Assembly: GCA_017853605.1 (NCBI GenBank) | Contig: JAFMJG010000004.1 | Coordinates: forward strand, 1 to 49,110 | Direction of reading: 5' to 3' | Length of the DNA: 49,110 nucleotides | Origin: a bacterium | Lineage (GTDB): Bacteria > Bdellovibrionota_C > UBA2361 > OMII01 | In this document: positions 1-49,110 of the stretch, piece after piece | Layout of the letters: each line of letters begins with the position of its first letter | Position numbering within the stretch: the first letter of the stretch is position 1 | Notes under the pieces: generated by a model | Told to the model about the DNA's origin: nothing | The model's database searches: none | Seen by the model: the letters and a program-made list of their open reading frames with translations, nothing else | Translations under genes and position numbers: made by a program

Positions 1-372
1 CTTCATCTTGGTCAGCACCATTGCTGACACCTCTTGAGGACTCTTCGGGTCTCCCTTCAGCTTTACCCAAGCGTCGCCGTTGGAAGCGCCGGTGATTTCG
101 TACGGAAGCACCTTCTTAGCCTTTTCGACCTCTGGCGCTTCAACTTTGCGGCCAATTAGGCGCTTCACTGCAAAGATGGTGTTCTTAGGATTCGTGACAG
201 CTTGTCTTTTTGCAATCTGCCCTACGAGTCGCTCGCCCGCATCGTTTACACCCACAACCGAAGGGGTCGTGCGGTTTCCCTCGCTGTTAGCAATTACCGT
301 TGGGCTTCCACCCTCCATAACAGCCACGCACGAGTTCGTGGTTCCAAGATCAATTCCTATTACTTTTCCCAT
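1..372 (-). CDS. dnaK: Chaperone DnaK (Hsp70), N-terminal part, runs off the left edge
   Basis: The 124 visible codons begin at an ATG on the minus strand and read as the start of the Hsp70 nucleotide-binding domain: [18 protein letters not shown] (phosphate-1 loop) near residues 5-22, then NRTTPSVV and an AVKRLIGR segment near residue 70. DnaK is the cytosolic ATP-driven folding chaperone; GrpE is its nucleotide exchange factor. The gene lies 48 bp downstream of grpE on the same strand, the usual heat-shock arrangement, and is probably cotranscribed with it. The rest of the protein lies outside the window. Identity is secure from the N-terminal motif; integrity of the whole gene cannot be judged. 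Confidence 0.95.
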
Positions 373-420
373 TGTATATTTACTCCTCTTTCCTTAAATC
401 CGTTTGCTAATCTCGGGTGG

Positions 421-966
421 CTACTCGGGTTCTACCGCCACTACCACCTCTCCAACTCGAATTAACTTATCTTTGTAGAAAACAGCTTTCTTCAGTTCGC
501 CAACGACCGTTCCAACCGCTTTATCCTCCGAGGCAACTTTACTGATCGCCTGATGTTTCTGCGGGTCGAAGGCCTTACCCATTCCGCTTTCCGCTCGAAT
601 ATCCCACCGCCCGAGCTTCTCAACGAAGAGCTTCTGCGTCATCTCCAGGCCCGCTTTGAGCTTACTGTACTCAGCCGAGCTGTGTGTCAGGGCTAACTCC
701 AGGTTATCCAGCACCTCAAGGAGGTCTACCACCAACCGCTCTCCTTGATACTTAAGCAGCTCAGACTGCTCCTTCAAGGCGCGCTTCTTAAAATTCTCAA
801 AATCGGCCATCAGGCGGATGTAGCGCTCCTTCGTTTCAGCCAGCTCGGCCCTGAGCTTATCGCCCTCAGAGGGCTGCTCTGCCTCCCCAACATGCTGGTT
901 TTCCTCGCCTTGCTCGCTAACGCCCTGCTCTTCTGCTGAGCTCTCCCCTTTGCGCTCTCGTCCCAT
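421..966 (-). CDS. grpE: Nucleotide exchange factor GrpE
   Basis: This 181-residue protein has the GrpE layout: a disordered acidic Glu/Gln-rich N-terminus (residues 1-35), a long coiled-coil helix with ADFENFKKR near residues 54-62, and a C-terminal beta domain with FDPQKHQAIS near residues 132-141 and VVGELKKAVFYKDKLIR near residues 154-170. GrpE dimers release ADP from DnaK and help sense temperature. The length is normal for the family. It is followed directly by dnaK, and hrcA is not between them or just upstream within the window. No CIRCE inverted repeat is visible upstream. A sigma-70-like promoter lies about 90-120 bp upstream, in the gap shared with recO. Confidence 0.96.
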   Translation of the reverse strand: MGRERKGESSAEEQGVSEQGEENQHVGEAEQPSEGDKLRAELAETKERYIRLMADFENFKKRALKEQSELLKYQGERLVVDLLEVLDNLELALTHSSAEYSKLKAGLEMTQKLFVEKLGRWDIRAESGMGKAFDPQKHQAISKVASEDKAVGTVVGELKKAVFYKDKLIRVGEVVVAVEPE

Positions 967-1054
967 TCTGTAGACCCTATCCCTTTACGTGGAAATTGCC
1001 CGCCCGCACCCTTGCGCCCGCTCGCGCGACTCTCTCTCTACGGGACTGAGGTGT

Positions 1055-1083
1055 GCTATAACCACTTATCGACGCTTTTTCAA
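1055..1083 (-). promoter_or_regulatory. Candidate sigma-70-type promoter for grpE-dnaK
   Basis: Read on the minus strand, TTGAAA (1083-1078) is separated by exactly 17 bases from TATAGC (1060-1055), a good match to the -35 and -10 consensus. Transcription would start about 80 bases before the grpE ATG. The site abuts the recO start on the other strand. No obvious sigma-32 pattern was found, so heat regulation is not evident here. Confidence 0.5.
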
Positions 1084-1096
1084 TGTTTTGGACGGT

Positions 1097-1723
1097 ATGA
1101 GCGCCCCTCAGGCCCTGGAATCACTCAAGAAAGGAGAGGAGTTGGCGGTTCCCGCCCTGGTGCTGCGCATCCGCCCCTTCCGAGAGAGCGACCTTATAGC
1201 CCACCTCCTTACTCCCTCGCTCGGCAAGGTGTCCGTCATAGCTCGCCACGCCCGCGGCAGCCGCAAGCGCTTTCCCAGCTCCCTGGACCTCTTCGACAGG
1301 GGATCAGCCCGCCTTGCCCGGGAGCGGAACGGATCGTTGGGGGTCAAGGAGTTCACCCCCTCGCACTCGCTCCAGCGGGTGCGTGGAGACCTCGACAAGC
1401 TTACGCTGGCATCGCTTCTCTGCGAGGCATTCGACCTCGTCATCCAAGAGGAGAGCGCCGACGACTCGCGAGAGTTTTTCGAGATCCTGGACCTCTCGCT
1501 CAATGCCATCGATGAGGCAGCAGACACCAGGGGCTCGCTGCGGGCCGTGTTCGTTGCGCTCGCTTCCCTCACCAAGCGCGCTGGGATAGCAGACCTGTCG
1601 AGCGCCCAGCCGGGCAGCAGGGCGCTCGCCTCCCTCCTTGAGTCGATTGAGCGCTTTACTGAGCGAAAGCTCGCCACCCGCAGCACCCTCGGGCCGATGC
1701 TCGCCAAGCTGTCCGCGCCCTAG
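1097..1723 (+). CDS. recO: DNA repair protein RecO (short form)
   Basis: RecO loads RecA onto SSB-coated single-stranded DNA with RecR in recombinational repair. From the ATG at 1097 the product is 208 residues. Its N-terminus fits the RecO OB-fold: ALVLRIRPFRESDLIAHLLT, then GKVSVIARHARGSRKRF, with the lysine/arginine-rich strand typical of the DNA-binding face. The open frame extends further upstream to 989, but that part has no family similarity, so the internal ATG is preferred. The protein is short compared with the usual 230-260 residues and I see no cysteine pairs of the zinc-binding loop found in many RecO proteins. The gene is divergent from grpE and convergent with the FmdB-type gene. 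Confidence 0.82.
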   Translation: MSAPQALESLKKGEELAVPALVLRIRPFRESDLIAHLLTPSLGKVSVIARHARGSRKRFPSSLDLFDRGSARLARERNGSLGVKEFTPSHSLQRVRGDLDKLTLASLLCEAFDLVIQEESADDSREFFEILDLSLNAIDEAADTRGSLRAVFVALASLTKRAGIADLSSAQPGSRALASLLESIERFTERKLATRSTLGPMLAKLSAP

Positions 1724-1785
1724 CCGGAAGCGGGGCTCCGTTCATCGCTAGGCCGTCAATCGCTGCGCTTGCAAGTCTGCAGAGG

Positions 1786-2106
1786 CTAGTGGCAGCCACA
1801 CCCCGAGCCGCAGGCCTTCTTTGGCGCTGGCGCCGCATCGCTGGAGGCAGGCGCAGAGTCGCTCTTGCCCTCCCCCCCGGACTTCTTGGGCGAGCTCGTC
1901 GACGAGCTCGATGCGGATGATGAGTAGTCGGTCTTGTACCAGCCGCTACCCTTTAAGTGAAACGCCGAGGCAGAGACCGCCTTCGTCACCTGGCTCTCCT
2001 TGCCGGCCTCTTTGCACTTCGGGCAGCTCTTGAGGGCCTTGTCGCTAAACTTCTGGATCACCTCGAAGCGACCGCACACTGGGCACTCGTACTCGTATAT
2101 CGGCAT
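1786..2106 (-). CDS. FmdB-family zinc-ribbon protein
   Basis: The 106-residue product starts MPIYEYECPVCGRFEV, the hallmark of the FmdB/CxxC_CXXC_SSSS family, with CPVC near residues 8-11 and CPKC near residue 27 forming a putative zinc ribbon. A low-complexity Ser/Lys/Pro/Ala linker follows, and the protein ends with a second cysteine-rich tail, KKACGSGCGCH. The open frame extends upstream to 2190, but the family N-terminus fixes the ATG at 2106. The name FmdB comes from a proposed regulator of formamidase expression; the real function of most members is unknown. The C-terminal Cys tail could bind metal. It is monocistronic as far as can be seen. Confidence 0.88.
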   Translation of the reverse strand: MPIYEYECPVCGRFEVIQKFSDKALKSCPKCKEAGKESQVTKAVSASAFHLKGSGWYKTDYSSSASSSSTSSPKKSGGEGKSDSAPASSDAAPAPKKACGSGCGCH

Positions 2107-2219
2107 ACAACGCTCACTGAAGAAACACGTCGGGATAGTACCTGCTAATGGGAGGGTTGTCCCGCTCCACGCAGATGGTTGTGGCGCCAAAATCGCTCTG
2201 GCGCTCTTAACAGCCGGAA

Positions 2220-2561
2220 TTAATCACGTTTTTGGGAATTTTCAAGGGCACAACGTGCCTCTTCTTTGCTAACCCCCCGAAGCAGCACAGATTTTTGCCT
2301 GGACGTGCCGCCCCGCAGGAGCTCTATTTGCGACCGAGGAAGGCCGAAGATCTGCGCCAGAAATGCGATCAGCTCCTCGTTTGCGCGCCCCTCAATCGGG
2401 GGCGCGGCTAGGGCCACCTTCGGAACGCCGCCGTGCAGGCCCAGGAGGCGCGATCGCTTGGCGCGCGGCACAACAACGAGCTGGACAACGGTTCCGTCCG
2501 GGGTTGCTCGCACATAGGGGGCTGGCAGCTGTGGATAGCGTGGCACCGCCGCACTGTACAC
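2220..2561 (-). CDS. DUF167 (YggU-type) small protein
   Basis: This product of up to 113 residues carries the DUF167 signature: VQLVVVPRAKRSRLLGLHGG then KVALAAPPIEGRANEELIAFLA, and SQIELLRGGTSRQKSVLLRG. These are the beta-alpha-beta elements of the YggU fold, where PP-x-x-GxAN-x-x is the most conserved piece. The function of the family is not established. The GTG at 2561 is the first start; GTG codons at 2546 and just before VRATPDG are alternatives and would remove a few N-terminal residues. It lies 27 bp downstream of the BON-domain gene on the same strand, so it may be the last gene of that transcript. Confidence 0.85.
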   Translation of the reverse strand: MYSAAVPRYPQLPAPYVRATPDGTVVQLVVVPRAKRSRLLGLHGGVPKVALAAPPIEGRANEELIAFLAQIFGLPRSQIELLRGGTSRQKSVLLRGVSKEEARCALENSQKRD

Positions 2562-2588
2562 TGAGCGTGCGGCGCCACGCGAGGGCGG

Positions 2589-3242
2589 CTACACAGATAC
2601 CACGATCTCGTTCCTTACCTGCGTCACCCCAGGGGCCATCCAGGCTGCGCTCTCTGCCTCCTTGCGCTCGGCCCATGATCGCACGCTGCCGCGCAAGGTA
2701 ACGGTGCTGTCGCTTGCGTCAACCTCAATGTTGCGGGACTCAAGATCGGCGTAGCGATGGAGCGCGGCCTTAATCTCGCTCTTCACCTCGCGTGACTGGA
2801 CGTGCGGCGCAACAGCGATCCGGTTCGTCACGCCCTTCACCCCGATCAGCTTCTCTACCGCCTTCTCGGCCGACTCCCGCTGGTAGTTCCAGTCAACATT
2901 GCCCTCCAAGGTGAGCCACCCCTTGCTCACGGAGATCTTCACGTTCTCGTCCGGCACTGAGGTGTCCCACTTGAGGGCGCTCAGCGCTGCGCTAGCCACG
3001 TCAGCGTCGGTGCGCTCAGTCGAGCTCGGGAGCCGAACCTCTATGTCGTTTGCAACTGCCCTCACCCCCGCCACCCGCTTCACGACCCGCTCGGTGTTCT
3101 GCTTCTGAAAGTAGCTCGGCACCGATCCGGTCAGCGTCACGACCCCGCCGCTCGACGCCACCCCTATTTTTGAGCAGTCAACGCTCGGGTCCCACTTGAG
3201 GTCGTCAATCACGTCCTGCTGCAGCTGCTTGTCGCTCTTCAT
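2589..3242 (-). CDS. BON-domain protein with three BON repeats (OsmY-like)
   Basis: The 217-residue protein consists of three BON (bacterial OsmY and nodulation) domains, roughly residues 4-70, 78-145 and 150-217. Each has the pattern DLKWDPSVD / ALKWDTSVPD / ALHRYADLE followed by VTLTGSV, LTLEGNV, VTLRGSV and then GVRAVANDIEV, GVKGVTNRI and GVTQVRNEIVV. BON domains are thought to bind phospholipid surfaces and appear in osmotic-stress proteins. No signal peptide is visible, unlike E. coli OsmY, so this form looks cytosolic. The ATG at 3242 is chosen because a strong Shine-Dalgarno (GGAGGAGAG) sits just upstream. It follows the DUF5335 and CBS genes on the same strand, suggesting a stress-response transcription unit. 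Confidence 0.9.
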   Translation of the reverse strand: MKSDKQLQQDVIDDLKWDPSVDCSKIGVASSGGVVTLTGSVPSYFQKQNTERVVKRVAGVRAVANDIEVRLPSSTERTDADVASAALSALKWDTSVPDENVKISVSKGWLTLEGNVDWNYQRESAEKAVEKLIGVKGVTNRIAVAPHVQSREVKSEIKAALHRYADLESRNIEVDASDSTVTLRGSVRSWAERKEAESAAWMAPGVTQVRNEIVVSV

Positions 3243-3347
3243 GGCTTTCTCTCCTCCGTCGTGTGTTTTCTCTCTCCCTGCCAAGCGCCTGCCGGCGCGC
3301 GCAGCCGCCTGTGTACCACGCAGCGCGTGCGTGGCGGGTGATGGGCC

Positions 3348-3686
3348 TCACGATGCGGCGATCGCAAGCGGCGCGATGAAGCGTATGATCTCCCGGTCGC
3401 CGTCCCTTCGTGAAACCTCAATCGAGGCGATGCGCGGGCCCTCCTGCTCGACCCGAATCGATGAGGGCGCGGCGATCACATGCTCTTGCTGGCGGCATGA
3501 GACGATCAGCGAGTCGTCGTGCGGATCGTACGTCAGCCCATGAAGCTGCCAAAGCCGTGACTGGTGGACGTTGCCCTCTATTGAGGAGAGCGTAATGTCA
3601 ACGCCCTGCCCCTGCAGCCTGGCAGACACTGAGTCAAAGTACGGCCTCCACTGCGGCCGGTCTATTGTGAGGGTCTCATGCATCAT
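3348..3686 (-). CDS. DUF5335-family protein
   Basis: The 112-residue protein resembles the DUF5335 family: an early RPQWRPYFDSVSARLQG motif, then GLTYDPHDDSLIVSC, HVIAAPSSI and a closing REIIRFIAPLAI. The fold is probably a small alpha/beta domain. Function is unknown, but such genes are often found among general stress genes (CBS, BON, universal stress proteins), as here. It begins 15 bp after the CBS-domain gene and precedes the BON gene by 105 bp. A GGGAGAG Shine-Dalgarno precedes two consecutive ATG codons, so either Met could be used. The family call rests on memory of the motif pattern and is less certain than that of the neighbours. Confidence 0.75.
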   Translation of the reverse strand: MMHETLTIDRPQWRPYFDSVSARLQGQGVDITLSSIEGNVHQSRLWQLHGLTYDPHDDSLIVSCRQQEHVIAAPSSIRVEQEGPRIASIEVSRRDGDREIIRFIAPLAIAAS

Positions 3687-3701
3687 CTTTCTCTCCCAGG
3701 A

Positions 3702-4124
3702 TTATCGCTCGCTGCCCAGAAACTCGTCGCGCAAGAGTCGCAGGAGGTCCTCATAGCTCACGATCCCCTGCATCCTTCCCCTGCTGTCAGAGATCACCAC
3801 TGCCCCCACCTTGTTCTCGAGCATCACATCGATGACGTCGGCAATATCTGCGCTCGGATCGACGGCCAGAGGCTTGGCCTGCATGATCTGGCTCAGGGCG
3901 AGCGCCTGCTTTTCGCCTCCTCGAGGCCTCTCTCGAGCCTGGTCGAAGATGTCCGACATGTAGCACCGAACATCCCGGTCGCTCACGATGCCAACCACCT
4001 CCCCTGCCCGAAGCAGCGGTATGTGGCGCACCCCCTTCTCGTGCATCAGGTCCACAGCATCAAGGAGCGATGATGAGGGATCGAGCGCTGACACGTCCCT
4101 CTGCATTATTTCGTTGATCTCCAT
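3702..4124 (-). CDS. Tandem CBS-domain protein
   Basis: The 140-residue protein is a stand-alone CBS pair (Bateman module). CBS1 spans about residues 1-58 (IMQRDVSALDPSSSLLDAV, then HIPLLRAGEVVGIVSDRDV) and CBS2 about residues 78-138 (IMQAKPLAVDPSADIADVI, then GAVVISDSRGRMQGIVSYED). CBS modules bind adenine nucleotides or related ligands in the cleft between repeats and act as energy or redox sensors. Free-standing ones are often general stress proteins. It heads the CBS / DUF5335 / BON series and lies 65 bp after the stop of the giant gene on the same strand, so read-through from that gene is possible. No fused effector domain is present. Confidence 0.93.
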   Translation of the reverse strand: MEINEIMQRDVSALDPSSSLLDAVDLMHEKGVRHIPLLRAGEVVGIVSDRDVRCYMSDIFDQARERPRGGEKQALALSQIMQAKPLAVDPSADIADVIDVMLENKVGAVVISDSRGRMQGIVSYEDLLRLLRDEFLGSER

Positions 4125-4189
4125 GAGGCCGAGCGTAGCGTCGCGCCGGGCAGGGAAGCTATGACCGGCGACAGCGCGGGCCCTGAGGG

Positions 4190-7100
4190 CTACTCCTTCA
4201 TCCGGACGTAGAGCTCTGCGCGCCTGATCTGCCTGCCCTGGGGCGCGGCTTCCGCCTCTCTCATGAGCACGGGTGCCTTGCGGGCCGGCGGAATCGGGGC
4301 GGGGCGCGGCGCCAGGGCACGCGCTAGCGGAGAGACCAGTGCCCTTCGCGATCGCTCGCGCTCGCCCTTGGCGTGCGCCTCAAGCTCGCCGATGCGGGCA
4401 ACGAGCTCGCGGTACTCCTTCTCTGAGATGCCGAGCGCAATGAGCAGGGCCAGCAGCCGCTGCTTCTTGAGCTGCTCGTGCCTGCGGCTCGTAAGCTGCT
4501 GCATGATGATCGCCCGGAGCCTGTCCTGCGACCTGCGCTTCTTCTTCAGCCGGGCTTCGCGCTGCTCCAGCTCTTCGTCGCCTTGCGCAGTGTCCAGCGC
4601 CTCGATCGCCGCCATCGCCGCCTCGATCTGCTCGATAGCTGAAGTTCTCCCGTGCGGATTGAGGGGTATAGCGCCTGCGGCGAGCGCCTGAGCCTGGCCA
4701 ATGACAGCGGCTTCCCCGTGCTGGATGCCGCCAAGGGGCGCGCCCTGCGCTAGCTCCTCGCCGCTTTGCTCTTCACCGGCACTCTCCCGCATGCGGGGAT
4801 GCTCTGCTGCTGCCACGAAATGCCGCTGGGCGCCGCCCTCCACCAGCATCAGCCTGCGGTCTGTTGCGGCCTCGTCAGCTTCTTTTGTGTCGGCACGCCG
4901 GGCAGTGCGCGAACGGCGAGCCGCTGTTCCTTGTGCGGCGTTGCTTTGGGGCTCCTCGCCCAGCACTCCGGGCTCCTCAAGGCGCGTGATGCTCAAAAGC
5001 TCGGGCATAAGCTCGCCCGCCTGTGCTGCCTGCTGCTCCACAAGGCGCGCGCTCTGGGCAGGCTCCGCAGAGATGCCCTGCGGCGCCTCCTCGATGGCGG
5101 CGGGCTCCCCCATCTTGAGGGTGATGCTGCCTGTCTCCTGCAGGCCGACGGCCTCCTCGTTGCTTGGCACAGCTGCCTCTTCGCCCGAGAGAGCCGTGGC
5201 TCCCGCCTCCTTCAGGCCCACCGGCTCCGGCTGCTTGAAGGCACTCTGCTCAAGCTGGGCAGCCTCAGCATGCTGCGCCTCAGCTCTCGCCTCTCGACTC
5301 ATCTTGCGCTCGGCTACCTTGGCCCTCTCGGCCTCCTCCCCACGGAGGCGTTCCTCTTCGCCCTCCTTGAGGAGGAGCTCCTCCGCCTCCTGCTGCCTAA
5401 GCCGCTCCCCCTCAACGAGGGCACGAATCAGCTCAACGTCCTGCAGCCTCTGCACTTCGGCGAGCTGTAGGCCCTGAAGCGCTGCAGCCTCCGAGAGCGC
5501 CTGGGCCTGGGCGGTTGTGTTCGCCATTGAGTCCGCATCGGCGTGGGCGAGCTTCGCGGCCTCGGCATTTGCGGCGGCGATAGCGTGCGCCTCCACGAGC
5601 GCCACGGCGCGGGCATTGACCTCTGCAGCCGCGCGGGCGGCAGCGTCAGCGATCTCCTCCAAGAGCAGAGTCTCGCGCTCGGCGCGCCGCCTGCGCTCAA
5701 GCTCCTGGACCCTTAGCAGCTCAAGCACGTACGAGTTAGTCTCCTCCTCCCCGAGGCTCATGACTGGGCCTGGGGCGCCCTCGCCTGCGGGCGCGCGGCC
5801 GGGGCCTGGCGGGGAAGAGGGCGCAACGGGGGCGGGGGGCGCTGGCGGGACAACTGGCGGAGGCTGCGGGGGGTTCCTCCTTGAAACGGCGATGAGGCTG
5901 CGCGAGCCCCGGCCGAGCCCCCTGAGCACGTTGCCCCAATCGTTCATGTCTTCAACTAGCTCTTCAGCCGGCGGCGCAGCTTTAGCAAGCTCTACAGGCC
6001 CCTGGGGGTTTTCAGGGCGTTCTCGCGGGGTGTCGCCTTTGCCCTTTTCTGCTTGCTGCGGAGCCCACTGCGAGAGCAGCTCCATGACATACGTAGCTGC
6101 TTCCTCTACCTGCTGGAGGCTTATGGCGTTGCGGATCTGGTCAAGCATGAGGTTGAGCTGCTGCAGGTCGGGCATAGTCGGCTCAATCCCCGCTTTCTGC
6201 AGCGTGGCCCGTGCGTACTCCAACAGCCCCTCTGCCATAACAGCCAGTGCAACTGGCACCGTGGAGCTCTGCTGCTCGCCTGCATCCATGCCACCGCCAG
6301 CAGGCTTAGTCTGGTTGTTCTCAATCGCGAGGGCGACACCCGTTCCCGGCTGCTCGCCTGCAGGCATGGCACCGCCAGCCGGCTTGCTCTCTTTAGCAGT
6401 GGCGACAGGCGCTCCTGGAGTCTGACCAACGGGCACAAACGTTTGGGCCGCCACGCGGGGAGGATTGGGGGGCGTTGAGGCTGGCTGGCCCCGCGGAGCA
6501 AGCTGGCTGGACGCAATAGCGCCCCTGGCGATGGCAGAGGGCAGCTGCCCTGAGATAAAGCCACTTACAGGGAGCTTCACTATCGCCTGATAGACGTTGG
6601 TTCCCTCCTTGGCGCTGAGGTCAAAGAACTTCCGGAGGGCGCCCTCGACCACCTTGGCCGGCACGTTGCCGGTGTACTTCGCTCCCTCAAGGAGCAGCCC
6701 ACCCTGGGCGTAGCCGCCGCCGCTCGCGACCATGTCCTTGATGCCAGACTTGAGCTGGCCGGCGTGGAAGACCACCTCCCGAGCGCCCCCCGCATTGAGC
6801 TTGTTGGCCGTGTTAAAGAAGTTAAATCGCACTCCCCACTTTGAGACGGGGGCGGCGTTCTTGAGCGCTGAGAACACCGGATCCGCCTCGACCCGCACCT
6901 TAAATATGCGTATCGCCGCAATGCCTGAGAGAAGCGCATCAGTCGCTCCCTCAATCAGGAAGTGCCGGGTGCACCCCCATCCGTCCATCTGGGCGGTCGC
7001 GTAACGCACCGTCTTGTCTGTGGCGTTCCAGGCGAGGGCGACCGCGAGGCCCGTGGCTGGAGTTGCGAATACCGACGCTCCAACGACCACAACGACCTTC

Positions 7101-10100
7101 GCTGTGGTGTGCGCAACAGCCGAGCGCCATACGACTGCCTCGTAGTGCTTGAGCGCCTCGCCCCGCACGTGCGACCAGCGCTTGAAGTCATCAATCTTGA
7201 GGTCTCTCCAATCTACTTGGTGGCTCTGCTCCCTCGCTGCGGCGTGCTCTGCGTCATTCGTGTTGAGGGAGAGGAGTCGGCGCTTGCTCTCGAGAATCGC
7301 GCGCAGCGCCTCAACGCCCCGCCGCTCCATGCGACGCTCCGTGCCGCCGAGCTCCCTCATGAAGGAGTTCTGCTGGTCGAGGAGCTCCCTCTGGCTGCTC
7401 ATGACGATCTCGTTGGAGGCGACAACCGCCTGTGCCGCGCCCCTCTCCCAGGACCACGCCTTAAAGAGGCGCTCCCTGTCGCCGTGTTGGACGGAGGAGA
7501 AGTGCTCGTGGTTGGTGCGGGTGCGGCCGAGTCGGCCCTCGAGGTCGATCTTGAGCTCGCGCACCCCGGTCAGCTGCTCTACAAGCCGCTCGCGCGCTGC
7601 GCGGTACTGCGCGAGCGCCTGTGATCCCTCAGAGAGGGCTCTCGACCCCTTCTCAGCAGAGCTGGCAACCATCTCGATAGCCTTGGCATCTGCTTCCCCA
7701 AAGGAGTTGCCGGGAAGGTGCCGCACGAAGCCGGAGAAGCCCTTGGGGGGCACCCGGTCATTTGAGTACTGAAACGAGATCCGCATCTTCTCATCGGAGA
7801 GCTCGTTGAGCGCGTCGTTGTAGAACTTCTTGCAGCTGTCAGGGATGCGCTGCATGGCGGCGTTGTACGCTGTCAGCGCCGCCTCAGACCCCTTCTTTTC
7901 GGCATACTCAAGGGTTGCCTCAGCCCACTCTGAGGCCGCCTTGGCCACCTTGGCCGTCTTGTCGCCCAACTCTACCGCTTTCTTGGCGACATCGGTCTGC
8001 ATCGCCTCATCATAGCGGCTGCGCGTCCAGTCGAGGCTCGCTCGCACCAGCCGTGAGGCGCCAGAGGAGTCAGCCAGCTGCTGCACGCTGTCGAAGGCAG
8101 AGTCCCGCCACTGCCCAAGCCGCTGGCCGACAGCATGGCTCGTGGAGGTGACGAACTCCACCATCTTGTCCTCACAGGTGCTCAGGAACCACGCGGTGTT
8201 CTCGTACCCCAGCGCCAGCGTGTGGGCCGCATCAGAGTCCTTGACGGCCTGCAGCAGCCTCTGCAGCTTCTTAACCTCTTCGCTGTCACGGATGCTCTCC
8301 GCTGTCTCTTCGATCTTCTTTTCGAGAGCCTCTACCAGCTTGGCGCCGCCTTCGCGGGCCTCCTGGGCCTTCACGAGCAGCACGTAACGGACAGTGTGAT
8401 GAGTGTCCCCGCGCTCAATCGCGCGGATCGCATTCTCAAAATCAGACTCGGCTACCTTGCCGCCGCCCTGAAGGAGCTTGCGGATGCTCTCTTCAGACGA
8501 GAAGACGCGGCCGCCAGCGAGGTCCGACTCAAGCGAGCCCGACAGCTGCCCAGACTCAGCCCTGCGGCCTGCCGCAGCCTGCCGGTAGAGGCCCTTGAGG
8601 ATGGTGCTGTGCGCCTCGCTCAGCTTGAGCTCCCGAATTTCGTAGAGCGCAACGTCACGGTTGCTCGGCTTGCCTGGAGCGGTCGGCTCGAGGCGCGAGA
8701 GCAGCGCCGCCACGCTCTTCGCTCCCTTGGCGAGGGGTCCGCTAGGGTCAATCAGACGTGCAGCCTCGGCACGGCTCGCCTCCTCTGCCTGCCTGCGCAT
8801 TAGGGCCTGCAGGTCGAGCCTCGCGAGCAGCTCCGGCGAAAGCCCGTCAGTCAGCTTGGCGATTTTTTTGTCGAGCTCGCGCTCCAGCGCCTTCGCCTCG
8901 CTCTCGTGCCGGGCGATCACTGCCGGATCGCCTGACTGGAGCGCAAAACTGCGCGCCAGCGATGCCTCTCCCAGCCGCGCCACAAAGGGCTGCGAGCCTG
9001 CGCCCCCAGAAGGGGCGTTCAGCTCCTCGGCGAGGCGCTTGCCGAGCGCCTCGAGGCCCTTGCTGTCCTCGGCGATGAGGCGCTCCATTTCGCGCCGCCG
9101 CACATCACGCGCCGCTGGAACCGGAGAGCCAAAGAGCGTCTTAAGATCCTGCTCGCCAGCAAGCAGCGACCCTGCGACACGAACCGTCAGGCTGCCGTCT
9201 CCATGCGTCTGCCGCAGGGCGAGAACCCGCTCCGCAAGCGATAGCCCGCCAGACGCCTTGCGGCACGACTCCAGGATCGTCGCTGCGTTGGCCTCGGTGA
9301 TGCCGAGGCCCTGAATCAGGTCGCTCTCGAGCCGCGCTCCGCGCGCTTGCTGCACGAGCATCGGCAGCGCCTGGACATCCGCTTTCTGAAGCGCTGTCCA
9401 GAGCTCGGCAGCGGCCATCTCGCCCCCTGGAAGCCCAAGCTGCTTGAGGATCTCAGGCTGCTTCGCCGTCACGAGGAAGACCTCGATGCGCGCCAGGAGC
9501 GCGGCACGGTCCCTGTTCTCTTCGTCAGGCGCGGCAGGGTCATACGCGAGCTTGTGGCGCAGCGCCTCAATCTGCTGCGCTGGCGGCAGGGGCTGGCCTA
9601 CCTGCTGCAGCACCCCCTCAAGCCGCTTATCGCCGGATGATGCCGCCCAAAGGGCCTCAATCGACGCTGCTGATTCCTGCGCTGGGTCACGCGAAAAGAT
9701 CCCCTCTACCTTCGAGCGCAGCTCCCCGGCTGTCTGTGTGCCGGTTGCAGAGGCCTCTTCGGCCGAAAGCTTCGCCGTTCGCGCCGGAACTGTCTGCAAG
9801 ACTGCGCTGAGGGCGGCGCTATCGGCGCCCTTGATGGCGCGCGCCTCATCGAGCGCCGAATAGGCCTCGCCGAAGGTGCGCTTGACCGCCATCCAGTCGT
9901 AGCGCTGGCTCGCATACTGGTCGAGCGACTTGTCGACGTACTTGCCCTTGAAGGCACGCTCAAGGCCATCATCGGAGAGCAGATCGCTTACCTGCTTGAT
10001 GGCCGCGTCCTGAGTCAAAGCCAGAGATGCCTGGCGATCGAGGGCCGCCGCCTTAAGCCTTATGGCGGTGTCAGCGAACTGCTTATTAATCCCTGCGGTA

Positions 10101-12193
10101 ATCGCGGTGATCTTCGCCTCGTGCTCGGTCACCTCGTCGGCCAATTCGGCCAAATAGGGCTTGTTAGCCAGCCTCTGTCCCCGGCTCTTCTCGATATCCT
10201 GTTGTAGCTCCTCCACCCGCACCTTGCGGAAGAACGCCTCGCTCGTGCCTGCCTTGATGAGCTCTCCAGTGAGCGCATCAACCTTCTCAATCGCGCGCAG
10301 CTTGACAGACAGCTCGCAGCGCATGCCGTCGGCAAGCGCCCCCTGGCGGGATGCGTGCGCCTGCTGGAATTGGGAGATCAGGGCGCGGTCGGCGCCGGGG
10401 TGCTCCTTCTGGCTCCTGATCGCATCAAGAAGCTCGGCATTGAGCACAGCGTAGTCAACCTGCAGGAGCGCATCACGAGCGTGCTCGCGTCCCGCCCCTT
10501 CACGTTCCGCCTGGACGCGCAGCACATTGAGCGCAGCAGCGCCGTCTTTTCTGGCAGCCGCCAGGGCCACGTCAAATCCCGGCAGGTCTCCGTACGTGGC
10601 GCCCATGGAGCTCACGATACGCGGTATCTCGCCGCGAGCGCCGGGGGAGCGCGTCTTCTCAAGGGCCTCAATCTCTTTCCGTCCCGACACTATTTTTTCA
10701 AGGCTGTCGTGAAGGTGCAGCAAGGGGTCCGGGCGTCCCTGGAGGATCGCGTCTTTCGTCGCCTCATCCGCGCCAAGGAACCGGCGGAGGTGCTTCTCTT
10801 CGCCGGTGTCTTGCTTGAGCAGCTTGAGCGCATCCGCGAGGCTCTTTCCCCTAAGATCTTTGAGCCTTGAGGCAAGCGCCCCAAGGAGCTTTGCCTCGCG
10901 CTCCGCATCCGGAACCCCCGAGAGGGACACCTCGGCATCGCTCAGCCCAAGCATCTCTTTTGAGATACGCTGGACCTCGCTGAAGCTGTTCTCGATCAAG
11001 ATCTTCTTGTCCGCCACCTCAAGCTGAACCCTGCGGGCTGACTCGGTGTCGAGCCGGGCGAGAATGATGCCCTGCTCAGCAGCCACCTGGCCGGTTAGCC
11101 TGGCGAGCTGCTCTGGCGAAAGGAGCTTGGCCTCCACGACCTGGCGCAGCACCTCGCGGTGCGCCTCTGGCGAAGCGCCCACCATGTCCCGCAGCTCAAG
11201 GATCAGGCTTCGCCCGGCGTGCTTTTCGAACGCGTCGAGGTACTTTGAAAGCTGCTCCTGGCCAACCGCCAGCTTGAGGGTTGAGAGAAACTTGATGGCG
11301 GCCTCGGAGGACCCGAGGCTCTCCACCTGTTTCTTGAGCAGCTCAGCCCCTTTTGGCCCCTGCATGATCTCAGGGGCGACCTTTGGGTTAAACTGGATGG
11401 CGTTAAAGAGGTCGCGCTTCTCCTCTGCCCGCCGCAGGAAGTCCTTGCGGTCGGCGTCGAGCCCATCGCTAGCGGCCTGTATCGAGGCGTTCACAGCATC
11501 AGAGAAGAGTCCTGCGGCGGGAGGGGGATCAGGGGTGGCGGCTGCCTCAACGGCTGCGAAGCGTGTGGTGAGCTCCTGCGCCAAGGTGCGCTCCATGACC
11601 TCGGTAGAGATGTTGAGCTTGAGGAGGGTGTCGCCTGCACTCAGGGCTGCGGCGATCTCTTTGGCAGCCTGGGCAACGGCTTCTGGCGAGCGCTGGCCCG
11701 AGGGCCCTCCCGCCGCTTGAAGCTGCTCTATCTTTTCGCTCAGGGACTCTGCAGCCTTCTCGCCGATAACGCTCGCAAGGGCACGAAAAAATGTGGTCTC
11801 ACGGATCGAGGCGCTCCTCTTCTTGCGCTCTTTCTCTGCCTCGTGGGCGATCATCTCGTTGTGCAGGTTTTCGACCCGGCGGCGCTGCTCCTCTGCCGCG
11901 TGCGCGGGAGCGGTCTTGCAGATCGCCGCGGCAAGGCCGAGGCAGATCTGGCGCTCCTGGGCGTAGAGCTGCTCCTCTATTCGCTGGTCAGCGGCGCGAT
12001 CCTGGCCGCTGTTGTGCCGGGCCCGCTCTAGCTTCGACTCGATCACCTTGCCGACTGGACTCGCGTCCTTGGGTTGGGAGAGTTCGGCGACTTCGGGAGC
12101 CAGGCCAGCCTCTTTCGCGGCGAGCTTATCCGGCGCGGCCTGAGGGGATTCCGCCGAGCTTGGGGACACGCTCTTGTTGAGGACTGAGGGCAC
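4190..12193 (-). CDS. Giant 2667-aa Ala/Glu-rich coiled-coil protein, unknown function
   Basis: I do not recognise this protein. It begins with GTG at 12193 and has no signal peptide. Residues about 1-1690 are almost entirely helical, rich in Ala, Glu, Leu and Lys, and carry at least one segment like an annexin-type repeat (around residues 290-340: GSSEAAIKFL, then FEKHAGRSLILELRDMVG). Around residues 1690-1775 there is a hydrophobic stretch (TAKVVVVVGASVFATPATGL and a second helix) that could insert in a membrane. A glycine-rich segment follows (about 1800-1880). Two copies of KPAGGxMxAGEQ lie in a flexible linker, then a Pro-rich hinge near residues 2070-2110. A long Glu/Ala/Arg coiled coil (about 2120-2280) and a basic helical C-terminus end the protein. 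The frame is unbroken and strand bias agrees with the neighbours. It could be a cytoskeletal scaffold or a large effector; neither is shown. Confidence 0.9.
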   Translation of the reverse strand: MPSVLNKSVSPSSAESPQAAPDKLAAKEAGLAPEVAELSQPKDASPVGKVIESKLERARHNSGQDRAADQRIEEQLYAQERQICLGLAAAICKTAPAHAAEEQRRRVENLHNEMIAHEAEKERKKRSASIRETTFFRALASVIGEKAAESLSEKIEQLQAAGGPSGQRSPEAVAQAAKEIAAALSAGDTLLKLNISTEVMERTLAQELTTRFAAVEAAATPDPPPAAGLFSDAVNASIQAASDGLDADRKDFLRRAEEKRDLFNAIQFNPKVAPEIMQGPKGAELLKKQVESLGSSEAAIKFLSTLKLAVGQEQLSKYLDAFEKHAGRSLILELRDMVGASPEAHREVLRQVVEAKLLSPEQLARLTGQVAAEQGIILARLDTESARRVQLEVADKKILIENSFSEVQRISKEMLGLSDAEVSLSGVPDAEREAKLLGALASRLKDLRGKSLADALKLLKQDTGEEKHLRRFLGADEATKDAILQGRPDPLLHLHDSLEKIVSGRKEIEALEKTRSPGARGEIPRIVSSMGATYGDLPGFDVALAAARKDGAAALNVLRVQAEREGAGREHARDALLQVDYAVLNAELLDAIRSQKEHPGADRALISQFQQAHASRQGALADGMRCELSVKLRAIEKVDALTGELIKAGTSEAFFRKVRVEELQQDIEKSRGQRLANKPYLAELADEVTEHEAKITAITAGINKQFADTAIRLKAAALDRQASLALTQDAAIKQVSDLLSDDGLERAFKGKYVDKSLDQYASQRYDWMAVKRTFGEAYSALDEARAIKGADSAALSAVLQTVPARTAKLSAEEASATGTQTAGELRSKVEGIFSRDPAQESAASIEALWAASSGDKRLEGVLQQVGQPLPPAQQIEALRHKLAYDPAAPDEENRDRAALLARIEVFLVTAKQPEILKQLGLPGGEMAAAELWTALQKADVQALPMLVQQARGARLESDLIQGLGITEANAATILESCRKASGGLSLAERVLALRQTHGDGSLTVRVAGSLLAGEQDLKTLFGSPVPAARDVRRREMERLIAEDSKGLEALGKRLAEELNAPSGGAGSQPFVARLGEASLARSFALQSGDPAVIARHESEAKALERELDKKIAKLTDGLSPELLARLDLQALMRRQAEEASRAEAARLIDPSGPLAKGAKSVAALLSRLEPTAPGKPSNRDVALYEIRELKLSEAHSTILKGLYRQAAAGRRAESGQLSGSLESDLAGGRVFSSEESIRKLLQGGGKVAESDFENAIRAIERGDTHHTVRYVLLVKAQEAREGGAKLVEALEKKIEETAESIRDSEEVKKLQRLLQAVKDSDAAHTLALGYENTAWFLSTCEDKMVEFVTSTSHAVGQRLGQWRDSAFDSVQQLADSSGASRLVRASLDWTRSRYDEAMQTDVAKKAVELGDKTAKVAKAASEWAEATLEYAEKKGSEAALTAYNAAMQRIPDSCKKFYNDALNELSDEKMRISFQYSNDRVPPKGFSGFVRHLPGNSFGEADAKAIEMVASSAEKGSRALSEGSQALAQYRAARERLVEQLTGVRELKIDLEGRLGRTRTNHEHFSSVQHGDRERLFKAWSWERGAAQAVVASNEIVMSSQRELLDQQNSFMRELGGTERRMERRGVEALRAILESKRRLLSLNTNDAEHAAAREQSHQVDWRDLKIDDFKRWSHVRGEALKHYEAVVWRSAVAHTTAKVVVVVGASVFATPATGLAVALAWNATDKTVRYATAQMDGWGCTRHFLIEGATDALLSGIAAIRIFKVRVEADPVFSALKNAAPVSKWGVRFNFFNTANKLNAGGAREVVFHAGQLKSGIKDMVASGGGYAQGGLLLEGAKYTGNVPAKVVEGALRKFFDLSAKEGTNVYQAIVKLPVSGFISGQLPSAIARGAIASSQLAPRGQPASTPPNPPRVAAQTFVPVGQTPGAPVATAKESKPAGGAMPAGEQPGTGVALAIENNQTKPAGGGMDAGEQQSSTVPVALAVMAEGLLEYARATLQKAGIEPTMPDLQQLNLMLDQIRNAISLQQVEEAATYVMELLSQWAPQQAEKGKGDTPRERPENPQGPVELAKAAPPAEELVEDMNDWGNVLRGLGRGSRSLIAVSRRNPPQPPPVVPPAPPAPVAPSSPPGPGRAPAGEGAPGPVMSLGEEETNSYVLELLRVQELERRRRAERETLLLEEIADAAARAAAEVNARAVALVEAHAIAAANAEAAKLAHADADSMANTTAQAQALSEAAALQGLQLAEVQRLQDVELIRALVEGERLRQQEAEELLLKEGEEERLRGEEAERAKVAERKMSREARAEAQHAEAAQLEQSAFKQPEPVGLKEAGATALSGEEAAVPSNEEAVGLQETGSITLKMGEPAAIEEAPQGISAEPAQSARLVEQQAAQAGELMPELLSITRLEEPGVLGEEPQSNAAQGTAARRSRTARRADTKEADEAATDRRLMLVEGGAQRHFVAAAEHPRMRESAGEEQSGEELAQGAPLGGIQHGEAAVIGQAQALAAGAIPLNPHGRTSAIEQIEAAMAAIEALDTAQGDEELEQREARLKKKRRSQDRLRAIIMQQLTSRRHEQLKKQRLLALLIALGISEKEYRELVARIGELEAHAKGERERSRRALVSPLARALAPRPAPIPPARKAPVLMREAEAAPQGRQIRRAELYVRMKE

Positions 12194-12546
12194 GCTATCT
12201 ACCTTCGTGACACTACACCGCTGGCCAAAGGAACTCTGGGAGCCGGCTACACATTGCCCCTAACTCCACACCTATAGGTCTTACTAATGGTTATGGTTGC
12301 TTCAGGGGGGGCGTCGCTTTTATGGGCGCCGCCCTGCGAAATTTTCGTAGCTCTCTGGCTCCCAAAGGCTATTCTATCCCAAACCCCTGTATTTACTAAG
12401 CGACTTTGGCTGGATTCTGCCCAGTCCACCTGGGCACCCGGAACCCCCTGCTTACCCTCCGTTTTTTTTCGACCCGATTCCTAATGAGCTCTTGTAGAGC
12501 GTCCGAAGGATCCCCTGACGTAGCTAAGTTTTGACGTGGGGATCAA
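12194..12546. other. Intergenic region between the giant gene and FG-GAP gene A
   Basis: No gene is supported in these 353 bp. It must hold divergent promoters for the giant gene (minus) and the first FG-GAP gene (plus), but no convincing -35/-10 pair was found. It is less GC-rich than its surroundings. It contains a GC-rich inverted repeat near 12304-12337 (CAGGG..GGCG paired with CGCC..CCCTG, one mismatch) and a 10-bp perfect palindrome ACCTATAGGT at 12270-12279. The last bases before the ATG, GTGGGGATCAA, match those before the second FG-GAP gene. Confidence 0.5.
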
Positions 12547-15096
12547 ATGAAGTGCGCCACTCCTGTTCGTATAGTCCTGTCTGCGGCAGCGGCACTATTT
12601 TCAGTCGCGGCGGCGGGCACAGAGGCCGACGCCCAGCCTAACCGGTACACGCCGGCGTTTTTGACCGGCCCCGGCGTGGGCGGGTCTCCACACGTCTCGG
12701 CCTTTACGAGCTCCACTGGGCTGATCGTGAGCTCGATCAACTTTTTCGCCTTTGAGGACTTCTTCCGCGGCGGAGCGACCGTCGTTGGCTGCGACGTTAA
12801 CGGCGACGGCACCCAGGACATCGTAGCCGGGGCGGGATTCGGTGGCGGGCCGCGCGTCTCCTCATTCGACGGCAAAAAGATGCAGATGGGTGTTCCTGCC
12901 CAGAGCGCCGTCATCAACAACTTCTTTGCGTATGCCATAACGTTCACCGGCGGAGTCTACGTGGGGTGCGCGGACATGAACGGCGACGGCATCGACGATA
13001 TTATCACAGGAGCCGGCGAGGGTGGTGGGCCGCACGTGAAGGTATTTGCCGGCCCCTCGGGCTCAGAGATCGCATCCTTTTTTGCATACGACACAACCTT
13101 CCCGGGCGGCGTGCGAGTTGCTGGCGGCGACGTGAACGGCGATGGCCGCATGGAGATCATCACCGGTGCCGGACCAGGAGGAGGCCCAAACGTCAGGGTA
13201 TTCTCGCCCTCAAACGGGTACGGGGCACCCCTGAGCTCTTTCTGGGGGGTCGATCCACTTTTCCGCAGCGGCATCTTCGTCGCATCCGGCGACGTTGACG
13301 GCAACGGCACCGACGAGATCATCGTTGCGCCTGGAGCGGGAGGGTCTCCCGTGCTTAACTTCTTCAACGGCGGAGGCACAGTCTTGAGGAGCTTCGAGGC
13401 CTTCACCCCCGGCTACCTGGGAGGCTTGACGGTCGGCGCCACATCGCGCAAGTTCGGCCCGCAGTTCGCGCAGATCTCGGTCGGCACGTTCGGCGCAGGC
13501 GCCTCGGTGCGCGTCTACCAGCCACACACATCGATTAACCCTATAACGAGCATTCAGGCCTACCAAAACTTTAACGGGCAGGTCCTCGTCGCTGGGTTCT
13601 CCCTCGACAACTCGTTGAGCTGGACGCCTACCCCAACGGTAACGCCGACGGCAACGAACACCCCGACTCCAACACACACCCCGACTCCCACTTCAACTCA
13701 TACTCCCACGCCGACGCACACGCCAACACCAACGTTTACTAGGACGCCGACGGCCACGCCGACTGCGACTAACTCCCCCACCGGAACGCCTCCGGCAACG
13801 AGCACGTCAACGCCGACGTTTACTGCGTCGCCGACCTTCACGGCGTCGCCGACGTTCACCGCAGTGGCGACGAACACCGGCACGCCGACGTTCACGGCGT
13901 CGCCGACGTTCACCGCGATTCCAACCCGCACCGTCACCGGCACGCCCACCACGGGCCAGACCCAGTGCTCGGACGGCATCGACAACAACGCCAACGGCCT
14001 GATCGACCTCGCTGATCCGGGCTGCAATGGCAGCAGCCAGACGCCATCCGAGAACGGTGCGCCGTCTACCTCCGGCGTCACCGTCTCGCTCGCCGGAATC
14101 TACAACAACGGGGATGGAACCTTCACCGCCTACATCAGCTACAACAACACCACCGGCCAGTCTGTGACGCTCCCGGCGGGGCTCGACTCGCTCACCAAGA
14201 ACTTCTTTGCGCCGTCACCGGCAAACCGCGGGCAGACGTCCGTATTCCTGCCAGGATCGAATCCAGCCGCCATCGCCATAACTTGGGACGGCCGGCCGCT
14301 CGTGTACTCGGTGGCGACATCGGGCTCCGTGCCCTCGATCCTAAACTTCAGCGGCACAAGCACCCCGGTGCTCTCGCTGGTTGAGCCGCAGGCCGAGTGT
14401 CTCCTGACCACAGACGGGACCATCTTCCTTGCGGTCATGGGGTACAACAATCCCAACGACTTTGAGATTAAGATCCCAGTTGGCACCCGGAACTTCTTCT
14501 CGCCCGGAGCGCAGGACCGCGGCCAGCCAACCTCCTTCTTCAAGGGGCTCGTCAAGGGCGCGTTCACGGTCGAGTCGAACGTGCTCCTTGAGTGGAAGAT
14601 TACCGGCAAGTCGGCGAAAGTCAGCTCCTCTACGCCGAGCTGCGGCTGTCCCGCAACAGCCGGCGTGGATATCCGCAAAGAGCTCAACGCCGAAGCGCTC
14701 GCGCTCAACAAGCTTGCGCAGCAGGCAGCGTCACTCATCAAGTCGGTCGGCACCCCTGACGCGCTGCGCAGCTTCGACGACGTGAAGAAGCGCGCTGACG
14801 GCAACCTCTCTGCGATTCAGTCGCTGACAGCCTCGATCCCTAACGTGATTGTAAGCTGCCCAACGACGCCGACAGGGTGCACCCGCATCGACAACCAGCC
14901 GTTCATCGACGGCGTGCAGGGCCAGCTCAACGTGGCGCTCCACATCGTGAAGCGCGCAACCGCGCGGGCGAACTTCCTCAAGACTGGGGCCACGGTCAGG
15001 AATGATCCACTCGTCGTCAAGGCGGAGAAGCTCTACAACGCTGGCGTGGCGACGCTGAAGCAGTACCCACGCTTCAGCACCTCGTGCCCGAGGTAG
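12547..15096 (+). CDS. Secreted FG-GAP propeller protein A with Thr-Pro stalk
   Basis: The 849-residue protein starts with a signal peptide (basic start, hydrophobic core, likely cleavage after ADAQ near residue 30). Residues about 30-355 form FG-GAP/VCBS-type propeller blades, with Ca-binding loops [27 protein letters not shown] and DVDGNGTDE, each followed by IxxGAGxGGGP-like strands. A Thr/Pro-rich stalk covers about residues 360-470. Then comes a [20 protein letters not shown] Ca/disulfide motif and a C-terminal domain with two beta-rich parts and a helical end containing Cys pairs ([17 protein letters not shown]). Such proteins are typically extracellular or surface-displayed and may mediate adhesion or ligand binding; no enzyme motif was seen. 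The next gene is a close paralog. Confidence 0.9.
13067..13484 (+). repeat. 418-bp tract identical to 15960-16377 in the paralog
   Basis: By direct base-by-base reading this tract is identical to 15960-16377 (constant offset 2893), with the first mismatch at 13485 (C) versus 16378 (A). Flanking coding sequence of the two paralogs shows frequent synonymous and amino-acid differences. It encodes propeller blades 3-4. Confidence 0.9.
13624..13956 (+). repeat. Thr-Pro low-complexity stalk region of protein A
   Basis: About 110 codons of degenerate short repeats encode [17 protein letters not shown] units. Several near-identical 18-21-bp units encoding PTFTAS occur toward the 3' end. Such tracts usually form extended, often glycosylated spacers in secreted proteins; glycosylation here is an inference. 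This is not a CRISPR array: there are no unique spacers and the frame is continuous. Confidence 0.85.
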
Positions 15097-15439
15097 CAGC
15101 GCCGAACGGGGCCTGCATTCTTTGAGGGGCCTGCCGGAGCCCCTCCTTCGGGCCCGCAGCAGCTGTGCGGTATCCAGCGAAGCCACTGCGGCACCGTCGC
15201 GCGCCTGCGGCACTCCTGGTGCCCTCAACGCGCATAACGGGCCAGCTGCACGGGATAGTCCGCTTCTGCCGGCACTGCGGGTGCGGCAGGGCCATCAAGG
15301 CTAGCCAAAAAAAGCCGCGCGAAGCATGCGAAGCAGTTCACCTATTTGCGTGAGCTGCAGCCATTTTGGCGCTGCTATGCGCTGTCTGAGGCAGCTGCTC
15401 CCATAACTCCCCGTAGCAAAATGTTGATGTGGGGATCAA
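15097..15439. other. Intergenic region between FG-GAP genes A and B
   Basis: These 343 bp hold no supported gene. A 7-bp GC-rich hairpin (GAGGGGC, 8-base loop, GCCCCTC) lies at 15124-15145, soon after the stop of gene A, without a T-run. The end of the region (GATGTGGGGATCAA before the ATG) nearly repeats the sequence before gene A, so the tandem duplication included at least the ribosome-binding region. Confidence 0.5.
15124..15145 (+). terminator. Hairpin after FG-GAP gene A, possible terminator
   Basis: GAGGGGC pairs with GCCCCTC across loop CTGCCGGA, starting 27 bp after the stop codon. There is no following T-run, so intrinsic termination is uncertain; it may instead stabilise the mRNA end. 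Confidence 0.35.
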
Positions 15440-18043
15440 ATGACGTACGCCACTCCCGTTCGCTTTATTGTTTCTGCAGCTGTAGCTGTATTCTCTGTGG
15501 CCGCGGCAGGCACAGACGCTGCAGCACAGTCTGACCGCTATACGCCAGCGTTTTTGACCGGTGCTGGCGAGGGTGGTGCCCCACACGTGACGGCTTTTAC
15601 GACCGCCACGGGGCTCGTCGTAAACTCCATGAACTTTTACGCCTTCGAGGAGTTCTTCCGGGGCGGAGCGACTGTCGTTGGCTGCGACGTGAACGGCGAC
15701 GGCACCCAGGACATCGTAGCCGGGGCGGGATTCGGTGGCGGCCCGCGCGTCTCCTCATTCGACGGCAAAAAGATGCAGCTCGGTGTTCCTGCCCAGAGCG
15801 CCGTCATCAACAACTTCTTCGCGTATGACGTGGCGTTCACCGGCGGTGTGTACGTCGGGTGCGCGGACATGAACGGTGATGGCATCGACGACATCATTAC
15901 CGGAGCAGGCGCCGGTGGCGGGCCGAACGTCCGGGTATTTGCTGGCCCCTCGGGAGCCCAGATCGCATCCTTTTTTGCATACGACACAACCTTCCCGGGC
16001 GGCGTGCGAGTTGCTGGCGGCGACGTGAACGGCGATGGCCGCATGGAGATCATCACCGGTGCCGGACCAGGAGGAGGCCCAAACGTCAGGGTATTCTCGC
16101 CCTCAAACGGGTACGGGGCACCCCTGAGCTCTTTCTGGGGGGTCGATCCACTTTTCCGCAGCGGCATCTTCGTCGCATCCGGCGACGTTGACGGCAACGG
16201 CACCGACGAGATCATCGTTGCGCCTGGAGCGGGAGGGTCTCCCGTGCTTAACTTCTTCAACGGCGGAGGCACAGTCTTGAGGAGCTTCGAGGCCTTCACC
16301 CCCGGCTACCTGGGAGGCTTGACGGTCGGCGCCACATCGCGCAAGTTCGGCCCGCAGTTCGCGCAGATCTCGGTCGGAACGAGCGGCGCAGGCGCGTTGG
16401 TGCGCGTCTACCAGCCACACATATCGATTAATCCTATTGCGAGCATTCAGGCCTACCAGAACTTTAACGGGCAGGTCCTGGTCGCCGGGTTTTCCCTCGA
16501 CAATTCCCTCACATGGACCCCAACACCAACGGTAACTCCAACGTCGACGCCGACCAACACTCCGACGCCCACGAGCACCCCGACGTCGACCCCAACAAAC
16601 ACCCCTACCTTCACAAGCACGCCAACGAGAACACCGACGGCAACAGCAACGAGCACGCCGACCTTCACAAGCACTCCCACGGCGACCCCAACTGCGACCA
16701 ACTCGCCGACAGGAACACCCCCGCCTACCAACACGTCAACTCCGACGTCTACGTCTACGGCAACGCCGACGTCAACTCCTACGTCAACGCCGACGCCCAT
16801 GTCCACGCCGGTGACTACGGGCACGGCGACATCGACGCCCACGCCAACTTCTACGCCAACGGCAACTCCAACCGGCACGGTGACGGGAACTCCAACCACA
16901 GGCACAACCCAGTGCTCTGACGGCATCGACAACAACGGCAACGGCCTGATCGACCTCGCCGATCCGGGCTGCAACGGCAGCAGCCAGACACCATCCGAGA
17001 ACGGTGCGCCGTCTACCTCCGGCGTTACGGTCTCGCTCGCTGGAATCTACAACAACGGTGACGGAACCTTCACCGCTTACATCAGCTACAACAACACCAC
17101 CGGCCAGCCTGTGACGCTCCCGGCGGGGCTCGACTCGGTCACGAAGAACTTCTTCGCGCCGTCGCCAGCGAACCGCGGCCAGTCCTCGGTGTTCCAGCCA
17201 GGATTCAATCCGGCGGCTATCAACATCACCTGGGACGGGCGGCCGCTCGTGTACTCGGTGGCGACATCGGGCGCAGTGCCCTCGATCCTTAACTTCAACG
17301 GCACAAGCGCCCCCGCTCTTGCGCTGGTTGAGCCACAGGCTGAGTGTCTCCTGACTACCGACGGGTCTATCTTCCTGGCGGTAATGGGGTACAACAACCC
17401 TAACGACTTCGAGATCAAGATCCCGGTTGGCACCAGGAACTTCTTCTCTCCAGGAGCGCAGGACCGCGGCCAGCCAACCTCCTTCTTCAAGGGGCTAAAC
17501 AAGGGCGCGTTCACGGTCGAGTCGAACGTGCTCCTCCAGTGGACCGTGACCGGCAAGTCAGCAAAGGCGAGCACTGCAACCCCGAGCTGCGGCTGCCCTG
17601 CCACCGCAGGCCTGGATATCCGCAAGGAGCTCAATGCCGAGGCGCTGGCTCTCAACAAGCTTGCGCAGCAGGCCGCATCCCTCATCAAGTCGGTGGGAAC
17701 TCCGGCCGCACAACGCAGCTATACGGATGTCCAGAAGCGCGCTGACAGCAACCTCTCGACTATCCAGTCGCTGACAGCCTCGATTCCAAACGTGATCGTG
17801 AGCTGCCCGGCGACGCCGACAGGGTGCACGCGCATCGACAACCAGGCGTTTATCGACGGCGTGCAGGGCCAGCTCAACGTGGCGCTTCACATCGTAAAGC
17901 GCGGCACTGCCAGGGCAAACTTCCTGAAGACCGGAGCAACAGTGAGGAACGATCCCCTCGTCGTCAAGGCGAACAAGCTCTACAACGCCGGCATGCTGAC
18001 GCTGAAGCAGTACCCACGCTTTAGCACCTCGTGCCCGAGGTAG
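15440..18043 (+). CDS. Secreted FG-GAP propeller protein B with Thr-Pro stalk (paralog of A)
   Basis: The 867-residue protein has the same architecture as its upstream neighbour: signal peptide (to about residue 30), FG-GAP propeller with four DxNGDG-type Ca loops (to about 355), Thr-Pro stalk (about 360-490), the [20 protein letters not shown] motif, and the same C-terminal beta plus helical domain ending in [12 protein letters not shown]. The stalk is about 20 residues longer than in A and is otherwise diverged from it, while blades 3-4 are identical at the DNA level. The same start context (GGGGATCAA before ATG) supports this ATG. The pair clearly arose by tandem duplication. Function is probably surface or extracellular binding; the ligand is unknown. 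Confidence 0.9.
15960..16377 (+). repeat. 418-bp tract identical to 13067-13484
   Basis: Second copy of the identical tract, in the same frame and domain position of the paralog. The sharp edges and lack of any silent difference inside suggest recent gene conversion or recombination between the tandem copies. Confidence 0.9.
16517..16909 (+). repeat. Thr-Pro low-complexity stalk region of protein B
   Basis: About 130 codons of [18 protein letters not shown]-type repeats. The unit order and codon choice differ from the stalk of A (more TST units, no PTFTAS block), showing that this part has evolved by repeat slippage rather than by the conversion that unified the propeller segment. Confidence 0.85.
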
Positions 18044-18068
18044 CTCGAAGCAGGCTGCTGGGCCGAAC

Positions 18069-18803
18069 TTAGGCAGGGGGCCCCTCGGGGGCTCCCTGCC
18101 GCTCGCCAAAGATGGACGTCCCGATCCTGACGAGATCGGCCCCCTCCTCGACGGCGATCGCGTAGTCAGACGACATCCCCATGCTAAGCAGGATACGGCC
18201 GCCGTCGAAGTGCGCCGCGAGGCCCCCCGCCTCAAGCTCACGCCGCAGCGAGGCCATCTTGGCGAAGTCGGGGCGCGCCTCCTCGGGAGCCTCATAGAGA
18301 GCCGTGATAGCCATCAGTCCGTCGAGGCGAATGGCATCGCTGTGATGAGAGGCTAAGGCCACAACGGCTGCCACGTCGGCCGGGTCGAGCCCGCTCTTCG
18401 CTGGATCCGCGGAGATATTGACCTGCAGGAAGATCGGCTGGCGCTTGCCCTCTGCGCGCGCCGCTGCGGCCACCGCCTCTAAGATCGGGAGCGAGTGCAC
18501 CGACTCAATGACGTCGGCCAGCCTAACAGCATCCCGTACCTTGTTCCGCTGAAGCGCCCCGATGACATGAAATTCCGCCCCGTCAGGCAGCTCCGCGCGC
18601 TTAAGCTTAAGTTCCTGCACGTAGCTTTCGCCGAACACCGTCCGGATGCCGAGGCTGCGGGCTGCCTCCTGGTACTCCCTGAGAGCGCTCGCGGGCTGCC
18701 TCTTGCTGGCCGCCACAACTACCACTCCCCGTGAAACGCGCCGCGCCCGCTTGGCAGCGGCCCCGATTGCAGCAATCACAGAGGAGAGGTTTTCCCCAAT
18801 CAT
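18069..18803 (-). CDS. yggS: YggS/PLPBP-family pyridoxal phosphate homeostasis protein
   Basis: This protein of about 244 residues is a PLP-binding TIM-barrel of the YggS/PROSC family, which buffers PLP and affects amino-acid and B6 homeostasis rather than catalysing a known reaction. Visible motifs are VVAASKRQP (Lys34 as the PLP Schiff-base lysine), VFGESYVQEL, FHVIGALQRNK, LMAITALYE, and LLSMGMSSDYAIAVEEGADLVRIGTSIFG near the C-terminus. The ATG at 18803 is preferred because it fits the family N-terminus (IGENLSSVIAAI) and has AGGTG upstream; a GTG at 18815, directly after the maf stop, would add four residues. It is the last gene of the guaB / unknown / maf / yggS series. Confidence 0.9.
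   Translation of the reverse strand: MIGENLSSVIAAIGAAAKRARRVSRGVVVVAASKRQPASALREYQEAARSLGIRTVFGESYVQELKLKRAELPDGAEFHVIGALQRNKVRDAVRLADVIESVHSLPILEAVAAAARAEGKRQPIFLQVNISADPAKSGLDPADVAAVVALASHHSDAIRLDGLMAITALYEAPEEARPDFAKMASLRRELEAGGLAAHFDGGRILLSMGMSSDYAIAVEEGADLVRIGTSIFGERQGAPEGPPA
18072..18100. terminator. Strong hairpin between convergent FG-GAP gene B and yggS
   Basis: A 13-bp stem with one G-T wobble (GGCAGGGGGCCCC, loop TCG, GGGGCTCCCTGCC) lies 28 bp after the stop of gene B and inside the last codons of yggS. No clear T-run follows on either side. Its position between convergent genes suggests bidirectional termination or 3'-end protection. Confidence 0.5.
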
Positions 18804-18815
18804 GCCGCCCGACAC

Positions 18816-19400
18816 CTACGCCACAGCACCGAGAGACCTGAGCTTCTGCATGAGGGCGCTGATATTGAGCCCCACCACATTTGAGTATGAGCCTGAAACG
18901 CTCTCCACAAACTGGAGCCCAAGGCCCTGAATCGCGTACGCTCCCGCCTTGTCCATCGGCTCGCCCGACTCGACGTACCGCACAATCTCTTCCTGGGTCA
19001 TCGGCGACATCGTCACGTGGGTGGCGTGCGACCACACGAGAGAGACTCCTGCTGCCCGCCTAACGACCGACACCCCTCCCCATACCTCGTGAGTCCGGCC
19101 AGCTATTGTGGCGAGCATTGCGCGCGCTTCAGCCGCAGACTCCGGCTTGCCGAGAGCCCGCCCATCGATGCACACCGTCGTGTCCGCGCCGATCACAAGC
19201 GCCTCGGGGTGCATGCCTGCCACCGTTTCTGCCTTCGCCAAGGCCAGCCGCTCGACCATCTGCTGCGGGCCCTCTCCTGCGGCCGGAGTCTCGTCACAGC
19301 CGGGGACAACCACAGAGAACTCAATGCCCGCGTTGCCGAGCAGCTCGCGGCGGCGTGGCGATGATGACGCAAGGATGATGCGCTGCAGCCCCGTCCTCAC
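18816..19400 (-). CDS. maf: Maf-family nucleoside triphosphate pyrophosphatase
   Basis: The 194-residue protein has the Maf/HAM1-like fold signature: ILASSSPRRRELLGNAG at the N-terminus (phosphate-binding SxxPRR), VIGADTTVCIDGRALGKPES in the middle (catalytic Asp), GRTHEVWGGVSVV, and DKAGAYAIQGLG near residue 153. Maf proteins hydrolyse dTTP, UTP or modified nucleotides and arrest septation when overproduced. The length is standard. It overlaps the preceding 138-residue gene by 4 bp and is followed at once by yggS, so translation is likely coupled along the operon. Confidence 0.95.
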   Translation of the reverse strand: MRTGLQRIILASSSPRRRELLGNAGIEFSVVVPGCDETPAAGEGPQQMVERLALAKAETVAGMHPEALVIGADTTVCIDGRALGKPESAAEARAMLATIAGRTHEVWGGVSVVRRAAGVSLVWSHATHVTMSPMTQEEIVRYVESGEPMDKAGAYAIQGLGLQFVESVSGSYSNVVGLNISALMQKLRSLGAVA

Positions 19401-19813
19401 CGGCCCTCCTCCTTGAACTTGGCCCGCAAGACCGCCAACAAGGCGCGAAGCAGCGCCTCATGGAGGGACCGCGCGCGGCTCGCCTCAACGTCGCCGCAGC
19501 GCTGCACCTGCACCATCCACTCCCGGCCGTCGAGCCGGTCGCACGAAACGCACACTGCGCCGCTCTTCTCGATCAGCGCAACACACTCGTCCGCTGAGGG
19601 GATCCAGAAGAGGTGCCCCGCGGTGCCTGTGGCAAGGGGCGTGGCGGTTCCGGCCGTCAGCGAGAGGAGCCGCGGCCCGGGGAGCACCTGGAACTCCTCG
19701 TGACCCAGGTCGGCAAAGCCGCGCGCAACCACGTCTCCCGGCTCAAAGCGCGGCTCAAGCCCCCACACCTTAAGTTCGCCGCAGAGCTCAAACTGTTCGC
19801 GGGTAAACCACAT
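19397..19813 (-). CDS. Conserved-looking protein of unknown function in the guaB-maf operon
   Basis: I do not recognise this 138-residue protein. It has no signal peptide or membrane segment. The N-terminal half (CGELKVWGLEPRFEPGDVV, then FQVLPGPRLLSLTAGTATPL) looks like a small beta domain, and the C-terminal half (WMVQVQRCGDVEASRARSLHEALLRALLAVLRAKF) a strand plus long helix. It contains four cysteines (11, 77, 93, 96 by approximate count), including CVSC, without a clear zinc-ribbon spacing. It starts 5 bp after guaB ends and overlaps maf by 4 bp, so it is a genuine gene of this operon. A link to nucleotide metabolism is suggested by neighbours only. Confidence 0.8.
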   Translation of the reverse strand: MWFTREQFELCGELKVWGLEPRFEPGDVVARGFADLGHEEFQVLPGPRLLSLTAGTATPLATGTAGHLFWIPSADECVALIEKSGAVCVSCDRLDGREWMVQVQRCGDVEASRARSLHEALLRALLAVLRAKFKEEGR

Positions 19814-19818
19814 CGCGG

Positions 19819-21330
19819 CTACTCCATGTTCGGCTGCAGCCGATCGAGCATCTCAACGGTGGAGGTCCCGCCCTCTACCACGGTCATCTCGGAGACCCTC
19901 GTGATGCGCGCCTTTTCATGAAGCTCCTTGACGCCCAGGACGCCCACGTTGCACATCGTGGACTTGAGCTTGACCACCGAAACGTCGACTTTGTCCGAGA
20001 GCGGGCCGCTGTACGGAACGTAGGCATCCACCCCCTCCTCAAAGATAAGGTGGGCGGCCTCGCTCTGCTTGTAGCGCTGCCAATTCCGCGCGCGGTTGGA
20101 GCCCTCGCCCCAGTAGGGCTTGTAGAGCCGCCCGCGGTAGCTGATCTTGGCCGTCGGGCTCTCCTCGGTCATCGCAAAGTACTTGCCCATCATCACGAAG
20201 TCTGCGCCCATGGCGAGCGCCAGGATCATTTGGGTGTCGGAGTTCAGCCCGCCGTCCGAACAGATCGGGATGTAGGTGCCTGACTCTTTGGCGAAGAGGT
20301 CCCGCTCGCGGGCTATCTCCATGACTGCGCTCGCCTGGCCACGGCCAATTCCCTTCTGTTCGCGCGTGATGCATATAGAGCCGCCGCCGATGCCAACCTT
20401 CACAAAGTCCACGTCCCCGTGGGTGACGAGGTACCGAAACGCGTCAGCTGACACGATATTTCCGCCGCCGAGGATAATGTCGCTGCCGAACCTCTTGCGA
20501 AGCTCACGCGCTGCCTGGGCCTGCCACTCGGTGTAGCCGTCCGAGGAATCGAGGCACAGGACATCAACACCGGCCTCCACTAGAGCCGACGCCCGCTCCA
20601 TATAGTCAAACGTGTTGAGGGCAGCGCCAACAAGCAGGCGTTTCCGGCTGTCGGTGAGCTCGTCTGGGTACGACTGGTGATCGTAGTAGTCCTTGCGAAA
20701 CACCAGGGACCTGAGGTTGCCCTCCCGGTCCACGATCGGAAGGCACTCCTTCTTGTTCTTCCACAGGAGCGTGGTGGCATCCTGGAGGCTGACACCCTCT
20801 TCCGCCAGCACGAGACGCTCGCGAGGGGTGAAGAATCCCTGCACGCTCTGCGAGAGGTCATCCTTGTACTCCCAGAAGTCCTTGCTGGTGAGGAGCCCCA
20901 GGAGCTTTGTGTTGCGCCCCCCCTTCTCGGTGATGGCTATCGTGGAGTGCCCCGTCTTGCGCCGCAAGTTGAGCGCATCCTGCAGCGTCGCCGTTGGCGG
21001 CAGGTTTGAGTCTGACTCAACGAAGCCGGCCTTGTGCTCCTTTACCTCACGAACCATCTGGGCTTGGGACTCGATCGACTGCGAGCAGAAGATAAACGCC
21101 ACTCCGCCCTTGCGGGCCAGGGCGATCGCGAGCTCTGGCCCCGAGACGGCCTGCATCGCTGCCGAAACGAAGGGGGTATTGAGGCACGCCCTCGGGCCCT
21201 CTGCGAGCCTGAAGCTCTGTATCGGCGTTTTGAGCGACACGTTGGCCGGCACGTGCTCCTTCTTGGTCAGTCCTGGCAGGAGCAGGAACTCGTGAAAGGT
21301 ATGGGATACGTCGTCTAAGATAATCGCCAT
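19819..21330 (-). CDS. guaB: Inosine-5'-monophosphate dehydrogenase (IMPDH)
   Basis: The 503-residue enzyme oxidises IMP to XMP with NAD, the committed step of GMP synthesis. It shows TPFVSAAMQAVSG near residue 52, a CBS pair inserted around residues 112-215, DVLCLDSSDGYTEWQ near 256, GGGNIVSADAFRYL near 288, and the active-site loop KVGIGGGSICITREQKGIGR with catalytic Cys320. The mobile flap is the YWGEGSNRARNWQRY variant with the catalytic Arg-Tyr, seen in a subset of bacterial enzymes rather than the E. coli type. The ATG at 21330 is chosen because AAAGGAGG lies just upstream and the N-terminus matches the family; the frame extends upstream to 21429. It is first in the operon with the unknown gene, maf and yggS. 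Confidence 0.94.
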   Translation of the reverse strand: MAIILDDVSHTFHEFLLLPGLTKKEHVPANVSLKTPIQSFRLAEGPRACLNTPFVSAAMQAVSGPELAIALARKGGVAFIFCSQSIESQAQMVREVKEHKAGFVESDSNLPPTATLQDALNLRRKTGHSTIAITEKGGRNTKLLGLLTSKDFWEYKDDLSQSVQGFFTPRERLVLAEEGVSLQDATTLLWKNKKECLPIVDREGNLRSLVFRKDYYDHQSYPDELTDSRKRLLVGAALNTFDYMERASALVEAGVDVLCLDSSDGYTEWQAQAARELRKRFGSDIILGGGNIVSADAFRYLVTHGDVDFVKVGIGGGSICITREQKGIGRGQASAVMEIARERDLFAKESGTYIPICSDGGLNSDTQMILALAMGADFVMMGKYFAMTEESPTAKISYRGRLYKPYWGEGSNRARNWQRYKQSEAAHLIFEEGVDAYVPYSGPLSDKVDVSVVKLKSTMCNVGVLGVKELHEKARITRVSEMTVVEGGTSTVEMLDRLQPNME

Positions 21331-21579
21331 GCTGCCTCCTTTGCCGGGACGGGAATGTGATGGGGAATGCCGGCTCCCGAAGTGCGCGGAGGTTACCTCA
21401 GGCAGCCCATAAGTTAAAGGGCTTGGCATGCTTGGCCGGCAGTCGGGCTGGCCCTGCTGGCGCCAGGCTTGGCCGCATGCCCGGCCTGCCCAAAACAGCC
21501 CCTAACCCGCCAAAATATCAGCGCTGGCCGGGCGTTATGGGAAAGCCGCCTGCGTCGGTTGCCGCGGCATTCCGAGCCG

Positions 21580-22653
21580 CTACTGAAAAGACGCTGGTTG
21601 CTTGTCGTACTCCATCCAGGAGTAGCTCTGCTCGATAACGATGTAGCATTCGCCCCTGTCGTTTGTGAGCTGCCGGCGGTTTACCACAAGCTTTACCGGC
21701 GTGGGCTCGTCGCTTTTGTGGATGAGGCGCTGGTGGCTGAAGAACTGGCGCCTGATGTATCCCGCCCGGTTCTGCATCTCAATCATTGAGACGATCCCCT
21801 GCTGCACGTCGCTAAACGGCGCTACGCGGTAGAAGTCGAATGCTGTGTCAGGCACGTACAATACCCTCGCGTTTGGAAGGATAGAGACCGCCTCGTCCAC
21901 CGGAACCTTCGGCTGCGGCAGCCCCTTCGAGACGTTCATGACGACCTTGATGCGCCCCTTGGGCCCAGAGGTCGCCATGGTCCCATCAGCAGAGGCCTGC
22001 GCTGAAAAGGATGCCTCTGACAGCTCATACGACGATGGAGAGAGCTCGAACCCCGTGCCGCTGCCGCCCTTCTCAAGCCCACTAGCCTCGCGCGGGCACA
22101 CAAAGATCCCCCAATTCGTCGCGGGACTCTTTGCAATCGGCACGGCGATGTACACTCCCGAGCCCTTCTGCCCAGGTATGAATGCGAGGCGTGTGGGGTC
22201 CTTCTCGCGGTCGAATCGGGTAACAAGCCGCGCCGCGTCTCGCCGGCCAGCCACGGCGCTGTGCTCGATAAACATCCGGCCCTCCTGCACGCTCACCTTC
22301 AGGTCGAACCAGTCGAGAAACTTTGAGCCCGCTGGCTCGCCTGGGCTGCCCGAGCTGAGGAGCGCCTCTGTCTTTGGCCGAAAGCGCAGCGTCAGATCTC
22401 CGAAGAGGCTCTCGACCTTCGACTTGCTGCCCGCCCATATGCCTGCAATATCCCCATCGACTGCCTGGGTCACGTGCTGGGGAGGGGTGTTCAGCCTCAC
22501 ATTTGACCGGATCGCATCGATGAAGTCGTCGATCTGGGGCACTCCCAGCGGCGCAAAGAGGGGGTCCTGGGCATCCTCACTCTGCGCGCGCAGAGGCGTC
22601 ACGAGGATGACAGCGGCGAGAGCCACAAGCTTCAGGGTGATGGAGCGTTGCAT
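21580..22653 (-). CDS. Predicted periplasmic protein of unknown function downstream of rodA
   Basis: The 357-residue protein starts at ATG 22653 with a signal peptide (MQRSITLKLVALAAVILVTPLRAQ). I do not recognise a family. The mature part is mixed alpha/beta with segments such as KFLDWFDLKVSVQEGRMFIEHS, GSGVYIAVPIAKSPATNWGIFV and RQFFSHQRLIHKSDEPTPVKLVVNRR. Two cysteines remain after the signal (in FVCPRE and GECYIV), possibly a disulfide. It follows rodA by 76 bp on the same strand, so it may be the last gene of the mreC-mreD-mrdA-rodA transcript and have an envelope role; this is inference from position only. Confidence 0.8.
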   Translation of the reverse strand: MQRSITLKLVALAAVILVTPLRAQSEDAQDPLFAPLGVPQIDDFIDAIRSNVRLNTPPQHVTQAVDGDIAGIWAGSKSKVESLFGDLTLRFRPKTEALLSSGSPGEPAGSKFLDWFDLKVSVQEGRMFIEHSAVAGRRDAARLVTRFDREKDPTRLAFIPGQKGSGVYIAVPIAKSPATNWGIFVCPREASGLEKGGSGTGFELSPSSYELSEASFSAQASADGTMATSGPKGRIKVVMNVSKGLPQPKVPVDEAVSILPNARVLYVPDTAFDFYRVAPFSDVQQGIVSMIEMQNRAGYIRRQFFSHQRLIHKSDEPTPVKLVVNRRQLTNDRGECYIVIEQSYSWMEYDKQPASFQ

Positions 22654-22729
22654 AGGATCGATGGTACCAAAGTAGCCCGGTCGCCGCGAGCATGAAGTTG
22701 CCTGCCAAATGCTGCCGCGCCCGAGCCTG

Positions 22730-23884
22730 TCAGGCGCGCTCACGGAACATGAGCCGCCGGATGCTGACGCCCTGAACCACGCCGAGCCCAAACAGCAACG
22801 ACAGCATGGCCGAGCCTCCGTAGCTGATGAGGGGCAGAGGGATCCCCACCACTGGCATCAGCCCAATCACCATCCCCACGTTAATAACGGTATGGGCGAA
22901 AAACTGCGCAGTGATACCGAAAGCAAGGAGGCAGGAGAAAAGATCCCGCGCCCTGCCAGCCACCCGAAGCATGCTCGACACAAGGGCCAAGAAGAGCACT
23001 AAAACCGACACCGAGCCGAGGAACCCCCACTCCTCAGCCAGCACGGAAAAGGCGAAGTCTGTGGTGTGCTCAGGAAGGAACTCAAGCTGGCTCTGCGTTC
23101 CCCCACGAAAGCCCTTGCCAAAGAGCTCGCCCGAACCAACTGCGATCTTTGACTGCGTGATGTGGTAGCCACTGCCTTGCGGATCGCTCTCTGGGTTGAG
23201 CAGCACGATGATGCGGCGCTGCTGGTACTCGTGAAGCATGTGCCACGCCGGGTATGCGAGCACGCCCAGGGCCAGCACGATTGTGAGCAGGGCCCGGGGC
23301 CGAATTCCCACAAAGAGCAGCTGGGCAACTCCGACGAAGCCCAAGGAGAGCGCCGTGCCGAGATCAGGCTGTTGCATAATGAGCGCCATTGGGACGGCGA
23401 TGAGGAGCAGCGGCACCACGAGCTCCCCCAGGCCGTAGCCTTTGCCGTCGCGCGGCGGGCTGCGCGAAAGCCTCCGCGCCACGGCCATGATAAGGGCGAT
23501 CTTCATAAGCTCTGCGGGCTGGATGCTTAGCGCCCCAAGGTCGAGCCAGCGGCGCGACCCGTTCACGACGACTCCAAAGCCCGCCACGCAGACGAGCATC
23601 GCGGCCGCAAGCGCATACAGCACGAACGAGTAGTGAAAGAAGATCTGCGTTGGGATGCTCATCCCGATCAGCATCACGAGCAGGCCAGCGCCGATGTGAA
23701 CAGCCTGCCTCAGGCAGGCCGGGCTGGAGAACTCCACAGAGGCGAGGCCAAAGAGGCTCGCAGAGCTTTCGGGGTCGTACCCCGCGCTGTACAGCACGAC
23801 TAGCCCGCAGCAGAGCAGCAAGCCTGTGGCCCCAAAGAGCGCCCAATCGACCTGGGATCCGATGCGGCTGCTGAAGCTAAGCAC
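22730..23884 (-). CDS. rodA: Rod-shape SEDS peptidoglycan glycosyltransferase RodA
   Basis: The 384-residue multi-spanning membrane protein belongs to the SEDS family (RodA/FtsW/SpoVE). RodA polymerises lipid II into glycan strands with PBP2 during elongation. Visible family features are about ten hydrophobic segments, GSRRWLDLGALSIQPAELMK near residues 109-128, QQPDLGTALSLG near 170, the GSGELFGKGFRGGTQSQLEFLPEHTTDFAFSVL loop that carries the catalytic Asp of SEDS enzymes, and VVGIPLPLISYGGSAM near the C-terminus. FtsW is excluded by position next to PBP2 and MreCD. The start lies 4 bp after the mrdA stop, so the two are probably translationally linked. Confidence 0.96.
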   Translation of the reverse strand: MLSFSSRIGSQVDWALFGATGLLLCCGLVVLYSAGYDPESSASLFGLASVEFSSPACLRQAVHIGAGLLVMLIGMSIPTQIFFHYSFVLYALAAAMLVCVAGFGVVVNGSRRWLDLGALSIQPAELMKIALIMAVARRLSRSPPRDGKGYGLGELVVPLLLIAVPMALIMQQPDLGTALSLGFVGVAQLLFVGIRPRALLTIVLALGVLAYPAWHMLHEYQQRRIIVLLNPESDPQGSGYHITQSKIAVGSGELFGKGFRGGTQSQLEFLPEHTTDFAFSVLAEEWGFLGSVSVLVLFLALVSSMLRVAGRARDLFSCLLAFGITAQFFAHTVINVGMVIGLMPVVGIPLPLISYGGSAMLSLLFGLGVVQGVSIRRLMFRERA

Positions 23885-23888
23885 CCCT

Positions 23889-25790
23889 TTACCCCTCCCT
23901 GCTCAGAGGCGCGCGAGCAGCAACTGCTGCCGGACGCCTGGGCTTCGCCGCAACGGGCGGGGGAGAATCCTCATCCGCCACGCCAAAGAAAGCTGCCATC
24001 ACTTTGCGCGCTATCGGCGCCGCGGCAACGCCGCCGTGGCCGCCATTTTCGACTAGGGCCACAACCACGATACGGGGACTCTCCGCCGGGGCATAGCCGG
24101 CGAACCATGCATGATCCTCCTCCTTCACCCCGGACTCCCGCGATGCCACCTGCGCGGTGCCCGTCTTTCCGCCAACCTGGATGCCGGATGCCTTGGGCAG
24201 GGCTGCCCGATGCCCGGTGCCCCGCGCCTCAGCCACCACGCCAACCATTGCGCCCTCAAGGAGCTTGGCAGCCTCCGGCTCGATGGCTGCTGCCCCGATC
24301 ACCTCGGGCTCCGCCGGGAACTCCTCAATAACCCGTCCGTCACCGGCCACAACCCTCTTCACCAAGCGCGGCTTGAGCAGCTTTCCCCCGTTTACGACCG
24401 CCGCCAGGGCGCGCGCGAGCTGCACCGGCGTTGTTGACACTGCACCTTGGCCTATCGCAACCGAGAGCGTCTCGCCCGGGTACCACTTCTTGTCCTCTTC
24501 GCGCCGGAAGTAGCTCTCCTTCCACTTCGTTGACGGCATGACGCCGGCGTTCTCGTCTCCTTCGGTAAGGCGTGTCGGCTGGCCAAGCCCAAAGAGGTCG
24601 TGCGCATAGTGAAAGATCCGGTCAACTCCGAGACGCTGCCCAATCACGTAGAAGTAGACGTCACACGACTGCACGATGGCGTCGAACATGTTCACCGATC
24701 CGTGGCCGGAGTGCTTGTGGCACTTGAAGGACCGCTTGCCAAACTGGTAATGCCCTGGGCACCAAACTTTCTCGGCCGGCGAGACGACACCCTCATTAAG
24801 GGCGGCTGCGGCAACGAAGATCTTGAACACCGACCCCGGCGGAAAGGCGCCCTGGAGCGCGCGGTTTGACAGCCGGTTCTCTTTCGGGTCAACGAGCGCC
24901 GCCCACGCCTCCTTGGACATCTCGGAGGTGAATGCCGCCGGGCTGAACTGCGGCGCTGAAGCGAGCGCCAGGATCTCGCCTGTTGCCGGATCCATTGCGA
25001 CAACAGCCCCGTGCTTCCCGGCCAGTGCCTCGTCGGCAGCAGCCTGAACCTTGCGGTCGATGGTAAGAACGATGTCAGCACCCGGCTTCTCTGGGCTGGC
25101 GAAGGCCTCGCCGATCTTGCTGCCGCGGGCGTTGACTATCACGGTCCGGGCGCCGCGCTCCCCGCGAAGGTATCGCTCAAGATCAGCCTCAACGCCGTAC
25201 TGCCCCACCGTGTCGCCGGGCAGGTATCCGCTGAACAGCGGGCTCTTGAGCTGATCGCCCGAAACTTCCCTGATGTAGCCAAAAACGTGGGCGGACATCC
25301 CGCCGTGCGGATAGTCGCGAGTGGGGACGACTGAGATGGCCACTCCTGGCAGGCGGTGCTTCTGCGCCGAAATTCGGGCCACGAGATCCCTTGGCACGTC
25401 CCGCAGGATGAGGCGCGGCTCGTACCGCCGCCTCTTGCCCTGCTTCCCCGCACGGGCCTGAAGCTCCGCCGGATCCTCGCCCGTTATCTCTGCGAGCTCC
25501 GCGATAGACTGCGCCGGATCGGGGCTGTCCTCAACGACCAGCTCCACGTTGAACGATGGGCGGTTCCTCACGAGGACTTCACCGTGGCGGTCCAGTATCA
25601 GGCCCCTCGCGGCAGGCACGTACAGCGTGCGCAGCCGGTTGTTTTCAGAGCGGTCACGGAACGCCGCTCCCTGCTCGATCTGGAGGTACCAGAGCCGAGC
25701 GACAAGAACTCCGACCGAGATGAGGGCCACTGCGAAGGAGCACCAGATGCGAAACGTTATGTTGACCGGGCTGCGCTCAAACCTCGACAT
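23889..25790 (-). CDS. mrdA: Penicillin-binding protein 2 (elongation transpeptidase)
   Basis: The 633-residue class B PBP crosslinks peptidoglycan during lateral growth, as partner of RodA. It has one N-terminal membrane helix (about residues 11-33), a pedestal/dimerisation domain beginning with RGLILDRHGEVLVRNRP near 62, and the transpeptidase domain with S320xxK (PPGSVFK), S375CD and K542TGT (GGKTGTAQV). The Cys/His-rich loop around 344-363 (CPGHYQFGKRSFKCHKHSG) may correspond to the metal-binding loop reported in PBP2 homologs; that is inference. The C-terminus has a short Pro/Ala/Arg-rich tail. It lies 6 bp from mreD and 4 bp from rodA in the shape operon. Confidence 0.96.
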   Translation of the reverse strand: MSRFERSPVNITFRIWCSFAVALISVGVLVARLWYLQIEQGAAFRDRSENNRLRTLYVPAARGLILDRHGEVLVRNRPSFNVELVVEDSPDPAQSIAELAEITGEDPAELQARAGKQGKRRRYEPRLILRDVPRDLVARISAQKHRLPGVAISVVPTRDYPHGGMSAHVFGYIREVSGDQLKSPLFSGYLPGDTVGQYGVEADLERYLRGERGARTVIVNARGSKIGEAFASPEKPGADIVLTIDRKVQAAADEALAGKHGAVVAMDPATGEILALASAPQFSPAAFTSEMSKEAWAALVDPKENRLSNRALQGAFPPGSVFKIFVAAAALNEGVVSPAEKVWCPGHYQFGKRSFKCHKHSGHGSVNMFDAIVQSCDVYFYVIGQRLGVDRIFHYAHDLFGLGQPTRLTEGDENAGVMPSTKWKESYFRREEDKKWYPGETLSVAIGQGAVSTTPVQLARALAAVVNGGKLLKPRLVKRVVAGDGRVIEEFPAEPEVIGAAAIEPEAAKLLEGAMVGVVAEARGTGHRAALPKASGIQVGGKTGTAQVASRESGVKEEDHAWFAGYAPAESPRIVVVALVENGGHGGVAAAPIARKVMAAFFGVADEDSPPPVAAKPRRPAAVAARAPLSREG

Positions 25791-25796
25791 GCGAAG

Positions 25797-26309
25797 CTAC
25801 CTCGCTGACAGGGGGGACGGGCCGCGCAGGGACGCCGGGTCGGGCCTCCCGATAACGCACGACAGCGCCGCAAAGAGCCACGGCGCCACGAGCGCTGTCA
25901 CCACTGCCTGCCCGCACAGCATCACGAGGTGCTGCCCGCGCAGCAGGTCCCCTGACGGGCTTAGGGCCGCAAAGAGGGAGCCGGCGAGGAGAGCCGCAAA
26001 AAAAGACACGATAGCGGCGACGAGGCCAGAGTCTATAAACAGCCGCTGTGACACGAGGGACAGCATTAGGTAGACGACCACGAACGCGCCGGACCATGGC
26101 CCGAGGATCATCGCCGAGGAGAGGTCGAGAATCAGCCCGACAGAGAATGCGCCGAAAACGGCCGGGACGCTGCTCTCAGAGAAGGCGCCAAAGACGGCTA
26201 TGAGGAGCGCGAGCTGCGGCATGAGGCTCGCGGGGAGCCCCAGATGCGCTAGCGAGCCTTGCAGGAATGTGGCAGCGCTTCCAAGCAGCACCATTCGCAC
26301 AAAGATCAT
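25797..26309 (-). CDS. mreD: Rod shape-determining protein MreD
   Basis: The 170-residue, very hydrophobic protein has five to six predicted membrane segments and the MreD hallmark of a GxxxDL segment (VGLILDLSSAMILGPWSGAF) after the first helices. MreD is an inner-membrane member of the elongasome that modulates MreC and PBP2 activity. Identity rests strongly on position, since MreD sequences are variable: it overlaps mreC by 4 bp and precedes mrdA by 6 bp. Length is typical. Confidence 0.92.
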   Translation of the reverse strand: MIFVRMVLLGSAATFLQGSLAHLGLPASLMPQLALLIAVFGAFSESSVPAVFGAFSVGLILDLSSAMILGPWSGAFVVVYLMLSLVSQRLFIDSGLVAAIVSFFAALLAGSLFAALSPSGDLLRGQHLVMLCGQAVVTALVAPWLFAALSCVIGRPDPASLRGPSPLSAR

Positions 26310-27178
26310 GGCCGGCCCCCCGTCGCTGCCGGCTCCAGAGCCCTTCCTCGCACGACAAGGACCTCCTCCACCCGCTGAATATCCACCGCCGGCTCGACCC
26401 GCACCAACTGAAATAGCCCTGCTCCTCCGGGGGAGATCGCCGAGACACTGCCCAGCACGAGGCCTTTCGGGTACACGCCATCGAGGCCAGAGGTCAACAC
26501 CAGCTCACCCTCACGAATTCTCGCCTCTTTCGTGATGTAGCTTAGCTCAAGGCCCTCCGAGCCTAGGCCCTCCGCTACTCCTCGGGCCCGGCTCTCTTGC
26601 ACTACCGCGTCGACGCCGCTCGTGAGGTCTGTAATGAGGAGCACACGGGCGCTGCCTGGGCCGGCCGCCACAACCTGCCCGACTACGCCCTTGGCAGTCA
26701 CAACCGCAGAGCCCAGAGCCACGCCATCGAGGGTTCCCTTGTCGATCAGCAGCCCCCGCACCCAGCCGCTCGGATCGCTCCCGATAACCGCTGCGGCCAC
26801 ACCCTGAATTCCTGACTGCTGCGCGAAGCTCAGCAGCGCGCGAAGCCTGGCGTTCTCGCGCTGAGCCTCCCCCAACGAATTGATCTCGCCCCGCAGCTGT
26901 TCAACTTCTCCGCGCAGCTTGGCGTTCTCTGCGGCCACCCCCCAAAGGGCCACGTAGCCACGCAACGACCCCTGCACCGATCCACGCAGCGACTCCGCAG
27001 CCGAGTGAAAGGGCGCCGCTAGCTCCGCTGCAGCCATGCTGCCCGCCTGCGCCACACCCGGGTGCTTTGAAGAATAGGCCGTAAGAAATAGCGAAAGGCA
27101 CACCAACGCCACAGAGCTCAACACGACCTGGCCACGAGCTGAGAGCCTGTCCGTTATTCCGAGGAGAACACGTGCCAT
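26306..27178 (-). CDS. mreC: Rod shape-determining protein MreC
   Basis: The 290-residue bitopic protein has an N-terminal membrane helix (GQVVLSSVALVCLSLFLTAY, about residues 16-35), a periplasmic coiled coil (LRGEVEQLRGEINSLGEAQRENARLRALL, about 87-115) and the two beta-barrel domains of MreC with AAVIGSDPSGWVRGLLIDKG and GLVLGSVSAISPGGAGLFQLVRVEPAVD. MreC activates PBP2 and links it to MreB. The start is the ATG at 27178. It is the first gene of the operon mreC-mreD-mrdA-rodA; the 199 bp upstream are shared with the divergent gene at 27378 and should contain promoters for both. Confidence 0.96.
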   Translation of the reverse strand: MARVLLGITDRLSARGQVVLSSVALVCLSLFLTAYSSKHPGVAQAGSMAAAELAAPFHSAAESLRGSVQGSLRGYVALWGVAAENAKLRGEVEQLRGEINSLGEAQRENARLRALLSFAQQSGIQGVAAAVIGSDPSGWVRGLLIDKGTLDGVALGSAVVTAKGVVGQVVAAGPGSARVLLITDLTSGVDAVVQESRARGVAEGLGSEGLELSYITKEARIREGELVLTSGLDGVYPKGLVLGSVSAISPGGAGLFQLVRVEPAVDIQRVEEVLVVRGRALEPAATGGRP

Positions 27179-27377
27179 GAGAGGAGCCTGTTACGTACCT
27201 CAAACCGTCGTATTGTCCGGCGCTTAGCAAATGTCGCCGGAATTGAGTCAGTTATCGTACCATGTCCCCCCGCAGAATACAGAGGATTCGCCACCAAAAA
27301 TCTTCCGGTCCTGCCGAATGTCAACCTCCCTTTGGGTGTGGTACGGTGCGGTCGGCTTTTCGTCCTAACTCTTGAAG

Positions 27378-28997
27378 ATGCTTCACCGCGTGCTGCTGAG
27401 CCTCTGCGGCTCCCTCATCCTGTTCGTCTCGGTCCTGCTCTGGAACCGCCACGCCCTGAACGCTCCCTGCATAAACAACATGGACCGCGCTTACACCCAC
27501 CTGAGCGTGGCGATGGCCGAGCGGGGCGAGGCTTACGAGGGCGCGTTCAGCCACGCTGGCTTCAGGCACCCCGGCCCGATCCTCTTCTACTACCTCGCGG
27601 CAGGCTCCGAGGCCCTGGGGCCCTTTGTCACCCGTGAGGATTCCTTCCGCATCGCCACCACAGCCCTTAACTGCCTCTTTGTCGGGATAGCGATCTTCCT
27701 CCTTTCGGGGCTGACGCCGCACGGAGCCTACGCCCTGCTCCTCGCGCCCCTAGCCTTCGTGATCATCTCGCCCCGGCTCCTCTTTGACTACTGGAACCCG
27801 CACCCCATCCCCACTGCTACCTGCGCGTACCTTCTCTCTGTTGTCTACCTCTCGTACGGCAGGGTCTGGCAGCTGCCGCTCATGTGCGCGCTCGGCAGCT
27901 TCATGGCCCAGTGCCACTTAAGCACCCCCCCGTTCATCGCGGCGTGCGGCCTGTACGGATGCGGAGCGTGCTTGTGGCGGCGGCGCACCGCCACCTCCCC
28001 GCAGCCTGGGCTAGCGCTCCCTCTCCTGTCGTGCGCCGCGATTGCGCTTGTGCTTTGGTCAGGGCCCCTGGCTGACCTGGCCCGGTTCGGGGAGGACAGC
28101 AACCTGCGGGTAATCCTCCGCTCGTTCGCGGAAGAGCACAGGACTCCTCCGCTCAGCCGCACCTTCTCTGCCGTGTGGTTTCTGGCAGCGCGCAAGCTCA
28201 ACTTGTTTTTTCACCTCCCCGCAAGCATCAGCGGCGCCCTCCCGCTTGCTTGCATCGTTATTATCGCGCTAACGACCCCCCGCCGAGGCGCGTTCTTTCA
28301 CCTGCGAGCCCTAGTGCTCATCGCCTGGGGCGTCACGGTTTGGGCGCTGTCGCGAAGCTTTCAGCCGCTCGCTGACTACCTCGTCACGTACTTCCTCGGG
28401 GTGCTTTCGCTGGCGGCGTTCTTGGCCCTCATGGCTTTGGTAGAGCACGCATCCCTCTTCCTGTCGCGCACCGCGCGGCTCGACCCAAAACGGTGCCGCC
28501 TCGCGGTGTGCTCCCTGGCCCTTGCAGCCCTGCTCTTCTCGGCCGCCCGCTTCCCTGAGCCCGTGCCGCCAGCCAAGGTTCGCTCATGCAACTTGAGCCG
28601 CTTCGCCGGCCGCTTTGTTGCCGCGCTGGCCCCGCAGCCGGGCCAGCGGTTCAGCATCAGCCCCACATCGTTTGAGCTGCGGGGCTTCTCGGTGTTCTTT
28701 GCCCTTGAGATGCTCAAGACGGGAGCCGACATCTGCTTCGACAACCAGTGGGAGCACTACGTCGGCCGCGCCCTTACGTGCTCGTTCCGCGAGAGCTCCT
28801 CCCCATCAGGGGCCCAGGGGCAGATTCTGGTCGAGCTCTCGCGCCTCTCCGACCGGGAGCAGCCGCCCAACGGAGGAGAGCTAGCGAAGCCGCAGCGCCG
28901 ATCCGGCGTGGCGATGGAGTGGAGAGATCTCTCCGGCCAGCAGCGCGCATTTGAGGCGGTGGGCCGCTCCGCCCGGGGGGGGCTAGCCACGCCATGA
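27378..28997 (+). CDS. Polytopic membrane protein, possible GT-C type glycosyltransferase
   Basis: The 539-residue protein has roughly nine to eleven hydrophobic segments. After the first helix it shows a large extracytoplasmic-type loop with NNMDRAYTHLSVAMAERGEAYEGAF and GFRHPGPILFYYLAAGSEALGP, which resembles the first loop of GT-C glycosyltransferases (PMT/ArnT-like, with HxGP-x-x-YY). The catalytic acidic residue cannot be assigned with confidence. The C-terminal ~130 residues form a soluble domain (SISPTSFELRGFSVFFALEMLKTGADICFDNQWEHYVG). The ATG at 27378 is preferred over a TTG at 27372. The gene is divergent from mreC and overlaps the next small membrane-protein gene by 4 bp. A role in envelope glycan modification is plausible but unproven. 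Confidence 0.75.
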   Translation: MLHRVLLSLCGSLILFVSVLLWNRHALNAPCINNMDRAYTHLSVAMAERGEAYEGAFSHAGFRHPGPILFYYLAAGSEALGPFVTREDSFRIATTALNCLFVGIAIFLLSGLTPHGAYALLLAPLAFVIISPRLLFDYWNPHPIPTATCAYLLSVVYLSYGRVWQLPLMCALGSFMAQCHLSTPPFIAACGLYGCGACLWRRRTATSPQPGLALPLLSCAAIALVLWSGPLADLARFGEDSNLRVILRSFAEEHRTPPLSRTFSAVWFLAARKLNLFFHLPASISGALPLACIVIIALTTPRRGAFFHLRALVLIAWGVTVWALSRSFQPLADYLVTYFLGVLSLAAFLALMALVEHASLFLSRTARLDPKRCRLAVCSLALAALLFSAARFPEPVPPAKVRSCNLSRFAGRFVAALAPQPGQRFSISPTSFELRGFSVFFALEMLKTGADICFDNQWEHYVGRALTCSFRESSSPSGAQGQILVELSRLSDREQPPNGGELAKPQRRSGVAMEWRDLSGQQRAFEAVGRSARGGLATP

Positions 28998-29467
28998 GTC
29001 ACGATCCAGGGCGCTCCACAGCGCCCTTTTCTGAAGAGAGCGCGAGGCGAACGGCGCTCGTCGTTTGGGGGGCGATTCTGGCCACGATGGCAAGCATCGT
29101 GGCTGGGTCATGCCTCGTCGCGTCCGGAGTTCCGATGCCGCTCACGCCAGAGCGGGCCTCGTTTCTTGGCGCGTTCCCGCTGATTGGCGGCGCCGAGCTC
29201 CTGGCCTCTGCGGCGCTCTTCACCGCTATTCGGCTGCGGCGGCCGCCCCCTGCAGCGGCCTCCGCGGAGGGGGCTGCGCGCGGGCGCTTTATGCGTTTCT
29301 TCGCCGCCATGGTCATCTGCAGCGCGATTCACGAGTCGATCACGGTGCTGGGCTTCGTCCAGTGCCTGATCACGAAGAACGCGGCAGACGTGGCGCCCTA
29401 CGCAATTGCGTCCATAGCCGCGAGCCTGGCGGTCTTCCCATCGAGGGCCCGCATCGCGCGATTCTGA
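28994..29467 (+). CDS. Small four-helix membrane protein, unknown function
   Basis: The 157-residue protein has four predicted membrane helices in two hairpins: VVWGAILATMASIVAGSCLV and FLGAFPLIGGAELLASAALF, then FFAAMVICSAIHESITVLGF and VAPYAIASIAASLAVF, separated by a Pro/Ala/Arg-rich cytosolic loop. The two-hairpin layout and the acidic residue inside the third helix (IHESIT) faintly recall ATP-synthase c-like proteins, but I would not assign that family. Its ATG overlaps the stop of the upstream membrane protein (ATGA), so the two are likely translated together and act together. It converges on mreB with a 27-bp gap. Confidence 0.72.
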   Translation: MSHDPGRSTAPFSEESARRTALVVWGAILATMASIVAGSCLVASGVPMPLTPERASFLGAFPLIGGAELLASAALFTAIRLRRPPPAAASAEGAARGRFMRFFAAMVICSAIHESITVLGFVQCLITKNAADVAPYAIASIAASLAVFPSRARIARF

Positions 29468-29494
29468 CCGCCCGGCAAAGGGGCCGGCACGGCA

Positions 29495-30538
29495 TCACTG
29501 CACGGCGACCTCGCGCAGCAGATCCCGCTGGTCGAGAACTGCGCCGGATCCAACCACTACTGCCGAGAGGGGATCCTCGACAACGCGCGCCCGAATCCCG
29601 GTGCGCTGCGATATGAGCTTGTGAAGGTTCGGAAGAAGGGCCCCTCCACCGACCATCGAGATACCATGCTCGATGATGTCCTCAGCGAGCTCCGGCGGGC
29701 AGCGCTCAAGCGCTATCTTTGCCACCTCAACGATCTGGTTGACCGGCTCGGACAGGGCTTCGCGAACCTCTGACTCAGAGATGATGACGGACTTCGGTAT
29801 GCCCTGAAGGAGATCGCGCCCCTTGACCTCAACGAACTCAAGGTCACCCCCGCTGCGGGGAAACACGTTGCCGATTGCGATCTTGATCTGCTCGGCCGTC
29901 CTGTCGCCGATGAGCACGTCGTGCCGGCGCCGAATAAAATTCGCGATAGCCTCGTCCATCTTGTCGCCGCCCACGCGAACCGCGTGAGAGTACACGATGC
30001 CCTTCATCGAGATAATCGCCACTTCTGTGGTGCCGCCGCCGATATCCAGGATCATGCTTCCCTTCGCCTCGGTGACCGGCAGTCCAGCGCCTATCGCCGC
30101 TGCCATCGGCTCCTCAATAAGAAACACCTCTCGCGCGCCTGCAGACTCGGCAGACTCGCGCACCGCCCGCCTCTCCACCTCCGTGATGCCGTGCGGCACG
30201 CAGACAATCATTCGGGGGCGCACGAGCGTGCGGCGGCTGCGAACCTTGCGCAGGAGCTGGCGAAGCATCTCCTCAGTCATCTCAAAGTCAGCTATCACCC
30301 CGTCCTTGATCGGGCGGATGGCCGCGATCGACCCCGGCGTGCGCCCGAGCATGCTCTTGGCCTCGCTACCCACCGCAAGCACCCTCCGCTTGGCGCGGGG
30401 CCCATCGCTCTGCACAGCGACCACGGTCGGCTCGTTGCACACCACGCCCCGCCCCTTCTGGTAGATGAGGGTGTTGGCTGTGCCGAGATCGACCGCCAGG
30501 TCGTTGGAAAATAGCCCGAGCAGTGAGTCGAGTATCAT
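29495..30538 (-). CDS. mreB: Actin-like cell-shape protein MreB
   Basis: The 347-residue protein is bacterial actin MreB, which forms membrane filaments that orient elongasome synthesis. Diagnostic parts are LAVDLGTANTLIYQKGRGVVCNEP at the N-terminus (phosphate-1 and membrane-near loop), GVIADFEMTEEML, VPHGITEVERRAV, LIEEPMAAAIGAGL, MILDIGGGTTEVAIISM (phosphate-2) and MVGGGALLPNLHKLI (adenosine motif). The ATG at 30538 gives the standard N-terminus; the frame extends 60 bp upstream without similarity. MreB usually heads mreBCD, but here two opposite-strand genes lie between it and mreC. Confidence 0.97.
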   Translation of the reverse strand: MILDSLLGLFSNDLAVDLGTANTLIYQKGRGVVCNEPTVVAVQSDGPRAKRRVLAVGSEAKSMLGRTPGSIAAIRPIKDGVIADFEMTEEMLRQLLRKVRSRRTLVRPRMIVCVPHGITEVERRAVRESAESAGAREVFLIEEPMAAAIGAGLPVTEAKGSMILDIGGGTTEVAIISMKGIVYSHAVRVGGDKMDEAIANFIRRRHDVLIGDRTAEQIKIAIGNVFPRSGGDLEFVEVKGRDLLQGIPKSVIISESEVREALSEPVNQIVEVAKIALERCPPELAEDIIEHGISMVGGGALLPNLHKLISQRTGIRARVVEDPLSAVVVGSGAVLDQRDLLREVAVQ

Positions 30539-30642
30539 AGGCTTATACAGTTGGGTTGTCCCGATTGGGTCGAGCTTACACCGGTTCGCGCCCAGCACCT
30601 AACGCAAGGCGATCTTTTTACGAGAGAAGCGGGCAGCCCAGC

Positions 30643-30981
30643 CTACGCTGCTGCGGCCACGGCATCCGGCGAAATCTCCGGGCCAGGAGCGGCATCTGCG
30701 ATGGTGGCCTCAAGGAAGGCGATCTGGTCGTCAGGGCTGAGGCGGCTATCAACAAAAACGAACCGGGTGGAGAGTGAGCGGCACGAGCCGCTGAGGACCT
30801 TCCAGCAGTGGCCCCGCTTGAGCTCCTCTCGGCGAACGGTGTAGCCCATCAACCCGAGCCTGTCAGAGAGGTCTCGGTAGCGGGTCTCCTGTTCCTTTGA
30901 CCAGGCTGGTCGGGAACTTTTTCGCCGTTTAACCTTACGAATGATGTGGCTGACGATCTTCAAGCGTAAATCTCGAATCAA
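30643..30981 (-). CDS. Small conserved-looking basic protein upstream of mreB
   Basis: The 112-residue protein is basic at the N-terminus (HIIRKVKRRKSSRPAW) and has a compact core LGLMGYTVRREELKRGHCWKVLSGSCR, then FVFVDSRLSPDDQIAFLEATI and an Ala-rich tail. The core pattern (early RRE-x-L, SG-x-CR, hydrophobic strand, DxxLxxxDQIxxL) looks like a small conserved domain I have no name for. It lies 104 bp upstream of mreB on the same strand, so it may share a promoter with it. No membrane segment. The function is unknown; do not infer a cell-shape role beyond position. Confidence 0.7.
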   Translation of the reverse strand: MIRDLRLKIVSHIIRKVKRRKSSRPAWSKEQETRYRDLSDRLGLMGYTVRREELKRGHCWKVLSGSCRSLSTRFVFVDSRLSPDDQIAFLEATIADAAPGPEISPDAVAAAA

Positions 30982-31054
30982 TTCAAGTTATTACTGGGCC
31001 CCTGGCGCCCCTTTTCTAGCGTGCACCCAGGCAAGCTTAGCAGGGGCCGGTCGA

Positions 31055-31083
31055 TTGAACTACCATTTTTAATATGTTACAAC
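31055..31083 (+). promoter_or_regulatory. Candidate promoter for rplS
   Basis: TTGAAC (31055-31060), a 17-base AT-rich spacer and TACAAC (31078-31083) form a moderate match to sigma-70 elements. Transcription would begin near 31090, giving a structured leader of about 160 bases before the rplS ATG. Each box matches the consensus in four of six positions, so this is only a candidate. Confidence 0.4.
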
Positions 31084-31087
31084 CCAG

Positions 31088-31108
31088 CGCTCAATGTTTG
31101 ATTGAGCG
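31088..31108 (+). promoter_or_regulatory. Leader hairpin 1 upstream of rplS
   Basis: CGCTCAAT, loop GTTTG, ATTGAGCG: a perfect 8-bp stem near the predicted transcript start. No T-run follows. It may be part of a ribosomal-protein autoregulatory leader. Confidence 0.45.
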
Positions 31109-31169
31109 TGGCTATTTGGCAAGACGCCAAGTCACCGGCCCAGAGTGTAAAGCACTTGAATCTCTGGCG

Positions 31170-31194
31170 TCTGGCGCCCTAACAGAGCGCCAGA
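31170..31194 (+). promoter_or_regulatory. Leader hairpin 2 upstream of rplS
   Basis: TCTGGCGC, 9-base loop, GCGCCAGA: a perfect 8-bp stem. A second copy of the left arm (TCTGGCG) begins at 31163, so the right arm could pair with either copy. This gives two mutually exclusive structures, a feature common in regulated leaders. It ends 54 bp before the rplS ATG. Confidence 0.45.
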
Positions 31195-31248
31195 ACAGTA
31201 GGCTCGGCAAGCAGTTTTGAGTCACTTTTGCAGAATCGGAGAACGCAC

Positions 31249-31704
31249 ATGTCAGCCGGCGAAGAGAGCACAGCGACGGTAGCTAAGACCAAGACCTCGA
31301 GCATGACCCTTGAGAGCGCCCTAAAGGCGGTTTCGTCATCCCTCGTTAGGACGGATTTGCCCAAGTTCAAGACCGGAGACACGGTCCGCGTTCACGCGAA
31401 GATCATCGAGGGAACGAAGGAGCGCATCCAGGTGTTTGAGGGCATCGTGCTGAAGCGCTCCCGAAACCACCAGCCGGACGCAACGTTCACGGTGCGCAAG
31501 GTGTCGTACAACATCGGTGTCGAGAGGACCTTCCCCCTCCACAGCCCGCGCATCGACAAGGTCGAGGTCGTTTCACGCGCCCGCGTGCGCCGAGCAAGGC
31601 TCTTCTACCTCCGTCCGCTGCGCGGCAAGGCTACCCGCATGAAGACCCTGTTCAACGACGGAAAGTCGGCTGCAGAGGCCGATGTGGGCACTCAGACGGC
31701 ATAA
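31249..31704 (+). CDS. rplS: 50S ribosomal protein L19
   Basis: From the ATG at 31249 the product is 151 residues. The core is unmistakably bL19: [75 protein letters not shown] and the basic GKATRMK end. L19 sits at the 30S-50S interface. An N-terminal extension of about 30 residues ([17 protein letters not shown]) and an acidic C-terminal tail make it longer than the usual 115-120. In many bacteria rplS follows trmD and rimM; here it stands alone behind a structured leader and ends at a strong terminator, so it is monocistronic. A TTG at 31228 is a less likely start. Confidence 0.97.
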
Positions 31705-31745
31705 GGGCAGCTCCCGTTGGCGGGAGGATGCTTGAAGCCGAGAGA

Positions 31746-31777
31746 GGGCGAGGCGGAAACGTCTCGCCCTTTTTGTT
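31746..31777 (+). terminator. Rho-independent terminator of rplS
   Basis: A 10-bp stem (GGGCGAGGCG with CGTCTCGCCC, one G-T wobble) closed by a GAAA tetraloop and followed by TTTTTGTTT. It lies 42 bp after the rplS stop. This is the clearest intrinsic terminator in the window. Confidence 0.92.
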
Positions 31778-32004
31778 TATCCTCGGCTGTGTTTGTTTCT
31801 TTGTGTTGGTTTCTTTGCGTTTATTTCTTCAAATTCATTTCGAATTTGCGCCTGCCTCTGCTTGGTCTTGTCGCGTTTTTGCCGGCGTGCGCCCCGGTGC
31901 GCTTGCCCACGTTTCCGGCTAGACGCCTCTTGGGTCATCGTGCTCTTTTCGCACACCCGCTCCTGCGGGCCGGCACTAAGGGGTGCCAACGCTCCAGCGT
32001 ATGG

Positions 32005-32475
32005 CTATGGCTGGTCGCCCACCTGCAGCAGACAGCCTCCGATGTTGGCTCCTGGGGCGACAGCGAGGCTCGGGCTCTCTACGGACCCACGCAGCACCCC
32101 TCCGGCTCGAACCTCCACCCCCTTGCGGGCCGAAACGGGGGCTTCTACGACTCCCTCCACAACGAGCGAAGAGGTGACTATCGCCCCGGACACCACGCCG
32201 CCTGGGCGCACAAATACCTCATTAGCCACCGTTTTAGGGCCTGCTATCTCGCCATCCACCACTATCGGCCGGGAGGTAGCTATGGAGCCCGAAATTTTGT
32301 AGCCACGTGGCACAACGTAGGCGCCGGGGATGCCCGAACTCTTAGGCTGAGCTGGGGGACCCTTGATCACCACATCAGAATTTTGCGGAGCGCCCTGAGG
32401 GATTACCCCCTCACCGAGAGCAAAGCCTGCTGAAGTTGGGGGCGGAAGAGATCGCTTTTTGAGTGGCCAAACCAT
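32005..32475 (-). CDS. Bactofilin
   Basis: The 156-residue protein has a flexible Pro-rich N-terminus (to about residue 55) and then the bactofilin (DUF583) right-handed beta-helix: repeated short strands separated by Gly, GSIATSRPIVVDGEIAGP, VFVRPGGVVSGAIVTSSLVVEGVVEAPVSARKGVEVRAGGVLRGSVESPSLAVAPGA. Bactofilins polymerise without nucleotide into membrane-associated filaments and recruit cell-wall enzymes in cell shape, stalks or division. It is divergent from a transpeptidase gene 341 bp away, which fits a cell-wall role. The C-terminus (GGCLLQVGDQP) is short. The terminator of this gene is unclear; a short CCCGC-AGGA-GCGGG hairpin lies about 40 bp downstream. Confidence 0.88.
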   Translation of the reverse strand: MVWPLKKRSLPPPTSAGFALGEGVIPQGAPQNSDVVIKGPPAQPKSSGIPGAYVVPRGYKISGSIATSRPIVVDGEIAGPKTVANEVFVRPGGVVSGAIVTSSLVVEGVVEAPVSARKGVEVRAGGVLRGSVESPSLAVAPGANIGGCLLQVGDQP

Positions 32476-32816
32476 GCTGCACAGGTGTACTGCACCTGCC
32501 GAGAGACATCAAGCGAAAGTCACCGGGACGATCGCTTCTCCTCTTGAGCTCGTCGCGGCCGAAGGGGTCTGTTCAACTGCCCAATTTCGGGGCACATTTA
32601 GGGGATTGTGGCTCTTAGCCGCTGAGCTCGCTGCTCGGGGACTTTACCAAGGTGTCCAACTAACGCAAGTCACGCTCCCTCTACCGGTGCCTGCGGCATC
32701 AAAGAGTGCATGGGGCCTTTTTTGTGGCTGGGGCCGGGCGCTTGAGGCACACTGAGGGGATGCTTCGGTGTCCCCGTTTGTGAGGTTTTAGGTTTTTTTC
32801 GCTGGAGACTCTCTTC
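32476..32816. other. Divergent intergenic region, bactofilin / transpeptidase
   Basis: No gene is supported in these 341 bp. Codon-like structure is absent in all frames read. It should contain promoters for both flanking genes, but I could not pick convincing -35/-10 pairs. Short T-runs occur near 32716-32721 and 32797-32800 close to the plus-strand gene. Confidence 0.45.
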
Positions 32817-34343
32817 ATGGCGGAGCAGCAGCTGCCCTCCATCACCGAAATACGAGATCTGCACGGCACTGAGTCGTGGCGGCGCCTTCTGCGGCGCTCA
32901 GCACTGGTGGGGGCCTCGCTCCTGGCTCTCATATCGCTTACGGTGGCCCCATCTTCGCGCTCCAACGTCGCTTCGGCCGCCGATTCTCCTGACTCAAAGA
33001 CCCTCGGCTCAGTAATCGCTCCCGGCTCCCTTTCGCGGAGCGCTTCAGAAATTGCTGTGCTGGACCCCGCTGAGCAGCTCGCCTTGCGCCGCAACGACGC
33101 CAATGTCGGCCGGATCTACCCGCCCCCGCAGGTGGACCGCATGTCGGTTTCGGTGAATGACCGGGGCGCAATCATGCTCGCGGCGCGCCCCTCGTTTGAC
33201 ACTCGCATCGGGGATCACTACGCCCACCTCACTCCAAACAACAACTACGTGTTCTACACGGTGGATCCCGATCTGCAGGAGTACGTGGAGAGGATCGTTT
33301 CCCAGGCCCAAGCGAGCCACGTGGCTGTGGTGGCGATGAACCCGAAGACCGGGGCGATTCTTGCAATCGCCGGAAAGTCAAAGAGCGTTGCGGACGTTGA
33401 GTACCATGCGGGGTTTCCGGCTGCGTCGCTCTTCAAGGTTGTGACGGCCGCTGCTGCGGTGGAGCAAGCTGGCATACAGCCGCACTCACGGATCTCATTT
33501 CGTGGCGGCACCTACACCCTCAATGAGTGGAACTACATCCCCGATCCCCGCCGGGACCGGCGCTCCATGAGCGTTGCTGAGGCCCTTGGGCGCTCATGCA
33601 ACCCGGTGTTCGGTCACCTCGGAAGCCGTTACCTGAACGGGCCAATCCTGTCCCGCTACGCCCACCTCTTCGGGTTTAATCGGGCCCTTGACCTGGAGGC
33701 CCCCTTGGCCACCAGCAGCGCGCTGATTCCCAAGGATGACGCCTACGGGCTGAGCCGCACAGCAGCCGGGTTTGGCGAGGTGAGAATCAGCCCGGTTCAC
33801 GCCGCCGCAATCGCCGCCGGAGTCGCAAACGGGGGGCTCATGCCGCGCCCGCAGCTCGTTGACAAGATCGTGTCGCCGGATGGCGCCGTCATCCACCAGG
33901 CCCAGCCCCAGATGCTGCAGCGCATCGTTCAGCCAGACACCGCGAGGCTCCTGATGGAGATGATGGAGCACACAACAACGGTGGGCACCAGCCGGAGGGA
34001 GTTCATGCGGGGCACGAAGCCTACGCTCGGCAACTTCGCCGTGGCGGGGAAAACCGGAACGTTGCGTGGCAACAACCCTGTTGGGCTGAACAACTGGTTC
34101 ATCGGCGCCGCGCCATCGCAAGACCCCCAGCTCGCTGTCTCGGTGATCACCGTCGATCCGCGCTACTCATCGAAGGCATCCCACCTCGCGAGGCTGGTGT
34201 TCCAGAAGCACTTTAACATCACCCCGGTGGCTCCTGAGCCGCTGCCCATGAGAAAGAGCAAGTACAAGCCCAGCAAGAGCTACGCTGCTTGGCGCAAGCC
34301 CTCGAAGGCTCCGAGCCCTGCACGCAAGAGATCCAGGAAGTAG
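32817..34343 (+). CDS. Penicillin-binding transpeptidase without a recognisable pedestal domain
   Basis: The 508-residue protein has one N-terminal membrane helix (about residues 28-45), a low-complexity periplasmic linker, and a DD-transpeptidase domain with S204xxK207 (PAASLFK), S260-C-N262 and K412TGT. The region upstream of the catalytic domain (about 100-200) is much shorter than the pedestal of PBP2 or FtsI; the part DRGAIMLAARPSFDTRIGDHYAHLTP may be a remnant. It ends with a long basic Lys/Arg/Ser tail (about 475-508) likely to bind nucleic acid or acidic polymers. The exact role (beta-lactam target, sporulation-like or division transpeptidase) is not fixed. Divergent placement beside a bactofilin suggests localised wall synthesis. 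Confidence 0.88.
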   Translation: MAEQQLPSITEIRDLHGTESWRRLLRRSALVGASLLALISLTVAPSSRSNVASAADSPDSKTLGSVIAPGSLSRSASEIAVLDPAEQLALRRNDANVGRIYPPPQVDRMSVSVNDRGAIMLAARPSFDTRIGDHYAHLTPNNNYVFYTVDPDLQEYVERIVSQAQASHVAVVAMNPKTGAILAIAGKSKSVADVEYHAGFPAASLFKVVTAAAAVEQAGIQPHSRISFRGGTYTLNEWNYIPDPRRDRRSMSVAEALGRSCNPVFGHLGSRYLNGPILSRYAHLFGFNRALDLEAPLATSSALIPKDDAYGLSRTAAGFGEVRISPVHAAAIAAGVANGGLMPRPQLVDKIVSPDGAVIHQAQPQMLQRIVQPDTARLLMEMMEHTTTVGTSRREFMRGTKPTLGNFAVAGKTGTLRGNNPVGLNNWFIGAAPSQDPQLAVSVITVDPRYSSKASHLARLVFQKHFNITPVAPEPLPMRKSKYKPSKSYAAWRKPSKAPSPARKRSRK

Positions 34344-34344
34344 C

Positions 34345-34365
34345 GCAGGCATCTCTTCAGCCTGC
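34345..34365. terminator. Weak hairpin between convergent genes
   Basis: GCAGGC, 9-base loop, GCCTGC lies just after the transpeptidase stop and before the end of the convergent fusion gene. No T-run; termination activity is uncertain. Confidence 0.3.
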
Positions 34366-34391
34366 CGCTTGAGCGCCCTTGAGGCCGGCTG

Positions 34392-36245
34392 CTAGGCAGC
34401 AGGGAAGTAGAGGGATATGTTGGTCCCTGCCTGGCGCCTGGAGGCGAGCGTCACCGCGCCGCCATGCTTCTTCATCACCGACTTGGCCATCAGCATGCTG
34501 AGCCCGAGCCCCCGGCCCAGCTGGGTTCCCTTCGTTGAGAAGGATGCCTGCGGCACGCCAAAGTCCTCTCCAGGCGCTAGCCCCTCACCGTGATCGACAA
34601 TGCTGACGCGGCCATAGCTGCCCGGGGCTATCTCAAGAAGCTTTGCGTCTTCGGCGACCTGAACCCGATCCACGTGAATGACGATGAAACGCTCCGGCAG
34701 CCCCTGCATCGCGTCGATAGAGTTCTCGCACAGCTCCAGGAGAAGCTGCGCCACGGTAAAGTCGGCGAGCTCAACCTGGACATCCTCGTTGCAGACAAGC
34801 TCGAGGTGGCACTCGCCGCCATGCGTGCTTGCCAAAAGCTCCATGACAGCCTCGACGCAGGAGCGAAGCGACTTGCGGGTCCTCGCGCAGCCCTCATCGC
34901 CTGCCAGCGCGATCACGCGCTTTGAGAGCGCAAGCCCACGATTTGCCGCTTTCCGCAGGATGGTAAGCAGCTCCTCCACGCTGGATTCGCCGTCGCTGCC
35001 GGCCGTCTTCTGCTCGACCAGCGCCGCACACCCCAGGATTGATCCGAAAATCGTGTTGAAGTCGGCTGCAGAGGAACTCGCCAGCCGCGCGAAGGAATCC
35101 TCCCCGCTCGGCTGGTGAGGCAGCGCCCCCTCCCTGTCCGCTTCCCCAGGCGCCGATGGCCGGGCTGGCGAGAGGGGCCGCGCCGCTATCCACGTGGCCG
35201 CCTCTGCGAGCGATGCCGCCTCGTAGTCCGCCTTGGCGTCGCAGATGCCATCGTCCCCTCCCCGTCCCGTCCTGACCAGGACAGCCGCGCAGCCGCCATT
35301 TTTGCCGAGCTGGACATCAGAGCTCATGTCCCCCACCACAACACTCTGCGATAGGTCAACGTTCAGCTCGCGCTCTGCGCGCTTGAGGAAGTATGGGAAG
35401 GGCTTGCGGCATTCGCAGCCGTCGGCCTTCGAATGAGGGCAGAAGTAGATGCGATCGATGGCGCAGCCCGCCTTGGACGCCTGCCTCATCATCTCCCGAT
35501 TGACCGCGAAGAAGTCCTCGCGCGAAAAGTATCCCAGGCCGATGCCGGGCTGGTTCGTGACAACAACGACGCGGTATCCGCGCTCCTTGAGCGCCTTGAG
35601 CGCAGCAAAGCTCCCAGGGATCTCCCTGAACTTCCCTGGCTCGCTCAGGTACTCCACGTGCTCGTTGATGGTCCCATCACGGTCGACAAACACGGCGGGC
35701 CGGCGCTCGAAAGCCAGATGCTGCCCATCCTCGGTCCTCGCCGCAATCTCGATCCGCTCAATCGTGCCGGTGGTTGAGTGTCCGGCGCGAAACGGCACAA
35801 GCCTAACCTGCCCCCCGTGGCTCTCAACGATCTGCTTGGAGGAGAGCTGCTCGGCTGCGTAGTCGCCGGCCTTGATGTACAGGTCTGGCTTGAGGAGCTC
35901 CACGTTGAGGTTGTTGTTTCTCTCCGAGAAGACGAACACGTGGCCAACCGCCTGGAGCCCGGCAAGGACCTCCGCCCGCTGGCGCTCGCCGTTGATGGGC
36001 CTGGATTCTCCCTTGTTGGCCTTGACCGAGCCGTCCGAGTTGACCCCGACAAAGAGCACATCCACCTCTGCCCGAGCCCGCTCCAGGTACTCCACGTGCC
36101 CAACGTGGAGAATATCGAACACTCCCGAGGTAAATCCGACGCGCTTTCCCGCTGCCCGGTACCCCTCCCTCAGCGCGACGGCTGCCTCTCTGGTAACTAT
36201 CTTATTCATCATGCTGGCTGTCGGGTCCCGCAGGCTCTCCGTCAT
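34392..36245 (-). CDS. Fusion: heptose-P nucleotidyltransferase + heptose-bisphosphate phosphatase + histidine-kinase-like ATPase
   Basis: One unbroken 617-codon frame joins three modules. Residues about 13-165 are an RfaE2/HldE-C-type nucleotidyltransferase with FTSGVFDILHVGHVEYL (HxGH at 47-50) and IKAGDY. Residues about 183-350 are a GmhB-type HAD phosphatase: VFVDRDGTINE (Asp188, Asp190), VVVVTNQPGIG, the zinc set C269-x-H271 with C277-x-C279, and VVGDMSSD. Residues about 385-617 resemble an NtrB/hybrid-kinase core. The position expected for the phospho-acceptor His is Ala394 (AADFNTIFGSILG), while the ATP site looks intact: N508 (ENSIDAM), D551HGEG, FSTKG, and G577RGLGLSM. The first two modules are known steps to ADP-heptose for LPS core. 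The third is unexpected. The start is uncertain: the ATG at 36245 has AGGAGG directly abutting it, and Met12/Met13 (MNKIVTRE) fit the family start. Confidence 0.9.
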   Translation of the reverse strand: MTESLRDPTASMMNKIVTREAAVALREGYRAAGKRVGFTSGVFDILHVGHVEYLERARAEVDVLFVGVNSDGSVKANKGESRPINGERQRAEVLAGLQAVGHVFVFSERNNNLNVELLKPDLYIKAGDYAAEQLSSKQIVESHGGQVRLVPFRAGHSTTGTIERIEIAARTEDGQHLAFERRPAVFVDRDGTINEHVEYLSEPGKFREIPGSFAALKALKERGYRVVVVTNQPGIGLGYFSREDFFAVNREMMRQASKAGCAIDRIYFCPHSKADGCECRKPFPYFLKRAERELNVDLSQSVVVGDMSSDVQLGKNGGCAAVLVRTGRGGDDGICDAKADYEAASLAEAATWIAARPLSPARPSAPGEADREGALPHQPSGEDSFARLASSSAADFNTIFGSILGCAALVEQKTAGSDGESSVEELLTILRKAANRGLALSKRVIALAGDEGCARTRKSLRSCVEAVMELLASTHGGECHLELVCNEDVQVELADFTVAQLLLELCENSIDAMQGLPERFIVIHVDRVQVAEDAKLLEIAPGSYGRVSIVDHGEGLAPGEDFGVPQASFSTKGTQLGRGLGLSMLMAKSVMKKHGGAVTLASRRQAGTNISLYFPAA

Positions 36246-36273
36246 CCTCCTACTAGACCAACTTCCCCCTTTC

Positions 36274-36302
36274 TTGACAACGATCTCTTAGGCCAATACC
36301 GT
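36274..36302 (+). promoter_or_regulatory. Candidate promoter upstream of ahpC
   Basis: A perfect TTGACA (36274-36279) is followed 17 bases later by TACCGT, a weak -10. The site lies 170 bp before ahpC. A strong -35 with a poor -10 could mean activator dependence, but this is speculative. Confidence 0.35.
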
Positions 36303-36338
36303 GGGGCGTCTCGCAGGACGGCCTCTTCCACAAGGTGC

Positions 36339-36360
36339 CTGGCGCCGCATTCAGCGCCAG
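36339..36360 (+). promoter_or_regulatory. Hairpin in the ahpC leader
   Basis: CTGGCGC, 8-base loop, GCGCCAG: a perfect 7-bp stem between the candidate promoter and the ahpC start. It resembles hairpin 2 of the rplS leader in stem sequence. No T-run. Confidence 0.35.
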
Positions 36361-36471
36361 CAGGGCGCCGAAGGGGGTGTTGTGCGGGCGCGTCAGGGAG
36401 CGAGTCCAAGGAGCCGCGTCATAGGAGGCCCAGCCGCTTCTGCAACAGTGTCCAGAGTATCAGGAGTGTCT

Positions 36472-37005
36472 ATGCTAACTATCGGCGATACCTTTCCGTC
36501 ATTCTCGCTCAAGGCCTGCGTCTCGACAGATGAGGGCAGGGAGTTCCAGACTATTTCGAACGGGACCCACAAGGACTCCTGGAAAGTCGTCTTCTTCTGG
36601 CCCCTCGACTTCACGTTCGTCTGCCCCACGGAGATCGTGGAGTTCGGCGCCAAGAACGACGAGTTCAAGAAGCGCAAGTGCCAGGTGCTCGGCTGCAGCA
36701 CGGACTCGGAGTATTCGCACCTCGCGTGGCGCAATAGCCACCCGCAGCTCCGCGACCTGCCCTTCCCGATGCTCGCGGACCTCAAGCGCGAGCTGTCAGC
36801 GAGCCTCGGCATCCTCCACAAGGACGCGGGCATCTGCCTGCGGGCAACCTTCATCGTTGATCCGTCCAACACCATCCGGTGGGTTGCGGTAAACGATCTC
36901 CCTGTCGGACGAAACATTGATGAAGTTGTGCGGGTGCTCGACGCCCTCCAGACAGAGAAGCTGACGCCCTGCGGGTGGACGCCGGGACAGAAGACCCTCA
37001 ACTAA
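36472..37005 (+). CDS. ahpC: Peroxiredoxin, AhpC-type 2-Cys
   Basis: The 177-residue protein is a 2-Cys peroxiredoxin that reduces hydrogen peroxide and organic peroxides. The peroxidatic site is FFWPLDFTFVCPTEI (Cys51), followed by GCSTDSEYSHLAWRN and GICLRATFIVDP; the resolving cysteine is Cys167 in LTPCGWTPGQK. The ATG at 36472 has GGAG five bases upstream; the longer frame from 36301 is not protein-like. The reductant partner (AhpF, AhpD or thioredoxin) is not in the window. It is followed 30 bp later by the Rsm22-type gene on the same strand. Confidence 0.95.
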   Translation: MLTIGDTFPSFSLKACVSTDEGREFQTISNGTHKDSWKVVFFWPLDFTFVCPTEIVEFGAKNDEFKKRKCQVLGCSTDSEYSHLAWRNSHPQLRDLPFPMLADLKRELSASLGILHKDAGICLRATFIVDPSNTIRWVAVNDLPVGRNIDEVVRVLDALQTEKLTPCGWTPGQKTLN

Positions 37006-37035
37006 CGTCCCTTGGGTGGGGGCCTGCAGGCGGCG

Positions 37036-38178
37036 ATGGCGGAGACTCCCCTCCGCCGCCTGTGGGAGCAGCTTTTGGGAGAGCTCATGGCATGCCCCTC
37101 CGCTCTTGAGGAGATCGAGCAGCACCTCGTTGCGCAGATCCTCACCCCCCTCGCCCAGTCGCAATACCGCACCGGCGCCGTCAGTCACTCGGAGCTCCAG
37201 CCCTACGCAGCCGAGATCTCGCGCCTCTCGCGCCTCTACACCTCACACTCAGTTGGCTTCCGGCTCCCGGAGCCCACTGACACTGAGCTGAGCGCTGAAG
37301 CGTACGCGCTGTACTACACCCCGATCAATGCAGCCAAGATACTTCACCTCGCTCCCCTGGTCCCGCCCGCACCTGGGCCTCTCCGCGTGCTCGACTTCGG
37401 AAGCGGCCCAGGCACCGCGTCTCTCGCCCTCCTTTCTGCCCTTGGTGTCCCGCTGAAGATCACCTGCGTGGATCACTCGGCGCCGATGCGGCGCCTCGCC
37501 TCGCGCCTCATCTCCAGCTGGAGGAGCGGCGGGCTGACGAGCAGCCTCGATGTTGTGGCGAAGCTTCCCCGTGCCGGCGAGCAGCAGTTTGACCTCATCG
37601 TCGCAGCCAACTCGCTGGCCGAGCTCAACGAGAGCGAGGCGGTGCAGGCCCTAGAGGCGCTCGTTGCCCTGCTCTCCCCTGCAGGAACCCTCATCGTGGT
37701 TGAGCCGGGACAGCTTGCCCATACGCGACGCCTGATGAGGGCTCGCGATGCGCTGTCCGAGACACTCACGCCCACGTTTCCCTGTACCCGCCAGGGGCCG
37801 TGCCCGATGCTGCGGGCCTCTGAGAGTGACTGGTGTCACGGCACTCTTTCGTGGCAGCAGCCACCCCTCAATCGCCAGCTCGATGAGCTGCTCGGGTTCA
37901 ACAAGCACCGTATCAAGTACTCAGCATTCGCCTTCCAGCGCGGAGTTGCCTTACGGGCAGGCTACCGAGTGACAATGCCCGCCCGGAAGGGTGCGCGGGG
38001 GATCGAGGTTTCGCTATGCGGCGAGGGCTTCTATGGGCCCGTGCTTATCAGGAAGGGGGGCCGATCCGCGGGCACCAGGGCGCTGGAACGTGCGGATCTG
38101 CTGGACCGGGTTGGGCTCTCTGAACCCCCAAGTTCGGAGCTTGCCCCGACCATTTCATCGGAATCGCTCGCCCCATAA
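37036..38178 (+). CDS. Rsm22-type class I SAM methyltransferase-like protein
   Basis: The 380-residue protein matches the Rsm22/METTL17 family, which acts in small ribosomal subunit assembly. It has a helical N-terminus, YALYYTPINAAKILHLAPL near residues 90-108, the SAM-binding motif RVLDFGSGPGTAS near 117-129, FDLIVAANSLAEL and TLIVVEPG. Then come cysteines 250, 256 and 267 (CTRQGPC, then DWCHGTLSW) and Cys328 (SLCGEGF). This four-Cys set corresponds to the proposed [4Fe-4S] site of METTL17-like proteins. The ATG at 37036 is chosen over the upstream TTG at 37012. The C-terminal 30 residues are low complexity. It may be cotranscribed with ahpC. Confidence 0.85.
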   Translation: MAETPLRRLWEQLLGELMACPSALEEIEQHLVAQILTPLAQSQYRTGAVSHSELQPYAAEISRLSRLYTSHSVGFRLPEPTDTELSAEAYALYYTPINAAKILHLAPLVPPAPGPLRVLDFGSGPGTASLALLSALGVPLKITCVDHSAPMRRLASRLISSWRSGGLTSSLDVVAKLPRAGEQQFDLIVAANSLAELNESEAVQALEALVALLSPAGTLIVVEPGQLAHTRRLMRARDALSETLTPTFPCTRQGPCPMLRASESDWCHGTLSWQQPPLNRQLDELLGFNKHRIKYSAFAFQRGVALRAGYRVTMPARKGARGIEVSLCGEGFYGPVLIRKGGRSAGTRALERADLLDRVGLSEPPSSELAPTISSESLAP

Positions 38179-38224
38179 CGGCGTGTAGCCCCTAACCCCC
38201 TGAAGGTAGGAAGGAGTTTTTGCG

Positions 38225-38269
38225 ATGATTACTGTAATGACCAGCGCAGGTTATGCCGACCTTCTGTAG
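38225..38269 (+). CDS. Possible 14-aa leader peptide (micro-ORF)
   Basis: ATG to TAG encodes MITVMTSAGYADLL. A strong Shine-Dalgarno (GAAGGAG) lies 8 bases before the ATG, better than that of most neighbouring genes. It starts 46 bp after the Rsm22-type stop and ends 44 bp before the degenerate-ABC gene. It may be a regulatory leader peptide or a chance ORF; no attenuator-like codon run is visible. Confidence 0.4.
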   Translation: MITVMTSAGYADLL

Positions 38270-38313
38270 TGCCCATAATAGGTACAGGGATTCTCTAGGG
38301 GGAATGCGGAGGG

Positions 38314-39777
38314 ATGCCAAAGAAGCTCCTAATCAAGACTCTGTCTAACTCGGGGGAGTTGCTAAACGTAATCAACTGCCCAGCGGGTCGAGTGAGCGTG
38401 TTCCGCGGGAGCGCCCCAGCGGACCTGCGCCCCTACCAGCGCGCCCTAATCGGAACCCACGGCAAAGAAAAGATGATCGTACAGGTGGATGATACCGCGT
38501 ACGACCCAGAGCTCCACAACGTAATCGGACTTGGTGAGGCGCCGCCACACGCAGGCATGACCGTGCGAGCCTTCCTGGCGAAGGCCGGCATCGAGGATGA
38601 CTCGCTGCCCGGGCTGCTCTCGTCGTTTGGGCTTGAAGACACCGCCGATCTGAAGTGCTCAGCGCTCTCTCCTGACCAGGAGCGGCGCATCCGCATCCTG
38701 TCCGCAACCTCCCAGCCAGACCGGGCGCTGATTGCCAATGAGCCGTTTGAGCACATCACGAGCCAGTGGAGAGAGCGCTTTGCTGAGCTGCTGGCCGACT
38801 TCGCCCAGATCCGCAACGGGCTGGTCGTGATTTCAGGCCTCTCATACCGGCCTGAATGCTGGATCGACAACTCTCTCATCCTGCGTGTTGAGGTTGGCCA
38901 ATCTATCCAGCGCACGATCGGATTTGGCCAAGCCGGCTCCGAGGCCAACCAGTTGGTGGAGGATCTGCGCAAGAAGCTGCAGGAGGAGCGCGCACAGGGG
39001 GATGCGCGTCGCGCCACCGCCGCGGCTTCGGCATCAGCTGCGACAGCGGGATACATCCCCGCCGGCAGGGATACGGGCGCTGCCCCATCCGACCTTTCGC
39101 TGATACGGTCCTGGCTCCTGAGCGGCGAAAGCCTCGGGCTTAAGGTCGCCTCAACGGTGCTCGCTGCAGCCGTGGGCATCGGAAGCGCCATTCTCGTGAT
39201 GCGGGGAGCCGGCTCCCCGACCGACCTCGCCGAAAAAACGGAGACCGTTGCCCTCTCGAAGCCAACAGAGCAGCCTGCTGAGAATCCCCAGGGGAGCCAG
39301 AGCAACACGCTCGACAGGGCCATAGCGGACGCCAAGAACGAGGCCCAGCGAAGCGCTGGCCAAGTCCAGGATGGCGGCGCCTCTTCTGTCGCCCGAGTAC
39401 GCTACATCCTTGATGAGTACCCCGAGGTGATCCGGGCCTCGATTATCGAGACGACTCGCGGCCAGATCGGCGAGGCTGCGCCGCCCGAGGGGCCCGCTAC
39501 GGGCCAGCCACCAGCGGCGCCGGCAAAGAGCGGAAACCTGTACAGCCTGCTCGAGCGCGCAAGCAGCAACGAGCCTGCAGCCCCCGGCGGCTACGCTCCC
39601 CAGCCTCCGGCCGCTGTCTATGAGGAGGAGCCGTACTACCCAGCGGAGCAGGAAGAGAGCCCCAGTGGCTCAGCCCAGACTGAGGAGGATCAGAAGCGTG
39701 AGGCGATACGCGCCAAGTTCCTGGAAGCGATCAGGTCTGCTGCAGAGCGCCGGGAGACCTCGCTTGAGGAGGAGTAG
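38314..39777 (+). CDS. Degenerate ABC-ATPase-like domain with membrane anchor and acidic tail
   Basis: In this 487-residue protein, residues about 5-195 align by eye with an ABC nucleotide-binding domain whose key residues are lost. The position of Walker A reads VFRGSAPADLRPYQRALIG without GxxGxGKS/T. The signature LSGGQ is LSPDQ (118-122), Walker B plus Glu is ALIANEPF (Asp to Asn142, Glu143 kept), and the H-loop region is VVISGLSYRP without His. A linker, one strong membrane helix (about 274-298, LKVASTVLAAAVGIGSAILVM), and a long acidic/Pro-rich tail follow, ending in a charged helix (KREAIRAKFLEAIRSAAERRETSLEEE). It probably cannot hydrolyse ATP and may be an anchor or regulator. The start is supported by GGAGGG just upstream, although the spacing is tight. 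Confidence 0.8.
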   Translation: MPKKLLIKTLSNSGELLNVINCPAGRVSVFRGSAPADLRPYQRALIGTHGKEKMIVQVDDTAYDPELHNVIGLGEAPPHAGMTVRAFLAKAGIEDDSLPGLLSSFGLEDTADLKCSALSPDQERRIRILSATSQPDRALIANEPFEHITSQWRERFAELLADFAQIRNGLVVISGLSYRPECWIDNSLILRVEVGQSIQRTIGFGQAGSEANQLVEDLRKKLQEERAQGDARRATAAASASAATAGYIPAGRDTGAAPSDLSLIRSWLLSGESLGLKVASTVLAAAVGIGSAILVMRGAGSPTDLAEKTETVALSKPTEQPAENPQGSQSNTLDRAIADAKNEAQRSAGQVQDGGASSVARVRYILDEYPEVIRASIIETTRGQIGEAAPPEGPATGQPPAAPAKSGNLYSLLERASSNEPAAPGGYAPQPPAAVYEEEPYYPAEQEESPSGSAQTEEDQKREAIRAKFLEAIRSAAERRETSLEEE

Positions 39778-39785
39778 CACCGCCG

Positions 39786-39812
39786 TGGCGAGGCGCCCGA
39801 AGCCCCTCGCCA
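39786..39812. terminator. Hairpin between convergent genes
   Basis: TGGCGAGG, 11-base loop, CCTCGCCA, a perfect 8-bp stem, sits exactly between the stop codons of the degenerate-ABC gene and the LOG-family gene. No T-run on either side; it may act as a bidirectional terminator or 3'-end cap. Confidence 0.4.
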
Positions 39813-39813
39813 G

Positions 39814-40629
39814 CTAGGCCGGCTCCTCAACACTGCCCGAGCGGGCGCGGAAGCTTCTGTGGTGCGCGGAGATGATCTCAAAGACCTCCTCAGGCGTGTC
39901 AACGATGTGGATGGTGTTGAAGTCCTTGTCGCCAACGAGCCCGCGACCGAGGGGTATGGCCCTCATCCAGTCAATCAGCCCGCTCCAGAAGTCCTTCTCC
40001 AGGAGCACGATCGGCCGTGGCGTGGCGTGCTTGACCTGAATGAGCTGCCAGACGAAGAAGAACTCCAGCAGCGTGCCGATCCCGCCCGGCGTGCAAACGA
40101 CCGAGTGCGACAGCCGAATGAAGTCATCAAGGCGCGACGAGAACTTGTGGTGGTGCCGCTTGATGTCCAAGTGCCTGTTCGGCTCCGGCTCAAACTCAAG
40201 CTGAATCGAGAGGCCGTATGAGAGGCTCTTGGTCTTTTTTTCCTCCCGCCCAAGGCGGGCTCCCTTGTTGGCCGCCTCCATCAGGCCGGGACCACCGCCG
40301 GTCAGCACGTCGATCCCCTCCCAGCTAAGGTAGCGGGCGAGCTCATACACGTCGTTGTACGCCTTTGTGTCGGGCTTGATACGGGCACTGCCGAAGATGC
40401 ACACCCGGTAGAAGCGATCCTCATCGAGCTTGCGAAGCTCGTCCTCAATAACCACCGCGCGCTGGTAGAGAAGCCGAAGCCGCTCATCGAGGTGCTTGCG
40501 GAGCTCTCCGCGGCTCCCTCGGCCCGGAGACCTCGGGCCCGGAACACGGGGGGTGTCTCCCTTGGAAGATCGGTCCCCTGCATTGCGGCGCCGGGACCTT
40601 TGGCGCCCATCTTTCTTACTGCTCGACAT
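39814..40629 (-). CDS. LOG-family (TIGR00730-like) Rossmann-fold protein
   Basis: The 271-residue protein has a basic disordered N-terminus (to about residue 45), then a lysine-decarboxylase-like/LOG Rossmann domain: VCIFGSARIKPDTKAYNDVYELARYL, DVLTGGGPGLMEAANKGARLG, the PGGIGTLLEFFFVWQLIQ signature, and RPIVLLEKDFWSGLIDWM. LOG enzymes release cytokinin-type bases from nucleoside monophosphates; bacterial members are nucleotide 5'-monophosphate phosphoribohydrolases of varied role. The two signature motifs (GGGPGxMEAANKGA and PGGxGTxxE) are intact, so activity is likely. It is convergent with the degenerate-ABC gene and divergent from rnhB (145 bp). Confidence 0.9.
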   Translation of the reverse strand: MSSSKKDGRQRSRRRNAGDRSSKGDTPRVPGPRSPGRGSRGELRKHLDERLRLLYQRAVVIEDELRKLDEDRFYRVCIFGSARIKPDTKAYNDVYELARYLSWEGIDVLTGGGPGLMEAANKGARLGREEKKTKSLSYGLSIQLEFEPEPNRHLDIKRHHHKFSSRLDDFIRLSHSVVCTPGGIGTLLEFFFVWQLIQVKHATPRPIVLLEKDFWSGLIDWMRAIPLGRGLVGDKDFNTIHIVDTPEEVFEIISAHHRSFRARSGSVEEPA

Positions 40630-40774
40630 ACCATATCAACGGTAGCCCTAAGCCCTTAGGGGCGCAACTGAAGAGTGTCATGCCGCGCCGGGAAGCCGCT
40701 TTTTTAGAGTTTGCTTCGCCTGCCTAAACAACCTACCCTGGCGGCGTCGAGCTGGGGCGCAAGCGGGGTGCTGC

Positions 40775-41374
40775 ATGAGGATCTGTGGAGTTGACGAAGC
40801 CGGTCGCGGCCCCTTGGCGGGCCCGGTGGTGGCAGCTGCTGTGGTCTTCAACGAGGGGTACCAAAACCCCCTGATCAAGGACTCAAAGGCGATAAGCGCG
40901 AAACAGCGAGACGCAATGTTCGAACAGATCAAAGCCACAGCTTTGGCGTGGTCGATTATCGCGGTGGGACCGCGCCGCATCGAGCAGCTCAACATATTGC
41001 AGGCTACGAAGCTCGCAATGAGGCTGGCTGTCGAGCGGGTTGAGGCTGACCTCGTGCTGATCGACGGCAACCAGCCGATCACCTGCCGCTTTCCCCAGCG
41101 CACGGTGGTTGGCGGTGACCGCCTTCACGTTGAGATCTCAGCCGCCTCGATCTTGGCGAAGGTGTGGCGAGACCGCCTTATGGAGACGCTGGGCGAGCGG
41201 TACCCAGGGTATGGGCTAGAGAAACACGCCGGATACCCGACGCCTAGCCACAAGAGAGCTATTCTGGAGCTAGGCCCGTGCCGAGCGCACCGAAAAACCT
41301 TCGCCGGCGTTGCCGGCATCTCCAAGCCATCCTCCGGCTTGGGCAGCGGTGCGCATGGCGGTATCGCCGCATAG
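40775..41374 (+). CDS. rnhB: Ribonuclease HII
   Basis: The 199-residue protein is RNase HII, which removes RNA from RNA-DNA hybrids and misincorporated ribonucleotides. Motifs: CGVDEAGRGPLAGPV at the N-terminus (Asp7, Glu8 catalytic), DSKAISAKQRDAMF, LNILQATKLAM, LVLIDGNQPI (third catalytic Asp), EISAASILAKVWRDRLM (fourth Asp), and GYGLEKHAGYPTPSHKRAI. The ATG at 40775 gives the standard N-terminus. The last ~30 residues (beyond RKTFAGVAG) are low complexity and lie in the 97-bp overlap with yraN. rnhB followed by yraN is a common order. Confidence 0.96.
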   Translation: MRICGVDEAGRGPLAGPVVAAAVVFNEGYQNPLIKDSKAISAKQRDAMFEQIKATALAWSIIAVGPRRIEQLNILQATKLAMRLAVERVEADLVLIDGNQPITCRFPQRTVVGGDRLHVEISAASILAKVWRDRLMETLGERYPGYGLEKHAGYPTPSHKRAILELGPCRAHRKTFAGVAGISKPSSGLGSGAHGGIAA

Positions 41375-41787
41375 CTTGGCTGCTGGAGCCTGGCGCATGG
41401 GGCGAGCGGGCCGCCGCGCGCCACCTCGAGGCCCAGGGCCTCATTATCCTGAAGAGAAACTGGCGCAGCCAGCGCCTTGAGGCGGACATCATCGCACTTG
41501 AGGGAAAGTGGATAGTGGTGGCCGAGGTGAAGACCCGCCACGTGACGTTGCGCGATGATTACCCTGCGCTCCTTGCAGTGCACCGCGAAAAGCTTGAGAG
41601 GCTCAAGCGCCTCGCCAGGCGTTTCGCCCGCAATAACGGGCCCCTCTTTCGCCGGCTTGCGCTGCGTGGGGCGCGCATTGATGGCGTCGAAGTGTACTAC
41701 CGCAAGGGACTCCTGGGCCTTCCGCGGGTGTGTGAGGTGCGCTGGCACAGGGCCCTCGCAATCCCCGAGCTGCCCCCGGTGCGGTGA
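41278..41787 (+). CDS. yraN: UPF0102/YraN-family endonuclease-like protein
   Basis: The 169-residue protein has the UPF0102 core: GAWGERAAARHLEAQGLIILKRNWRS, LEADIIALEGKWIVVAEVKTR (Asp and E-x-K of a PD-(D/E)XK-like fold), then the basic helix EKLERLKRLARRFAR and GARIDGVEVYYRKG. The family is nuclease-like but its role is unproven. The only usual in-frame start is GTG at 41278, 97 bp inside rnhB; reading the frame from there to the conserved core (residue ~39) shows no ATG, GTG or TTG, so a non-canonical start closer to GAWGE cannot be excluded. Overlap of this size is unusual. Confidence 0.85.
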   Translation: MPSAPKNLRRRCRHLQAILRLGQRCAWRYRRIAWLLEPGAWGERAAARHLEAQGLIILKRNWRSQRLEADIIALEGKWIVVAEVKTRHVTLRDDYPALLAVHREKLERLKRLARRFARNNGPLFRRLALRGARIDGVEVYYRKGLLGLPRVCEVRWHRALAIPELPPVR

Positions 41788-41845
41788 GCGGGGCGGAGAC
41801 GCGGGCCACTCCGCGCGCCACGTGCAACGTAGCCCCTCTAAGTGA

Positions 41846-41873
41846 TTGCACTTCAGCGCTCAGCATGTAAGAT
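41846..41873 (+). promoter_or_regulatory. Candidate promoter for the cytochrome c peroxidase gene
   Basis: TTGCAC (41846-41851), 16-base spacer, TAAGAT (41868-41873): a good sigma-70 match. Transcription would start about 45 bases before the ATG at 41925, which has AGGAGG four bases upstream. Confidence 0.55.
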
Positions 41874-41924
41874 TTTGCAGCGCTCACCTTGGCAGGCTGC
41901 CGGGGTTTTCATGACAGGAGGCTT

Positions 41925-42890
41925 ATGGCTCGCTCTCTTCTCTCCCTCCCGCTTTTAACGCTGCTTTTCTCGGCTTCGCTCGCTCACGCGGTTAACCCGG
42001 AGTGGAAAGCGGTGTTTCAGCCCCTGCCAGAGGTCGCAGCGTCAGCCTCAAATCCCGTTACCCCCCAGAGGGTTGCCCTCGGAAGGGCGCTCTACAACGA
42101 CACGCGCCTCTCTGTGGGCAACGACATCTCCTGCAACTCCTGCCATCGGCTCGACAACTTCGGTGTCGACAATGAGCCGACCTCCCCCGGCACCAAGGGG
42201 CAGCGTGGAGACCGGAACTCCCCCTCGTCGTTTAACGCGGCGATCCACATCGCCCAGTTCTGGGATGGCCGCGCCGAAACGGTAGAGAAGCAGGCGCTCG
42301 GCCCGATCCTTAACCCCAAGGAGATGGCGATGCCCTCCGAAAAAGAGGTGCTAAAGCGCCTCAAGGGGGATCCCAACACCGTTGCCGCGTTTCAAGCGGC
42401 GTTCCCCGGCGAGAGGGATCCCGTCACGTACGCAAACGTGGGCAACGCGATCGGCGCGTTTGAGAGAACCCTCATGACGCCCTCGAAGCTCGACCGCTAC
42501 CTCAAGGGTGACGACGCGGCCCTGAGCGACGCAGAGAAGAAGGGGGCAAGGCTCTTCGTCGAGACCGGCTGCGCCACATGCCACAATGGGATCGGTATCG
42601 GTGGCGGCATGTACCAAAAGCTCGGCCTCGTGAAGCCCTACCCAACAACGGATGCGGGAAGATTTGCCGTTACCAAGAACGAGTCCGACAAGATGGTCTT
42701 CAAGGTCCCGTCCCTCAGAAATGTCGAGAAGACCGGTCCCTACTTCCACGACGGCTCAGTAAAAACCCTGCCAGAAGCGGTCTCAACCATGGCCGAGTAC
42801 CAACTCGGCAAGAAGCTCTCTCCCGAGCAGGTGACCGATATTGTGGTGTTCCTCAAGGCGCTGACGGCCGAGCCGGCGCGAGGGAGTTAG
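41925..42890 (+). CDS. Di-haem cytochrome c peroxidase (MauG/CCP family)
   Basis: The 321-residue protein starts at ATG 41925 with a signal peptide (LLSLPLLTLLFSASLAHA) for export to the periplasm. It binds two c-type haems: C70NSCH74 and C216ATCH220. Other family parts are VALGRALYNDTRLSVGNDISC, NSPSSFNAAIHIAQFWDGRAETVEKQALGPILNPKEM and FKVPSLRNVEKTGPYFHDGSVKTLPEAV. Bacterial CCPs reduce peroxide with electrons from c-type cytochromes; the related MauG enzymes modify proteins. Typical CCP length and the YFHDG-type motif favour peroxidase. It stands alone with its own promoter. A weak hairpin lies just after the stop. Confidence 0.94.
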   Translation: MARSLLSLPLLTLLFSASLAHAVNPEWKAVFQPLPEVAASASNPVTPQRVALGRALYNDTRLSVGNDISCNSCHRLDNFGVDNEPTSPGTKGQRGDRNSPSSFNAAIHIAQFWDGRAETVEKQALGPILNPKEMAMPSEKEVLKRLKGDPNTVAAFQAAFPGERDPVTYANVGNAIGAFERTLMTPSKLDRYLKGDDAALSDAEKKGARLFVETGCATCHNGIGIGGGMYQKLGLVKPYPTTDAGRFAVTKNESDKMVFKVPSLRNVEKTGPYFHDGSVKTLPEAVSTMAEYQLGKKLSPEQVTDIVVFLKALTAEPARGS

Positions 42891-43073
42891 GTAGGGCGCG
42901 TTGTGCGACCCTAGAGTGCCTAATCCTTCTTTTCTGGATCGCACAAAAGCGTTCAGATTGCGACAGGATTACTGTGCCCGCTGGTCTGCGGCCTCAGCAC
43001 CTGGAACTTCACCCTGAATTCGACTACAAGGGTCCGGACTACGCGCCCCACAGTTGGCGCCCCGAAGGCCCCC

Positions 43074-46000
43074 ATGGCATCGCCCAACCACCAGCAAGCA
43101 GCGGCACAGCTCTCGCTTCCATCGCTGCTTGAGACGTCCACTGTGGACCGCTTGGGGGCCTGTCGCCTCTCGCCGGCCCAGCAGGCAGGGATCGAGAAGC
43201 TAGGGAGTCTGTGGGGCAAGATCCTCGCCCAGCTCTCGCCGATAATCTCCCGCAACTCGACCGCCCTTGGGCCTCTGCGAGACACCATGCTGCGTGGCAC
43301 CTTCGGGGAGGAGCAGCCATTCCTCGCCAACTGGCCAGCCCTCGCGCAGGGGGCGCAGCGGCTTCGTGAAGGGAAGAGCCAGGATGCCAAGGAGGCCCGC
43401 GAGCTCCTCAACGGGCTCCACGAGACAGCCCTGCTGGCCTCGCTGCTCGGCTCCTACGGAACCGGCCCCTTCGTTGCCCACGCGAGCGCCAACATTGCAA
43501 AGGCGTTCTCTGGAGCCGGAGAGCTGCCATCTTTTGCGAAGCGGCTCTACCAACATGCCCTGCCGCTGCTCGCCGTCAACGCCCAGCTTCGGGAGTGCGG
43601 AATCGACGAGCTCTCCGCTGAGGCGCTCGCTGCTGGGCTGCAGAAAGAGCAGGCCCGGTTGCTTGAGGGCTTCGCGAAGAGCCGCGCCCCGCTTCACTCC
43701 AAGGAGCAGGTGCTTGTGGAGGAGGCTCTCTCGATACTTTCAGCGGATCCCCCGCTCGACTCGGCGCTCCTGGTGGCGACCGCTCCCAGCCACGCTCCCC
43801 TTCTTGCCGGGCGGCTGTCAGCGGCGCTGCGGGGGGCTCCAGCGGGATTTGTGCAGGTTGTCGGGGCGGCATTGGGAGATCTTCGCTCAACCGTAGGGGA
43901 TACCGAGCCGAAGGTGCTCGTCGTCTCGGCGCTTGAGATACCGCCCATCCAGACACCGGTCAGCCGTGTGCTCATCTACTCTCCACTCCTTTTGAATGGA
44001 TCCCGGATGCTGTGCCTCTCTCGCCCAGCTATGGAGGGGCTGGCGACGGCTTTTCCGTCGGCATCAGTTGAGGTGCTGCGCACCTCCTCCGACTCGTTTC
44101 AGGTTGATCGAGCGCTGTACGAGCAGTGCGCGCCCTCAATGCGCCTGCCATCGTTGCCTGGCCCCGCAGCTCCCCCGCCTTCACCTAGCGCGGCAGGGCC
44201 CTGTGCCCCTTCGCCGCAACAGCACGCCTCGACGACACCTCCGGCAGCCCGGCAACGATCCGCGTCGATAGCGATCACGCTCCCGAAAACCACGCAGGGC
44301 ACGCTCTTTGCCCCCGCTGAGATGGCTGCGGAGCCGGCGCTCTCCCTCCCCTCTGCCGCGCAGGGGAGGCCGTTCCCGCTGATTGATCCAGCAACGCTCC
44401 CAAAGAGCGTTGAGGAGCTCAATGCCCGCTTGGGCATCACCATGATCAAGCCCGCGCTTATACCCCGTGCTGACCAGCTTGAGGAGCTCTTTCGTCTCCT
44501 TGAGCTTCCCTCGATGCAGTACCTCCTCAAGGCAGAGACCGGATTTGGAAAGACCGTGATGGCCTCGCTCCTGATGGGAGTCAGGTTCGGAAACTCGCCC
44601 CTAACACCACAGGAGTGCCGGCGGGGATTCCGTGTGGCCTACGTGACCCCGAACGTCAACCTCTGCGCCCAGGCTAAGCGCGAGTTCCTCCTCTTCCTCA
44701 ACCTTGAGGACTCGGAGGTCGCTATTCTTCATGGCAAGGTGTCGCCCCAAAAGCGGGCGCAGATTATCGAGGACCAGCAGCTCAAGATCCTCGTCTGCAC
44801 GCCAGAGGCGTTCCTGCGCACGATAGCAGCGGCTTCCCGCGAGGCAGGGCACGACTCGCTGGCCTTCATGGTGCTCGATGAGTTTCAGACCGCAGAGGGC
44901 GATCACCCCATGGCACGCCTCGCCCGTGAGGCCCGCGCTGCTGGAGTGCCTATCTTTCCGCAGTCAGGAACCCCGGCCCGCAATGCGCAAGACCTGGCGC
45001 GGAAACAGGCGCTCGTCCCGATGCGCGGCGCACTGGTCCCGCGGACGATGCGGCCGCTCAAGACCCACGAGCTGCTGCCGGCATCCCTGCCTGCCCGGGT
45101 CCTGCGCCTCGCTGCAGAGCTGAACACCTTCTCGTTCATCCCCTATGTCACCGCCCGCGAGCAGCTCAAGAACGCCGAGGACGCCATCAAGCAGGCCACC
45201 GGTGCTGCCCCTCCAACGCTCTTTCCCTCCCGCATCAGGCTCACCCGCAAGCCGCACATCGAGAGCTTTGGGCCGCGGAGCTCCCAGTCATTCAAAAAGC
45301 TCAAGGCCGACTCACTGAGGCTTCGGACTCAGCTCAACGCCCTTCGCAGCGCCCTCGCGGAGCGCGGCGAGCAGCTGAGCGACACGGCCAAGCAGGCGCG
45401 CACCGATCTCCACCTCGCGTCGGTGAATATAGGCCGCATGTCGAGCCTCGTTTCGCGCGCATCGCTCCTTAGCTACCTCGGCAGCTTCGCGTTCCTGCAC
45501 AACGTGGCAGCGACCTGGATGGCCCACTACCTCGACTCACCCCGCCGGCGCGGCGCGTTTCCAGCCTCGCGGGACTTCTTTCTCAAGCCGGAATTCCGCT
45601 CAGTCTTCCGGGCCGTGGCTGAGGGGACGCCGTACATCCACCTGCTTCAGTCGCCGACGACGCGTGAGGCCCTCCAGGCGGCATTCGGCATGGATTTGAG
45701 CGCAATACCGGACGACGCCGCCCAGCGCAGGGCCCTCTTTCTCAGCTTGGCGCTGCAGGAGATGTCGTCACGGGCCGAGCCTGGCCATCCTAAGGAGGAG
45801 AGCCTCTTCGCGCGCATCGAGGATCTCATCCAGCGCGATGAGGCGCGCGGCATCCTCGTTTTCGCCGAGCCCCGCCACGTGGCAAAGTACCTCGCCCTCA
45901 AGATTCAGGCGCGCTTCGGCAGCCGTGGAATACGCTCCGCATTTGTCACCGGCGAGGGGGACGCCATCGCCGAGAGGTACGGCCCCTACCTGCAGTCCCT

Positions 46001-46385
46001 CAGGTCGGGCCCGCGCAACGCCCCGCGACGCACGCTCGGAAGCTGGGAGGAGATCCGCGAGGAGTTCCAGCGCCCTCAGGGGACCGAGGGCCCGCGAATC
46101 AACATTATCGTGGCGACCAGCAAGCTAGCCGTCGGCACGAACCTCTCGGCGGCAGAAGAGGCGCACATCTACACAATGCACGCTGACGCGCAGAAGCTTA
46201 TCCAGATGGTGGGCAGAGTGGGCAGGCCCGATGGCGACAACTTCTTTGACCGCGTCGGGCGCTGCTTCTACCACGTCACCCGCAACACCCCTGAGTGGTT
46301 CCTGTTCAAGAGCGCAATCCGCAAGTATCAGTGGATTCGTGACACGCTCTCCTCCTCTGCTGACTGGGGCGGGGAGCCGTCATAA
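43074..46385 (+). CDS. Large SF2 helicase with a long N-terminal region
   Basis: The 1103-residue protein is a superfamily 2 helicase or translocase. Residues 1-410 are a helical, Ala/Leu-rich region with a weak ATPase-like stretch but no motif I recognise, followed by a Pro/Ser/Ala linker (about 360-430). The motor spans about 450-1080: Walker A AETGFGKT (487-494), motif Ia VAYVTPNVNLCAQ, motif II DEFQ (602-605), motif III SGTP, a long charged insertion, then motif IV ILVFAEPRHVAKYL, motif V IIVATSKLAVGTNLS and motif VI QMVGRVGRP (from 1044). DEFQ replaces the usual DEAD/DEAH and the insert (about 700-880) is unusual. It converges on the Fe-S nuclease gene with a 6-bp overlap. Substrate and partner are unknown. 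Confidence 0.88.
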   Translation: MASPNHQQAAAQLSLPSLLETSTVDRLGACRLSPAQQAGIEKLGSLWGKILAQLSPIISRNSTALGPLRDTMLRGTFGEEQPFLANWPALAQGAQRLREGKSQDAKEARELLNGLHETALLASLLGSYGTGPFVAHASANIAKAFSGAGELPSFAKRLYQHALPLLAVNAQLRECGIDELSAEALAAGLQKEQARLLEGFAKSRAPLHSKEQVLVEEALSILSADPPLDSALLVATAPSHAPLLAGRLSAALRGAPAGFVQVVGAALGDLRSTVGDTEPKVLVVSALEIPPIQTPVSRVLIYSPLLLNGSRMLCLSRPAMEGLATAFPSASVEVLRTSSDSFQVDRALYEQCAPSMRLPSLPGPAAPPPSPSAAGPCAPSPQQHASTTPPAARQRSASIAITLPKTTQGTLFAPAEMAAEPALSLPSAAQGRPFPLIDPATLPKSVEELNARLGITMIKPALIPRADQLEELFRLLELPSMQYLLKAETGFGKTVMASLLMGVRFGNSPLTPQECRRGFRVAYVTPNVNLCAQAKREFLLFLNLEDSEVAILHGKVSPQKRAQIIEDQQLKILVCTPEAFLRTIAAASREAGHDSLAFMVLDEFQTAEGDHPMARLAREARAAGVPIFPQSGTPARNAQDLARKQALVPMRGALVPRTMRPLKTHELLPASLPARVLRLAAELNTFSFIPYVTAREQLKNAEDAIKQATGAAPPTLFPSRIRLTRKPHIESFGPRSSQSFKKLKADSLRLRTQLNALRSALAERGEQLSDTAKQARTDLHLASVNIGRMSSLVSRASLLSYLGSFAFLHNVAATWMAHYLDSPRRRGAFPASRDFFLKPEFRSVFRAVAEGTPYIHLLQSPTTREALQAAFGMDLSAIPDDAAQRRALFLSLALQEMSSRAEPGHPKEESLFARIEDLIQRDEARGILVFAEPRHVAKYLALKIQARFGSRGIRSAFVTGEGDAIAERYGPYLQSLRSGPRNAPRRTLGSWEEIREEFQRPQGTEGPRINIIVATSKLAVGTNLSAAEEAHIYTMHADAQKLIQMVGRVGRPDGDNFFDRVGRCFYHVTRNTPEWFLFKSAIRKYQWIRDTLSSSADWGGEPS

Positions 46386-47882
46386 GAGCGGCGTGCGCCG
46401 GGGCCTCTTGAGCTGCGAGAGCATCTCGGACGCTGATACTGGCCACTCCTCCTTGACATGCAGCGGGGCATCAGGGCAGAGCGGCGCCTGATTGCAGCCG
46501 TCACACCGCTCCTTGGCGAGGCCCGAAGGTGCCCACCTCTCTATCTGGGTCACGGGGGGCCAGATGCTCGAGAACTTGCCGGCCTTGGCGGCGAGCCTGG
46601 CCCGCAGGCCCTGCACAAAGGTGTCCAGATCGAGGTCAGCGGCGCACACCGGACGGAAGCGGTACGGCGCGGAGAGCCCCTCGCCGGCGATGTAGGCATC
46701 ACCGAGGAACACCATGTCGGCGGTCAATTCTTTCGGCAGCTGGGGCAACGGCCGGTGCGCGCGGCCAAAGGCCCGCTTAATCTCCTCGTCAAAGCGCTGG
46801 AAGACATCCCGATAGCGCTGCAAGAGGTAGAGCGCGTAGTGCTTGAGCTGCACGAGGTGCTCCTCCTGCGCCTCAATCGCCGGCTTGCCGGAGAACTCGT
46901 CGAGCCGATTAGTCTTCCAGTCCATCGCAACGAGCCGCGGGTCCCCTGCCGGAGTGAACGTGAGGTAGACGAAATCGAGAACTGCCTTCACCCGAAACGA
47001 TATGCGAGCCCCAAGGCCTCGCTGAATAAGCTCCTTCACCGGCGGCCGCGCAACGGGGACCTCGATCTCGTAGTACGGGATCGACAGCCCGCCCAAGCCC
47101 AGGATCTCAAATGAGTCATGCTTCGCGTAGCTGATGTTCTTCTCCTCCACCTCAAGAACCAGCGCTGGATCGATCGCCTTCAGGCCGCCAGGGGGCACAA
47201 GGTGCCGAGGATCGTCCTGGAAGGCCCCGTCGCGGTCGAGGTAGAAGATCTCGTGCCAATTGTTCAGCGCCTGAACCAGCACCTCCCGATAGCGCTTGAA
47301 CGACTGGTGGTCGGGGGATGTCTCAGGAAGCGCAACGTGAGCTGGGCTTGCGCTGCCAACGAGCAGGTGCTTGAGCTTTAGGTGCTCGCGAAACCTCGGG
47401 TGGTCACGATCAGACCTGCCGTTTGGGAAGAAGTCATCCCACGAGGCTCCCTCCATGAAGTCGAACCGCTCAGCGGCCGACTGCAAAATCTGCTCAAAGT
47501 TGTAGGCGGCTGGCGCCTTGAGAACCCGACCCTCGGGATTAAGCTTCTCCCGATGGGCGTCGAGCACCCGGCGAATCGCCTCGTGCACGACCGATCCTGC
47601 GCCCCCAAGGTACGAGGACAGCGAGCGAAGCAGGTGCTGCTCATCGGTGCTGATGCCCTGGGCGAGGCCGCTTGAGAGGTACCACGCACGTTCACACTGC
47701 TCCTGGACAACGAGGCTCGTGTGCGACTCATCGATCACCCGATTGAAGCTTGCGTCCGCTTTTATGTCGGCAAAATCTACGCTGCCCGCATCGCGCGGCA
47801 GGGACAGCCCGAGCTGGTCGAGGGTTACACAACCCCGGCCCGCAAGGCCATCCTGCTTAAGCTGTGAACTGCTCGAAGCCAC
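46380..47882 (-). CDS. RecB-type PD-(D/E)XK nuclease with predicted [4Fe-4S] cluster
   Basis: The 500-residue protein has the AddB/Cas4/Dna2-type Fe-S nuclease layout. One cysteine lies near the N-terminus, Cys63 in QEQCERAWYLSSG, and three at the C-terminus, C460-x2-C463-x5-C469. Between them sits the nuclease core: GSVVHEAI (His100), FRVKAVLDFVYL (Asp303), VAMDWKTNR (Asp321, Lys323) and the QxxxY-type VQLKHYALYLLQ (Gln345, Tyr349). No helicase domain is fused. Such enzymes cut single-stranded DNA ends. It is a separate 500-residue gene convergent with the SF2 helicase, and follows the DapF-like gene by 97 bp on the same strand. Confidence 0.87.
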   Translation of the reverse strand: MASSSSQLKQDGLAGRGCVTLDQLGLSLPRDAGSVDFADIKADASFNRVIDESHTSLVVQEQCERAWYLSSGLAQGISTDEQHLLRSLSSYLGGAGSVVHEAIRRVLDAHREKLNPEGRVLKAPAAYNFEQILQSAAERFDFMEGASWDDFFPNGRSDRDHPRFREHLKLKHLLVGSASPAHVALPETSPDHQSFKRYREVLVQALNNWHEIFYLDRDGAFQDDPRHLVPPGGLKAIDPALVLEVEEKNISYAKHDSFEILGLGGLSIPYYEIEVPVARPPVKELIQRGLGARISFRVKAVLDFVYLTFTPAGDPRLVAMDWKTNRLDEFSGKPAIEAQEEHLVQLKHYALYLLQRYRDVFQRFDEEIKRAFGRAHRPLPQLPKELTADMVFLGDAYIAGEGLSAPYRFRPVCAADLDLDTFVQGLRARLAAKAGKFSSIWPPVTQIERWAPSGLAKERCDGCNQAPLCPDAPLHVKEEWPVSASEMLSQLKRPRRTPLL

Positions 47883-47979
47883 TCCCCCTCTCCTGCATGG
47901 ACGGAGGGATCCTTACCAGTCTTGGGGGGCATTTGCGAGCGCCTCACCGGCCCATGGCTGTTTCTGTCGGTTTTGGGCG

Positions 47980-48951
47980 CTAGCGCACGAGGTAGAAGCG
48001 GCGGTTAACGGCGTAACGCGGGGCCTCGTACGAGCTGTTCAGCTCGCCCCTCAGCTGCACCGGCCCAGAGAGGTACACTCGGGCGGGAGACATGCCGCGA
48101 ATGGACGGCTCCGTGCGGACCTTGATCTCGATCCCGCTGGGCTGCTGTATCGACTCAATGCCGCAGGCGTGCCCATCATCGCGCGCCACAGCGAGGGCCA
48201 CTGCCGCCGCTCCAGATCCCGTCTCGTCAATGCACACGTCGCTCTTTGTCACGTATGAAACCGGCTGAATCTTTCGCTGCCCGCCCTGATCACTCCACCA
48301 CACGAGGCTGAAGGCGGGACAGGACTGCAGGCCCAGCTGCTGGCGGGCGGCAACGATACGGCGGAACAGCGTAAGCCGCGATCGGACGAATGGAACCTCG
48401 CTCTCTGGAATGAGGACCTGGGTCATCCCCTCAAGGAAGACTAAGTCGCAGCGGCACTCCTCGTCATCAAACTTGAGCGGCAGGCTGCGGTGGATCCGCA
48501 CGGAGCCTGCGTCCGCCATCTCAAGCTCAACGTGCCACTGGTCGCCAGCCGCCCACACCGAAGCCTGCATAATTTTTTTGGTCCCTGACACCTCAAGGGG
48601 GAAGGAGATACACTCCCTGCTTACCTTGACGAGATCCATGTGCGCAAAAGGGATCGCCTTTCTGTCCCTGCAGTACAGGTCCGCGATTAAGGCAGCCACC
48701 GAGCGAACGGTATTCGGGCTGAACTCGCCACCGATCATCTGCACCCGCACGACAGCCCGATCTCTCCTTGTGCGCTCGAGGACTGCTCCCTGTTCAAAGT
48801 GAGGGTAGCGGCTGCGAATGACCTGATCGAGGCGCCCGTAGGAGCTGCGGCCCACCTTCCTGTTGCAGAATACGAAGGTGTCGTTGCCTCCGGGGTAACA
48901 GTCAAAGAGCAGAGAGGAGCCCTCGAAAACAGCGCTGTAGAGATCGTCCAT
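47980..48951 (-). CDS. DapF-fold protein lacking both catalytic cysteines
   Basis: The 323-residue protein fits the diaminopimelate-epimerase fold, closer to the CntK/histidine-racemase style than to DapF. It has GGNDTFVFCN near residues 21-30, the first active-site loop MIGGEFSPN (usual M-x-GxEFCGN; Cys replaced by Ser78), the second loop CIDETGSGAAAVALA (usual CGSG/CGTG; Cys replaced by Thr244) and QQPSGIEIKV. Asn80 is kept. It is therefore probably not a racemase; a dehydratase, isomerase or binding role is possible. It lies 97 bp before the Fe-S nuclease gene on the same strand. No typical Shine-Dalgarno is seen before the ATG at 48951. Confidence 0.7.
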   Translation of the reverse strand: MDDLYSAVFEGSSLLFDCYPGGNDTFVFCNRKVGRSSYGRLDQVIRSRYPHFEQGAVLERTRRDRAVVRVQMIGGEFSPNTVRSVAALIADLYCRDRKAIPFAHMDLVKVSRECISFPLEVSGTKKIMQASVWAAGDQWHVELEMADAGSVRIHRSLPLKFDDEECRCDLVFLEGMTQVLIPESEVPFVRSRLTLFRRIVAARQQLGLQSCPAFSLVWWSDQGGQRKIQPVSYVTKSDVCIDETGSGAAAVALAVARDDGHACGIESIQQPSGIEIKVRTEPSIRGMSPARVYLSGPVQLRGELNSSYEAPRYAVNRRFYLVR

Positions 48952-49011
48952 CGGAAGCAGTCCAAAAAAATTTGGCGAAGGCTACCCCATCAGTCCCGCA
49001 AGATGCCCCCC

Positions 49012-49110
49012 CTAAGAAATCAGATCTGTTTTCAGATCGAACGGCTCCGGCAACGGCCTGAATTTACTCAATTCTCCGAGTTGTCCTCCCTCATCACGCC
49101 CAACTGCCTT
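49012..49110 (-). CDS. C-terminal end of a minus-strand gene running off the right edge (tentative)
   Basis: On the minus strand 32 open codons enter from the right edge and end at TAG (49014-49012), reading GELSKFRPLPEPFDLKTDLIS at the end. The strand agrees with the two genes that follow, with a 60-bp gap to the DapF-like start. The opposite strand is also open here (from ATG 49003), so the choice is not certain. The family cannot be recognised from this length. Confidence 0.4.
   Translation of the reverse strand, partial: KAVGRDEGGQLGELSKFRPLPEPFDLKTDLIS

Follow-up and report, generated by a model that had tools for sequence, protein, structure and literature searches.

An RfaE2-GmhB heptose enzyme fused to a histidine-kinase-like module with a variable phosphoacceptor position

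The 49,110-nt stretch of bacterial DNA analyzed here (the window) carries on its reverse strand a gene that joins two enzymes of ADP-heptose synthesis to a histidine-kinase-like C-terminal module. The gene stands alone, with a divergent peroxiredoxin-like gene on one side and a convergent penicillin-binding-protein-like (PBP) gene on the other. Its features, in window coordinates, are as follows.

34392..36245, minus strand: whole gene, RfaE2(HldC)-GmhB-DHp-CA fusion of 617 aa; 617 codons open, 0 internal stops
35748..36167, minus strand: RfaE2/HldC adenylyltransferase, residues 27-166; TIGR02199 E 1.7e-48; PDB fold match to HldC 5xf2, 42% identity
35187..35702, minus strand: GmhB-type heptose bisphosphate phosphatase, residues 182-353; DxD and CxH...CxC zinc set; PRK08942 E 7.4e-49; fold match to E. 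coli GmhB 3l8e, TMt 0.86
35088..35186, minus strand: flexible linker, residues 354-386; unconserved, predicted disordered; 26-45 aa in relatives
34881..35087, minus strand: DHp-like helical hairpin, residues 387-455; acceptor position Ala394 (codon 35064-35066), with H+1 Asp395 and H+4 Thr398 kept
34395..34880, minus strand: CA/HATPase_c (GHKL) domain, residues 456-617; HATPase_c E 2e-11; G2 box RGLGLS
34734-34736, minus strand: N box, E504
34722-34724, minus strand: N box, N508
34593-34595, minus strand: G1 box, D551

The true start of the gene is uncertain: the annotated ATG at 36245 is abutted by AGGAGG (window 36209-36250, minus strand), and relatives begin at an alternative start, M12/M13 (36212/36209), where the true start may lie. 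Elsewhere in the window, a tandem pair of genes on the plus strand (12547-15096 and 15440-18043) encodes closely similar long proteins, rich in integrin-like DVNGDG repeats and long Thr-Pro-rich stretches, and looks like a recent duplication, and a 2667-codon frame on the minus strand (4190-12193) is rich in Ala and Glu and has no obvious function.

A reading made earlier from sequence only had proposed that a single frame joins an RfaE2-type nucleotidyltransferase, a GmhB-type phosphatase and a kinase-like core, and both profile and structure tests bore this out. The HxGH, DxD and zinc Cys/His motifs it listed are all present in the sequence. Pfam-type models matched CTP_transf_like at residues 39-138 (E 2.9e-12) and Hydrolase_like at residues 279-348 (E 4.4e-13). 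The adenylyltransferase domain has the HxGH motif as HVGH and belongs with RfaE2/HldC, matching TIGR02199 over model positions 4-143/144 with 164 bits, under the equivalog cut-off of 181.5. Likewise, the phosphatase domain has DRDGT together with C269, H271, C277 and C279 and belongs with GmhB, its PRK08942 match of 165.7 bits falling slightly under the cut-off of 178. In the outgroup fusion (L019, genome G012), the GmhB part lacks three of the four zinc ligands (SPHTK...SKW), and the zinc site is lost there.

The same genome encodes an RfaE1-like protein (contig C115; 322 bits, under the cut-off of 345), an HldD in two pieces that is split at the ends of contigs C218 and C19, and a pair of PF01075 heptosyltransferases (C23); no second RfaE2 was found in it. 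Since RfaE1, HldD and heptosyltransferases are present, we regard the fused gene as an ordinary enzyme of the LPS-heptose pathway that supplies RfaE2 and probably also GmhB, and not as part of a defence system. A second ADP-heptose set, comprising RfaE2, a 528-aa RfaE1/RfaE2-like protein and two heptosyltransferases, was observed beside the standard set in one relative (G015:C102:15-7789).

For the C-terminal part, a HATPase_c match at residues 498-616 scored 44.8 bits, above the curated cut-off of 26.4, and models of PRK13557/VirA/CckA-type kinases covered residues 377-616, so that the DHp segment was matched as well as the ATPase. The module is thus of CckA/FixL-like, AHDFNN type and has no receiver domain, which corrects the earlier description of a hybrid-kinase-like core. 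An AlphaFold model of the full-length protein, at a modest pLDDT of 63, contained domains matching GmhB 3l8e and HldC 5xf2, a linker of low confidence, and two long helices (388-414 and 423-448) followed by a GHKL alpha/beta domain. Folded alone (pLDDT 70), the C-terminal module matched ZraS, FixL, CckA, RetS and HK853, but the full-length TM reached no more than about 0.5 and the rmsd was large, which probably reflects a different relative placing of DHp and CA. We base the kinase assignment on profile and fold evidence combined. This combined evidence ruled out a chance HATPase match.

The same three-domain order was found in ten genomes of the genus and in G012, a genome of another family of the same order. 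Nine of the genus copies are full-length, and a contig end divides the tenth (L018). The two genus genomes without the full architecture are only 60 and 70% complete. Mis-assembly or a frameshift as the source of the fusion was ruled out by the identical architecture in eleven genomes, the ten of the genus being in synteny. No further full-length fusion was found beyond these eleven among 46 genomes of the phylum, while thirteen other genomes of the order carry the RfaE2-GmhB pair alone as one gene of about 350 aa. A C-terminal query gave no match to a separate downstream kinase gene, a possible fusion source, in the available flanks of these two-domain relatives. Distribution beyond this small phylum was covered by a single scan of genome contigs, which reaches close relatives. 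Records with a name belong to uncultured bacteria, filed under Deltaproteobacteria or Proteobacteria, whose isolate names point to freshwater. Plasmid records yielded no fused homologue, with the best match covering 47% of the query.

The kinase domains of all eleven proteins formed one clade against 35 other kinases (support 100/99), which disfavoured independent fusions in G012 and the genus even though G012 did not group with the genus in the tree of enzyme domains. These trees thus favour a single fusion origin, and one fusion followed by loss or transfer, or else long-branch attraction, may explain the discord of the enzyme tree.

At the phosphoacceptor position, the ten genus members have A, H, H, Y, A, R, R, R, G and A, and the outgroup G012 has H. 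The claim of the sequence-only reading that Ala replaces the acceptor His thus holds for the window protein (Ala394 in SAADFN), but the genus as a whole shows five different residues there, Ala among them. The histidine expected of a histidine kinase is replaced in eight of the ten genus members and kept only in L010, L011 and the outgroup protein L019; by comparison, it is present in each of 36 related kinases that were sampled across the genus, order and class, in the same and neighbouring genomes. In variability this column ranks above 89% of those in the C-terminal part, whereas the acid at H+1 is kept in 10/10 and Thr or Asn at H+4 in 9/10 genus members. Because the outgroup and two genus members have His, we consider that His was probably ancestral and was lost repeatedly; the same residues could also stem from a single loss followed by regain in L010 and L011. 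In a second kinase-like protein encoded by the window genome, 661 aa long and with a receiver-like C-terminus (L122; G000:C116:14262-14621, minus strand), both the acceptor His (VAPRLSEAF against the usual VAHDFNNLL) and the N-box Asn (SLCLIVMNSAEAY) seem to be missing.

The N box of the fusion proteins opens with Glu instead of Asn, so that the NxxxN pattern of histidine kinases is broken at its first position. It reads ELCEN in nine of the ten genus members and ELGEN in the tenth, with Gly first in G012, and E504, N508, D551 and G553 are invariant throughout the genus (10/10). None of the 36 related kinases has Glu at the first position (32 Asn, 4 Ala). The four N, G1, F and G2 boxes reported earlier were recovered with two amendments, namely that the N box begins with Glu and that the F box is a weak match which differs from one relative to the next. 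With an F box that has degenerated in several members and G1/G2 glycines lost in L015 and L016, ATP binding may be weak, as in DivL. Four genus members also carry a long kinase (L070, L073, L088 and L100) with an intact His and Ala for the first N-box Asn, a lineage-specific feature.

Glu at the first N-box position recurs in the window genome in two GyrB-like proteins and one MutL-like protein, so named from their motifs, and in one HATPase_c_2 and one short HATPase_c protein. As in GHL ATPases, the fusion protein has a Glu four residues before the Mg-binding Asn (E504/N508), a spacing also seen in the GyrB-like and MutL-like proteins of the genome; the GHL transducer domain with its switch Lys is absent, the chain ending with CA at residue 617 and none appearing in the model. 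Other true kinase families that autophosphorylate also carry Glu at the first N-box position, and so do the two His-bearing genus members. The equivalent residue in CpxA is Asn356, which helps position the acid beside the acceptor His and whose change to Tyr gives a kinase-deficient protein; in GHKL ATPases a conserved Glu occupies this position and serves as general base (PMC3904827). The loss of the acceptor together with the gain of Glu suggests a changed activity, more than simple decay, although the N-box Glu in itself does not prove ATPase activity.

Sequence identity of the window protein to genus members was 37-58% in DHp vs 57-75% in CA, making DHp the less conserved part. Across the genus, 69 of 231 C-terminal columns were invariant, and no frameshift or stop occurred in the 11 sequences. 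Pairwise dN/dS, where computable, was about 0.08-0.13 in CA and 0.06-0.19 in DHp, values that are rough since dS was near or beyond saturation in most pairs. As judged from these comparisons, the kinase core is under purifying selection.

Since His is usually lost while the ATP pocket is kept, the C-terminal part is probably an ATP-binding regulatory part and hardly a signalling kinase. Our best reading, to which we give about even chances, is that of a tethered, dimerising, ATP-binding pseudo-histidine kinase that regulates ADP-heptose supply and is possibly an ATPase. An RfaE2 and GmhB enzyme of ADP-heptose synthesis for LPS would carry a C-terminal regulatory module derived from a CckA/FixL-type kinase. 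We infer that this module dimerises via the DHp hairpin and binds Mg-ATP, and that in the window species it would not autophosphorylate on histidine. ATP occupancy or slow turnover at CA, with E504 as candidate general base for hydrolysis, would change the dimer state, which in turn would tune ADP-heptose output to ATP supply. ATP sensing by the module is plausible given its invariant Mg/ATP residues. With a linker that is variable and predicted disordered, the kinase core is unlikely to sense heptose through signals passed along a helix, and the same disorder counts against the best reading itself, as it makes tight allostery harder. A more specific proposal, that a two-component kinase core was captured by a metabolic enzyme and converted to a GHL-type ATPase or ATP-gated switch, with the acceptor His dispensable and the N-box change from Asn to Glu fixed, so as to place LPS heptose supply under direct ATP-dependent control in cis, is put forward tentatively, and we hold it possible but doubtful.

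The main rival to this best reading is a DivL-like reader, in which a response regulator docks on DHp-CA and has its phosphate read, or removed, there, placing ADP-heptose under two-component control with no need for autokinase activity. DivL, whose acceptor is Tyr or Ala, needs no kinase activity to sense DivK~P (PMC4211667), and the Tyr of L012 and the Ala of the window protein match it in this respect; the H+1 acid and the H+4 Thr/Asn, of which H+4 governs HisKA phosphatase activity (PMC8292422), also persist despite the loss of the acceptor. We nevertheless consider it unlikely: none of the conserved neighbours was seen to be a response regulator, DHp is less conserved than CA, and a fixed E504 would go unexplained. 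The less likely alternatives include a role as a scaffold only, in which the hairpin keeps the two enzymes dimeric and the ATP site survives as a structural remnant, perhaps still binding ATP but to no regulatory effect. The long, variable, disordered linker and the degenerate F box would suit this, but a scaffold does not call for invariant N508, D551 and E504 or for a CA more conserved than DHp, and we rate it as rather improbable. The GHKL kinases SpoIIAB and PDHK phosphorylate Ser/Thr with a Glu general base, and the module could still phosphorylate, either on His where it is kept or on Ser/Thr of its own enzyme domains. Because L010, L011 and L019 keep His, autokinase activity is possible in two genus members and the outgroup, and the N-box Glu resembles the GHKL Ser kinase type, exemplified by the HATPase_c_2 protein L001; with an unconserved acceptor and no partner gene nearby, continued phosphorylation seems even more improbable than a scaffold.

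The five different acceptor residues and the drift of linker and lid could instead point to an accidental fusion whose decaying remnant is tolerated by an important enzyme. This explanation, also among the less likely, is largely refuted by purifying selection, given intact frames in all 11 sequences, the invariant columns and dN/dS of about 0.1, and we judge it very unlikely. The sequence-only reading had also raised immune or phage-defence signalling by heptose metabolites, an analogy that is the one point in its favour. PADLOC models matched 0 families at E ≤ 0.01, and the neighbourhood is one of cell-shape and housekeeping genes, parts of the order LOG, methyltransferase, fusion, PBP, bactofilin, rplS, mreB, mreC and mrdA being kept in all longer loci. 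With ADP-heptose/LPS genes present and no second RfaE2 in the genome, this idea found no support, and we hold it to be scarcely credible.

Pseudo-histidine kinases are known in signalling networks; with one tethered to a biosynthetic enzyme, the fold would have found a new use. Since one site varies among His, Ala, Tyr, Arg and Gly while another is fixed as Glu, the genus offers a natural series for testing how a kinase turns into a non-kinase. Should the module sense ATP, LPS core precursors would have a new control point.

Searches of the open-licence literature found no paper on a kinase-heptose enzyme fusion, and comparison with known systems was made part by part. With HldC/RfaE2 and GmhB the protein shares domains, catalytic motifs, best PDB folds (5xf2 and 3l8e) and the presence of pathway genes in the genome; here the two enzymes form one chain, as is common in the order, and are followed by a third module, absent from HldE and GmhB of E. 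coli. CckA/FixL-type histidine kinases share profile and fold matches to DHp and CA, but here sensor and receiver are missing, the acceptor His is replaced in 8/10 members and the N-box Asn has become Glu. GHL ATPases (GyrB, MutL and Hsp90) and GHKL Ser kinases (SpoIIAB and PDHK) likewise place Glu four residues before the Mg-binding Asn, whereas the overall sequence, the DHp hairpin and the fold matches side with histidine kinases. Like the pseudo-histidine kinase DivL of Caulobacter, which has Tyr, or Ala in one homologue, the protein combines a non-His acceptor with a kept DHp-CA core; DivL has PAS sensors and the partner DivK, whereas the partner here is two metabolic enzymes in cis. The parts thus belong to known families, and it is their combination, together with the acceptor variation and the N-box Glu, that makes the variant new.

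Follow-up and report, generated by a model that had tools for sequence, protein, structure and literature searches.

A membrane-anchored ABC-fold protein family with a degenerate nucleotide site and a candidate secreted partner in Bdellovibrionota_C

The locus and its distribution

The window, a 49,110-nucleotide stretch of contig JAFMJG010000004.1 (assembly GCA_017853605.1), carries on its forward strand an open reading frame for a protein of 487 amino acids, with the coordinates and frame given by the original prediction. The encoded protein combines a degenerate ABC nucleotide-binding domain (NBD), a single predicted membrane helix and a long tail. Its features are as follows.

38314..39777 (+): whole gene, 487 aa; pseudo-ABC NBD, single membrane helix and predicted extracytoplasmic tail
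38314..38907 (+): degenerate ABC nucleotide-binding domain, residues 1-198 (AlphaFold2, Foldseek, VIA-align, hhalign)
38407..38433 (+): overwritten Walker A, residues 32-40, GSAPADLRP replacing GxxGxGKST, with Leu38 at the Lys position (hhalign register, 34-member tally)
38665..38679 (+): degenerate signature LSPDQ, residues 118-122 (hhalign, 34-member tally)
38725..38748 (+): degenerate Walker B ALIANEPF, residues 138-145, Asp replaced by Asn (34-member tally)
38824..38844 (+): H-loop region VVISGLS, residues 171-177, His lost (34-member tally)
38848..38871 (+): family-specific motif RPECWIDN, residues 179-186, Pro180 and Trp183 invariant (alignment, 34/34)
38944..39030 (+): predicted cytosolic helix between NBD and membrane, residues 211-239
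39145..39201 (+): predicted single transmembrane helix, residues ~278-296
39409..39462 (+): tail motif 1, LDEYPEVIRASIIETTRG, residues 366-383, conserved and predicted helical
39529..39567 (+): tail motif 2, SGNLYSLLERASS, residues 406-418, conserved and predicted helical
39694..39753 (+): tail motif 3, KREAIRAKFLEAIRSAAERR, residues 461-480, conserved, within a predicted C-terminal helix (454-486)

A protein-level relative of the window frame is present in 27 of 37 related genomes, and a profile search recovered the family in 32 of the phylum's 45 genomes, among them 16 of its 20 high-quality ones, a conservation of the frame that excludes a chance open reading frame. The phylum is represented here by metagenome-type assemblies only, which are fragmented. 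A contig scan with the single window sequence matched close relatives only. The family alignment holds 29 full-length members, in which a conserved N-terminal domain is accompanied by a membrane helix and, in most members, by a long tail; nucleotide motifs were tallied over 34 members drawn from all branches of the 45-genome phylum.

Two other genes of the window have composite products. The first (34392-36245, minus strand) encodes a 617-aa protein that joins a cytidylyltransferase-like domain to a HAD phosphatase (resembling heptose-pathway enzymes) and a histidine-kinase-type ATPase domain; HisKA was not matched, and the helix resembling a phospho-acceptor reads AADFN against the expected HDFN. 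Relatives in the order have a version of ~340-360 aa. The second (43074-46385, plus strand) encodes a helicase-like protein of 1103 aa with DEAD and Helicase_C matches, whose long N-terminal region belongs to no recognised family and whose helicase halves are widely separated; it also occurs in relatives.

An ABC fold without a nucleotide site

The original prediction assigned the N-terminal ~190 residues to the ABC NBD fold, and profile, profile-profile and predicted-structure comparisons bear this assignment out. The AlphaFold2 model of the N-terminal domain (pLDDT 88.8, pTM 0.80) is that of an ABC NBD according to Foldseek and VIA-align. At E <= 0.001 Foldseek gave 1,072 matches, and those listed include ABC proteins. 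The top VIA-align match was CcmA (PDB 8ce5; Z 16.9, 187 residues, rmsd 3.5), in a list where Z differs little between neighbours and rows within 1 Z of each other are ties. The family profile matched ABCE1 (E 2e-10) and then CcmA (E 1e-7) in the PDB, the 60 matches listed being ABC proteins, and hhalign aligned it with 17 intact ABC ATPases of the same phylum over 174 columns (98.3%, E 1.1e-14). CcmA is also the commonest NCBIfam match among the family; the window protein scores ~20 bits against that model, whose cut-off is 131.6. Searched singly, the window sequence had no Pfam match and only insignificant PDB matches; the ABC matches came with the family profile. Membership of the N-terminal ~198 residues in the ABC NBD superfamily is confirmed by ancestry and fold.

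The nucleotide site is another matter. Walker A, described at first as missing, is overwritten rather than deleted: the hhalign register places GSAPADLRP of the window protein exactly on GPNGAGKST of intact ABC ATPases, with no insertion or deletion (GRVSVFRGSAPADLRPYQRALIG versus GEVVLLLGPNGAGKSTLLRVLAG). Neither GxxxxGK[ST] nor GxxGxGK[ST] is kept in any of the 34 members, and the Walker Lys position is occupied by Leu (26), Ile (5) or Phe (1), or falls in a gap (2). The signature is LSPDQ or a variant of it instead of LSGGQ, so that the glycines are lost while L and S are often kept. The H-loop His is present in none of the 34, and the D-loop Asp is also lost. At Walker B the window protein has Asn for Asp, as predicted, and retains the catalytic Glu (NEPF), a retention that is not family-wide. 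Type 1 members, the subfamily to which the window protein belongs, mostly have Asn at the Asp position, whereas most type 2 members keep Asp and lose Glu; an intact Asp-Glu pair occurs in no listed member. Loss of the nucleotide motifs, first read from one sequence, extends to the homologs. Other residues have become conserved: Pro180 and Trp183 in 34/34, Cys22 in 33/34, and the PF after Walker B in 32-33/34.

Judged by these motifs, with Walker A, signature, Walker B pair and H-loop all departing from consensus, the window protein is probably no longer a working ABC ATPase, and it may be unable to bind ATP in vitro. The Walker A loss is common to the whole phylum, and the predicted catalytically dead, membrane-anchored ABC fold is therefore well supported at the sequence level. 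The new invariant residues suggest selection on the pseudo-NBD for something other than catalysis. In a further profile search, family members lay at E < 1e-45 and ordinary ABC proteins at E > 1e-12 with an empty gap between them, so that no intermediates were found; the decay of the site is old. Types 1 and 2 have lost different parts of Walker B. Decay therefore probably began with Walker A, whose loss they share, and reached Walker B later within each subfamily.

Membrane anchor, tail and two subfamilies

The single membrane helix foreseen for the window protein was recovered at residues ~278-296. Lys and Arg are commoner before than after it in most members, a charge bias that favours an N-in/C-out topology in these; the tails, which are Pro-rich, would then be periplasmic. 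The long acidic tail of the original prediction is seen in the window species (33 acidic versus 19 basic residues) but does not hold family-wide, since the tail is basic in some relatives and what is conserved instead is a set of three helical motifs. Type 1 proteins consist of a pseudo-NBD, a cytosolic helix, a membrane helix and a predicted periplasmic tail that is mostly disordered apart from three short helices, LDxYPxxIRxSI, GNLYSLLExAS and RREAIRxKFLEAIxxAAERR. Type 2 proteins (L047 5517-6737, L050 9054-10307, L051 685-1953, L126-L129) have a pseudo-NBD, a cytosolic linker in which other stretches are conserved (VTRPQ, EAIVNP, SPSGKLTRVT) and a C-terminal membrane anchor. The two types separate in the family tree with support of 94/95; the tree has some very long branches and a single distant member that falls between the types. 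Families f13 and f18 carry two copies. This distribution of parts suggests a cytosolic task at the membrane common to both forms, with a periplasmic link specific to type 1.

A candidate secreted partner

F9 is a family of ~300 aa proteins with a signal-peptide-like N-terminus and two invariant cysteines, without a match in Pfam, NCBIfam or the PDB. Its gene adjoins the type 1 gene in seven genomes. Over the 45 genomes, type 1 and F9 occur together in 22, type 1 only in 3, F9 only in 2 and neither in 18 (Fisher test, p 1e-7, shared ancestry ignored); with one genome per genus the corresponding counts are 12/2/0/18 (p 4e-7, shared ancestry again ignored). Both F9-only genomes are incomplete assemblies. 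The order members without type 1 (G016, G019, G020) also lack F9, and outside the order, family f18 has both genes, adjacent to each other. F9 is absent from all seven type-2-only genomes, as expected if it serves the tail that type 2 lacks. In one genome without F9 (G013) the type 1 protein has a shortened tail (331 aa), and in two others (G006, G017; assemblies 84-85% complete) a full type 1 protein is present and F9 was not detected. In the genus of the window F9 is not adjacent to type 1; the gene sits between guaA and der on a different contig, a setting found in most of the genus; the copy of the window genome is at L155 6477-7445 (G000:C27). The surroundings of F9 (guaA, der, rnc, mnmA, iscS-like) point to no pathway. 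F9 is probably the partner of the type 1 protein outside the membrane, and the tail may contact it physically.

Used by itself as a query, the tail matched type 1 proteins and also a PMT/GT39-like membrane glycosyltransferase, to which it is fused C-terminally in two sister species, G004 (L168, G004:C340, 5358-8566) and G006 (L052, 4437-6740). Orthologs of this enzyme lack the tail, the one in the window genome among them. The type 1 tail is, as far as these sequences indicate, a portable module. The soluble C-terminal part of GT-C enzymes sits outside the cytoplasm, and the fusion therefore fits a periplasmic tail. A second F9 copy stands directly upstream of the fusion, on the same strand, in G004, one of the two fusion cases; in G006 the fusion is present without F9.

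Gene neighbourhood and ABC transporters of the genome

No ABC permease was identified beside the gene in the conserved neighbourhoods (L023-L051), whose recurrent neighbour families were annotated; the sole ABC gene seen there encodes an ABC-F-like protein near two order members. The window genome has ~33 strong ABC_tran domains, among which the pseudo-ABC protein was not detected. It encodes four FtsX-type and four ABC-2-type permeases, each with an adjoining NBD by coordinates, and no orphan permease was found among these two families. PADLOC gave no defence match.

Other neighbours were set aside. LOG, an Rsm22-like methyltransferase, a heptose enzyme and a peroxiredoxin look like housekeeping genes, as do RNase HII and YraN (both named from sequence). 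The conserved neighbour F3 (YRFFHPHHNPRL), weighed as a partner and used as the control for the F9 association, shows no link with type 1 (p 0.25); the window genome lacks it. F3 (L026 8858-9205 and relatives) is a conserved family of ~115 aa without a Pfam match, present in 31 of 45 genomes and often beside LOG; downstream of the type 2 gene in G033 and G036, F3 and then LOG follow on the same strand.

Proposed role and alternatives

The computed properties of the family (its fold, a nucleotide site whose motifs are lost family-wide, one membrane helix, conserved tail motifs, and an F9 gene that co-occurs with type 1 and adjoins it in seven genomes) lead us to propose that the type 1 protein is a bitopic inner-membrane, trans-envelope adaptor that works with F9 independently of nucleotides, a proposal to which we give about an even chance of being right. 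The cytosolic ABC-fold domain would neither bind nor hydrolyse ATP and would serve as a protein-docking surface; one helix would cross the inner membrane; and the flexible periplasmic tail, with its three short conserved helices, would work with the secreted F9. A scaffold or a regulator role would both be compatible with this layout, and any link to the cell envelope is put forward on the same conditional footing. In this reading, the best supported of those considered, the protein would be a pseudo-enzyme that acts as a scaffold, here with an ABC fold.

An unlikely alternative, although the strongest of those weighed, is a non-catalytic subunit of an ABC machine, whose pseudo-NBD would have as its partner either an active NBD or an ABC permease encoded elsewhere. 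The retained NBD fold and the often retained L and S of the signature agree with it, and degenerate halves of heterodimeric ABC transporters behave in this way: CydC, RbsA and NupO are degenerate NBDs in heterodimeric or fused ABC proteins (PMC10374445, PMC11466899). These share with the window protein an ABC fold with an impaired ATP site but work with an active partner site, whereas the window protein stands alone and has lost, with the signature glycines and the D-loop Asp, what a partner's ATP site would need for completion. The architecture of TagH of Bacillus subtilis also speaks for such a subunit; this NBD of the teichoic-acid exporter TagGH carries a single helix and, outside the cell, an SH3b-like domain (PMC11466899). 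NBD, single transmembrane helix, flexible linker and extracytoplasmic part recur in the window protein, for which the side of the membrane is a prediction. The window protein differs in having neither ATP motifs nor an adjacent permease, and in a tail of short helices where TagH has a folded domain. Against a subunit role, moreover, stand the conserved neighbourhoods, in which no ABC transporter gene was identified, and the FtsX and ABC-2 permeases of the window genome, which have their own NBDs.

We consider it improbable that a reshaped pocket of the pseudo-NBD holds another small ligand and makes the domain a sensor whose signal passes along the helix into the periplasm. The replacement of catalytic residues by the invariant or near-invariant Cys22, Pro180 and Trp183 would suit such a pocket, but no known ligand-binding motif is present and the invariant residues may be structural. 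Still harder to sustain is a weak nucleotide binder that holds ATP without Walker A and regulates by binding only. Walker B Glu is kept in part of type 1 and Asp in most of type 2, yet 32/32 aligned members have an aliphatic or aromatic residue in place of Lys, the P-loop glycines and the signature are lost, and the Walker B residues have eroded differently in the two types. A decaying, functionless gene, suggested by the loss of all catalytic motifs, is refuted for practical purposes by the open frame and domain in 32/45 genomes, the conserved tail motifs and an NBD dN of 0.23 against a dS > 2 (saturated, a rough value) relative to the nearest species.

Returning to the adaptor proposal, the nearest known systems mark out what is distinct about the family. 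CcmA, the haem exporter ATPase of cytochrome c maturation, shares the minimal NBD of ~200 aa and is the best structural match, but its ATP motifs are intact and it has no membrane anchor. Neither TagH nor CydC nor RbsA/NupO is a stand-alone protein missing the whole nucleotide machinery. GspL of type II secretion and RodZ of cell shape determination are scaffolds with a non-catalytic cytosolic domain, one helix and a periplasmic part. The window protein follows the same plan by analogy, with unrelated folds. In the open-licence papers covered by our literature search, no family of inactive stand-alone ABC ATPases was found.

Impaired ATP sites are common within ABC complexes, and a whole stand-alone, membrane-anchored family that has lost every motif was not found described. 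We tentatively suggest, leaning slightly towards doubt, that these proteins form a new family of trans-envelope adaptors with an early-lost nucleotide site and two forms, of which the bitopic one would have in F9 a dedicated secreted partner, new to description, bound through portable motifs; as part of this reading, the tail motifs that recognise F9 would also have been transplanted to the glycosyltransferase. The subfamily-specific erosion of Walker B after the shared loss of Walker A suggests an order in which such a site decays, and the tail and F9 form a directly testable pair. If the reading is true, the ABC fold would have been reused as a pure interaction module, in parallel to the pseudokinases.

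Follow-up and report, generated by a model that had tools for sequence, protein, structure and literature searches.

The helicase and nuclease genes

The window, i.e. the whole 49,110-nucleotide stretch of DNA analysed here, comes from a 3.0 Mb genome (220 contigs, 97% complete) of an uncultured freshwater bacterial lineage. Two ORFs, both real and intact, converge in it and overlap by their last 6 bp, as the initial annotation had described. That annotation had also proposed an SF2 helicase with a DEFQ box for one gene and a one-plus-three cysteine layout for the product of the other, and both proposals were confirmed. The features of the locus are as follows.

43074..46385, + strand: Hef/FANCM-type SF2 helicase, 1103 aa, ATG start (ORF; Pfam; profile match to 1wp9)
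43152..44141, + strand: helicase residues 27-356, putative degenerate duplicate of the Hef helical insert and second RecA-like domain, without Walker A (AF2, Foldseek, VIA-align)
44514..44990, + strand: RecA1 domain, residues 481-639 (Pfam DEAD 481-639)
near 44538-44555, + strand: Walker A TGFGKT, in RecA1 (invariant T489, G490, G492, K493)
44877-44888, + strand: DEFQ box, residues 602-605, in RecA1 (invariant D602, E603, Q605)
45051..45773 (approximate limits), + strand: helical insertion between the RecA domains, with family motif FRSVFRAVAEGTPYIHLLQ (hhalign, MAFFT alignment of distant members)
45786..46238 (approximate limits), + strand: RecA2 domain with motif VI, Q1044...R1051 (Pfam Helicase_C; invariant Q1044, G1047, R1048, R1051)
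46380..46385, no strand: 6-bp tail-to-tail overlap of the helicase and nuclease genes (ORF ends)
46380..47882, - strand: stand-alone Fe-S RecB-type PD-(D/E)XK nuclease, 500 aa, GTG start (ORF; PF12705; AF2 model)
46476..46505, - strand: C460-x2-C463-x5-C469, three predicted Fe-S ligands (invariant in 6/6 sequences)
46914..46922, - strand: DWK (D321-K323), catalytic (D/E)xK motif (invariant columns)
47694..47696, - strand: Cys63, first predicted Fe-S ligand (invariant in the five sequences covering that site)
47980..48951, - strand: DapF-fold-like gene, 323 aa, upstream of and co-directional with the nuclease gene (weak CntK match)

The helicase matched Pfam DEAD, Helicase_C and ResIII over their cut-offs, and its SF2 motifs (Walker A, DEFQ and motif VI, QMVGRVGR) are intact, with key residues invariant across orthologues. 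The view that this protein lies outside characterised families did not hold, as it falls in a recognisable SF2 group, Hef/FANCM. With a profile built from six orthologues, the best sequence match in the PDB was Pyrococcus furiosus Hef (1wp9, E 3e-25), with RIG-I and FANCM lower. Among NCBIfam models, Hef PRK13766 likewise ranked first for the helicase part, both in the window protein and in proteins from genomes G001, G008, G043, G012 and G019, by a wide margin in the latter five. The Hef-type SF2 core with its helical insertion is therefore present according to both profile and PDB match. The XPF/ERCC4 nuclease and HhH domains that Hef carries in the same chain gave no Pfam match up to E 1, and the window protein scored 39 against the NCBIfam Hef model, whose cut-off is 610. 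We thus consider it a Hef-type motor, not a Hef.

Its N-terminal 400 residues, initially left unassigned, could be given a tentative identity from a predicted structure of modest confidence (AF2, mean pLDDT 65, shallow alignment), in which a helical part is followed by a RecA-like fold lacking Walker A. Foldseek returned FANCM and Hef as top matches to this model, and VIA-align superposed residues 27-356 on Hef 208-486, i.e. the insert and RecA2 (Z 13.0, 255 residues, rmsd 5.3). The N-terminus thus looks like half of such a motor, duplicated and degenerate (half-Hef). At the sequence level the duplication was not significant by hhalign (probability 0.6%), so that the claim depends on the predicted fold.

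The nuclease matched PDDEXK_1 (PF12705) with 31.2 bits, for a cut-off of 22. Its H100, D303, D321-W-K323 and Q345 are invariant in the orthologues covering them, down to 24% identity, while position 349 is a tyrosine, replaced by histidine in one orthologue (G010). Together, H100, D303, D321-K323 and Q345-x3-Y349 form an intact RecB-family active site, and with the four cysteines C63, C460, C463 and C469, invariant wherever covered, the whole set of traits of RecB-type Fe-S nucleases is found in this protein. A search of the PDB with the nuclease profile gave no meaningful match, so that structure comparison was needed; the AF2 model, of low confidence (pLDDT 58), best fitted the RecB-type proteins ACE1, AdnA, RecB, AddB, Dna2 and MGME1 (VIA-align Z 9-12). 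The NCBIfam Cas4 profile did not match the window nuclease. In G011 the nuclease seemed to be part of a giant fusion protein, which was rejected as an artefact of N stretches.

Because convergent genes are not co-transcribed, the window pair offers no operon evidence. An Rfam search of the window gave no matches, and promoter and terminator patterns near the pair were no more frequent than in shuffled sequence.

Linkage of the two genes in the phylum

Of the 45 phylum genomes analysed, few and incomplete as they are, 6 have an orthologous nuclease, and in every one of these the orthologous helicase lies convergently on the nuclease contig. The initial annotation would have been refuted by homologues of the two genes occurring independently of each other, and this co-occurrence does not refute it. 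Five of the six genomes belong to one genus (5/12 genus genomes), where the locus is the same and syntenic: RNase HII, YraN, usually a cytochrome-c-peroxidase-like gene, the pair, and, in three genomes, the DapF-like gene. The latter adjoins the nuclease gene in G007 and G002 as well as in the window, and a role for it in the pair is doubtful; the window protein (47980-48951) weakly matches the histidine racemase CntK (E 2e-4). The sixth genome, G019, comes from another family, and in it the pair is kept at ~24% identity among unrelated flanking genes. Gene ends of the orthologues overlap by 4-26 bp, lie 57-99 bp apart or, in G010, are 2.85 kb apart, as two genes are inserted there between helicase and nuclease, the pair being still convergent.

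Divergence of the helicase was correlated with that of the nuclease (r 0.94; five genus members, giving ten pairs that are not independent), and values obtained with the neighbouring housekeeping genes RNase HII and LOG were lower (r 0.59-0.80). The initial annotation had linked the two genes by proximity only. Proximity was verified, and the co-occurrence in 6/6 genomes, the different flanks in G019 and the co-divergence take the link beyond it.

It might be argued that the two neighbours are unrelated and have stayed together by chance, rearrangement being slow, since the genes are convergent, not an operon, and five of the six cases amount to one event, the genus locus being syntenic. Yet G019 has retained the pair among unrelated flanks and G010 despite its insertion, and a fused or adjacent nuclease in as many lineages of the helicase family as described below would arise by chance with a probability of ~1e-7 (7/9 lineages, for an assumed nuclease gene frequency of 1.5%). 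We hold this explanation to be very improbable. Rather, one gene probably supplies the motor and the other the nuclease of a single enzyme pair that processes branched or stalled-fork DNA.

Relatives of the helicase and their nuclease partners

With the helicase profile, distant members of the family were found in genomes devoid of the window pair, and membership was supported by hhalign over motor and insert (E 1e-19 for G043, E 4e-23 for G001). At E 1e-25, among 382 genomes, most of them outside the phylum, and with the best three candidates scored per genome, the family was seen inside the phylum only.

Several of these helicases are accompanied by a nuclease of another kind. In G001 and G008, RecJ (DHH, DHHA1 and RecJ_OB domains) is fused in frame to the helicase, producing RecJ-SF2 helicase chains of ~1270 aa (L054:6881-10699 and L055:3787-7599) in sister species without the window pair; in G009 and G004, too, one open frame holds both the helicase and a RecJ match. 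RecJ is separate in G026, where its stop overlaps the frame in which the helicase begins. The helicase of G043 is accompanied by a co-directional Fe-S nuclease of 464 aa with DxK, QxxxY and CxxCx5C motifs, whose alignment with the window nuclease is weak (hhalign probability 9%), and in G012 a DnaQ/RNase-D-type exonuclease gene lies 18 bp downstream of the helicase. No nuclease neighbour was found beside the family helicase of G027 and G040, and the G020 and G034 loci, cut by contig ends, were left out of the informative lineages. Altogether, a fused or adjacent nuclease of one of three unrelated folds is found in 7/9 informative lineages of the helicase. Poor resolution of the deep branches in the helicase tree makes the number of independent partner events approximate. 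In three families (G019, G043 and G040), ABC-exporter-like divergent genes adjoin the Hef-like helicase (L026:11394-13433, L056:4069-6648 and L102:1-1900); considered as a possible third component, they proved to be alike only around the P-loop.

The Fe-S pair and a RecJ fusion were not found together in any member of the genus. A separate housekeeping RecJ is found in most of its members, among them all five that have the pair, and RecQ is also present, so that the pair is not the sole option for resection; its being a replacement for RecQ or RecJ was rejected, both genes being present.

Helicase and nuclease genes together are a frequent recipe of defence systems, and the pair could be an anti-phage module, in which the helicase would sense or unwind invading DNA and the nuclease degrade it. 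Its patchy distribution in the genus (5/12 genomes) and the faster evolution of both genes relative to neighbouring housekeeping genes are in line with this. So is a likeness of the G012 partner exonuclease to the C-terminal part of BREX BrxHI, a helicase with a DnaQ-type exonuclease, although the helicase of BrxHI belongs to another SF2 branch and no BREX genes were seen. Against it, PADLOC returned nothing for the nuclease and generic matches only for the helicase, none of its families fitting the pair; no nuclease relatives were found in phages, plasmids or IMG/VR, which leaves a phage or plasmid origin without a match; within the genus the locus keeps its synteny, next to housekeeping genes; and no defence genes were identified among the scanned neighbours. 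Defence therefore appears unlikely to us. The initial annotation had envisaged an undescribed module for DNA-end processing or defence: the notion of one DNA-processing unit is probably right, given the 6/6 linkage and the co-divergence, and that of defence gained no positive evidence.

Comparison with known systems and proposed mechanism

The pair agrees in full with none of AddAB, RecBCD, Cas4 or Dna2, as initially annotated, given its SF2 motor, separate genes and 500-aa nuclease. With AddAB, AdnAB and RecBCD it shares a RecB-family nuclease fold, an AddB-like Fe-S layout and the logic of helicase plus nuclease, but in those enzymes the motor is SF1 (UvrD-type) and shares its chain with the nuclease. 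The Cas4, ACE1 and Dna2 nucleases are of the same RecB-fold group, and the best VIA-align matches were ACE1 (Z 12.2) and AdnA (Z 11.6). Cas4 is, however, a small single-domain protein usually found with cas genes, whereas the window nuclease has long N-terminal and insert regions, and no CRISPR, Argonaute or SF1 helicase partner was seen.

The genus may have lost AddAB, and the pair might then be its substitute, as the main enzyme resecting double-strand-break ends. No convincing AddA- or AddB-size gene was found in the genus (G000-G011), while such genes occur in most of the phylum's other families: PF12705 matches of AddB or AddA size were obtained in most other families and in 0/12 genus genomes, save a weak one in G004 (1197-aa frame), and a UvrD search that recovered AddA in the control G012 (1077 aa) found no match in ORFs >1000 aa of nine genus genomes. 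The PF12705 genome search is nevertheless lossy, since it missed the window nuclease itself. Moreover, related helicases coexist with AddB-size genes in G012, G026 and G027, sister species having neither AddAB nor the pair must depend on other enzymes, and RecQ and RecJ are available. A main role of this sort thus seems quite improbable; as the genus seems to lack AddAB, some of the resection may fall to the pair. A candidate split AddAB-like unit at C17 of G000 was rejected, as it consists of an IGHMBP2-like SF1 helicase and a Cas4-like nuclease, encoded ~5 kb apart in the same genome (L077:3587-6247 and 10939-11709).

Hef and FANCM have been studied in archaea and eukaryotes. Compared with FANCM and XPF, the window helicase has a similar helicase core and insert fold, and its N-terminal half recalls the degenerate helicase of XPF, but it lacks ERCC4, and its single chain holds a complete, intact motor besides the degenerate half.

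The nearest characterised analogue is the archaeal Hef-HAN system of Thermococcus kodakarensis, where Hef interacts with and stimulates the RecJ-family exonuclease HAN, at stalled forks (PMC5717133). Both systems have a Hef-type SF2 core and a separate exonuclease, which in the window would, as judged from linkage, likewise be dedicated to the helicase. The partner in the sister species is also of the RecJ family, and its presence in one chain with the helicase makes the comparison with Hef-HAN direct. On the other hand, archaeal Hef has an XPF-type nuclease domain, not found in the window helicase, and the window system is bacterial, with a partner that is RecB-fold Fe-S and not DHH.

These comparisons bring us to a broader reading, to which we give an even chance: that the family performs a bacterial Hef/FANCM-like fork processing with an exchangeable nuclease (Fe-S RecB-type, RecJ fused or separate, DnaQ-type), one system per genome. 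As part of this reading, the Fe-S version would, with equally balanced chances, be a new kind of two-gene enzyme; in the open-access library searched, no paper was found that deals with a Hef-type system in bacteria having nucleases dedicated to it.

Of the roles considered, action on stalled forks or on branched DNA of other kinds is the likeliest for the pair. In the mechanism that we propose, the motor would be a bacterial Hef/FANCM-type SF2 translocase without an XPF-type nuclease domain, to which the RecB-fold Fe-S nuclease would be supplied in trans. The helicase would bind branched DNA, such as a stalled fork or a recombination intermediate, and unwind or regress it, which would expose a single-stranded end. 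The Fe-S nuclease would then grip the exposed strand and degrade or trim it, which would allow the fork to restart or recombine. The N-terminal half-Hef would probably contribute extra DNA or partner binding, by comparison with the dead helicase part of XPF. The fold-family assignments, the intact active sites, the conserved linkage and the presence of other nucleases in the corresponding place beside related helicases are what the analysis shows; physical interaction of the two proteins, their substrate and polarity, and a part in fork repair are what we infer for the pair. Natural nuclease swaps on one motor family would reveal the activities required by a motor that processes forks, and from the natural RecJ-helicase fusions direct contact of motor and nuclease is predicted.

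Elsewhere in the window, an ORF of 2667 aa occupies 4190-12193 (- strand), and two FG-GAP repeat proteins, of 849 aa (12547-15096, + strand) and 867 aa (15440-18043, + strand), follow one another and look like a tandem duplication. At 34392-36245 (- strand), a 617-aa chain matches cytidylyltransferase-like, HAD hydrolase and HATPase_c domains, an odd fusion that is kept in the genus.
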